35,987 nt of DNA from Pelatocladus maniniholoensis HA4357-MV3 (GTDB lineage: Bacteria; Cyanobacteriota; Cyanobacteriia; Cyanobacteriales; Nostocaceae), in the NCBI GenBank assembly GCA_019359115.1, contig JAHHHW010000132.1, positions 1 through 35,987 on the forward strand, read 5' to 3'. The position numbers and the translations under genes are program-made. Of this stretch, positions 1 through 35,987 are shown piece after piece. The notes below the pieces were generated by a model. That model was not told where the DNA came from. It searched no databases and saw only the letters and a list, made by a program, of their open reading frames with translations. The number at the start of each line of letters is the position of its first letter. Within the stretch, counting starts at the first letter, position 1.

Positions 1-548
1 TCAAACACGAAATTAATTCTGTGAAAACAGAACTAGAACAAATTACTCCCAATCACCAAACCGAAATTGAATCTCTCAAACACGAAATTAATTCTGTGAA
101 AACAGAACTAGAACAAATTACTCCCAATCACCAAACCGAAATTGAATCTCTCAAACACGAAATTAATTCTGTGAAAACAGAACTAGAACAAATTACTCCC
201 AACCACCAAACCGAAATTGAATCTCTCAAAAATGAAATTAATTCTGTGAAAACAGAACTAGAACAAATTACTCCCAACCACCAAACCGAAATTGAATCTC
301 TCAAAAATGAAATTAATTCTGTGAAAACAGAACTAGAACAAATTACTCCCAACCACCAAACCGAAATTGAATCTCTCAAACACGAAATTAATTCTGTGAA
401 AACAGAACTAGCAAAAACTAACATACCAAATTACCAAGCAGAACTTAAAATCATCAATCTTGAAATGGAGTATATCAAAACTCAAATAAGGCAGTTATCT
501 AAAACAAATGGTGACACAAATGTAACAAATTGGTGGCGATTACGGTAA
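1..548 (+). CDS. Coiled-coil repeat protein, C-terminal part (5' end outside window)
   Basis: The reading frame is open from the first bases and ends at the TAA at 546-548, so only the C-terminal part is visible. It consists of about five near-identical 25-residue units (core INSVKTELEQITPNHQTEIE) and a diverged last unit, then a short tail ending NWWRLR. The Leu/Ile spacing with Glu and Lys between predicts a long coiled coil; each unit has one proline that could form a kink. No catalytic motif is visible. It lies directly upstream of an eCIS-type AAA ATPase on the same strand, so a structural or fibre role in the injection apparatus is possible, but that is inferred from position alone. An in-frame GTG at 21 is inside a repeat and is not a credible start. 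Confidence 0.7.
   Translation, partial: KHEINSVKTELEQITPNHQTEIESLKHEINSVKTELEQITPNHQTEIESLKHEINSVKTELEQITPNHQTEIESLKNEINSVKTELEQITPNHQTEIESLKNEINSVKTELEQITPNHQTEIESLKHEINSVKTELAKTNIPNYQAELKIINLEMEYIKTQIRQLSKTNGDTNVTNWWRLR
6..410 (+). repeat. 75-bp in-frame tandem repeat array
   Basis: Units start at 6, 81, 156, 231, 306 and (partial) 381, a period of exactly 75 bp, or 25 codons. Units differ at only a few positions: CAC versus AAT at the unit start, and AAT versus AAC before CACCAAA. Such near identity indicates recent expansion by slippage or unequal crossing-over. The array continues to the left edge, so the copy number is a minimum. Confidence 0.95.
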
Positions 549-601
549 TTCAGAAAAGATACTACAATTTGGCAACGGGTAATACAAACTTTAAAGCTTT
601 T

Positions 602-2773
602 ATGGCATATTATCCAACCTCTATTGAGCATATTTTGGCGGAGTTAGAGAGAATTGATCTGCTGATTCGAGTCCAAATATGGAGAATGCAGCACATTCAG
701 ACAGGTGACAACGAATTGCAGGGACTTTTGATTTCGGAACAAGAGATAGAGCAACTCCTCACAAAACCCATCGGTTTACCCCGTTGGGCAAATGTTCCGA
801 CACCATTGTCCTCAATCGAGGTTCAAACTGCCCTCAAAAGAATGACAGCTAATATTGCTCAATGTCAAACTGAGAGTATCCAAAAAAGTATCAAATTACG
901 CTTGCATGAATTAGTCTGTCACTTTCAACTCACACCAATTGACAGGGATACGCTACTAATTTGTTTAGCTCCCGAATTAGATTCGGGTTACGAGCGTCTT
1001 TATGCTTATCTTCAAGATGATGTGAGAAAGAAGCGTCCCTCTGTAGACTTGGTGTTGAATTTGCTCTGTGCAGATTTCAAAAGCAAGCTAACAACGCGTC
1101 AAAATTTCCTGTCTACTGCTCCCCTGCTCAAACATCAACTGCTGCATTTATTTGATGATTCATCACAGCAGCAAGTACCACTACTAAGTAAATATCTCAA
1201 ACTAGATGAACGGGTGGTCAATTATTTACTTGGTAGTGACGAACTCGACACCCGGCTTTTACCCTATGCTAAATGCACCTGGCCTCAAACGAAACTTGAA
1301 GATTTGTTACTGCCACTTGAAATAAAAGAACGCTTAGGCTTACTAGCCCAGGAGAAACAAGTAATAAAAACCGGACTAATATTTTACTTCCAAGGAACTT
1401 ACGGAGTCGGCAAGCACACTACTGCTGAGGCCTTTTGTCAGGAATTGGGAATTGGGTTGTTGACAGTAGAGTTAGAAAGACTATTGCAGGCGGAAGCGGA
1501 AGAATTTGAAACAATTATGGCTCTAGCTTGTCGTGAAGCAGTTTTGCAGTCAGCAGCTATTTACTGGGAAGACTTTGACAGACTTTTAACAGATGGCAAA
1601 GCCACTTGGCGATTAGCCCTACTGCGACAAGTGCAGGAGATGCATTTGCTGACCTTTTTAGCCGGTGATACTACCTGGGAACCATCCAATGTACAATCTG
1701 AATTGACCTTTTTGCGAGTGGAATTTCTTCTCCCAACAGCAGCCCAACGCGTGGAATTATGGGCGAAGTTTGTAGGGGAAGACATTGCATCGCTACCCGA
1801 TTTGGCGAACAAATTCCGTTTTAGCGGCGGACAAATTCGGGATGCGGCAGCTACGGCACGCAATTTAGCTTGCTGGCGATATCCAACGCAAGGGCAGGTC
1901 ACGATAAATAACCTCTACGCAGCATGTCGCTTGCAATCGAATCGCCAGTTAAGTGCAATGGCTCGCAAAATTACACCACGCTACAAGTGGTCAGACATTA
2001 TCTTGCCTGATCAACAAGAAGGCATTATACAAGAACTTTGTAATTACGTCAAGTATCGCAGCCGAGTTTATGACGAGTGGGGCTTTGAGAAAAAGCTATC
2101 TTTAGGTAAAGGGCTAAATATTCTCTTTGCTGGGCCTCCTGGTACGGGCAAAACAATGGCGGCTGAGGTTGTGGCGGGTGAATTGGAGTTAGACTTATAT
2201 AAAATAGACCTTTCGGCAGTGGTCAGCAAGTATATTGGCGAAACAGAAAAGCACCTTTCCCGCATCTTCCAAGAGGCAGAAACTAGTAATGCAATTCTGT
2301 TTTTTGATGAAGCCGATGCCCTATTTGGCAAGCGTACCGAGGTAAGTGATGCCCATGACCGCTACGCCAACCTTGAGGTCAGCTACCTCTTGCAAAGAAT
2401 GGAGGAGTACGACGGCGTAGTGATTTTGGCAACGAATTTCCGCAAAAATATGGATGAAGCGTTTGTGCGACGGCTGCATTTCAGTATCGATTTTCCTTTG
2501 CCAGATGAGAAGCATCGCCGCCGGATTTGGCAGAAGCTTTGGCCGGAGGCTACGCCTCGCAGTGCAGATTTGGATTTGGATTTTATGGCGCGTCGCTTTG
2601 AGATTGCAGGGGGGAATATACGCAATATTGCGCTAGCGGCAGCTTTTTTGGCGGCTGATGAGGGTGGGGAGGTGAAAATGTCTCACTTGGTGCGGGCGAC
2701 GAGGCGGGAGTATCAGAAGATGGGGAAGGTGTTGATGAACGGGGAGTTTGGGGAGTATGCGGGTCAGTTATAA
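602..2773 (+). CDS. Double-AAA ATPase of the eCIS (Afp15/Pvc15-like) type
   Basis: 723 residues. The C-terminal AAA module is complete: Walker A GPPGTGKT (511-518), Walker B with FFDEAD (D569, E570), sensor-1 region ILATN, and an arginine-finger-like VRRLHF. An N-terminal AAA-like module is degenerate, with Walker A GTYGVGKHT (265-273, His where Ser/Thr is expected) and a weak Walker B (YWEDFD), suggesting a structural half. ATPases of this build occur in extracellular contractile injection system loci and act in assembly or cargo loading. The two cargo-like genes that follow support that role. I chose ATG 602 because the sequence after it (MAYYPTSIEHILAELERIDL) reads as a natural N terminus. 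An in-frame TTG at 530 would overlap the upstream gene by 19 bases. GC rises and codon use shifts in the last about 200 bases. Confidence 0.85.
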   Translation: MAYYPTSIEHILAELERIDLLIRVQIWRMQHIQTGDNELQGLLISEQEIEQLLTKPIGLPRWANVPTPLSSIEVQTALKRMTANIAQCQTESIQKSIKLRLHELVCHFQLTPIDRDTLLICLAPELDSGYERLYAYLQDDVRKKRPSVDLVLNLLCADFKSKLTTRQNFLSTAPLLKHQLLHLFDDSSQQQVPLLSKYLKLDERVVNYLLGSDELDTRLLPYAKCTWPQTKLEDLLLPLEIKERLGLLAQEKQVIKTGLIFYFQGTYGVGKHTTAEAFCQELGIGLLTVELERLLQAEAEEFETIMALACREAVLQSAAIYWEDFDRLLTDGKATWRLALLRQVQEMHLLTFLAGDTTWEPSNVQSELTFLRVEFLLPTAAQRVELWAKFVGEDIASLPDLANKFRFSGGQIRDAAATARNLACWRYPTQGQVTINNLYAACRLQSNRQLSAMARKITPRYKWSDIILPDQQEGIIQELCNYVKYRSRVYDEWGFEKKLSLGKGLNILFAGPPGTGKTMAAEVVAGELELDLYKIDLSAVVSKYIGETEKHLSRIFQEAETSNAILFFDEADALFGKRTEVSDAHDRYANLEVSYLLQRMEEYDGVVILATNFRKNMDEAFVRRLHFSIDFPLPDEKHRRRIWQKLWPEATPRSADLDLDFMARRFEIAGGNIRNIALAAAFLAADEGGEVKMSHLVRATRREYQKMGKVLMNGEFGEYAGQL

Positions 2774-2905
2774 TTTGGGATTTTAGATTGTTAGAGTCAG
2801 GACGGCATTAGGAAGCAGCGTAGATTTAACAGAACGTAAAGAGCGGTTTATAAGGAAGCAAAATATTTTTGAAATTTGTATTATTTAATATCCAGGGATA
2901 ATATT

Positions 2906-3877
2906 ATGTTTCATCGTAAGCAGGGGCAGATATCATCCAAAAGCAATAAAGTTTTACAAAAGCAACAACAAAAAACGACGAAAATCGCAGATGAGGCACA
3001 TTCGATAGTTCAAAAGGTGAAAGCTGACCCTAGTTCACTAAGTGCAGATCAGATGTTAACCCTTCAGGAGACGATAGGGAATCGGGCAGCTAATCGGCTG
3101 TTAGCTGGTCGAAATGCAGCACCAGTGCAGGCAAAGTTGACTATTGGGCAGCCTGGGGACAATTACGAGCCGGAGGCAAAGGAAGAGGATGCGATGGGTC
3201 AGCAAGCATTCAAATCATCTGTAAGTGATAGATCAAAAGAAATAATACAAAGACAAGCTATCAAACTTGAAGGTGAGGAATTAAGTGACCCAATGAAAGA
3301 AAGATTAAACACCGCTTTTGATCAGTTTAACGCCAAGGTGTTGTCTACTTCATTTCTGTCCCAGGGTCAGACTAATCAAGTGGTAATTTGGGGAATCAAA
3401 AGTACGAATGACTTTAAAGACTATGGCAGCACAACTTTTTATATAGGCAATAGTAACCAAGGATATCAAGCACAAGACTATGGACAATTTACAGAAATCT
3501 GGCAATGGGCATTAAACAATCCTATACCAAAGGATATCTCAGTGCGAATAGTCATAGCTGTAAATTTAAGCATTAATAGGACTACGCAGCAATTGTTTGC
3601 AACGCTACTACACGAATGGCATGTACATGCTGTTAAGTGGAAAGGTCTGATCGAATATATACGAGAAGATAAAGGGAATTTTGCAGCACCATGGATACAG
3701 GGGCAGGGTTATGAAAGAAGGGGCAAAGGAGAGCATAAAGCTTATGCCAACATGTCCGACCAGGATATCGAATCGATGGTGGATGAACTAAATCTTGAAG
3801 AGAAAGACAAAAAAACTGTAATACAACTCTTAAAAAGGGATCGTGATCGGTATGACAAGAACACTGGGGAAATATAA
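2906..3877 (+). CDS. eCIS cargo-type protein with zincin-like C terminus
   Basis: 323 residues. ATG 2906 gives MFHRKQGQISSKSN, matching the N terminus of the gene at 4049 (MFYHQQRQISKKSN). Residues 1 to about 95 form a basic, Gln-rich leader ending in LTLQETIGNRAANRLL and the motif KLTIGQPGDNYEPEA. In DUF4157 (eCIS-core) proteins this motif precedes the core domain, but here the core is missing and the chain runs directly into another domain. That domain has LLHEWHVHA (H236, E237, H239, H241) and a later GEHKAY (E276, H277). This suggests a zinc-binding site, although the spacing is not a standard HExxH, since H+5 replaces H+4. I infer an injected effector with hydrolase-like activity; the enzyme class is uncertain. 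The ORF is intact. Confidence 0.6.
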   Translation: MFHRKQGQISSKSNKVLQKQQQKTTKIADEAHSIVQKVKADPSSLSADQMLTLQETIGNRAANRLLAGRNAAPVQAKLTIGQPGDNYEPEAKEEDAMGQQAFKSSVSDRSKEIIQRQAIKLEGEELSDPMKERLNTAFDQFNAKVLSTSFLSQGQTNQVVIWGIKSTNDFKDYGSTTFYIGNSNQGYQAQDYGQFTEIWQWALNNPIPKDISVRIVIAVNLSINRTTQQLFATLLHEWHVHAVKWKGLIEYIREDKGNFAAPWIQGQGYERRGKGEHKAYANMSDQDIESMVDELNLEEKDKKTVIQLLKRDRDRYDKNTGEI

Positions 3878-3938
3878 GTTAGGGCGGCGGACGAATCCTC
3901 AGCAAGAGAGCGATCGCCTTAAATGCCAGAAGTGTAAT

Positions 3939-3993
3939 CACTCATCAGTAGGTTTGCTTGATTAGGGAAACCTAATAAATCTGATCATGAGTG
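3939..3993. repeat. Nested inverted repeat between the two cargo genes
   Basis: The outer arms are CACTCAT (3939-3945) and ATGAGTG (3987-3993), with CAG/CTG continuing inward. The inner arms are TAGGTTT (3949-3955) and AAACCTA (3968-3974). The RNA would fold as a long, interrupted hairpin. There is no following T-run, so a processing or stability element or a small mobile repeat is as likely as a terminator. Confidence 0.55.
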
Positions 3994-4048
3994 CAATTAA
4001 TATAGACAGATTGTAGAGCAATAATTTACACCACGGATATGTAGCATT

Positions 4049-5728
4049 ATGTTTTACCATCAACAGAGGCAAATTTCCAAGAAAAGCAACAAGGATTTGC
4101 GAAAACGACAACAGACAACTTATAGACCAGTGCCACAAACAAATGCTACGCATCCAGCAATACTCATTCAGAGAGTCAAACTTAATCCTAATTCGCTAAA
4201 TACAGATGATGTGTTGACACTTCAAGAAACAATTGGCAATCGAGCGGCTACTCAGCTTTTGGCTAACAGCAGTGGACAGTACGTACAGCCAAAACTAACA
4301 ATAGGAGAACCAGGAGATAAGTACGAGCAGGAAGCAGATCAGGTAGCAGCAGAATTTGTGCAGTATATGAATGCGCCTGCGTTACTACAGGCAAGTCAGA
4401 ATGAATCCATCCAACGACAGGATATGGAAGATGACGAGTTGAATATGAAGCCAATGTTGCAGCGTCAGCCTGATGGTGGGGCAGCAACATCAGACTTGGA
4501 AACTTCTATCAATCAGGCACGGGGTGGTGGACAACCACTAGCAGACAATATCCGGGAACCAATAGAGCAAGCATTGGGGGCTGATTTCAGTGGGGTGAAG
4601 ATTCACACAGATGCCCAATCTGACCAGTTGAATCAATCGATTCAGGCTCGCGCTTTCACAACGGGGCAGGATGTATTTTTTCGGCAGGGGGAGTATAATC
4701 CAAAAAGTCGGGGTGGACAGGAGTTGCTGGCCCATGAGTTAACTCATGTAGTGCAGCAGAGTGGAGGGACTGTGCAGCGATCGCCTTACCGAGCAGAAGA
4801 TTTTGCTGCAATATCGAACCACGATGCCACTAACCCCCCACAAATCCAGTTATACAGTGCGATGGAAGCGTCCGAGCTAATAGAGAATAAGTATAAAGCG
4901 TGGAGACAATGGTATTACGAAGTTTGTATACCAGCCATGCAAACAATAGCGGCCAAAGCAGGTCAAGACTTTAATCAATATTTAGCCACCAAGTCCCAGG
5001 ACGAATTTGAACAAGCTATGACCTCTCTACACACAGAGGCAAAAGATGAGCGCTACTCTAGCTGGAGCGAGAATTTCAGGCGACTATCTTCAACTGACAA
5101 TTCATTAGTTCAATCAGATAAGTACCCGGGAATGAATCGTGTATCAAGAACAAATATACTGGTTAGCAATCTTATAAATGAGAACGACGAGAATTTACAA
5201 AGATTCATAACCCTATACAACAGTGATGATATGACTTGGTATAGAGGTCTTAGCATCTCCCACTTTTCTTACAAGCAATTGCGGGAAGCGGGTGTGTTAG
5301 GGTCTGAAGGTACGGCGGACATACCCACATTCACGATGGACAATGACTCCCCGACCCGTTGGCTTCCAGGCTTGTATAACGCACAATTGGCTGATGCTGT
5401 AGCCCACCGAGTGGATGCTGAGGATGCGGGAATAAGAGAAATCGCAATGAGGAAGGACATACCGATAGGAGTCACGGTTCAGTACCCGATAAAACCACCA
5501 ACGCATGTAGCATTCCTGAATGATGGGGAACAAGTGATTCGAGGACCGATCACGGGTGCAAGAGTATATCGAGTGATTCTATTGGGGCCAAGCGGCTATA
5601 GTTATCGATTGAAAAACGGAAGCACAAACGACCTTCCTCCCGCAGCACCTTATCAAGCAAGCGCTGGGTCTCAAGCGATAATGGCGTGGGAGACTGCCAT
5701 TGACACATGGCTGTTGAACCATCCGTAA
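4049..5728 (+). CDS. DUF4157 (eCIS-core) cargo protein with ADP-ribosyltransferase-like C terminus
   Basis: 559 residues. The leader (about 1-95) contains LTLQETIGNRAATQLL and LTIGEPGDKYEQEADQVA, shared with the preceding gene. The DUF4157/eCIS-core domain (about 165-240) shows ALGADFSGVKIHTDAQ, ARAFTTGQDVFF and LLAHELTHVVQQSGG, with a zincin motif HELTH at 229-233. Proteins with this core are known as cargo of contractile injection systems. The C-terminal 300 residues resemble ADP-ribosyltransferase toxins by motif order: WYRG (R399), then a TFTMD-containing region, then NDGEQVI (D492, E494), where a [E/Q/D]xE pair is expected, followed by a VYRVI beta strand. The ART call is my inference. 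An HIP1-like GCGATCGCC lies near the junction between core and payload. No signal peptide or membrane segment is evident. Confidence 0.75.
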   Translation: MFYHQQRQISKKSNKDLRKRQQTTYRPVPQTNATHPAILIQRVKLNPNSLNTDDVLTLQETIGNRAATQLLANSSGQYVQPKLTIGEPGDKYEQEADQVAAEFVQYMNAPALLQASQNESIQRQDMEDDELNMKPMLQRQPDGGAATSDLETSINQARGGGQPLADNIREPIEQALGADFSGVKIHTDAQSDQLNQSIQARAFTTGQDVFFRQGEYNPKSRGGQELLAHELTHVVQQSGGTVQRSPYRAEDFAAISNHDATNPPQIQLYSAMEASELIENKYKAWRQWYYEVCIPAMQTIAAKAGQDFNQYLATKSQDEFEQAMTSLHTEAKDERYSSWSENFRRLSSTDNSLVQSDKYPGMNRVSRTNILVSNLINENDENLQRFITLYNSDDMTWYRGLSISHFSYKQLREAGVLGSEGTADIPTFTMDNDSPTRWLPGLYNAQLADAVAHRVDAEDAGIREIAMRKDIPIGVTVQYPIKPPTHVAFLNDGEQVIRGPITGARVYRVILLGPSGYSYRLKNGSTNDLPPAAPYQASAGSQAIMAWETAIDTWLLNHP

Positions 5729-6246
5729 ATGGTCGGATAACATTGGGGTGTTGCCACCCCGCAGTCCTCTAAGAACGGCTCGTGACTGTTACCAATCAAG
5801 CCGCTCAAGCTGAGGTAACTTCCCAGTTGTTGAGTGTTGAAGAAAGCTTCTGCAGTTTGAAATTCACTCATCAGCAAACGTTGTTTCCAAATCGCAGCAT
5901 ATGTTCAATATCAAATCTTTGTCTGTAGCTTTCTATTAAGTATTTCTACTTAATTGCTCGAACCAATAGTTTTTTTCGCGATCGCCTCTACCTGAAAAAC
6001 TAGTTCTTTTATACTACATCTGGAATTTCAAAATGGGGGTTAATACTCTATTTATTTCAAAATGAGAATTGCTGGCCAACCCTCACACAGGTAGCACATT
6101 TTGGAGCTACACAAGAAAAATCTCCTGATTTCGCACAAGAATTGTCAGAGAAAATTTCCAGTGATAACAACGAGAAGCTAGGTGATGAACCTCCTTTTTA
6201 AGGTAATACTAAGATGAATACTTGAGTATCCAGCTTAAGAATTAAG
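5729..6246. other. Gene-poor spacer between eCIS and partition regions
   Basis: No intact gene is seen. The stretch holds an 8-bp perfect hairpin (ATTAAGTA 5935-5942, TACTTAAT 5947-5954, loop 4), which could be an operator or centromere-type site. It also contains a coding remnant near its right end, described separately, and the short direct repeat TTTCAAAATG at about 6026 and 6056. Confidence 0.5.
6015..6201 (+). pseudogene. Possible gene remnant (C-terminal peptide without start)
   Basis: An open frame follows an upstream stop and ends at the TAA at 6199-6201. It encodes a peptide ending FAQELSEKISSDNNEKLGDE plus four residues, with normal protein-like composition but no start codon or ribosome site upstream. 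I read it as the tail of a decayed gene. The family is not recognised, and a chance open frame cannot be excluded. Confidence 0.3.
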
Positions 6247-6297
6247 AATAATGTCATTATGAGTTAGTCCAGACACTCATAGTGGCATTATTTTTTT
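6247..6297 (+). terminator. Strong hairpin with T-run upstream of parA
   Basis: The arms are 18 bases (6247-6264 and 6275-6292) around a 10-base loop. The two DNA mismatches are G-U pairs in RNA. A run of seven T (6291-6297) follows. This is a canonical intrinsic terminator for plus-strand transcription. It ends only 37 bases before the parA ATG, so it either insulates parA from upstream transcription or acts as an attenuator in the parA leader. Confidence 0.8.
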
Positions 6298-6334
6298 ACT
6301 CTTTCTCAAGAAGACTTTGATAGAATCACTTCAA

Positions 6335-7135
6335 ATGAGTAAAAAAACACCCTTGAAAATGCCAAAAAATCAGACTAAAATAATTGCCGCCTTCAACCAA
6401 TCTGGTGGAGCTGGTAAGACCACCACAGTTCATAATATTGGGTATCATCTTGCTCAAAAACACCGAGTCTTGCTTATAGATATGGACCCACAAGCAAGTC
6501 TGACAACCTTTATGGGAATAGAACCCAAGGAGCTAAAAGATGAGCAAACAATATATGCTGCTATCACCGAACGCGGGCCGCTATATATTTGGCAAGAACC
6601 CATCCATAATATGCATCTTATACCCAGCAATAATGCTCTAACCGGAGCTGAAATTGAACTAGGGCGCGATATCACAACTGACGCTCGACAAAAACTCAAG
6701 TTTGCACTTGAACCAATAGTCAGCGAATATGATTACATCTTAATTGATTGTCCTCCCTCACTAGGATACCTAAGCATCATGAGCGTCATGGCAGCTACCC
6801 ACCTGCTGATACCAGTTCAGACAGAATATAAGTGCTACGCTGCTACAGAACAACTGCTAACAACAATCGCCCGTCTTAAGAAAGGAGGACACAAGGACTT
6901 ACAAATCGCAGCTTTTATCCCAACTCAACACGATAAACGCACCCTCCAACAATCAGGTATACTCGAAACCATTAAAAAACAAATCGAAGGACGTGCTCAT
7001 ATAACTACACCCATTCCCAAATCGATAGACTTTCCAAGTGCATCACAAGCGCATCTCCCGCTTGTTCTGTGGAAGAAAAATCACCCGGCAGTTAGTATTC
7101 TAGAAGAAATCACAAATTACCTCATCAAACTATAA
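6335..7135 (+). CDS. parA: ParA-family partition ATPase
   Basis: 266 residues from ATG 6335, with AAGAAG about 20 bases upstream; an in-frame TTG at 6317 is less likely. The Walker A loop is NQSGGAGKTT (21-30): the catalytic K28 and T29 are present, but the ParA/MinD signature lysine position is Ser23. VLLIDMDPQASLTTF (Walker A' and switch region) and YDYILIDCPPSLGYLS (Walker B) are clear. There is no N-terminal helix-turn-helix extension, so this is a short ParA (type Ib-like size). Only 2 bases separate its stop from parB, indicating translational coupling. Its role is ATP-driven plasmid segregation with ParB bound to a parS site. Confidence 0.92.
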   Translation: MSKKTPLKMPKNQTKIIAAFNQSGGAGKTTTVHNIGYHLAQKHRVLLIDMDPQASLTTFMGIEPKELKDEQTIYAAITERGPLYIWQEPIHNMHLIPSNNALTGAEIELGRDITTDARQKLKFALEPIVSEYDYILIDCPPSLGYLSIMSVMAATHLLIPVQTEYKCYAATEQLLTTIARLKKGGHKDLQIAAFIPTQHDKRTLQQSGILETIKKQIEGRAHITTPIPKSIDFPSASQAHLPLVLWKKNHPAVSILEEITNYLIKL

Positions 7136-7137
7136 TT

Positions 7138-8124
7138 ATGACTAAACAAGTTGAACTAAAAGCATACGATAAAAACGCACTCGATGATTTATTTAGTGGT
7201 ACTAGCCAAGAAGATTCAGGCAACAAAAACACTATCACCCTGCCAATAGATTCAATTATTCTCCCCCCATCGCAACCTCGTCGGTACTTTGACCCGCAAA
7301 AAATTCAATCTCTTGCAGAAAATATTAAAGAAAATGGGTTGCTCTCCCCGATTGTAGTTAGATCCACAAGTAGTAACGACGAATTTGAACTAGTTGCAGG
7401 TGAACGTCGCCTGCGAGCAAGCAAACTTGCCGGACTCGAAGATATTCCCGTCAATATAATCGACTGTGATGAGAATGCTGCTGCTCGCATCCGCTTGGTT
7501 GAAAACCTCCAACGCGAAGACCTCAACGCTTATGAGGAAACTATCGGTATCGTCGAACTACTTGCAGCGATATTGAATATTGACCAAAAGGATGTAGTTT
7601 ATCTCCTAAACCGGATGCTAGATGAGGAAAAAAATAAAGTTCCCCAAAACGTTTTGGGGAGTAATGAAAGTCTTATCATACAAGACTTGTTCTCTAAACT
7701 TGGCAAAATTACCTGGCAGTCGTTTGCCACAACGCGCCTACCTCTACTCAAACTACCAAGTGATATCCAAGATGTACTCATAAGAGGGCAGTTAGAGTAT
7801 ACCAAAGCCCATGCGATCGCACGGGTAAAGAATGAACAAGCGAGGGGAAAAATAGTAAAGCAGGCGATTGATGAGGGGTTGTCACTATCGCAGATAAAAG
7901 AGATAGTAGAGAGTATTATGTCAGCAGGTACAACAGATAAAAAAGAAACCCCCTTTCAACAGCTAGCATCAAGAGGAAAAAATGTACAAGGACTATTAAA
8001 AAAACATAGGAGGTTCATAGAAAATGACAAAAAAATAACAAATAAAATCAATCGGCTGTTAGATCAGATAGAAGAACTATTTCCATCTGAAACAGAGAAT
8101 ACAGAGATGGAAAACCTAAAATAA
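7138..8124 (+). CDS. parB: ParB-family centromere-binding protein
   Basis: 328 residues. The N-terminal ParB/Sulfiredoxin domain shows ILPPSQPRRYFD, ENIKENGLLSPIVVR, the CTP-binding box GERRLRAS (88-95) and LVENLQREDLN. The central helix-turn-helix part covers about 130-255, with TKAHAIARV and the GLSLSQIKEIV region. A lysine-rich tail may dimerise. In cyanobacterial ParB the segment around NVLGSNE is a variable linker, and here its DNA is a perfect 20-bp palindrome. parB is the second gene of the parAB operon, followed by a convergent inverted repeat. It loads on parS and slides as a CTP-gated clamp, by family knowledge. Confidence 0.92.
   Translation: MTKQVELKAYDKNALDDLFSGTSQEDSGNKNTITLPIDSIILPPSQPRRYFDPQKIQSLAENIKENGLLSPIVVRSTSSNDEFELVAGERRLRASKLAGLEDIPVNIIDCDENAAARIRLVENLQREDLNAYEETIGIVELLAAILNIDQKDVVYLLNRMLDEEKNKVPQNVLGSNESLIIQDLFSKLGKITWQSFATTRLPLLKLPSDIQDVLIRGQLEYTKAHAIARVKNEQARGKIVKQAIDEGLSLSQIKEIVESIMSAGTTDKKETPFQQLASRGKNVQGLLKKHRRFIENDKKITNKINRLLDQIEELFPSETENTEMENLK
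7641..7660. repeat. Perfect 20-bp palindrome inside parB
   Basis: The sequence TCCCCAAAACGTTTTGGGGA is fully self-complementary. It lies in the coding region for the linker between the N-terminal and HTH domains of ParB. It may be a parS-like or autoregulatory site, or simply a codon coincidence. Confidence 0.9.
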
Positions 8125-8130
8125 AGAAGC

Positions 8131-8205
8131 AAGCGAGATAATAATCATTCCTCTCTTCGCTGAAAACATATATAAAGCATTTCAGTTACCCTATTTATCT
8201 CGCTT
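8131..8205. terminator. Convergent inverted repeat downstream of parB
   Basis: The perfect 11-base arms AAGCGAGATAA (8131-8141) and TTATCTCGCTT (8195-8205) enclose a smaller hairpin CTGAAA/TTTCAG (8160-8165, 8180-8185). It sits between parB on plus and a broken small gene on minus, whose stop codon lies in the right arm. A bidirectional transcript end is likely, although T-runs are short. Confidence 0.5.
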
Positions 8206-8422
8206 CGTACTTTTCTTTAATACTTTTAATCGCACTCTCAGTTAGCTTAACGTCTTGAACTTTCCCTTGGAATTGATAGAGGTTCTTAGCTTTTTGGCTC
8301 TAGTCTTCCACGTTACGCTTACTCTGTTGAATACTGCCGATGTCTGCTATTTCTTTTGACTTTCGCTCTTCACGTGCGTTTTGAAGTCCATCCGCAGATT
8401 TTGTTTCAAAGCCCTGTGACAT
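8195..8422 (-). pseudogene. Small hypothetical gene interrupted by an in-frame TAG
   Basis: An ATG at 8422-8420 is preceded at 8 bases by AGGAG, a strong ribosome site. The frame reads MSQGFETKSADGLQNAREER, stops at TAG (8302-8300) after 40 codons, then continues open for 34 codons (SQKAKNLYQFQGKVQDVKLT...KYEAR) to TAA in the inverted repeat. Both halves are charged, helical and similar in character, so I read one 75-residue protein with a nonsense mutation. The family is not recognised. It is convergent with parB, so a plasmid maintenance or regulatory role is possible. Confidence 0.5.
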
Positions 8423-8675
8423 CAACTTGACTCCTGAAGATTTTCGGATAACAGCATTGAAGTCTTCTCATTGTTCTTGTTCTTAAGTCAAGTACATTTT
8501 TTACACCTTTGTTTATGCAAATCTTACTTAATTTGTCAAGTTCACCCTATACTAAATTAGATGAGCTTACCCTGATAATTAAGGCTAAACGCAATGCATG
8601 AGAACTTACTTTTAATTATCAAGGAAGATGATGCTCAGGAGGGGGTGAATTAATCTGATCAGATTTACTTGGTTC
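8423..8675. other. Intergenic region with inverted repeat and strong orphan Shine-Dalgarno
   Basis: Divergent promoters for the small minus gene and the pentapeptide gene should lie here. It contains the perfect 9-bp inverted repeat GATAATTAA (8574-8582) / TTAATTATC (8612-8620), a candidate operator. AGGAGGGGG at 8637-8645 is an unusually strong ribosome site placed 31 bases before the GTG of the next gene. Confidence 0.5.
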
Positions 8676-9704
8676 GTGAGGAAATTACGCCAAAAAATTC
8701 GAGATTTATTGGATATAGTCTGGTTTCGTGTTTTACTGGCCATCGTGATTGCTTATTTGTTAATGCTGACATTCAGTCACATCGAACAGTGGAATAAGCA
8801 ACAGCCTATTTGTAAATCTCAAGATTCATTCTTGCAGTGTTTTTACAAACAAGCATTATCAGTTATTGGGGTGGCTAACATTGAAGCTTTTAGTATCCTA
8901 GCAGCAGCCAGCTTATATTTATTGGAAAGTAGGGAGCGCAGACGCAATACTATTTATCAAGCATGGCAAGTCATTGATCATGCGGCTGCGGCAAATGTAT
9001 CAACTAGCTACGCCAGAATCAAAGCATTAGAAGATTTAAATCAGTATGGTGTGTCTTTAAAAGCTTTAGATTTACCTGGTGCTGATTTACATGAAATTGA
9101 CTTGGCTGGTGCGGATCTGTGTGTTGCTAATCTCAATTATGCCAATCTCATCTATGCTAATCTCAAGCGAGCTAATCTCACTGATGCTCAATTAGAAGGT
9201 GCTAACCTCAGTCGTGCCAGGCTTAAAGAAGCTAATCTCACCTATGCTAACCTCAATAGTGTCCAGTTAGAAGCTGCTAACTTAACCCGTGCCAATTTAA
9301 CTAATACAGACCTTGGTGGTGCTAACCTTGGTGGTGCTGATCTACAAGCAGCTATTCTAGAATTTGCGGTTCTCAATGGTGTGGATTTAGAAATCGCTAA
9401 TCTTACAGATGCAAAATTACAAGGCGCTCAATTAGAAGGTGCAGACCTCAGTGATACTAATTTAGAGGGGGCAGACCTGAAAAATGCGTACCTCATCGAT
9501 GCCAATTTCACCCGTGCTAATCTCAAAAATACCGATTTGCGAGGTACTCAAGACCTCAGTGTTGAGCAAATTCAAGCTGCTAATAACTGGAGACTAGCCA
9601 AGTATGATCGCTACTTTTGTATCCAATTAGGTTTACCTGTAGAACCAGAAAAATCAGTACAGCAGAATCACACAGATACACCAGACACCAAAAGGCTTTT
9701 TTAA
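8676..9704 (+). CDS. Membrane-anchored pentapeptide-repeat protein
   Basis: 342 residues from GTG 8676. Two hydrophobic segments lie near the N terminus (about 12-32, WFRVLLAIVIAYLLML, and about 62-85, GVANIEAFSILAAASLYLL), separated by a short loop with two cysteines. Residues about 130-305 are pentapeptide repeats of the A(D/N)LxX type, which fold as a right-handed quadrilateral beta helix. The repeat domain should face the cytoplasm. The biochemical role is unknown, as for most cyanobacterial members. The frame stays open upstream to 8649, and the strong AGGAGG at 8637 is better spaced for CTG 8655 or ATT 8649 than for GTG 8676, so the real start may be non-canonical and add 7 to 9 residues. 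Confidence 0.85.
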   Translation: MRKLRQKIRDLLDIVWFRVLLAIVIAYLLMLTFSHIEQWNKQQPICKSQDSFLQCFYKQALSVIGVANIEAFSILAAASLYLLESRERRRNTIYQAWQVIDHAAAANVSTSYARIKALEDLNQYGVSLKALDLPGADLHEIDLAGADLCVANLNYANLIYANLKRANLTDAQLEGANLSRARLKEANLTYANLNSVQLEAANLTRANLTNTDLGGANLGGADLQAAILEFAVLNGVDLEIANLTDAKLQGAQLEGADLSDTNLEGADLKNAYLIDANFTRANLKNTDLRGTQDLSVEQIQAANNWRLAKYDRYFCIQLGLPVEPEKSVQQNHTDTPDTKRLF

Positions 9705-10470
9705 GAGCGGGAAATTAAGTCAATCTCCTACTTATTTCATATTTTGAAACTTGAAAATTACACTATACCAGTAGCCCAGCTACTATTCCTAGGTGATCTA
9801 TATTTTTAATTTTTGCTTCTGATATTGGAGACATTTTTTACTTCTCGAAATTTTTGAGTTTTTTTGATTGTCTCATTCCTGGTATCGTCCATAAGTCATC
9901 ATCACAAAATAATCTATGTTTACTTTTGTGAAAGACTTGAAACCAAGCATTTATCAGCTTTTTACAGACTTTGTACTTTCCAATCTAGGTTTATTCTTCA
10001 TCCCGACTTACTTAAAGCTTCTGAGTCTTTTTATTTACTCGTATCAAAGCCGATTTGCGTAATGTTTTGTACTACATTATGAAGTGCGGAATGTGGGTTT
10101 TAAAAAAACATCATTCGGCAAGAATTGAACAGCTTCAATTTCGGCGTAACCCCTCGGAATACTTGGCTACACTTAAAAGTATGCTCCTCTAGTAAGTTTT
10201 GCCGCTCTAGAAAAAAACATCATTCGGCGAGAATTGAGCAGTTTCAATTTCGGCGTAATCCCTCGGAATACTTGGCTAATCTTGAGAGTCTGCTTCTCTA
10301 GCAAGTTTTACCGCTCTAGAAAAAAAGAGCCGCACCCATTTTAAATGTACAGCTTTTGATTCATGAGAGAATTATGCCAAGCCCTCTTTGCTATCACCTG
10401 CTGTTAACCTAATCAAACCGGCTGAATTTGTCTTTTGAATTAACTCAACGAAACGAGAATTTATTCTGTT
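9705..10470. other. Gene-poor region upstream of the sulfonate-type operon
   Basis: There is no convincing gene. A small hairpin AGTAGC/GCTACT (9770-9775, 9779-9784) follows the pentapeptide gene and may end its transcript. A 72-codon open frame at 9864-10082 has no ribosome site and atypical composition, so I do not call it. A 109-bp tandem duplication follows at 10102-10319. The last about 140 bases should hold the promoter for the binding-protein gene at 10471, but I see no clear -10/-35 pair or NtcA box. Confidence 0.6.
10102..10326 (+). repeat. Tandem duplication of a 109-bp gene-tail segment
   Basis: Copy 1 starts at 10102 and copy 2 at 10211, with roughly 85 percent identity. Each begins with seven A, encodes in one frame a peptide HHSARIEQ(L/F)QFRRNPSEYL ending LL-stop, and finishes TCTAG before the next A-run. 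Conservation of the frame in both copies suggests the 3' end of a former gene, duplicated twice. The family is not recognised. A shorter relative of the last 35 bases is at about 35488-35523. Confidence 0.7.
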
Positions 10471-11979
10471 ATGTGTGTATACCCGATGACTCGAAGAAAT
10501 TTACTCTTTTGCTTACTACTAGTTTCTCTAGTTTTTACTGGTGCTTGTTCTAACCAGACTTCCGACAATAATTCGACCAATACCACCAGCCGCTCTTCCA
10601 CCAATAAAAAAGTAATTCGCATTGCCATCGGAACCCAAGATCAAACCATTAACACGGTAACAGGGGGTGCAGTCATTCGAGAGGAAAAACTTTTAGAAAA
10701 ATACTTACCCAAAACTGGTAAGTATGAAAATGTAGAATACAAAATCGAATGGACAAGCTATACATCAGGACCTCCGATAAACAATAAGATGCTAGCAAAT
10801 CAAATCGATATTGGTATGATGGGTGACTTTCCATTGACCATTAATGTGACAACTTTTCAGCAGAAGGGAAATGGTGTAAGAACTATTTACATTGGCAGCC
10901 TTGCCTACAGTCCAAATGGAGCGGGAAATGCTGTGGTAGTTCCCAAAAATAGTTCTATTAATTCTTTAAATCAGTTGAAGGGTAAGCAAGTTTCTGTGCC
11001 TTTTGGTTCAGCAGCTCATGGAATGTTGTTAAAAGCTTTAAAGGATGTAGGGATCAATCCGGAAAAAGATGTAAATCTGACTAGTCAAAGTCCAGAAGTT
11101 GGCGGAAGCAGTTTGAAGACTGGTCAAATTGATGCTCATGCTAACTTTGTTCCTTTTGGTGAGCTATTTCCTTTTCGGGGTTTTGCTCGAAAAATATTTG
11201 ACGGAGCAGAGACAGGAGTTCCAACCTTTCATGGAGTATTAGTTCGCTCAGATTTTGCGAAAGAAAATCCAGAAATTGTTGTGGCTTATCTGAAAGCATT
11301 ATTAGAAGCAAATAAGGTGTTTCGAGAACAGCCAGAGGCGATAGCAACTAAAGTAGAGAAATGGTGTGGGGTTGAGCGTGAAGTTGTGTATATGTTTCTT
11401 GGCCCCTCTGGGTTACAACAGATTAATCCAACAATTCGTCAAGTTAACTTTGAGGCTTTAAAAAATAGCGTTGTCACCTTGAAGCAATTGGGTCGGTTAG
11501 ATGCTACTGTCAATCCCGAAGATGTGACAAAGTGGGCAGATGATAGCTATTTGCGTCAAGCTATGAAAGAAGTAGGTCTCAATTATGATGAGGTTGCAAA
11601 TGCAAAAGATTTTGTGATTTCAGGTGAAGATGCTCAAACTAAAGAACCGATTAAAGATCCGAAAATGGCTGCCCAACTCTGGCTCAAAGGTAACGATAAG
11701 GTGATGAATTTTGCCTCAATCAAAAACATGATGGCAATGTCACAAAAACTGAAGGCTGAAGGTAAACAAGATAAAGGCGTAATCTTTGTTCATGATCGCA
11801 ATCATGGCTGGAAACTACTGGCAGAAAATTCTTTCTATGTTCAAAATGGCAATGAAATTTCTGCATTCTTAACTCAGAAAGAAGCTCAAGACTTTGCTCA
11901 AAAATCAGGTGTCAAGGTTGTTGATTTCAAAGGACTACAGCAATCATATGCTCAAAATCAGCAACTTTCAAAGTTATAA
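10471..11979 (+). CDS. ABC transporter substrate-binding lipoprotein (sulfonate/nitrate type) with NosL-like C-terminal extension
   Basis: 502 residues. The N terminus has basic residues (MTRRN) followed by a hydrophobic stretch and FTGAC, with Cys26 as the probable lipidated residue; translation could also begin at ATG 10486. Residues about 45-330 follow the SsuA/TauA fold: ANQIDIGMMGDFP, LKGKQVSVPFGSAAHGML, LKTGQIDAHANFVPF. Usual family length is about 310-340. The extra C-terminal part, about 400-495 (GVIFVHDRNHGWKLLAENSF, then SAFLTQKEAQDFAQKSG), resembles the NosL domain family. It is the first gene of a seven-gene same-strand set. The ligand is probably a sulfonate or related anion, but cannot be read from sequence. 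Confidence 0.85.
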   Translation: MCVYPMTRRNLLFCLLLVSLVFTGACSNQTSDNNSTNTTSRSSTNKKVIRIAIGTQDQTINTVTGGAVIREEKLLEKYLPKTGKYENVEYKIEWTSYTSGPPINNKMLANQIDIGMMGDFPLTINVTTFQQKGNGVRTIYIGSLAYSPNGAGNAVVVPKNSSINSLNQLKGKQVSVPFGSAAHGMLLKALKDVGINPEKDVNLTSQSPEVGGSSLKTGQIDAHANFVPFGELFPFRGFARKIFDGAETGVPTFHGVLVRSDFAKENPEIVVAYLKALLEANKVFREQPEAIATKVEKWCGVEREVVYMFLGPSGLQQINPTIRQVNFEALKNSVVTLKQLGRLDATVNPEDVTKWADDSYLRQAMKEVGLNYDEVANAKDFVISGEDAQTKEPIKDPKMAAQLWLKGNDKVMNFASIKNMMAMSQKLKAEGKQDKGVIFVHDRNHGWKLLAENSFYVQNGNEISAFLTQKEAQDFAQKSGVKVVDFKGLQQSYAQNQQLSKL

Positions 11980-12071
11980 AACTTAAAGATTGTTTTAAGG
12001 CATTGTCATAAAAGAACTGCGAAATTTATGAGAAGCTAATTTGGGGACACCTAACTATCTAGAGGTATTCA

Positions 12072-12965
12072 ATGTCTGGCCCATTTTCTGAACGTTCTTC
12101 ACTCAAAACCAGAGTGTTTGGAGGCTTCAGCGCCACAATCGCCCACTCATTGAATGTGTTGTACCGCCGTGAGCAATCGCCCTTCCACTTCCTTTTTAGC
12201 CCCAAGGGATTCCGGCGGGTTTTTTCTCTAGTGTTGTTTTTTGGTGTTTGGCAATTTTTCTGCACAATCAAATTCAACTTCTTTATTAACTTCACGCTGA
12301 TACCCTCACCCTTAGAAGTTCTGGGATCAACTATCGAGTTTTTCTCCAACAACCCGATGCTGCATATTTGGGCAAGCGCAGCTCGGGTACTATCTGGCTT
12401 TGCGATCGCAGCTGTGGTTGGCATTAGTCTGGGTATCTTTATAGGCTGGTTCCAGCAAATTGAAGACTTGATATTTCCACCCTTGGAGCTATTGAGACCG
12501 ATTCCCGCCGTCGCCTGGATTCCTCTGGCGATTCTAATGTTTCCCTCTTCAGAATCAGGAATGATTTATATCACGTTCATCGGCGCGTTCTTCCCAATTC
12601 TGATCAGCACCATTCGAGGTGTTGAGAATACAGATTTATTACTACTGCGAGTGGGTCAATGCTTGGGAGCAAAGCAGTGGCATCTATTCAAAGATATTGT
12701 TGTGCCAGGAGCAATGCCCAGTATTGCCAGTGGTCTGGTGATTGGCATGGGCAACGCCTGGTTCTGCTTGGTAACGGCTGAAATTCTGGCAGGCCGTTAT
12801 GGTATAGGCTATCTGACTTGGGAATCCTATGTGACATCGAACTATCCCCCAATCGTCATGGGGATGTTACTGATTGGTTTAATGGGTGCTTTTAGCACCT
12901 ATGCGGTTGATAAACTGACTCGATTGCTAATGCCTTGGCGAGTGACGAAAAAGCAGAGTCCATAA
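12072..12965 (+). CDS. ABC transporter permease, SsuC/TauC type
   Basis: 297 residues from ATG 12072, with AGAGGT upstream. About six hydrophobic segments are visible, including RRVFSLVLFFGVWQFFC, VLSGFAIAAVVGISLGIFIG and GMLLIGLMGAFSTYAV. The BPD_transp_1 coupling loop is clear (VGQCLGAKQWHLFKDIVVPG). The N-terminal extension of about 35 residues before the first membrane segment is slightly long for the family. The protein forms the membrane channel for the preceding binding protein with the ATPase that follows. The coding end overlaps only a weak alternative start of the ATPase gene. Confidence 0.9.
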   Translation: MSGPFSERSSLKTRVFGGFSATIAHSLNVLYRREQSPFHFLFSPKGFRRVFSLVLFFGVWQFFCTIKFNFFINFTLIPSPLEVLGSTIEFFSNNPMLHIWASAARVLSGFAIAAVVGISLGIFIGWFQQIEDLIFPPLELLRPIPAVAWIPLAILMFPSSESGMIYITFIGAFFPILISTIRGVENTDLLLLRVGQCLGAKQWHLFKDIVVPGAMPSIASGLVIGMGNAWFCLVTAEILAGRYGIGYLTWESYVTSNYPPIVMGMLLIGLMGAFSTYAVDKLTRLLMPWRVTKKQSP

Positions 12966-13039
12966 ATTCATTGAATAAGGCAAGAGGCAACAATCAACAA
13001 TCAACAATCATTGCTGTACGTCCAGGAGATTTACCACAA

Positions 13040-13858
13040 ATGGCAACACTGGCAGATATAAGTTCGGTGCGATCGCTTAAAGGATTTGTCGAGATTGAGA
13101 ATTTATCTGTCTGTTTTAGGCGAAAGGGTCATACGGTACAAGTTTTAGATTCTATCAATCTTCAAATCCATCCTGGTGAATTTACTTGTTTATTGGGGCC
13201 GTCAGGCTGTGGAAAATCAACGATTCTGAATGCGATCGCTGGATTTATCAAACCAACTAGCGGCTGTATTTTTGTTGACAAAAAACAAGTCAGTACTCCC
13301 GGTGCTGATCGGGGTTTTGTTTTCCAGCAGTATTCTTTGTTGCCTTGGAAAACAACATTTCAAAATATCGAGTTTGGGCTGAAAATTCAGGGAGTGCCAA
13401 AATCAAAACGACAGGAGTTGGTGAATGATTTCTTGAATCAAGTGGGTCTGTATAAGCACCGTCATTCCTACCCTTATCAGCTTTCAGGAGGAATGCAGCA
13501 ACGTGCAAGTATTGTCAGAGCATTAGTAAACTCTCCTTCTGTACTACTGATGGATGAACCGTTTGCAGCTTTGGATGCCCAAACACGTCAGATGATGCGA
13601 GAGCTATTGTTAACGATTTGGAATAATTTCCAAACAACGGTGATTTTTGTGACTCATGATATTGAGGAAGCTGTTTTTCTGAGTGACAAAATCTTTGTCA
13701 TGGGCTTTAATCCCGGTAATATCAAAGCGAAGATTGATGTGTCTCTAGAGCGTCCTCGCCATACCGATAGTCTATTGTCCCCTGAATTTGTCAAACTGAA
13801 TCGGCAAATTTTTGAGTTAATTCGGGAAGAAACGCTCAAAAGCATGGAGTTAGATTAA
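13040..13858 (+). CDS. ABC transporter ATP-binding protein, SsuB/TauB type
   Basis: 272 residues. Walker A is GPSGCGKST (53-61), Q-loop VFQQYSLLPWKT, signature LSGGMQQRASIVRAL, Walker B VLLMDEPFAALD, H-loop FVTHDIEEA. All catalytic motifs are present. I chose ATG 13040 because AGGAG lies 11 bases upstream and the protein then begins at the domain. A TTG at 12935 would add 35 residues of low-complexity sequence encoded by AACAATC repeats and overlap the permease. It energises import by the transporter encoded upstream. Confidence 0.9.
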   Translation: MATLADISSVRSLKGFVEIENLSVCFRRKGHTVQVLDSINLQIHPGEFTCLLGPSGCGKSTILNAIAGFIKPTSGCIFVDKKQVSTPGADRGFVFQQYSLLPWKTTFQNIEFGLKIQGVPKSKRQELVNDFLNQVGLYKHRHSYPYQLSGGMQQRASIVRALVNSPSVLLMDEPFAALDAQTRQMMRELLLTIWNNFQTTVIFVTHDIEEAVFLSDKIFVMGFNPGNIKAKIDVSLERPRHTDSLLSPEFVKLNRQIFELIREETLKSMELD

Positions 13859-13917
13859 TCACAAAAAAAACAGTATTTTCTACAGGGTGATTGCAAGGAC
13901 TAGAGAGGAATTTGGCA

Positions 13918-15633
13918 GTGGATATTCAAATCAACACACAACGGATACAGACGGATGTTCTGGTGATTGGCGGGGGTACGGCTGGAACAATGGCGGCGAT
14001 CAAGGCGAAGCAAGCGAATCCTGATGGTGATGTGCTGATTTTAGAGAAAGCAAACATTCGTCGCAGTGGTGCGATCGCAATGGGTATGGATGGTGTCAAC
14101 ACAGCCGTGATTCCCGGTAATTCCACCCCAGAGCAGTATGTGCGCGAAGTGACCATTGCTAATGATGGTATCCTAAACCAAAAAGCAGTCTATCAAACTG
14201 GTAAGCTGGGCTTTGAGGTCATCCAAGAACTGGAAAGCTGGGGAGTTAAGTTTCAAAAAGATCCTCAAGGAAATTACGACTTAAAACAAGTGCATCGGGT
14301 GGGAAAATATGTATTACCGATGCCAGAAGGCAAAGATCTCAAAACGATTTTGACCCGTCAGGTGAAACGACATAAAGCCAGAGTCACCAATCGCGTCATG
14401 GCAACTCGCGTCCTGGTGCAGAATGGGCGGGCGATCGGGGCTGTTGGGTTTGATGTGCGATCGGGGGATTTTGTCGTCATTCAAGCAAAGGCAGTAATTC
14501 TGTGTACCGGAGCCTGTGGGCGTTTGGGGCTACCTTTATCTGGCTACCTCTACGGTACTTATGAAAATCCCACGAATGCAGGGGATGGCTACTCGATGGC
14601 ATATCACGCTGGAGCAGAGCTAACAAATATCGAGTGCTTTCAAATTAATCCATTAATTAAAGACTATAACGGGCCCGCCTGTGCTTATGTCGCTGGCCCC
14701 TTTGGTGCTTACACCGCCAATGCTGAAGGTTATCGCTTCATCCGATGTGATTATTGGAGCGGTCAAATGATGCTGGAGGTTTGGAAGGAGCTTCATTCTG
14801 GTAAAGGGCCGATCCAACTGAAAATGACCCACCTTGATGAAGATACGATCACTGAGATTGAATCCATTCTTTGGTCAAACGAGCGCCCTAGTCGGGGGCG
14901 GTTCCATGAAGGACGGGGAGAAAATTACCGTACTCATGGCGTAGAGATGCACATTTCTGAGATTGGTTTGTGTAGTGGTCACAGTGCATCTGGCGTTTGG
15001 GTGAATGAGAAAGCCGAAACGACTGTACCAGGATTGTATGCAGCAGGCGATATGGCAAGTGTTCCCCATAATTATATGATTGGGGCATTCGTTTTTGGAC
15101 GACTAGCGGGTATACATGCCGTAGATTACATTCAAAACTTGGAGCATATCGAACCTGACTTAGACTTTTTGGCAGCAGAGAAAGCACGGATTTATGCTCC
15201 CCTCACTCGTCAAAATGGTATTCCACATACGCAAGTAGAGTATAAATTACGCAGACTGATCAACGATTATTTACAGCCACCTAAAGTTGGTCACAAGATG
15301 GAAATTGGGTTAAATTACTTTACCCGCTACAGCGAGACTTTGGACATGATGGGCGCTCGTGATCCCCATGAACTGATGCGGTGTATGGAAGTTCACTTTA
15401 TTCGAGATTGTGCAGAGATGGCTGCCCGATCATCGCTGTATCGGCGGGAAAGTCGTTGGGGATTATACCACTATCGGTTAGATTATCCAGAGAAAAATAA
15501 TGAGGAATGGTTCTGTCACGTTAACTTGAAAAAGCATGAGTCAGGAGAAATGATTCTCTTTAAGCGTCAGGTCGAGCCATACGTGGTAGAAGTGGATCTA
15601 GAGAAAGAAGTTTACGATGTTGCAGTTCGATAA
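13918..15633 (+). CDS. FAD-dependent oxidoreductase, AprA / fumarate-reductase flavoprotein-like
   Basis: 571 residues from GTG 13918, with AGAGAGG 9 bases upstream; TTG 13891 is a weaker alternative. The N-terminal dinucleotide motif VLVIGGGTAGTMAA (15-28) and LILEKANIRRSGA bind FAD. The second FAD contact is the C-terminal GLYAAGDMASVPHNYMIG. The catalytic-region sequence EMHISEIGLCSGHSASGVWV resembles the fumarate-reductase/AprA superfamily. The helical C-terminal domain (about 440-560) ends in HESGEMILFKRQ. The pairing with a two-cluster ferredoxin copies the AprA-AprB arrangement of adenylylsulfate reductase, but the substrate here is unknown. It is probably cytoplasmic, with no signal peptide. 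Confidence 0.82.
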   Translation: MDIQINTQRIQTDVLVIGGGTAGTMAAIKAKQANPDGDVLILEKANIRRSGAIAMGMDGVNTAVIPGNSTPEQYVREVTIANDGILNQKAVYQTGKLGFEVIQELESWGVKFQKDPQGNYDLKQVHRVGKYVLPMPEGKDLKTILTRQVKRHKARVTNRVMATRVLVQNGRAIGAVGFDVRSGDFVVIQAKAVILCTGACGRLGLPLSGYLYGTYENPTNAGDGYSMAYHAGAELTNIECFQINPLIKDYNGPACAYVAGPFGAYTANAEGYRFIRCDYWSGQMMLEVWKELHSGKGPIQLKMTHLDEDTITEIESILWSNERPSRGRFHEGRGENYRTHGVEMHISEIGLCSGHSASGVWVNEKAETTVPGLYAAGDMASVPHNYMIGAFVFGRLAGIHAVDYIQNLEHIEPDLDFLAAEKARIYAPLTRQNGIPHTQVEYKLRRLINDYLQPPKVGHKMEIGLNYFTRYSETLDMMGARDPHELMRCMEVHFIRDCAEMAARSSLYRRESRWGLYHYRLDYPEKNNEEWFCHVNLKKHESGEMILFKRQVEPYVVEVDLEKEVYDVAVR

Positions 15634-15661
15634 GAATCATACCAAATTAGATTTTCGTTTC

Positions 15662-15690
15662 GTAGAGATGTAGCATTGCTACGTCTCTAC
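15662..15690. repeat. Short Nostoc-type hairpin repeat
   Basis: The arms GTAGAGATGTAGC (15662-15674) and GCTACGTCTCTAC (15678-15690) pair with one G-U around a 3-base loop. They are followed by a run of A rather than T. It lies in the 85-bp gap between flavoprotein and ferredoxin genes. Repeats of this GTAGAGACGTAGC form are widespread in filamentous cyanobacteria. Confidence 0.8.
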
Positions 15691-15741
15691 AGATAAAAAA
15701 AATAATAGCAATGACAATTGAAATTAGGAGGTATCAAATTT

Positions 15742-15969
15742 ATGGCTTTAGCAATCCAAAGAGTAGATGTTCCTGTCATTGTTGATGAGTCGAAGTGTCT
15801 AGAGAAATGTACGGTCTGCATTGATGTTTGTCCGTTAGACGTGCTGGTGAAGAATCCGGAAACAGGCAAGGCATATATGAAGTACGATGAATGCTGGTTT
15901 TGCCTACCCTGTGAGAAAGAATGCCCTACAAACGCAATCACGGTGCAAATTCCATTTTTGTTACGGTAG
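15742..15969 (+). CDS. Ferredoxin with two [4Fe-4S] motifs, AprB-like
   Basis: 75 residues from ATG 15742, with TAGGAGGT at 15725-15732. Motif 1 is C19-x3-C23-x2-C26-x3-C30-P and motif 2 is C51-x2-C54-x2-C57-x3-C61-P, enough for two cubane clusters. Motif 1 has an extra residue between its first two cysteines compared with the usual CxxCxxCxxxCP. The small size and the position straight after an AprA-like flavoprotein make it the probable electron-transfer subunit or partner of that enzyme. Confidence 0.9.
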   Translation: MALAIQRVDVPVIVDESKCLEKCTVCIDVCPLDVLVKNPETGKAYMKYDECWFCLPCEKECPTNAITVQIPFLLR

Positions 15970-16006
15970 TAGAGTGTCAATTTTGATTTGAGGGATGATG
16001 ACTTTA

Positions 16007-16055
16007 GTTCGTAGTAAGGACTTTAGTCCTAGATCATTAAGAGCGCTAAAGCGCT
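16007..16055. repeat. Three-way nested palindromic repeat
   Basis: The outer arms GTTCGTAGT (16007-16015) and ACTACGAAC (16047-16055) enclose two perfect hairpins: AGGACT-TT-AGTCCT and GAGCGCT-AA-AGCGCTC. The single strand would form a cloverleaf. This GGACTTTAGTCC/GCGCTAAAGCGC repeat type is common in Nostoc intergenic regions. It separates the ferredoxin and HEAT-repeat genes and could act on the mRNA as a processing element. Confidence 0.85.
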
Positions 16056-16104
16056 CACTACGAACCAATCAAAACAAAGTTGACAGTGTAGTAAGGTAAG
16101 GAAT

Positions 16105-17079
16105 ATGACTGCTGAGATGGATTCTGAACTGAACCAATGGTTAGAAATGCTGCGATCGCCTGAGTTAAGCGATCGCTTAGTTGCGGTGAAAACCCTGCAA
16201 CATTTGGGTGATGAGGCAGCACTACAGCCATTGATGACGGCACTACAAGATGAGAGTTTGGCAGTGCAAAAGTTAGCAGTGATGGCGCTTTGGGAGTTAG
16301 CAAATCCTCATGCTGTTCCAGCTTTATTGAGGTGCTTAGAATCACCTGATGCAGAAATTCGTCAAGAAGCACTGTCAGCCTTGGGGGAGCTTGTTACACC
16401 GGATCATCTGCTGCTGCTTTTAGATATTCTCCAACAGGAGAATTTAAATGTACAGATCAGTGTGCTGACTCTGTTAAGGAAAATTCATGATGTTCAGTCT
16501 CTACCTTATGTGTTGCCTTTTTTTGAGGCGGAACAGCCAAGTTTACGAGAAGCAGCTGTGACCACGCTCCGGTATCTCAACCAAGTGGAGCGGTGTCAGC
16601 CAGCCCTGGCGCTGATGGCAGATGCAGATGTGACGGTGCGCCGTGCTACTGCTCTGACTCTAGGACATCTGGCAGATCAACAGGTGGTTAGTTTGCTGTG
16701 TCAAGCGTTGACATCGGATGCCGATTGGCAGGTGCGCCGTAATGCAGCCAAATCCTTGGCACTCCATGCATCGCCGGAAGCATTGCCAGCGATCGCAACT
16801 GCCCTAGAGGATGAACATTGGCAAGTCCGCAAATTTTCAATTCAGGTATTACATAAAACACCAGATCAGCGGTTTTTACCTGAATTAGTGAAAGCGTTGA
16901 CTGATGAGTTTTCGGATGTCCGTCGAGATACGGCGATCGCCCTTGGTATTCTCAAGAACCCCACTGCGCTCAACGCCCTCCAGCAAGCATTAGACGACCC
17001 AGATCGAGACGTTTGTATTTACGCACAACGAGCCATTCAAGCCATTCAGGAATCCCAAGGGGAATCAGCCTATGTCTAG
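16105..17079 (+). CDS. HEAT-repeat (PBS-lyase-type) scaffold protein
   Basis: 324 residues from ATG 16105, with AAGGA upstream. Almost the whole chain is about 31-residue helical repeats, such as DEAALQPLMTALQDESLAVQ, DAEIRQEALSALGEL and DWQVRRNAAKSLALHASPEA. Repeats of this kind bind partner proteins and occur in phycobilin lyase relatives, but no lyase-specific residues are evident and the context is not phycobilisome. The stop overlaps the start of the Mrp-type gene by 8 bases, so the two are coupled. I infer a scaffold for metallocluster delivery to the flavoprotein/ferredoxin pair. Confidence 0.85.
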   Translation: MTAEMDSELNQWLEMLRSPELSDRLVAVKTLQHLGDEAALQPLMTALQDESLAVQKLAVMALWELANPHAVPALLRCLESPDAEIRQEALSALGELVTPDHLLLLLDILQQENLNVQISVLTLLRKIHDVQSLPYVLPFFEAEQPSLREAAVTTLRYLNQVERCQPALALMADADVTVRRATALTLGHLADQQVVSLLCQALTSDADWQVRRNAAKSLALHASPEALPAIATALEDEHWQVRKFSIQVLHKTPDQRFLPELVKALTDEFSDVRRDTAIALGILKNPTALNALQQALDDPDRDVCIYAQRAIQAIQESQGESAYV

Positions 17080-18286
17080 CGACGATTCTCCTTTTGAGCA
17101 AGCTAGCCCTCCACAGGAAAATACCTCTTCCCCAATCCCCGACCCCCGTACTCTACGAGAAGCCGCTTACGCGTCTACATGTAGCGTCTCCTCTGGAGAA
17201 TCCCCGATCCCCGATCCCTTTTTTCAAGACAGTATAGAGGATTCAGCAGTTTTTTCTGAGCCGCAGATGGGCGATCGCCCATCTGCGGTTATTGACTGTC
17301 TCAAGCAAATCATCGAACCAATTCTCAAAAACAATATTGTCAGTTTGGGGATGGTTCGTAATCTGCGGGTTGTAGATAACTATGTTTACCTGCGGCTTTA
17401 CGTTGGGCAGCATCAACACCAGTTAGAAGACCAAATTCAGTCGGCTTTGTCAACTTTATCTTGGTGTAAAAAGGCATACATTCAAATTTGTACAATTCCT
17501 GGAGTCAAAACAACTCTAGCAATTTCTAGCGGCAAGGGTGGCGTTGGTAAATCGACTGTCTCAGTCAATCTGGCAGTTGCCTTAAGTTTACAAGGAGCAA
17601 AGGTAGGGTTATTAGATGCTGATGTCTATGGCCCGAATGTGCCTCAGATGATGGGGTTGGGGCAAACAGATGTGAACATATTAGACACCCCAAACGGTCA
17701 ACGTTTTGTGCCTCTCGAAGCTCACGGGATCAAAGTAATGTCAGTTGGGTTACTAGCAGAACCCGATCATCCCTTAGCTTGGCGTGGTCCTGTGTTGCAT
17801 AAAATTGTCACACAGTTCATTCATGAAGTTGCCTGGGGTGATCTCGACTACCTACTGATTGATCTGCCACCAGGTACAGGCGATGCCCAAATCACGATCG
17901 TGCAGGAAAGTCCTATCTGTGGGGTGATTTTAGTTGCAACGCCACAACAGGTCGCAATCTCAGATGTTCGGCGTAGTATTTATATGTTTCGTCAGGTGGG
18001 TGTTCCAGTTTTAGGAATTATTGAAAATATGAGCTATCTCATTTGCGAACACTGTGGAGAACCGACTCCTATTTTTGGTAGTGGTGGTGGTCAACAGCTA
18101 GCAACAGAACTTAATGTCCCGTTACTTGGACAGGTACCCATCGATGCACGCATTTGTACCGGAGGTGACATCGGACAACCACTGACTTTAACAGATCCCA
18201 CTTCTACAGTAGGTCAGGTATTTATGCAAATAGCAGCTTCTTTAGATGTAACATTTGACTGTACTAGTACAAAAAGGCAAAAGTAA
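17072..18286 (+). CDS. Mrp/NBP35-type iron-sulfur carrier P-loop ATPase
   Basis: 404 residues. The deviant Walker A GKGGVGKST is at 154-162, with LLDADVYGPNVPQMMG and DYLLIDLPPGTGD typical of Mrp/ApbC. A CxxC pair (C325, C328; CEHCGEP), used by the family to bridge an Fe-S cluster between two subunits, is present. Residues about 70-145 form a DUF59/MIP18-like domain. The first about 65 residues are a variable, proline-rich linker with a repeat insertion. It probably supplies clusters to the ferredoxin encoded upstream. A chromosomal mrp is presumably also present, making this a plasmid paralogue. Confidence 0.88.
   Translation: MSSDDSPFEQASPPQENTSSPIPDPRTLREAAYASTCSVSSGESPIPDPFFQDSIEDSAVFSEPQMGDRPSAVIDCLKQIIEPILKNNIVSLGMVRNLRVVDNYVYLRLYVGQHQHQLEDQIQSALSTLSWCKKAYIQICTIPGVKTTLAISSGKGGVGKSTVSVNLAVALSLQGAKVGLLDADVYGPNVPQMMGLGQTDVNILDTPNGQRFVPLEAHGIKVMSVGLLAEPDHPLAWRGPVLHKIVTQFIHEVAWGDLDYLLIDLPPGTGDAQITIVQESPICGVILVATPQQVAISDVRRSIYMFRQVGVPVLGIIENMSYLICEHCGEPTPIFGSGGGQQLATELNVPLLGQVPIDARICTGGDIGQPLTLTDPTSTVGQVFMQIAASLDVTFDCTSTKRQK
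17134..17222 (+). repeat. Repeat insertion inside the Mrp N-terminal linker
   Basis: A segment bounded by CCCCAATCCCCGACCCC on the left and CCCCGATCCCCGATCCC on the right encloses CTACGAGAAGCCGCTTACGC and CATGTAGCGTCTCC, which match the style of dispersed Nostoc palindromic repeats. It keeps the reading frame and encodes the odd peptide TLREAAYASTCSVSSGES. Confidence 0.65.
17261..17288. repeat. 28-bp perfect palindrome centred on HIP1
   Basis: Perfect self-complementarity spans 28 bases, centred on GGCGATCGCC, with arms CCGCAGATGGGCGA. It lies in the coding region of the Mrp linker, just upstream of the DUF59-like domain. Confidence 0.9.
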
Positions 18287-18918
18287 AAAATCAAAAGTCA
18301 AAAGAAAGAACACTTATGCTGTAAGCTTTAGTCTTGAATTTTTAAGCACGCGCATTGCTTACTACAAACCCTCAATCACTTGAGAGACTACTACTGCCTT
18401 AACAGGATGAATTAGATAAAGATATATAAAGATATATAAAGACTAGCTAAAGACTAGCTAAAGATTTAGTTAAGTATGAAAACTTCCTATCATCAAAATA
18501 CACTTAACGCACGATCATAGGAGATTATCAGTCTTCCACACAATAGAAACATTGCTCACCAGTGCTGGGTATCAGTGTTATTGGTGTGGATTATCCCCTG
18601 CGGGCAATCGGGGTGCTACCAATCATAAAAGCCAGATTTAGTTTCTCTGGACTTGATCATACCTAAAAGTATATGGTTATGAGCTTTGTGAGCAGTTATG
18701 CGAAGTTGCGTATTTTCACGATATTCTGAATCTTCATTGTGACAGCCGATACTGGCTCCGCACACCGTCGCAGCTCTAATTCTGTTTGAGCTTCGGATTT
18801 TCCCAGTCAGCCGCTATATGCTGATGCTGTACTCAATACAATCCAAAAATATTTAGGGTGCATACGATTTCTCTGGTGACTACTAACTAAATCAACCTCA
18901 TTTATTCTGTGTGAAGCT
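18287..18918. other. Intergenic region before the chemotaxis operon
   Basis: No intact gene is seen. At about 18417-18475 there is a simple-repeat run: two AAAGATATAT units, two AAAGACTAGCT units and a diverged third, AT-rich and probably unstable. In Pix-type clusters a PatA-like pixG gene usually comes first. Short protein-like pieces around 18800-18870 (reading SDFPSQPLYADAVLNTIQKY) could be its debris, but each is closed by stops within 30 codons, so this is weak. The promoter of the chemotaxis operon should lie in the last 100 bases. Confidence 0.45.
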
Positions 18919-19293
18919 ATGGGAACTGTGTTAATTGTTGAGGATTCATTAACGGATATGCAAATCTTGATCGGCTGTCTTCAGAAAGGAGGCATCAATG
19001 TCTTAATTGCTCAAACTGGAGAAGAAGCCATTGCCACTATTAGCCGACAGAAGCCGGATGTCGTCCTTTTGGATGTTGTTCTACCTGGCTGTAGTGGATT
19101 TGAGGTTTGTCGTGAACTCAAGGGAAACGTCGATACAAATAATATTCCGATTGTTTTATGCTCCACCAAAGGAGGCGAAATGGATAAATTTTGGGGTATG
19201 AAGCAGGGAGCATCTGCTTACTTGACGAAACCAATCGACCACGAAGAACTGGTACACACAATAAAACAGTTCATCAAAAGTCGTAATACCTGA
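18919..19293 (+). CDS. CheY-like response regulator (PixH-like)
   Basis: 124 residues, a stand-alone receiver domain. The acidic pocket is E8/D9, the phospho-acceptor is D52 (VVLLDVVLPG), the switch is T83, and the conserved lysine is K104 (YLTKP). There is no output domain. As the first gene of a CheY-CheW-MCP-CheA set in the same order as pixH-I-J-L, it probably carries the signal from the kinase to the type IV pilus machinery. The gap to the next gene is 10 bases. Confidence 0.9.
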   Translation: MGTVLIVEDSLTDMQILIGCLQKGGINVLIAQTGEEAIATISRQKPDVVLLDVVLPGCSGFEVCRELKGNVDTNNIPIVLCSTKGGEMDKFWGMKQGASAYLTKPIDHEELVHTIKQFIKSRNT

Positions 19294-19303
19294 AGCAACT
19301 CCC

Positions 19304-19870
19304 ATGACTAACTTTTCATTCCTGCCAAATTTAAGCCCATCCCCTGAGAATAAGCAAGACTCTGTACTGGTATCAGTGTCAGCCCACAGTGAACAATTTC
19401 TGCGGCTACATCTTGTACAAGACATGACGGCTCTGTTACCCATCCAACAGGTGGCTGAGGTGCTGACAATTCCGATTGGCACAATTGTACCAATCCCTCA
19501 CATGCCGTCTTGGGTGATGGGAGTTTATAACTGGCGGGGTGAAGTTCTTTGGATGATCGATCTTGGCCACCTGTGCGGGCTTGCTCCCTGGTACGAACAA
19601 ATAACTAGTCCTTCGGTGTATGAAGCGATCGTGTTGGAAGTGGCTGATGAACAATCCACAAAAACTCAGCCGAAAAGTCAGACCCTGGGGCTAGTCGTTG
19701 ATCGAGTCGAAGATATTGAATGGTGTGACTGGCAAGCCATTCAATGCCCTCCAAACTTCACGCTCAATCCGAAGTTAACACAAATTTTGCGCGGATATTG
19801 GTGGAAATCTAATGATGTGATGTTAGCAGTTTTAGATGGTTCTGCAATTCTGCGAGCCATGCCCCGGTAG
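19304..19870 (+). CDS. CheW-like coupling protein (PixI-like)
   Basis: 188 residues from ATG 19304. The CheW fold is recognisable from LLPIQQVAEVLTIP, PHMPSWVMGVYNWRGEVLWM and LGLVVDRVEDIEW. The N-terminal 30 residues are unrelated and Ser-rich. It couples the methyl-accepting protein to the CheA-type kinase downstream. Tight spacing after the response regulator indicates one operon. Confidence 0.88.
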   Translation: MTNFSFLPNLSPSPENKQDSVLVSVSAHSEQFLRLHLVQDMTALLPIQQVAEVLTIPIGTIVPIPHMPSWVMGVYNWRGEVLWMIDLGHLCGLAPWYEQITSPSVYEAIVLEVADEQSTKTQPKSQTLGLVVDRVEDIEWCDWQAIQCPPNFTLNPKLTQILRGYWWKSNDVMLAVLDGSAILRAMPR

Positions 19871-19891
19871 TAAATGTACTCAGACAGGATT

Positions 19892-19990
19892 AATTACACA
19901 CATTGTTTTCTTGTTCCCTATTTCCCATTCCGTGTTCCCTGTCTTGGCTAAGAAATTTAATTTTGTCCAACTACTTAACAATGTGTAATT
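19892..19990. repeat. Inverted repeat abutting the MCP start codon
   Basis: The left arm AATTACACACATTGT (19892-19906) pairs with ACAATGTGTAATT (19978-19990) with a 2-base bulge, and the right arm ends exactly before ATG 19991. The loop contains a CCCT/CCCA low-complexity run of the sort seen in Nostoc spacers. No Shine-Dalgarno lies outside the arm, so pairing would hide the initiation region. Confidence 0.7.
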
Positions 19991-22906
19991 ATGGTTCAAC
20001 AGCCATTCAAATCCGATCGCAGTGAACATAAAACTTCTAAGCCCGCAGATCACCAAAGCACTGATTTAATCTATATAAATTCCGGTGATGCTCTACCGCT
20101 ACAATCACGCAAAACTTCCAAACAGCCCTTATTGAACCAAATCGAGCCAATCGCCGACAACTTACAAACTTCTGCGGGAGACAAACTGATTCGCTGGTGG
20201 CAAGGCGTGAATGTGAGGGCAAAAGTCACCTCTTTGGCAGTGATGATGAGTACGATTCCAGTCTTAGTGATTGGGAGAACTGCTTATTATTTTGCCAATC
20301 AGTCGATTACTCAGCAAGTAGAAGCTTTTGGCAAAGCGAAGGTAGTTGATTTGCAACAGAAAGCGAACCTGTTTATGCGTCAACGTTTTAATGACATCCA
20401 AGCGATGGCAAGCCTAGATGTTTTTACCGATCCCCAGTTGCGATCCCAAGCGACAGTCGAAGATCAGGTAGCAGCTCTTACCCGCCTCATGAATAGCTAT
20501 GGTATTTATGATAGTATTGCAATTTTTGATTTACAGGGAAATGTAGTTGCTCAAACAGCAGGGTCTGAGCTTGGGAACCAGCTCAATCAAGATTATATTC
20601 AAGCAGCCTTAAAAAATAATGGAGCAACCATCAGCCAGCCCAGGCTTTCGGAAAGCTCAAAGGTTTATGCTCTTTATGCAGCTTCTATTATTAAAGATAA
20701 AACCACAGATCGACCCATTGGTTTCATCCGGGCGCGTGTGCCGATGGAATTTTTGGATGAGGTACTCCGAAATTATGCAACTCAAGGGACACAGTATTAC
20801 TTGATCAATACTGCTAACGAGATTTTTCTTGGTCCTGAAGGTTCTACTGAAGGCACAAAAGTGGTAACACTTGACTCTGCAAATACAGCTAAAGCAGAAC
20901 GCCAGGAGAAATATAAGAAAATTATTGCTGACGAAGTTTATCCTTTATTTGAGCGCATCAAGGCAGCCAATCGAGTCAGCACTATTATCTCCTACAATTC
21001 AATCACCAAGACTGAACACCTACTCACCTATAGTCCTCCTGTTAAACTGCGAGGGTTGCCAAATCTCAATTGGCAAGCGATTGTTTCTATCGATACAGAC
21101 ACTGCTTTTGCTACCCAACGACAATTACTGTTCACGCTGTCGATTGGAACTGCAATCACCGCTTTATTGGTAGCTGCGATCGCAGCGATGATTGCTAACC
21201 GAGCAACTCGCCCAATTCTAGCAGCAGCAACGGCAGTCGAAAAAATTGGTCAAGGAGCGTTGGGAACTCGCCTACGCTTTCAGGGAACAGATGAAATTGC
21301 TTCACTGGCAAGCAACATCAACCAGATGGCACAACAGTTACAGGAGTCTTCAGGAGCACAAGCGTTTGAGACAGCACAGGAGCGCTTGCTGATGGCAGCC
21401 AAAGGATCTGGGGCATTACGGACACCGGATCTGCAAAATATTTTTGATCAGACCCTTGAGGGAACCCGAAATCTTCTGCAATTGGATCGGCTTGTGATTT
21501 ATCGCTTCGATGCTGGCTCCAGTGGAGGCATTATCTCAGAATCAGTGGCAGCAAACTGGTCAAGTGCCTTTGAACTTAACGTCAATGATTCCTGCATTCC
21601 TCAACTAGTCCGTGATGCTTACCATCAAGGCCGAGTTCTGGTTGCAGATGATATCTCCCAGGCAGAGTTTCATCCCGAACACCTCAAGTTGCTAGAGCAG
21701 TTACAAGTTAAAGCAAGTTTGATCATCCCTATTCTCGGTGGTGGTGAGATTTTCGGCTTGTTGATTGCTCATAGCTGCTCAGGTTTGCGTAATTGGCAGC
21801 AGTCTGAGATCAATTTCCTCAAGCGCTTGGGCAATGAGCTTGGGCTTTCGATCTACCGAGTCGAACTACTAGAGCGAACGGTTCACCTAGCAGAAGAACA
21901 GCGTCAACTCAAAGAAAGGCTGCAAAAACGGGCATTAGAACTGCTGAAGGAAGTAGATCCCATCAGTCAAGGGAATTTGATGATCCGGGCCAAGGTCACA
22001 GATGATGAAATTGGCACGATCGCGGATGTCTACAATGCGACTGTGGCTAGCTTACGGAAAATAGTGCTGCAAGTGCAGGAAGCCACCAATCAAGTAGTTG
22101 TCACAACGGACACGAGTGATACTTCAGTACAATCTTTATCAGCAGAGGCATTACGGCAAGCAGAGGAAGTAACTGCTGCCTTAAAACTCGTGACAACAAT
22201 GGCGAACGCTGCCCGAGAAGTTGCTGCCAATGCTGCACAGGCAGAAGAAGCTGTGAAACTCGCAGATTTGACTGTGGCGGAAGGAGATGCTGTCATGAAC
22301 CAAACGGTGGATGGAATGCAGACAATCCGGGTAACAGTTGCGGAGGCCGCTAAGAAGGTGAAATATTTGGGAGAGTCCTCACAAAGGATTTCTAAAGCCG
22401 TTGAACTGATTAGTGCCTTTGCTGCTCGAACCAATATTCTGGCTATCAATGCTTCCGTAGAGGCTTCTCGGGCAGGATCAGAAGGAAGAGGTTTTTCCAT
22501 GATTGCTGATGAGGTACGGACATTGGCACGACAATCCGCAGAAGCAACAGAAGAAATTAGACAGTTGGTTCTCAGTATTCAAGCAGAAACAAGAGAAGTG
22601 ATTACAGCTATGGAATCGGGGACAGAGCAGGTTGTGACGGGAACCAAGCTGATAGACGACACTCGCCAAAGCTTGAATAAAATTACAGCAGTCAGTTCTG
22701 AAATTAGCCAACGGGTTACTACGATCTCTCAAGCAACAATTTCTCAATCCCAAACATCCGAGGTCGTCACCCGAACTATGCAGGATGTTGCCTTAATCGC
22801 CAATCAGACTTCAGCAGAAGCCAATCAAGTCTTATCGTCCTTTGAGCAATTGCGCCAAGTGGCGCAATTGTTGCAGGAGAGTGTCGGGCAATTTAAAGTT
22901 CAGTAG
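19991..22906 (+). CDS. Methyl-accepting chemotaxis protein with GAF domain (PixJ-like)
   Basis: 971 residues. After a polar N terminus, TM1 is at about 80-100. A Cache-like periplasmic sensor covers about 105-370, TM2 about 377-401 (GTAITALLVAAIAAMIA), HAMP about 402-455, GAF about 460-630, a second HAMP-like linker about 645-700, and the signalling hairpin about 716-960 (tip: ARTNILAINASVEASRAG). The GAF resembles cyanobacteriochrome GAFs (VADDIS..., IAHSCSG) and keeps a DxCF-like Cys (DSCI, C535). The usual bilin cysteine of the CH dyad is Glu (E563-H564), so stable chromophore attachment is doubtful. PixJ proper has two GAFs; here there is one plus a Cache domain. It sits between the CheW-like and CheA-like genes. 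Confidence 0.88.
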   Translation: MVQQPFKSDRSEHKTSKPADHQSTDLIYINSGDALPLQSRKTSKQPLLNQIEPIADNLQTSAGDKLIRWWQGVNVRAKVTSLAVMMSTIPVLVIGRTAYYFANQSITQQVEAFGKAKVVDLQQKANLFMRQRFNDIQAMASLDVFTDPQLRSQATVEDQVAALTRLMNSYGIYDSIAIFDLQGNVVAQTAGSELGNQLNQDYIQAALKNNGATISQPRLSESSKVYALYAASIIKDKTTDRPIGFIRARVPMEFLDEVLRNYATQGTQYYLINTANEIFLGPEGSTEGTKVVTLDSANTAKAERQEKYKKIIADEVYPLFERIKAANRVSTIISYNSITKTEHLLTYSPPVKLRGLPNLNWQAIVSIDTDTAFATQRQLLFTLSIGTAITALLVAAIAAMIANRATRPILAAATAVEKIGQGALGTRLRFQGTDEIASLASNINQMAQQLQESSGAQAFETAQERLLMAAKGSGALRTPDLQNIFDQTLEGTRNLLQLDRLVIYRFDAGSSGGIISESVAANWSSAFELNVNDSCIPQLVRDAYHQGRVLVADDISQAEFHPEHLKLLEQLQVKASLIIPILGGGEIFGLLIAHSCSGLRNWQQSEINFLKRLGNELGLSIYRVELLERTVHLAEEQRQLKERLQKRALELLKEVDPISQGNLMIRAKVTDDEIGTIADVYNATVASLRKIVLQVQEATNQVVVTTDTSDTSVQSLSAEALRQAEEVTAALKLVTTMANAAREVAANAAQAEEAVKLADLTVAEGDAVMNQTVDGMQTIRVTVAEAAKKVKYLGESSQRISKAVELISAFAARTNILAINASVEASRAGSEGRGFSMIADEVRTLARQSAEATEEIRQLVLSIQAETREVITAMESGTEQVVTGTKLIDDTRQSLNKITAVSSEISQRVTTISQATISQSQTSEVVTRTMQDVALIANQTSAEANQVLSSFEQLRQVAQLLQESVGQFKVQ

Positions 22907-22924
22907 TCAAGAGTCAAGAGTTGG

Positions 22925-23027
22925 TCATTAGTTTTTCTCCGCGTCCCCGCGTCCCTGCATCCCCGTGTCTCCGCCTGCTTTCTTGTCCCCCTTGTCCCCT
23001 CCTTCCCCAATCCCTGCTCCCCGAACT
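22925..23027. repeat. Low-complexity CCCC(G/T)GTC spacer
   Basis: A pyrimidine-rich run of CCCCGCGTCCC, CCCCGTGTCTCC and CTTGTCCCC units fills the gap between the MCP and CheA-like genes. It is the spacer type common in Nostoc. It is open in the CheA frame, but its translation (Pro/Ser/Leu only) argues that it is untranslated. Confidence 0.75.
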
Positions 23028-26000
23028 ATGGTAATCCCCCCTGATATCCGTGACCAAGCCTACCAATTCTTCGTTGAAGAGGCACCTGAGTTACTGCAAG
23101 TACTTGAAGTTGGATTATTGTCGCTCAACCAAAAGCGGAGTATTGCCAAAGTCCATGACTTAATGCGTACTGCTCACACCCTCAAAGGAGGAGCCGCTAG
23201 CGTTGGGTTAACCGCGATCGCAACGCTGGCGCACCGTCTGGAAAACATTCTTAAAGCTTTCTATGACGAAACATTAGAAATTGATACAGAGCTAGAAACT
23301 TATCTATTACAAGCTTACGACTGTCTCCGTATACCCTTAATGGAGCAAATGACAACAGGGTATTTTGAATCAGAGGCAGCTTTGGCGATCGCCGAGCCGA
23401 TTTTTAGCCAACTTGAGGCACGCTGTGGAGATGCACTATTCCACACGGATCGATATATTCCGAGTTCACCTGATTTAGGTGTCAATCTGGTGACTGACAT
23501 TTTTACTGTGGATGTTGCTCAAGGGTTGGAGCGGTTGGCAATGGTTATTGCTGCTCCTCATCAGTATCAAGTCGCAGGAGAGTTACGGGCGCAAGCAGAA
23601 GTTTTTGCCGGATTTGCCGAACTCTTGAACCAGCCAGAATTTGGGTCAATTGCCAAAATGGCTCTCCAGGCTCTAGAGGCTTACCCGCACCGTGCCCTGG
23701 AAATTACACAATTGGCATTGATTGATTTTGAGCGATATCGAACTGCGCTGCTCTCAGGCGATCGCGTTCAACAAACAGGTGCTTCGGCTACCTTAATGGC
23801 CTTGGCAAACGCCACAACAACCACTCCGTCAATTTCCGAACAATTGACTGTGGTGGAGCCAATTTCGGAAAATAAGGCAGCGATCACCGACATTACAAAC
23901 ACTATACCTCAGTTCGAGGATGCTAACCCAACCGCTAGTTTAGAAAGTTCAGTTTCTGCAAGTAACGATTTATTACACCTTCAAACTGAAGATCCTGAAC
24001 CTAAAACGGCAGTCGAAATTTCAAGTGTCCCTCAAGTAGAAGAAAATGGAGATGAGTCAGACAGTACGGAAGTTGTGGCATCCCCAAAGCAGGATTCCCA
24101 GAACCCTGAGCAGCGATCGCACCTCATTCCTCAACATCAGCTAAATCTCTCCCCAAAAGCTATTCCATCTGAGCTTGGTAGTGCCCTGCAAGTCAGGAAA
24201 TCGACCGAGCCATACCAGACAATTCCCCCATTCTACGTTCATCAGGTTGAATTGCCAACCAGTCCAAGTTTGACCGTTCGGGTAGACTCAGAGCACCTAG
24301 AAAGCATGAACAACCTTGTGGGTGAACTGGTTATTAGTCGTGAAGGGCTTTTCCTCCAAAATGAGCAGCTTCAAGGAGGATTGCGAAACCTGCGGCAGCG
24401 CTTTGCTCGGTTACAGAGGCAAATGAACCAGTTGCGGCAACTGTGTGATCAAACGCTGATGATGCCAGAACGCGATCGCCCTCGTGAAGCTGTTCTCCAA
24501 CACAGCCACCTCTTGGAGATCAACGAAACTCAACGCGCTGCTGCGAGTAGAGATCGTATTACTACCCCTGATTTTGATTCCCTAGAGATAGATAAATATG
24601 GAGCTTTGCACTCCCATGTCCAGGAGATTGTTGAGGAGATGGTGCAGCTAGAAGAAATTACTGATGACATGAACCTGTTTGCCAAGCAGTCGGAACACAC
24701 CCTCGCTCAACAGCGACACATGCTGACAAACTTACGGGATGACCTGCTGCGGGCGCGGATGTTACCCTTGAGCGAAATTTTGAATCGTTTTCCTCGTGTA
24801 TTGCGGGATCTGTCCACAACCTATCACAAGCCTGTCACCTTAAAGTTTACTGGTGCTGATGTATTGGTGGAAAAAGCGATCCAAGAAAAACTTTACGACC
24901 CATTATTGCATTTACTTCGCAATGCTTTTGATCACGGTATTGAACCATCAGAGTTCAGACGACACCACTCTAAACCAGAACAAGGGCAGATTGAAATTTG
25001 TGCTTATCATAAAGGCAATCAAACAATTATTGAAGTAAAGGATGATGGTCAAGGGTTGAATTTAGAACGGATTCGCACTCGAGCGTTAGAATTAGGCTAC
25101 TTATCAATTCAAGAAGTGGCGATCGCTCCTCCAACGCAGCTCTACGAGCTGATTTTTGAGCCAGGATTCTCAACAGTTTCTCAGGTTAATCAGCTTTCAG
25201 GACGAGGTATTGGTTTGGATGTGGTGCGATCGCAATTACAATCAATCAAAGGAACAATCACCGTCAAGTCTGTTCCTGGTCTCGGAACAACCTTTACGTT
25301 ATATTTGCCGCTAACTTTAATCATGGCCAGATTAATGATTTGTAGCAGCGGCTCGACCACCATTGCCTTACGTACTGACAGCGTGGTTGAAATATTAGCA
25401 CCTCAAACCGTCCAAATCAGACAATCTGGAACACAGCGTTTCCTATTTTGGGAAGAAAAAATTATTCCACTTTATCAACTGGCTGACCTTTTAGATTATG
25501 GCTGTCCGCTACCAGAAACCTCTCCTAGTCGGGTATGGGCTTCTATCTCTGCACCAGAATCTTGGGAATTGCCAGTATTGCTCCTCACCCATGATCGGCA
25601 GCTGGTGGCTTTGCAGGTTAATCAACTGCTGACCGAGCAAGAGTTAGTGATTAAACCCTTTGGAGGTGCGATCGCACCTCCTAGCTATACTTACGGCTGC
25701 ACCATTTTGGGAGATGGTAGTCTGATTCCTGTGATTGATGCTGATAGCCTCTTGGGCTTTGTGCAAACGCATAATAGGGATGCAGGTAGCGATAGATCTG
25801 GTTCGCGATTTGCCTCTCAAACTGAAAGTATCTCAGTTCGTCCGTTTTTGAGTCCCAGCAAACCCGTTCTAGCACCGATGGTTCTGGTTGTTGATGATGC
25901 AGTTACTCTCCGCCGCAGCTTGGCTCTTTCCCTAAAAAGATCTGGTTTTCGAGTTCTACAAGCACAAAATGGACAAGAAGCGATTGAGAAATTACGGCAA

Positions 26001-26261
26001 AATTCTTCAGTGCAACTCGTGATTTGTGATATTGAAATGCCTCGAATGAATGGCTTTGAGTTTCTCAATTACCGCCGTCAAAATCCTCAATTTTTGCAAA
26101 TTCCAGTTGTCATACTCACATCTCGTAGCAATGAGAAACATTACCAATTAGCAATGCAATTGGGTGCAACTGCTTACTTCACCAAACCCTATCTGGAACA
26201 AGAGTTTGTAATGGCAATAAATAATATTCTTGCGGATGCTGCTCACAAAAGTAGAAGTTAG
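23028..26261 (+). CDS. CheA-type hybrid histidine kinase with C-terminal receiver (PixL-like)
   Basis: 1077 residues from ATG 23028. HPt phospho-site His50 lies in RTAHTLKGGAASVGL. A helical region (about 150-250) and a long Ser/Pro/Gln linker (about 260-410) follow. Next come a dimerisation helix (NNLVGELVISREGL), a HATPase with N632 (HLLRNAFDHGIEP), DDGQGLNLERI and GRGIGLDVV, a CheW-like regulatory domain (about 760-910), and a receiver domain with phospho-acceptor D1001 (VICDIEMPRMNG) and LTSR...YFTKPY. All catalytic residues appear intact. It phosphorylates its own receiver and the upstream CheY-like protein; coupling to the MCP is through the CheW-like protein. An in-frame start at 22965 lies in spacer repeat and is rejected. 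Confidence 0.92.
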   Translation: MVIPPDIRDQAYQFFVEEAPELLQVLEVGLLSLNQKRSIAKVHDLMRTAHTLKGGAASVGLTAIATLAHRLENILKAFYDETLEIDTELETYLLQAYDCLRIPLMEQMTTGYFESEAALAIAEPIFSQLEARCGDALFHTDRYIPSSPDLGVNLVTDIFTVDVAQGLERLAMVIAAPHQYQVAGELRAQAEVFAGFAELLNQPEFGSIAKMALQALEAYPHRALEITQLALIDFERYRTALLSGDRVQQTGASATLMALANATTTTPSISEQLTVVEPISENKAAITDITNTIPQFEDANPTASLESSVSASNDLLHLQTEDPEPKTAVEISSVPQVEENGDESDSTEVVASPKQDSQNPEQRSHLIPQHQLNLSPKAIPSELGSALQVRKSTEPYQTIPPFYVHQVELPTSPSLTVRVDSEHLESMNNLVGELVISREGLFLQNEQLQGGLRNLRQRFARLQRQMNQLRQLCDQTLMMPERDRPREAVLQHSHLLEINETQRAAASRDRITTPDFDSLEIDKYGALHSHVQEIVEEMVQLEEITDDMNLFAKQSEHTLAQQRHMLTNLRDDLLRARMLPLSEILNRFPRVLRDLSTTYHKPVTLKFTGADVLVEKAIQEKLYDPLLHLLRNAFDHGIEPSEFRRHHSKPEQGQIEICAYHKGNQTIIEVKDDGQGLNLERIRTRALELGYLSIQEVAIAPPTQLYELIFEPGFSTVSQVNQLSGRGIGLDVVRSQLQSIKGTITVKSVPGLGTTFTLYLPLTLIMARLMICSSGSTTIALRTDSVVEILAPQTVQIRQSGTQRFLFWEEKIIPLYQLADLLDYGCPLPETSPSRVWASISAPESWELPVLLLTHDRQLVALQVNQLLTEQELVIKPFGGAIAPPSYTYGCTILGDGSLIPVIDADSLLGFVQTHNRDAGSDRSGSRFASQTESISVRPFLSPSKPVLAPMVLVVDDAVTLRRSLALSLKRSGFRVLQAQNGQEAIEKLRQNSSVQLVICDIEMPRMNGFEFLNYRRQNPQFLQIPVVILTSRSNEKHYQLAMQLGATAYFTKPYLEQEFVMAINNILADAAHKSRS
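25662..25681. repeat. 20-bp perfect palindrome centred on HIP1 in cheA-like gene
   Basis: GGAGGTGCGATCGCACCTCC is fully self-complementary around TGCGATCGCA, in the coding region of the CheW-like domain. Confidence 0.9.
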
Positions 26262-26262
26262 T

Positions 26263-26430
26263 TGGTTGAGACGACGGTCGGGTAACAAAAGACGACAAGT
26301 TTGAATAACCGTCAACCTTCTTGGCAGTATCTTGAAACCGCTCCATAGAATTTTCTATCCGTTGACTCATACTCACATCAACATCTTTAAATCCATTGGA
26401 CTGGGCTATTTCAAACCAATTCTTTTTCCT
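26263..26430 (-). pseudogene. Possible gene fragment, unidentified
   Basis: An open minus-strand frame between a stop near 26432 and the end of the CheA-like gene reads as a natural peptide (NWFEIAQSNGFKDVDVSMSQ, then RIENSMERFQDTAKKVDGYS). It runs on into antisense of the kinase gene, so its true end is unclear, and no ribosome site is present. Its composition differs from that of the shadow frames nearby. The family is not recognised. Confidence 0.3.
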
Positions 26431-26468
26431 TTACCCAGATTTATGAGCGATCGCGCTTTTAGGGATCT

Positions 26469-26576
26469 CCAAGTAATAAAATGCCCAGCCGTATTAAATA
26501 TATTTTGGCCAAGCCCAAGTATTTAGGCGCTTTCGCCTGAAGGGCGAAAGCGACGGCTGGGCATTTTATTATTTGG
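26469..26576. repeat. 108-bp hairpin element interrupting a transposase remnant
   Basis: The outer arms of 24 bases (26469-26492 and 26553-26576; CCAA(G/A)TAATAAAATGCCCAG plus CCGT) match except for one position. An inner perfect 10-bp hairpin (CGCTTTCGCC 26528-26537 / GGCGAAAGCG 26543-26552) directly adjoins the right arm. It is either a small palindromic mobile element or a large bidirectional terminator. The right arm enters the reading frame of the transposase fragment. Confidence 0.75.
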
Positions 26577-26783
26577 AAAGGCCTTAATTCCACTCCTTAA
26601 CTCTCGAATGCCTTTACGGATAGTATTTCTATCCCATCCCAATTGTTCTTGAGCCAGTAGTTGTCCACCGTAACCTAACTCCATCACAATTTGTGCTTGA
26701 AAGCGCCGCCTTGCTGCACCTTTGAGTTGGCTTGTTGTTTCCTGGAACAATTTTTTTACTGAATCAGTTAATTCTATCGACAC
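26523..26783 (-). pseudogene. ISAzo13-type transposase, N-terminal remnant
   Basis: Residues 1-72 (MSIELTDSVKKLFQETTSQL, then GAARRRFQAQIVMELGYGGQ, LGWDRNTIRKGIRELRSGI) match my recollection of the N-terminal helix-turn-helix part of ISAzo13-family DDE transposases. The last 14 residues come from the hairpin element, and the frame then stops at 26523, so the catalytic domain is absent. A full-length protein is about 400 residues. No further piece is recognisable downstream. Confidence 0.65.
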
Positions 26784-26835
26784 TCTTCTACACCCAAAAT
26801 TTTCCTTCCCAATTGAATTTACTACAAAAAGGTGA

Positions 26836-26876
26836 AGGTGAAGGAGAAGCAGCCCTTGGCTGCTTCTCCTTCACCT
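26836..26876. terminator. Large stem-loop, probable bidirectional terminator
   Basis: The 19-base perfect arms AGGTGAAGGAGAAGCAGCC (26836-26854) and its complement (26858-26876) have a 3-base loop, with AAAAA on the left flank and AATTA on the right. It lies in the non-coding stretch between the initiator-like gene, which ends toward it, and the transposase remnant. Confidence 0.75.
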
Positions 26877-26880
26877 AATT

Positions 26881-26899
26881 ACAATGATTATCATTCTTA
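26881..26899 (-). promoter_or_regulatory. Fur-box-like sequence
   Basis: Read on the minus strand, TAAGAATGATAATCATTGT contains the 13-base core AATGATAATCATT of the classical Fur consensus exactly, about 15 of 19 overall. It lies about 100 bases upstream of the start of the minus-strand transposase remnant and downstream of the initiator-like gene. The intended target gene is unclear and may have been lost to the IS insertion. Confidence 0.4.
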
Positions 26900-27036
26900 T
26901 AATTGGTGATTTTATTCTTTGGAAGTCCCTTATCTCCGAGCCTAAATTTCAATTGATGATGTATCAAAAAAATGTCTCACATCAGGTCATGTAAATTGAT
27001 TTTTTACTGCTTGTGAGAAATCCGGGTTAATAACTA

Positions 27037-28116
27037 TTAATTACAGCGTAGTTTCTCAGGATTTATTTGAAACTGTATACTAGTCATCTTCCGCTTTCCA
27101 GGTAGCTCTTGGGCATCTAAAATATAGCCTTCAGCTTGCAGTTCCTCTATAGTCCGCCACAGAATTTGGTTGTTCCTAGACAAGTTACTGCCCAACAGGT
27201 CTAGATTTTTGAACAGATATTGCTTAGAAATCACTAAATATTGTCCATCAATTAGCTTATCCCATTTCATTCGGCTAGCAAGATAAACTAGCAGTTTCAT
27301 CTTGTAGTCATGCTTGGCATTACTCCCCAGCTTCTGCTTAGTGTCTATGCTGTTGGAGAATAGTATGTAATCTCCCGTTCGCTCCGATCCCTCAAAAAAT
27401 TCCAGCGCCACCGTATAAGCATCTGCCAGTTCATAAGTATAATCGGCAGCCTTGGCTAAATCGAAATCTCGTGGCACATTGTCGATTTCGTAATCTCGGA
27501 TGCGGAGGATACTTTTGACGATGACCTTCGCTCCCATTGTGTTGCCTTTTTTCAAAGACTTGGCAAACACTAGCTCAGTTCTATGGAGAGCAACCAAGTC
27601 TTGGTTAAGCTGCGATCGCGATCTGGCTGTGAAACTACCATCCTTTGCACGGGTATAGCCCAAGCTTTCCAACAAATCATTGGAACGAAAACAAACAAGA
27701 CTTCCGTTGTCCTGCTTTCGCGCTTCCTTGTACAAAAACAGCACAATCGCAACCTGGCGTGGATTTAAAAAGGTTAGCAATGCTTTAAATAAGCGCTGAA
27801 TTCGGCGATCCTGAATCTTCTCCAGTCCTTTGCTAATTCCTTCTTCTGTACAAACTTTCAGATTTAAGTTGGCATACTGGGCTTTCAGATCCTCCCACTC
27901 CTGAGCAGAAAGTTCCTCTAATTGAATACGACGAGTCAATGCGACTTCGCTCTCGTCTTTAGAGTCAGCGTTAACTCGCATCTCTAAATAATAACCATCT
28001 GCATCAGCATGGAGAATGGGCTGTTGTACATCAGGGTTTCTAATTGATGCTCCTGCTCTAGGCAATACCATCAGCAGTTCTCCATCCACGGGAAAACCAG
28101 TATCTTCCTTACTCAC
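27037..28116 (-). CDS. Putative plasmid replication initiator
   Basis: 359 residues from GTG 28116-28114, with AGGTAA upstream. No textbook motif is visible, but the shape fits an initiator. There is an N-terminal half of about 130 residues, then RRIQRLFKALLTFLNPRQVA, a winged-helix-like segment (about 140-190, SNDLLESLGYTRAKDGSF and RSRSQLNQDLVALHRTEL), and a second such segment near the C terminus (QYLFKNLDLLGSNLSRNNQI, TIEELQAEGYIL). It lies 565 bases from a ten-copy iteron array and transcribes away from it. Iteron-binding Rep proteins commonly consist of two winged helices. I infer the Rep role from context and fold impression; other DNA-binding functions remain possible. Confidence 0.5.
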   Translation of the reverse strand: MSKEDTGFPVDGELLMVLPRAGASIRNPDVQQPILHADADGYYLEMRVNADSKDESEVALTRRIQLEELSAQEWEDLKAQYANLNLKVCTEEGISKGLEKIQDRRIQRLFKALLTFLNPRQVAIVLFLYKEARKQDNGSLVCFRSNDLLESLGYTRAKDGSFTARSRSQLNQDLVALHRTELVFAKSLKKGNTMGAKVIVKSILRIRDYEIDNVPRDFDLAKAADYTYELADAYTVALEFFEGSERTGDYILFSNSIDTKQKLGSNAKHDYKMKLLVYLASRMKWDKLIDGQYLVISKQYLFKNLDLLGSNLSRNNQILWRTIEELQAEGYILDAQELPGKRKMTSIQFQINPEKLRCN

Positions 28117-28157
28117 ACTTATTACCTAACTTACAATACCTTCGCCAAAATAAAGAG

Positions 28158-28500
28158 GTGGCAGCAGGATTTTTTTTAAAGGCTCCTCCCTTACAGCTAA
28201 TTTCTAAGATGCGCTATGACTCTGCTCTGTACATCCCCTATGAAAATCCAGACCCTAGTCGCAAGTGCCGTCGTAAATACGGTGATAAGATTGACTATTT
28301 ATTTATACCAGATAAATTTCTCAAAAAGACTGAAACTGTTGATAATATTCGTACAGATTTTTACCAAGCTCAACTTCTCCATAAAGAATTTTCTCAAGCG
28401 TTAAATGTTGTAATTATAGTGCGGACAAATATTGCAACATCACATCGAACTCATGCTGTCTTATTTTCAACTGACTTGAATTTAAGTTACGTGCATGTAG
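28158..28500 (+). pseudogene. IS4-type DDE transposase fragment
   Basis: A central segment of a transposase without its ends: [58 protein letters not shown] and NIATSHRTHAVLFSTDLNLS. The match to the conserved region of Nostoc IS4-superfamily transposases ends abruptly after NLSY, and no start or C-terminal domain remains. A diverged second copy of the same region lies at the right edge of the window (35863 onward). Confidence 0.7.
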
Positions 28501-28519
28501 TGGTTAGGCAACATTAAAG

Positions 28520-28661
28520 TTATGGGTAGAGGCAAGGAAACCCCGTTATTGCCGAATTGAGGCGACGTAAGACCAATAAGCTACAAAGTAGAAAGGCTGT
28601 TATCAGTGATAACCAGAAGCTCACACCGTACCTGTACGGCTGTCGGTGTTGGGTAGTTCAC
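28520..28661 (+). mobile_element. IS200/IS605-like right end with structured-RNA features (remnant)
   Basis: This stretch contains a perfect hairpin GTTATCA-G-TGATAAC (28599-28613). A second structured block follows, foldable either as CCGTAC-CT-GTACGG (28626-28639) or with outer arms ACACCG/CGGTGT (28623-28649), then GGGTAGTTCAC ending at 28661. The order of stem-loops ending in TTCAC resembles the 3' ends of cyanobacterial IS605-group elements, where the TnpB guide RNA scaffold is encoded. No tnpB or tnpA gene is left; a short frame ending at the TGA at about 28557 may be the last codons of tnpB. Identification is by resemblance only. Confidence 0.4.
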
Positions 28662-28680
28662 TTAACAAATCTTTATGAAG

Positions 28681-28994
28681 ACCTGTGACTCCGGCGTATG
28701 ATTTTTACGCTTTTACCTGTGACTCCGGCGTATAGTTTTACCTGTGACTCCGGCGTATAGATGTCTCGTTTACCTGTGACTCCGGCGTATAGTTTTACCT
28801 GTGACTCCGGCGTATAGTTTTTTGACTCAATTTTTTGAAAGGCTGACGCTGTAAACTATCCAAAAATTGACCTGTGACTCCGGCGTATAATTTTACCTGT
28901 GACTCCGGCGTATAGATGTCTCGTTTACCTGTGACTCCGGCGTATAGTTTTACCTGTGATTCCGGCGTATAAGCCACCTGTGACTCCGGCGTAT
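28681..28994 (+). repeat. Ten-copy iteron array, probable origin of replication
   Basis: The 19-base iteron ACCTGTGACTCCGGCGTAT starts at 28681, 28715, 28740, 28772, 28797, 28870, 28895, 28927, 28952 and 28976. All are identical except the ninth (GTGATTCC). Copies 2-5 and 6-9 have the same spacing (25, 32, 25) and nearly the same spacers (AGTTTT, AGATGTCTCGTTT), so a four-iteron block was duplicated with a 155-bp offset. The 54-base gap between blocks (28816-28869) is AT-rich with two TTTTTTGA runs and could be the unwinding element. I see no convincing DnaA box. An initiator-like gene and a primase gene flank the array divergently. Confidence 0.85.
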
Positions 28995-29450
28995 AAGCGA
29001 TTTTGCCCCCTTGATATCAAAATCTTTCAATGCTAAGTTTCAAATTTGACAGCCTGCTTGTCATGCCTGTTGTCATTTAAAAAGCCGAGGAGAACAGCAA
29101 AGGTTCTCTCCCGACTTACCTAAATACTAGGACTTTGTTAAAGTCAACGCAGCGCTAACTGCGTGGAACAAAAGCCCAGATATAAACATATCTAGACTTT
29201 AACAAACTTCCCGCTTTATGGTAAGCACACAGAACTGTACTTTTGCTGCTACCCCGGCTCCGTAAACTAAAAATTCACGGAGTTCGTATTCAATGGAAGT
29301 AAGCTCTAAAAAAATTGCATTATTTGATTTTATCAAGCTAAATACTGGCATTAAACACATCTATTGCGCTATTTACTCTATATATCGTAATCAGACATTA
29401 GTTATCTTCTCCAAGTTCATGATTACTTTGAACGAGGAGGGCGCTCAGTG
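28995..29450. other. Origin-to-primase intergenic region with inverted repeats
   Basis: There is no gene. It holds a long stem AAGCCGAGGAGAAC / GTTCTCTCCCGACTT (about 29081-29117), a perfect 12-bp inverted repeat TTTGTTAAAGTC (29134-29145) / GACTTTAACAAA (29195-29206), and a hairpin CTCCGT/ACGGAG (about 29257-29282). These may control the primase gene or belong to the replication origin. GAGGAGG at 29434-29440 is the ribosome site of the next gene. Confidence 0.6.
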
Positions 29451-32400
29451 ATGATTACACAGCTTTCAGCATTTGAAATTGATACCTCACAAGCGATTAA
29501 ACAGCTAGAGCTTTTGGGATACCAACGGGGTGATGCTATTTATGTCCGGGCTTTCTTACCCAAAGAAGACCCCCGTTATGCTCCTAACACAGGACGTAAA
29601 GCTGATAAACTCAACTTCAAACAAATTTTGCAGTGGCAGCAGCAAGGTTACGGCATATATTTTGTGATTAATGGTGGGGGTCACAAAAATGAAGACGTTC
29701 AACTGTGCCGTGCGGTCTTCATTGAGCATGACGACGTGGAAATAGAATTACAGCGGAATTTGTGGCAAACACTTTCGCTACCAGAACCAACCTTTCAAAT
29801 CCAGACTCGCAAATCCGTGCATTCTTACTGGGTGTTTGAAAAACCCATCCCAGTTGAAGAGTGGAAGCAGTTGCAAAATGACCTACTAACCTACACTGGT
29901 GGTGACCCAGCCATCAAAAATCCCAGTCGGGTGATGCGATTAGCTGGTGCATGGCACATCAAGCCAGGGGAAAAACCGCAAAGGTGCGATATCATCTCCC
30001 AGTCTGGTATTAGGTACACCTATGAGAAATTACGTTCCTCTGTGCCGTTGTCACAGAATCCTGAATTAGTCCAACGGGAGCGTAAAGCAGTGCAATCAGC
30101 AGCCCGAGCGTTTGCACACGAGCAGCAGTACACTCGCTATGAAGATATCCCTGTGCCAGTGCCAGTTGCGATACCGCTTGAAGTCTGTCTTTCCAAAGAG
30201 TCTCGTACTCTGCTCAACTTTGGGATAAACGAGGGGGGTCGCAATACCAACGGAGCCAAACTAGCACGAGACTTAATTGGCACTGCTAATTATCTTACTA
30301 ACATCGGTCAGCAGTTTGACGGCGACCCACAACTACTGTTGCAGGACTACGCTAGTCGTTGTAACCCACCGCTACCAGCCAAAGAAGTAGATGTCATCTG
30401 GAAATCAGCCGAAAAAGACCGCCCTAGACCCAGCTGTACTCCAGAAGGTGTGGAAACCTGTATTAGGGCTTGGTACTGGAACACTTGTATTAAGCCGAAT
30501 CAAAATTCATTGGCTAGTTCTGGTAGTCCTCCTATAAATCCTGGGTTTGGTAATGTTTCCAGTGTTGGGAAAAAGTTGCCTATTTCAGATGTCGCACTGC
30601 ACAAACGCATTCTAGAAATTTTGAGTAGTTGTGATTCCGGGTCAGGGCAAGCAGGAGCATTGATGGAGTTGGCTGCTTTGGTGGGATATCCTTATCGGCA
30701 GATTGAGCAGCTAGCTAAGCTACTTACTTTTGAAGCAGATTTGCAAACTGACACTTTAGTTGCCACACAGAAGCTTTCGTCTCTACTAAAAACTCATCCC
30801 CACCAACTTTACCTTACCCGATTGCTTGAACCTCAGTTCGCCCAACTTTTGATTGATACCGCTAAGGCCATGCCCACAGCTCCTGAATTTTTATTTACGA
30901 CACTCTTAGGAACTGCGGCATCTCGAATTGGGTCGGCAGCGCGAGTAATTGTCAAGCCGTCTGCAAAGTACGCTCAACCGATGGTGATGTGGACGAGCAT
31001 TGTCGCTGACTCTGGCTCTATGAAAACTCCAGCTCAACGGTTAATTATTGACCCCTTGGTGGAATTAGAAGCTGAGGCTTTTGAGCGCTATCGGATGGAA
31101 GTGGCTAAATACAATAAGCTACAAACAGTGTGTAAAGGCAAAAAGCAGGACGACTCACAACAGGAGCCAGCAACAGCACCCACTCGCCAGCGCTATCTAA
31201 CTAAGGACAGCACACTGGAAACATTGCAGCGAATTCATAGTGAAAATCCTCGGGGACTGCTGTACTACCGGGATGAACTAGCAGGGTTATTCAAAACCCG
31301 TAATCAATATCGCGGTGGTTTAGGGGCTGATGAAGAGCAGGAACTCGATCAATTCAATGGGTCTGCAATTATCTATGACCGCTCAGACAAATCTGTGTGC
31401 TTACCTAAGAGTGCTATCTCACGTACAGGCAGTATCCAGTGGGAAGTTTTAGCCACTATGATGGGTGACCACAACGACTGCAACGGCAGTTTTGCCCGAT
31501 GGCTGTTTTGTGCTGCAAAGTCTCCCAAACGTTACCTGCGGTTAGTTGGAGAAAGTACTGCTCCCGATACTGGTATCTCTCAAGCACTACGCCAGCTTTA
31601 CATAAAACTCGGCCATGTGCCAGAGCAAGATTATTTTTTAAGCACGGAAGCGGCTATGTTGTTTGAGGCGTGGCAGCATTCTCTCGTAGATGCCCAAGTT
31701 GCTGAGGAGTCCTATGGACTGAGAGTAGTCTACCCCAAGATTGAAGCTTATACAGCGCGGTTGGCACTGTGGTTACACATCGTCAATGCTGTCTTAAGGA
31801 GTGAAACTCCGAGCCAAGTCATCTGTGGTAACACGATGGAAAAGGCCATTGAGCTAGCAGCTTATTTTCTGTGGCAACATAAATCAATTCATGCTCAAAA
31901 CTCTCCAGAATCTGGGCTGATGTCTTGGGGTCTGAAAATCCAGAAGGTGGCTGAACGTCTGGGAGGGGCTACAGCTTCCATGCTCAAGAGTAGCATCCGC
32001 GCTTTCCGCAAAAAACCGACTTTTGAAATCCGGCGACTGATGGAAATGATGGCAGCTGCGGGTTGGGGTCGCGTTGAAAATAAAGGGTCTAACTTAGTCT
32101 ATGTGCCAAATGGTTTGCCACTAAACGAGATTGACAAAATTGACAGAAATTTGACACCAGTGTCAATCCTTCAAACCCAGAGCACTCCTGGATTTGACAA
32201 TGAAATTGACTCATTTGACACAAATCTGTCAGCACCTCTTTCTTCAGAGAAAGTCACTAATTGCTACTCAAATCCCTCGTTACGATTGGAAGATGTAGAG
32301 TTACGTCAATTTGTCAATTCAAACGCTCAAATGCCTACTGCTACTAGCACTGATTTGATTGACACTAACTGTCAATTGGAGCGTCAATTGTCAACGGATG

Positions 32401-32816
32401 AATGGTCAAATATAGAATTTCTAGGCAATAGTCACGATGATGATTCGTCCCAGTTCCTTGGAGGAAATGATGTACCAACCCCTCTGCCATCAAATGGTAA
32501 TGCTGCGGAATCATTATCTGGCCTCTTACAAGAATCTACTGAGACAGTAGGTGCCAAAGTCAGTGTTGACTTAAATTTCCCGAATGCTAATGCCCAGACA
32601 GAGCAAGATGTGAACTCAACAGTTACAGGTAGTAAATCAAACAACCACAAACTTCAGCCAGTCGAAATTTTGACGGCGGCTGGGGAGTGGATTAGTGGAT
32701 ATTTCATTGATGCTTGTGTCACTGTTGCCAATTTAGTAGGGCGATTTAGTTTGTTTGATGCAGACGGGACAATGCATGTCTTTGAAGGACAAATCCGAAG
32801 AGCATCATCAGGCTAG
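29451..32816 (+). CDS. Plasmid primase/helicase-like protein (AEP primase + DUF3987)
   Basis: 1121 residues from ATG 29451 (GTG 29448 is adjacent), with AGGAGG 10 bases upstream. The N-terminal domain shows archaeo-eukaryotic primase motifs: VFIEHDD (E92, D94) for metal binding, KSVHSYW (S122, H124) for nucleotide binding, and NPSRVMRLAGAWH. A primase C-terminal helical region ends with a CNPPLPAKEVDVIWKSAEKD motif (about 300-320). The DUF3987 region begins at about 460: a Walker-A-like loop VADSGSMKTP (518-527) lacks the usual glycines, and Walker B is LLYYRDELAGLF (D608, E609). The last about 250 residues are low-complexity and polar, with a final folded piece (PVEILTAAGEWISGYFIDAC). It is adjacent to the iteron array and likely primes plasmid replication. 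Confidence 0.8.
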   Translation: MITQLSAFEIDTSQAIKQLELLGYQRGDAIYVRAFLPKEDPRYAPNTGRKADKLNFKQILQWQQQGYGIYFVINGGGHKNEDVQLCRAVFIEHDDVEIELQRNLWQTLSLPEPTFQIQTRKSVHSYWVFEKPIPVEEWKQLQNDLLTYTGGDPAIKNPSRVMRLAGAWHIKPGEKPQRCDIISQSGIRYTYEKLRSSVPLSQNPELVQRERKAVQSAARAFAHEQQYTRYEDIPVPVPVAIPLEVCLSKESRTLLNFGINEGGRNTNGAKLARDLIGTANYLTNIGQQFDGDPQLLLQDYASRCNPPLPAKEVDVIWKSAEKDRPRPSCTPEGVETCIRAWYWNTCIKPNQNSLASSGSPPINPGFGNVSSVGKKLPISDVALHKRILEILSSCDSGSGQAGALMELAALVGYPYRQIEQLAKLLTFEADLQTDTLVATQKLSSLLKTHPHQLYLTRLLEPQFAQLLIDTAKAMPTAPEFLFTTLLGTAASRIGSAARVIVKPSAKYAQPMVMWTSIVADSGSMKTPAQRLIIDPLVELEAEAFERYRMEVAKYNKLQTVCKGKKQDDSQQEPATAPTRQRYLTKDSTLETLQRIHSENPRGLLYYRDELAGLFKTRNQYRGGLGADEEQELDQFNGSAIIYDRSDKSVCLPKSAISRTGSIQWEVLATMMGDHNDCNGSFARWLFCAAKSPKRYLRLVGESTAPDTGISQALRQLYIKLGHVPEQDYFLSTEAAMLFEAWQHSLVDAQVAEESYGLRVVYPKIEAYTARLALWLHIVNAVLRSETPSQVICGNTMEKAIELAAYFLWQHKSIHAQNSPESGLMSWGLKIQKVAERLGGATASMLKSSIRAFRKKPTFEIRRLMEMMAAAGWGRVENKGSNLVYVPNGLPLNEIDKIDRNLTPVSILQTQSTPGFDNEIDSFDTNLSAPLSSEKVTNCYSNPSLRLEDVELRQFVNSNAQMPTATSTDLIDTNCQLERQLSTDEWSNIEFLGNSHDDDSSQFLGGNDVPTPLPSNGNAAESLSGLLQESTETVGAKVSVDLNFPNANAQTEQDVNSTVTGSKSNNHKLQPVEILTAAGEWISGYFIDACVTVANLVGRFSLFDADGTMHVFEGQIRRASSG

Positions 32817-32986
32817 GTGCAAGCACAACTTTAACATCTACTTTTCTTCCATTCATCGCAGTATCTTGTGTTCAATTTTACTCAAAACTAAGGGAGTGAG
32901 ACATACTGTAAAAACGGATAACAACTGTATCCTAAGCTGAGAATTTCCCGTACAAAAGTTTCAGCTGTTTTTTAAAGGTATTAATT

Positions 32987-33985
32987 ATGACAGTTGGAAA
33001 ACTTAAATTAAAACCTGGTCAAGAAGTTAATGTAAACAAAAGTGACAAACGGGTAAAAAGAAGTGATACTGAAATTTCAGTCACCACAACCTGTAATTCT
33101 TCTGAACAAGAGTTAGTAGAGCACGAACCCAAGCCAAGGGAAGAATTTGCAACAGAGTCTGAATTACCGACAGCTGATACTGTAGTTGTTGCGGTCGAAG
33201 TGCTGGAGGAGCTAACCGAGGAGGAAAAAGCTGACCGTCACAGATTAGAGTTAAAAATAGAACGGGCATTTTATGAAGCAGGTTGTGCCTTAAAGGCACT
33301 GCGAGAACGGCGGCTATACCGGAGTACTCATAGAAGTTTTGAGGAATACTGCCGCGATCGCTTTAATTATAGTCGCGACACTGCTTACCTGAAGATGGCG
33401 GCTGCTGTTGTCTATGACAATATCCAGAAATTTTTGCCGACCAATGGTCGGCAAACTCCTATGCCGACCAACGAACGTCAGTTACGTGATTTAGCTAAAG
33501 CGAATTTGGAACCAGAGGTTCAAGCGGCTGCATGGTTGCAGGGTGTAGAAGAGGCAGGCGGTAAAGTTCCAAGCGGACGCATTATTAAGGGAATTGTGGA
33601 ACAGCTCAAGGAAAAGCCTCTGCTGCTTGCCAGTGATTTTTGCCAAATAGGTGACGTATTTACCTTAACTAGGTTAGAGGGTACTGAACGCAAATATAAT
33701 GGCTGTTGGGCGATCGCAGTTGTCCTTAAAGAATTTAGTGTAGAAGTGGATGTTCATGACACTACTCTAAACGTGAAACCTGAAAACCTCAACAAAATTG
33801 ATTCTCCGGAAGTACATCGCCAACTACCACAAATCAAAAAACGCATCAAGCGTTTGCGCGATTATGGAATACTAGATCGCTGTGCCTACACAGTGTTGGA
33901 GTCTCTGGGACGACAGACTTACTTGACCCCAGTCGAGGAAGGCTTGTTGGAATGGTTGGAGAAATATTATGAGGATAATAGCTGA
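32987..33985 (+). CDS. Plasmid DNA-associated protein of unknown function
   Basis: 332 residues from ATG 32987, with AAAGG upstream. The first 70 residues are charged and disordered-looking. A conserved helical region follows: EAGCALKALRERRLYRSTHR, then SFEEYCRDRFNYSRDTAYLK and NERQLRDLAKANLEPEVQAA, a build seen in ParB-like or KorB-like accessory proteins on plasmids and phages. Residues about 215-265 form a small beta domain (GDVFTLTRLEG...NGCWAIAVVL), and the C terminus is helical. It lies 170 bases behind the primase gene on the same strand. I infer DNA binding for replication or copy control, without a recognised family name. Confidence 0.6.
   Translation: MTVGKLKLKPGQEVNVNKSDKRVKRSDTEISVTTTCNSSEQELVEHEPKPREEFATESELPTADTVVVAVEVLEELTEEEKADRHRLELKIERAFYEAGCALKALRERRLYRSTHRSFEEYCRDRFNYSRDTAYLKMAAAVVYDNIQKFLPTNGRQTPMPTNERQLRDLAKANLEPEVQAAAWLQGVEEAGGKVPSGRIIKGIVEQLKEKPLLLASDFCQIGDVFTLTRLEGTERKYNGCWAIAVVLKEFSVEVDVHDTTLNVKPENLNKIDSPEVHRQLPQIKKRIKRLRDYGILDRCAYTVLESLGRQTYLTPVEEGLLEWLEKYYEDNS
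33434..33454. repeat. Inverted repeat in coding region (9-bp arms)
   Basis: TTGCCGACC (33434-33442) and GGTCGGCAA (33446-33454) are perfectly complementary around AAT. ATGCCGACCAACG follows at 33461 as a partial direct copy. It may be an operator or a coding accident (PTNGRQTPMPTNERQ). Confidence 0.75.
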
Positions 33986-34132
33986 AACATAAAAACTGGT
34001 CGATAACAAAGCATCAAAGAAGATGAGGTATGATTTCATGAAGTCAATTATGTCGTGAGTAGGCATTTTTATATCACATAGAGGCCCAAAGGCGCAGAGA
34101 ATAACTTGAAATTGTAAACTGGAGAATGCGGT

Positions 34133-34576
34133 TCAAGATGCTAAGACTTCACTAAGGATGACAACAGGTAAACCCGGAACATTACGAAAGCCTTTATCGT
34201 TGGTAATAAATTGATTACAATTAACAGATAAGGCTGTGGCTGCATGAATAGCATCTGGTGTTTTGAGGTTAGTTGTAGCGCGAAGATTTGCGGCTTGTCG
34301 CAGTATTGATTGAGTTATAGAAATTAACTGCACTTGAGATGATAATAATAGTTCTTCATAGTCTGCTACTAAAGAATTATTGCCATTACGCAATGGAACA
34401 ACTAAAACCTCCATTAATATTAATTCGCTGCTGACTATTTGAATTTCTCCTGTGTAGAACTTAGACCATAGTGGTTGCAGGAGAGAATAATAATCAGGGT
34501 TGCCTTCAATAGTATAAATAACTACGGAAGTATCTATATAAATAGTGCCAGGAGATGGAAGTATCAGCTGTCCCAT
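34133..34576 (-). CDS. PIN-domain toxin (VapC-like)
   Basis: 147 residues. PIN-domain acidic residues are all present: D15 (IYIDTSVVIY), E56 (ELILMEVLV), D108 (TPDAIHAATAL) and D127 (ITNDKGF). By family knowledge it is a Mg-dependent endoribonuclease acting on tRNA or other RNA. Its start overlaps the preceding antitoxin-type gene by 13 bases, the normal arrangement for such pairs. It is probably a plasmid addiction module, although chromosomal-type pairs of this class are also frequent in Nostoc. Confidence 0.88.
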   Translation of the reverse strand: MGQLILPSPGTIYIDTSVVIYTIEGNPDYYSLLQPLWSKFYTGEIQIVSSELILMEVLVVPLRNGNNSLVADYEELLLSSQVQLISITQSILRQAANLRATTNLKTPDAIHAATALSVNCNQFITNDKGFRNVPGLPVVILSEVLAS

Positions 34577-34803
34577 GATGAGCGTTCTTCTTGTAGTTGT
34601 CTATCTATATCCTCAGCAGTTCGAGAAGGGTGTCTCCTACGGCTTTCTTCTATAATGTCGAGTACTGAACGCTTTTTGGGTTCAAATTTTTCTGGCAAAA
34701 TCACAAATACGTCAACTTTATCGCCTTCTTTCGCTTCAGGAATTTCAATTTCTATTTTGTTTCCTGGTAAAACTTTGGTTGTGATTCGTAAAGCTGATTG
34801 CAT
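34564..34803 (-). CDS. Antitoxin partner of PIN toxin
   Basis: 79 residues from ATG 34803-34801, preceded by AAGGTTG at about 9 bases; an earlier in-frame ATG at 34839 lies within the Uma2 fragment and lacks a ribosome site. The beta-rich N-terminal half (LRITTKVLPGNKIEIEIPEA, then VDVFVILPE) and acidic helical tail (SVLDIIEESRRRHPSRTAED, then DRQLQEERSSWD) fit small antitoxins encoded just before PIN toxins in cyanobacteria. The tail should wrap around the toxin. No classical AbrB or RHH motif is evident, so the DNA-binding type is open. Confidence 0.75.
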   Translation of the reverse strand: MQSALRITTKVLPGNKIEIEIPEAKEGDKVDVFVILPEKFEPKKRSVLDIIEESRRRHPSRTAEDIDRQLQEERSSWDS

Positions 34804-34816
34804 AATATTTTCAACC

Positions 34817-35045
34817 TTATATTGTGAATACATCTTCATAAATGTCTGACATTGTAAGATTTAACCCCACTGATTTTAATTGTAATTTATCTTCCTTAGT
34901 TAAGATTTCTAGCAACCAATTTCCTTGATAATCTTTACGATAAACTTCTACTTTGATTTCCTCTTGGGAAACTAATACATATTCTTCTAAGCTTTCTAAG
35001 GTTCGGTAATGAATGGCACTAAGAAAAGCTGAAAGGTATACGAGA
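34817..35045 (-). pseudogene. Uma2-family (DUF820) nuclease, C-terminal fragment
   Basis: The frame reads AIHYRTLESLEEYVLVSQEE, then IKVEVYRKDYQGNWLLEIL and KSVGLNLTMSDIYEDVFTI, a typical end of the Uma2 restriction-endonuclease-like family, stopping at 34817. The about 120 residues that should precede, including the catalytic core, are absent. The frame opens in unrelated sequence near 35020. The stop is 13 bases before the antitoxin start, so the fragment may only provide read-through transcription for the TA pair. Confidence 0.7.
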
Positions 35046-35123
35046 TAGACATTCCAGCTTTTAATAAATGAGTAGTGAGTGGATTGTAACGGTTTAACAT
35101 TAGTTTACTTGAATATCTGACCC

Positions 35124-35481
35124 CATCTGTGACAGGTTAAGAGAATTGCACGGTTGTCAAGGGGAGTTGAGGAAAAGGTGATAGATTGAGCTTAGGGACA
35201 GGCTTTCGGAGTACTTTGACCACACCTAAATCCTGATTTTCTTTTGCAGCGAAGTACTTAACTGGGTCTGTGGCTTTGCCCAAGTCATAGGCGACGCTAA
35301 AATGGTACAAACCGCGCTCAAGCATCTCCAACGAAATGCGACCAAAAGGTAAGGATAGTTCATCAGCGATCGCCCTACAAAATTGGTTTTTTCTTGCTGT
35401 TGATAATTATCATTATCATTGTTTTTTGTCATTCTTTAGAGGTATTGACAAGATGCATAAAACTTTAACCCATCACAGATG
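35124..35481. mobile_element. 358-bp element with terminal inverted repeats and 9-bp target duplication
   Basis: The left end CATCTGTGACAGGTTAA (35124-35140) and the right end, read inward as CATCTGTGATGGGTTAA (35465-35481 on minus), match in 15 of 17 positions. The direct repeats ATCTGACCC at 35115-35123 and 35482-35490 abut the ends exactly, as expected for a 9-bp target-site duplication. The element carries one broken minus-strand frame and no transposase, so it is non-autonomous. The restored target (ATCTGACCC then TCTCTAGCAA) resembles the gene-tail repeat at 10288-10326. Confidence 0.75.
35137..35432 (-). pseudogene. Hypothetical gene with a one-base frameshift, inside the 358-bp element
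   Basis: From ATG 35432 the frame reads MTKNNDNDNYQQQEKTNF and then loses sense. The -1 frame continues as FCRAIADELSLPFGRISLEM, then LERGLYHFSVAYDLGKATDP, and finally LNLSPFPQLPLTTVQFS to TAA at 35137. Adding one A to the A6 run just before the break (codons GAA AAA ACC) restores a single protein of about 98 residues. It is therefore a deletion in a homopolymer, a sequencing error, or slippage-dependent expression. The family is not recognised. The gene fills nearly the entire element. Confidence 0.55.
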
Positions 35482-35731
35482 ATCTGACCCTCTCTAGCAA
35501 ACTTTGCTGTTCTAGAAAAAAATAAGTTTGTTCTTAAAATAATGAAATTGGCTGGTTAAAATTTTTCAGTCACAGATAAACTGAAACTATCTTGTTAGTC
35601 ACGAGGTTTACTACAGTCTTGGGTAAAAACCTCAGTTTCTCAAACTACTTGTCAAGCTAGGACTGGTCTTTAACTCGACTGTGTGAATCAAAGTTTAAGA
35701 GCCTAAAAAAATATAACCATGAGGTAAGTTC
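35482..35731. other. Spacer upstream of the broken dehydrogenase gene
   Basis: It begins with a relative of the gene-tail repeat (TCTCTAGCAA, then AGCAAA-C-TTTGCT hairpin, then TCTAGAAAAAA). The rest shows no gene. GAGGTAA at about 35721 is the ribosome site of the next gene. Confidence 0.5.
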
Positions 35732-35862
35732 ATGGATTTACAGTTGCGTGATAAGCGATCTCTTATCACTGGTAGTACCAGTGGTATCGGTGCAGCCATC
35801 GCGAAAGCTTTAGCACAAGAAGGTGCGATCGTTATCGTACACGGACGAAAGCCAGAACAAGC
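35732..35862 (+). pseudogene. Short-chain dehydrogenase/reductase, N-terminal fragment
   Basis: From ATG 35732: [20 protein letters not shown], then [20 protein letters not shown]. The NAD(P)-binding TGxxxGIG motif (TGSTSGIG) and the first beta-alpha-beta unit are intact. After codon 44 the sequence changes to a transposase fragment, so the catalytic YxxxK part is missing from this window. A functional copy would be about 250 residues. Confidence 0.8.
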
Positions 35863-35987
35863 ACAGATATTTATCAAGCTCAACTACTTCACAAAGAATT
35901 TTCTCAAACGTTAAATGTTGTGATTTTAGTGCGGACAAATATTACAACATCTAAGCGAAGTCATGCTGTCTTGTTTTCAACGGATTT
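35863..35987 (+). pseudogene. IS4-type transposase fragment (second copy), runs off the window
   Basis: In the plus frame beginning ACAGATATTTATCAAGC it encodes [20 protein letters not shown], then RTNITTSKRSHAVLFSTD. This closely matches the fragment at about 28351-28473 with scattered substitutions. It joins the dehydrogenase gene directly, without an IS end, so the junction is a deletion or recombination product rather than a clean insertion. It continues past the right edge. Confidence 0.75.

Follow-up and report, generated by a model that had tools for sequence, protein, structure and literature searches.

Core-bearing and core-free candidate eCIS cargo with a common leader in a cyanobacterium

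Two neighbouring genes of Pelatocladus maniniholoensis HA4357-MV3, here called c1 and c2, begin alike and continue into different proteins, and the DUF4157 (eCIS_core) domain is found in the second of them, which raises the question of whether their common leader is a loading signal for a contractile injection particle and whether it can work in the absence of the core. The window, that is, the whole stretch of 35,987 nucleotides analysed here, is an entire contig (JAHHHW010000132.1, C132), and its first 127 bases are the last 127 of contig C131 (exact suffix-prefix overlap). We regard the eCIS context as real because this overlap lies in a tandem repeat that a repeat search of the genome found at the end of C131 and the start of C132 and nowhere else, and because structural genes are present on C131: two sheath and two gp19 tube genes, CIS_tube/LysM, GPD, spike, PAAR, gp25, J, P2 I and Pvc16_N. 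Matches for sheath, gp19 tube, GPD/spike/PAAR, gp25, baseplate J and Pvc16_N were each above the Pfam cut-off, while a second J-like protein was below it. The sheath, tube and baseplate genes that the original prediction proposed to seek to the left of the window are thus all there, beyond an assembly break, and they and the two cargo genes are predicted to be physically linked across it. The double-AAA ATPase predicted upstream of the pair was likewise recovered, with a winged-helix domain (PF22977, E = 1.4e-56) and two AAA stretches (E = 2.8e-35; Pfam), an architecture that matches the Pvc15 description in the available text of PMC11495950; c1 and c2 are the first and second genes downstream of it. 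Between positions 2600 and 6400, promoter- and terminator-like sites were not in excess over the shuffled level. The interval between c2 and ParA holds no obvious immunity gene, since no ORF of ≥80 aa was found there and four of 37-68 aa overlap the gap.

Table 1. Coordinates of the features at the left end of the window.
Feature	Position	Strand	Support
75-bp tandem repeat coding for a coiled-coil stalk	1..411	+	TRF
Tail-fibre-like gene, 3' end (start on C131); Peptidase_G2 IMC domain and coiled coil	3..548	+	
Pvc15-type AAA protein; winged-helix N domain and two AAA stretches	530..2773	+	Pfam
c1, core-free cargo candidate, 323 aa	2906..3877	+	intact ORF
c1 head, aa 1-50, basic and hydrophilic	2906..3055	+	
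c1 LTLQETIGNRAA segment, aa 51-62	3056..3091	+	
c1 PGD-YExEA box, EAD changed to EAK	3128..3181	+	box profile, E = 8.5e-9
c1 payload, aa 106-323, no relative detected	3221..3877	+	
c2, core-bearing cargo candidate, 559 aa	4049..5728	+	intact ORF
c2 head, aa 1-55	4049..4213	+	
c2 LTLQETIGNRAA segment, aa 56-67	4214..4249	+	
c2 PGD-YEQEAD box, aa 80-104; E93, putative displaced zinc ligand	4286..4360	+	
c2 eCIS_core (DUF4157); HELTH at aa 229-233 (4733-4747)	4535..4768	+	
c2 payload, aa 245-559, no family	4781..5728	+	

As originally described, the two intact ORFs share a leader and then diverge completely. The leader comprises ~100 residues with 53% identity across its aligned length, including the identical LTLQETIGNRAA segment, LTIG (c1 78-81, c2 83-86) and YEPEA (c1 87-91) or YEQEA (c2 92-96). 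Similarity extends slightly beyond it, because whole-protein BLASTP spans 141 aa (45% identity, E = 3e-27), continuing through a QRQ/acidic linker and ending near residue 133 of c1 and 139 of c2. The restriction of the core to the second gene also held: PF13699 matched c2 (aa 163-240, E = 1.6e-32, Pfam), and for c1 neither Pfam nor NCBIfam gave a hit up to E = 1. A possible core remnant in c1, EGEELSDPMKERLNTAFDQF, was rejected; our own core profile, run with filters off, gave a best domain of 1.0 bit, and BLASTP aligns the start of this stretch as acidic linker. Over 101 aligned leader codons, identity was 69% and 71% at positions 1 and 2 and 41% at position 3, and the same codon was kept at 18 of the 53 identical residues; this pattern rules out a recent tandem duplication as the source of the shared leader and points to an old divergence during which the protein sequence was conserved. 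When features of the N-terminus were compared individually, apart from the published EAT score, c2 (hydropathy -1.79, 2 aromatics among the first 8 residues, charge +6) and c1 (-1.05, 1, +3) stood beside hydropathies of -1.09 for Mrp and -1.01 for MCP in the same window, so that the value of c1 does not stand out there.

The payloads gave few leads. No relative of the c1 payload was detected in the searches made, which left out viral and metagenome contigs, and viral contigs held no match to that of c2. The HEWHVH sequence of c1 was dismissed as a zincin site, its spacing differing from HExxH; L086 (HENLIH) was the one additional cargo that fitted a loose pattern for such sites, and no other ORF in the set fitted a tighter pattern. 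An ADP-ribosyltransferase assignment for the c2 payload found no profile support. The same payload shows a likeness to CysM over ~90 aa (E = 6e-4; 4e-2 in plasmids). Single-sequence structure models of c1 and of the c2 payload had pLDDT values of 40.6 and 34.8, too low for use.

Of 386 genomes sampled from the phylum, 32 carry the leader, and Pvc16_N occurs in 31 of these 32 versus 8 of 354 leader-free genomes (Fisher, 4e-37, the two genome lists having been matched by eye), so that the leader is not mainly a feature of genomes outside the eCIS-bearing set. Genome G346 has leader cargo, yet neither a Pvc16_N nor a sheath match, and G018 has a box match without Pvc16_N. Much leader cargo lies away from a recognisable operon, because in 37 of 67 leader loci the at most ~12 kb fetched per side contained nothing homologous to the eCIS structural or AAA proteins of the window. 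A search with c2 of three other genomes of the genus found no leader and two weak core matches, both in G388.

That the leader is modular relative to its payloads, as had been proposed, is borne out by comparisons within and between genomes. Among the 74 of 85 leader ORFs that fell within the length limits, leaders were alike (E ≤ 1e-10) in 14 of 15 within-locus cargo pairs, against a between-locus baseline of 108 of 300, and payloads were alike (E ≤ 1e-3) in one of those 14. Conversely, in seven pairs with homologous payloads in different genomes, the heads scored 0-18 bits against each other, and a head from the gene's own genome matched better in all 12 possible comparisons (11 genes; 23-140 bits, although the best own-genome match reached only 23-30 bits for four of the 11). 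The best match came from the same genome for 30 of 63 heads and 1 of 63 payloads (label shuffles: mean 2.1, maximum 9). The N-terminal head is therefore local, matching unrelated local cargo better than the heads of payload homologues, a behaviour that fits a loading label; it suggests that the start of the leader may be a swappable loading label, one that can occur in the absence of the presumed marker domain of such cargo.

The original idea of the whole leader as one loading signal has to be divided, however: the head behaves as a local label, but the last third (PGDxYExEAD) behaves like a part of the DUF4157 metallopeptidase that has been displaced. Of 100 cores, 73 are preceded by this box, and 18 of the other 27 carry ExEAD 29-33 residues after HExxH. 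ExEAD itself was upstream only in 70 cores, downstream only in 18, on both sides in 3 and on neither in 9 (Fisher, 1.5e-10, a value that overstates independence because the cores share kinship), and none of the 100 had it in an interval further downstream; a one-sided position is thus a tendency, seen in 88 of 100. On the core tree, the downstream-only state calls for at least four changes on branches with good support. Because ExEAD sits on one side of HExxH, usually upstream, the third-zinc-ligand helix has probably moved ahead of HExxH and this part of the leader is probably part of the core; c1 would then keep a fragment of the core machinery, since its box behaves like the displaced piece. 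An intact ExxAD box is nevertheless retained in 10 of the 12 core-free ORFs described below, so a pure zinc-ligand role leaves its retention unexplained. The analogy with VgrG2b rests on published papers because phmmer with c2 residues 1-250 found no solved structure, and a literature search with the motif letters returned no eCIS paper by title.

Core-free cargo recurs elsewhere. A 37-position profile of the box finds cargo candidates that lack the marker domain: it located 102 box places in the 386 genomes, of which 20 had no in-frame core. Eight of these were set aside (four in G127 at contig edges; two in one G127 fragment and one in G352 with a core in another frame; and that of G018, a genome outside the core search, at whose locus no core was matched at E = 0.1), leaving 12 intact core-free ORFs in nine genomes. 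Four of them carry lipase, Ntox11 or RNase domains, and two have payloads with core-bearing homologues: the Ntox11 payload of L092 is 46% identical over 612 aa to that of core-bearing L093, and the payload of L046 is 46% identical over 518 aa to that of core-bearing L078. L088 keeps about the last 15 core residues (domain i-E = 4e-4; whole-sequence E = 0.064 in a 13-sequence search). We caution against reading c1 itself, as the original prediction did, as a demonstration that the leader works without the core; c1 may do so, but c2 might instead provide it with a core in trans.

At a probability of about 0.65, we interpret c1 and c2 as putative cargo genes that close a complete eCIS operon at its 3' end, the operon having been split between two contigs in assembly, with a leader composed of a loading head and a displaced zinc-ligand helix in front of exchangeable payloads. 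The first ~75 residues (the basic head and the LQETIGN segment) would be the loading label that the local particle recognises, probably by way of the adjacent Pvc15-type AAA protein, which would thread the cargo into the tube. LTIGxPGDxYExEAD would be the helix that gives the DUF4157 peptidase its third zinc ligand, standing before the HExxH core in this cargo class; the putatively toxic payloads would be swapped downstream of the leader in the manner of polymorphic toxins, and the HExxH core would be missing in a minority of cargo, c1 included.

An alternative interpretation is that loading does require the DUF4157 core, which however acts in trans, so that c1 borrows that of c2 through the matched leader. 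Three of the 12 core-free ORFs lie less than 3 kb from a core (1357 nt in the window, 2630 in G213 and 2492 in G060), each sharing its leader with that neighbour; in Streptomyces lividans the core-free effector Sle1 has a DUF4157 neighbour, Sle2, that binds it, according to the accessible part of PMC13277306, and a chaperone role in cis or in trans is proposed in the available portion of PMC11297309. We nonetheless consider this doubtful, because the other nine are on contigs without a core or >900 kb from one (several of these contigs being short, in genomes with cores elsewhere), and because AlgoCIS Cgo1 and Cgo2 load independently with no interaction seen, although both have the core (excerpted text of PMC8894135).

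It is improbable that c1 is the decaying remnant of an old cargo gene, stripped of its core and no longer loaded: its box has lost the EAD aspartate, its payload is without a detected relative and core loss by deletion is possibly visible in L088, but the ORF is intact at 323 aa, the leader is preserved at the first two codon positions against 41% at the third, and the core-free form recurs in nine genomes, four of its ORFs having recognisable enzyme or toxin domains. Slightly less probable still is that the head has no loading role and marks local duplication, with payloads diverging faster than leaders. Best head matches cluster within genomes, as local duplication would also produce; however, homologous payloads across genomes bear unmatched heads, each of its own local type, so one part has been exchanged against the other, and third codon positions in the window are far diverged. 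Returning to the loading-head reading, a broader version can be offered only tentatively, at rather less than even odds: cyanobacterial eCIS cargo may form a polymorphic toxin system in which the constant part is a particle-matched N-terminal label rather than DUF4157, with DUF4157 an optional and rearrangeable gluzincin module whose third-ligand helix changed sides several times and can outlast a lost HExxH part. If true, the box would be a search handle for cargo missed by DUF4157-based searches.

A common N-terminus followed by unlike C-termini has been published before: the AlgoCIS cargo genes Cgo1 and Cgo2 of Algoriphagus resemble each other in a disordered N-terminal part and differ at the C-terminus, and their products were shown to fill the tube lumen (PMC8894135, as excerpted), but both carry DUF4157, whereas one cargo in the window does not. 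The thylakoid-anchored CIS of Anabaena is likewise cyanobacterial, with putative effector genes Alr3311/Alr3312 beside the cluster (PMC8894136, in the text available), but both effectors contain DUF4157. Sle1 resembles c1 as a core-free effector beside a DUF4157 protein, but it has a tape-measure-like coiled coil, and the accessible part of PMC13277306 mentions no leader shared with Sle2. RIX and MIX are N-terminal or adaptor markers of polymorphic T6SS effectors, a likeness by description, in another secretion system. In the PVC-metallopeptidase polymorphic toxins of Zhang et al. (2012), a constant N-terminal HExxHxxQ-E peptidase precedes variable C-terminal toxins, Ntox11 among those listed (PMC3482391, in the portion seen); there the glutamate lies on a third helix after the histidine helix, whereas here ExEAD mostly precedes the core, and some members have no core. 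A conserved eCIS loading sequence is described as undetected and the role of DUF4157 as elusive in the available portion of PMC11297309. A leader common to core-bearing and core-free cargo of one operon, with homologous payloads in both states, separates the loading question from the core question, so that each can be put to the test: whether the head loads cargo when the core is absent, and whether the YExEAD box belongs to the zinc site. On the loading side PVC offers a parallel, with an N-terminal signal handled by Pvc15, an ATPase that combines an N domain with tandem AAA domains; its signals are ~50 aa, with 'rare homology' but groupable by alignment within one lineage (PMC11495950, in the sections available), whereas the window has a ~75-residue head and a box common to both kinds of cargo.

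Both ORFs of the original prediction, which described two extracellular contractile injection system (eCIS) cargo genes with a common leader and unrelated payloads, are present in the window (c1, the core-free candidate, and c2, the core-bearing one), and the description is borne out: the leaders are 53% identical across the first ~100 residues (BLASTP of the whole proteins, 45% over 141 aa, E 3e-27), the C-terminal payloads are unrelated (best alignment 25 aa, E 0.17), and eCIS_core (DUF4157, PF13699) is found in c2, not in c1, the genome having one PF13699 match only. Leader identity of 69-71% at codon positions 1 and 2 vs 41% at position 3 argues for an old relationship in which the protein sequence was held. 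Some ~90 residues of the c2 payload resemble cysteine synthase B (phmmer against PDB, E 6e-4), with the rest of the enzyme missing. Translations directly 3' of the cargo genes read as a ParA/ParB-like pair, and replication-type ORFs lie farther right.

The original prediction also pointed left of the window for eCIS structural genes, and these were found on C131, the contig on that side, which carries both Phage_sheath_1 matches in the genome. The window is contig C132 at full length; its first 127 bases are the last 127 of C131, which ends within a tail-fibre-like gene carrying a 75-bp tandem repeat, and the window starts in the same repeat (11 of 11 genome matches sit at these two ends). The order on C131 is Pvc16_N, a carboxypeptidase-regulatory-like protein, two sheaths, gp19 tube, an unassigned 121-aa protein, a second gp19, a 1123-aa repeat protein, CIS_tube/LysM, GPD hub, spike, PAAR, gp25, two J-like proteins (the second below cut-off), P2 I and the fibre, whose gene carries a Peptidase_G2 intramolecular-chaperone domain; the window adds the fibre end, the Pvc15-type AAA protein, c1 and c2. 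The 1123-aa protein, encoded in the eCIS operon between a gene for a gp19 tube protein and CIS_tube, contains long, nearly identical internal repeats; its sole Pfam match is to GDH_ACT3 (E 5.9e-6, passing the cut-off), which seems implausible.

Coordinates of features in the window, on C131 and in fetched loci
Feature	Sequence	Coordinates	Strand	Remark
75-bp tandem repeat, tail-fibre stalk	window	1-411		assembly break inside repeat
75-bp tandem repeat, tail-fibre stalk	C131 end (L005)	9556-9873		assembly break inside repeat
Pvc15-type AAA protein	window	530-2773	+	upstream of c1
c1	window	2906-3877	+	323 aa
c2	window	4049-5728	+	559 aa
c2 payload	window	4781-5728		
ParA/ParB-like pair	window	6317-8124		read from translations
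Replication-type ORFs	window	27037-33985		read from translations
1123-aa repeat protein	C131 (L004)	15972-19343		
Core-free ORF with apparent core remnant	L088	6076-8331		
Spirochaetales leader and core	L113	7935-8621		in-frame stop separates leader and core

In a sample of 386 genomes from the phylum, 32 matched a profile built from the c1 and c2 leaders and 39 matched Pvc16_N. The leader is tied to eCIS genomes, with Pvc16_N in 31/32 leader genomes vs 8/354 others (Fisher 4e-37; the two lists were compared by eye), and a 37-position profile of the box, the PGDxYExEAD element ending the leader, gave Pvc16_N in 28/30 box genomes vs 11/356 others. This association holds by genome but is looser by locus: at 30 of 67 leader loci the fetched stretch has a homologue of an eCIS structural or AAA protein encoded in the window, and at the other 37 it has none. 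The Pvc16_N-negative exceptions are G346 and G018. The one-contig genome G346 has leader-and-core cargo ORFs (L074, L084) with no Pvc16_N or sheath match, either orphan cargo or cargo of a divergent particle. In the three other genomes of the genus, a c2 query found no leader.

Outside the phylum, a single scan of an 84,980-species collection with two exact peptide patterns, which are blind to distant copies, returned one leader relative, a Spirochaetales MAG with a leader (MF...LQETIGN...PGDVYE-EAD) that is broken by an in-frame stop and lies before eCIS_core. An adjoining ORF resembles a shortened AAA protein, named by reading only. Among six plasmid loci read from 92 matched records (one from Oscillatoria), a box-like segment precedes the core in Ensifer, Caballeronia and, weakly (i-E 6e-4), Rhizobium, and follows it in Streptomyces; profile search found no box at the Deinococcus locus.

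Core-free leaders such as that of c1 recur. The box profile matched 102 places in the 386 genomes, 82 with and 20 without an in-frame core inside the ORF span, and the core profile matched 116 places in 40 genomes, 83 of them having a box. Intact ORFs occupy 12 of the 20 core-less places, in nine genomes (c1; L053 in G087; L046, L047 and L090 in G376; L073 and L081 in G193; L075 in G340; L092 in G213; L097 in G060; L088 in G352; L114 in G101), and Pfam eCIS_core matched none of the 12. Four have named domains: Lipase_3 (L053, L081), Ntox11 (L092) and RNAse_A_bac (L114). The L092 and L097 loci mirror the window, with core-free and core-bearing neighbours having a leader in common (84% and 66%). 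Homologous payloads link core-free L092 (Ntox11) with core-bearing L093, and core-free L046 with core-bearing L078, so the same payload occurs with and without a core. L088 apparently keeps about the last 15 core residues (core tail THGLTHVVQQ; domain i-E 4e-4, whole-sequence E 0.064), a possible relic that would be core loss by deletion.

Six-frame translation of the window, two stretches of C131 and 71 loci fetched around leader-profile matches yielded 85 ORFs with the leader profile, 70 of them with a core (profile built from that of c2). Among the 74 whose leader and payload each reached at least 60 aa, leaders were alike (E<=1e-10) in 14 of 15 within-locus pairs, and payloads (E<=1e-3) in 1 of those 14; 108 of 300 sampled between-locus pairs passed the leader test, the fair baseline because every ORF had been picked by its leader, and median leader scores were 38.5 bits between loci vs 128 within. 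In all seven payload-homologous pairs across genomes (E<=1e-20, >=120 aa), the heads, here the leader minus its last 32 residues, scored only 0-18 bits against each other, whereas the best head match in the gene's own genome was higher in 12 of 12 possible comparisons, at 23-140 bits (four genes at only 23-30; 11 genes in all, L082 counted twice and two genes having no local comparator). The best match fell in the own genome for 30 of 63 cargo heads vs 1 of 63 payloads; with genome labels shuffled, the mean was 2.1 and the highest count 9. These comparisons argue that payloads move and heads stay; by sequence comparison, the head is an apparent local label. The c1/c2 head type is found in cargo of the eCIS loci L065, L096 and L100 (25-31% identity to c2), and in L067 too.

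The box itself probably belongs to the core. After removal of nine fragments, 109 distinct core ORFs left 100 (at most seven from Spirochaetales and plasmid loci), with ExEAD upstream only in 70 (box-profile match, or pattern no more than 220 residues ahead of the core), downstream only in 18 (within about 42 residues after it), both in three and neither in nine (Fisher 1.5e-10); the 70:18 ratio is no population estimate because the choice of loci was guided by the leader or by box absence. Downstream copies start 29-33 residues past the first H of HExxH in 21 of 21 cases, and a control window set about 100 residues beyond that had the pattern in 0 of 100 (some ORFs being too short to fill it). 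Presumably ExEAD resembles the M48 peptidases. The available text of Zhang et al. (PMC3482391) describes HExxHxxQ-E as the signature of the family and puts its glutamate on the third helix, and that of PMC6899460 gives H935, H939 and E983 as zinc ligands in the VgrG2b domain structure, whose orthologues are often annotated DUF4157. We infer that the box is probably this third-ligand helix, which in this class of cargo stands ahead of the core. A tree of the 100 cores, weakly resolved from few columns, requires six changes of the downstream-only label, at least four of them on well-supported branches; two of the three cores with both motifs lie within the downstream clade, as expected if leader and box were swapped onto them. 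Box letters are YEPEAK in c1 and YEQEEN in L097; ExxAD is intact in the ten remaining core-free ORFs, a feature that the third-ligand-helix reading leaves unexplained.

In the proposed mechanism, the AAA protein would take up c1 and c2 via their heads and feed both into the tube, a reading drawn from Pvc15, which does so for PVC signal peptides in the available part of PMC11495950. c2 would additionally bear the peptidase-like core, for which toxin release or a chaperone role has been proposed (PMC3482391, PMC11297309, both in excerpt), and c1 would either do without a core or borrow one. Loading of c1 and c2, action of the core in trans and payload toxicity are putative. Already in print, in the portions available, are an N-terminus common to cargo with different C-termini (PMC8894135), a constant peptidase with variable toxins (PMC3482391) and a core-free eCIS effector adjoining a DUF4157 protein (PMC13277306). 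A conserved leader shared by cargo with and without the core, a relocated ExEAD motif and a test of local heads against travelling payloads were not found in the open-licence literature, available in part, which is weak evidence of absence.

Pfam searches of 75 payloads (L088, L114 and 73 of the 77 from leader ORFs, after four from edges or fragments were dropped) gave 16 families with E<=1e-4, none in more than two members, and no match for most payloads. Among the families are Ntox1, Ntox11, Ntox16, RNAse_A_bac, WHH, a non-specific endonuclease, transglutaminases, Lipase_3, OTU, an AvrRpt2-type peptidase, OmpA and a PI3/4-kinase domain. This variety of cyanobacterial payloads follows the polymorphic-toxin pattern given for the PVC-metallopeptidase in the available text of PMC3482391.
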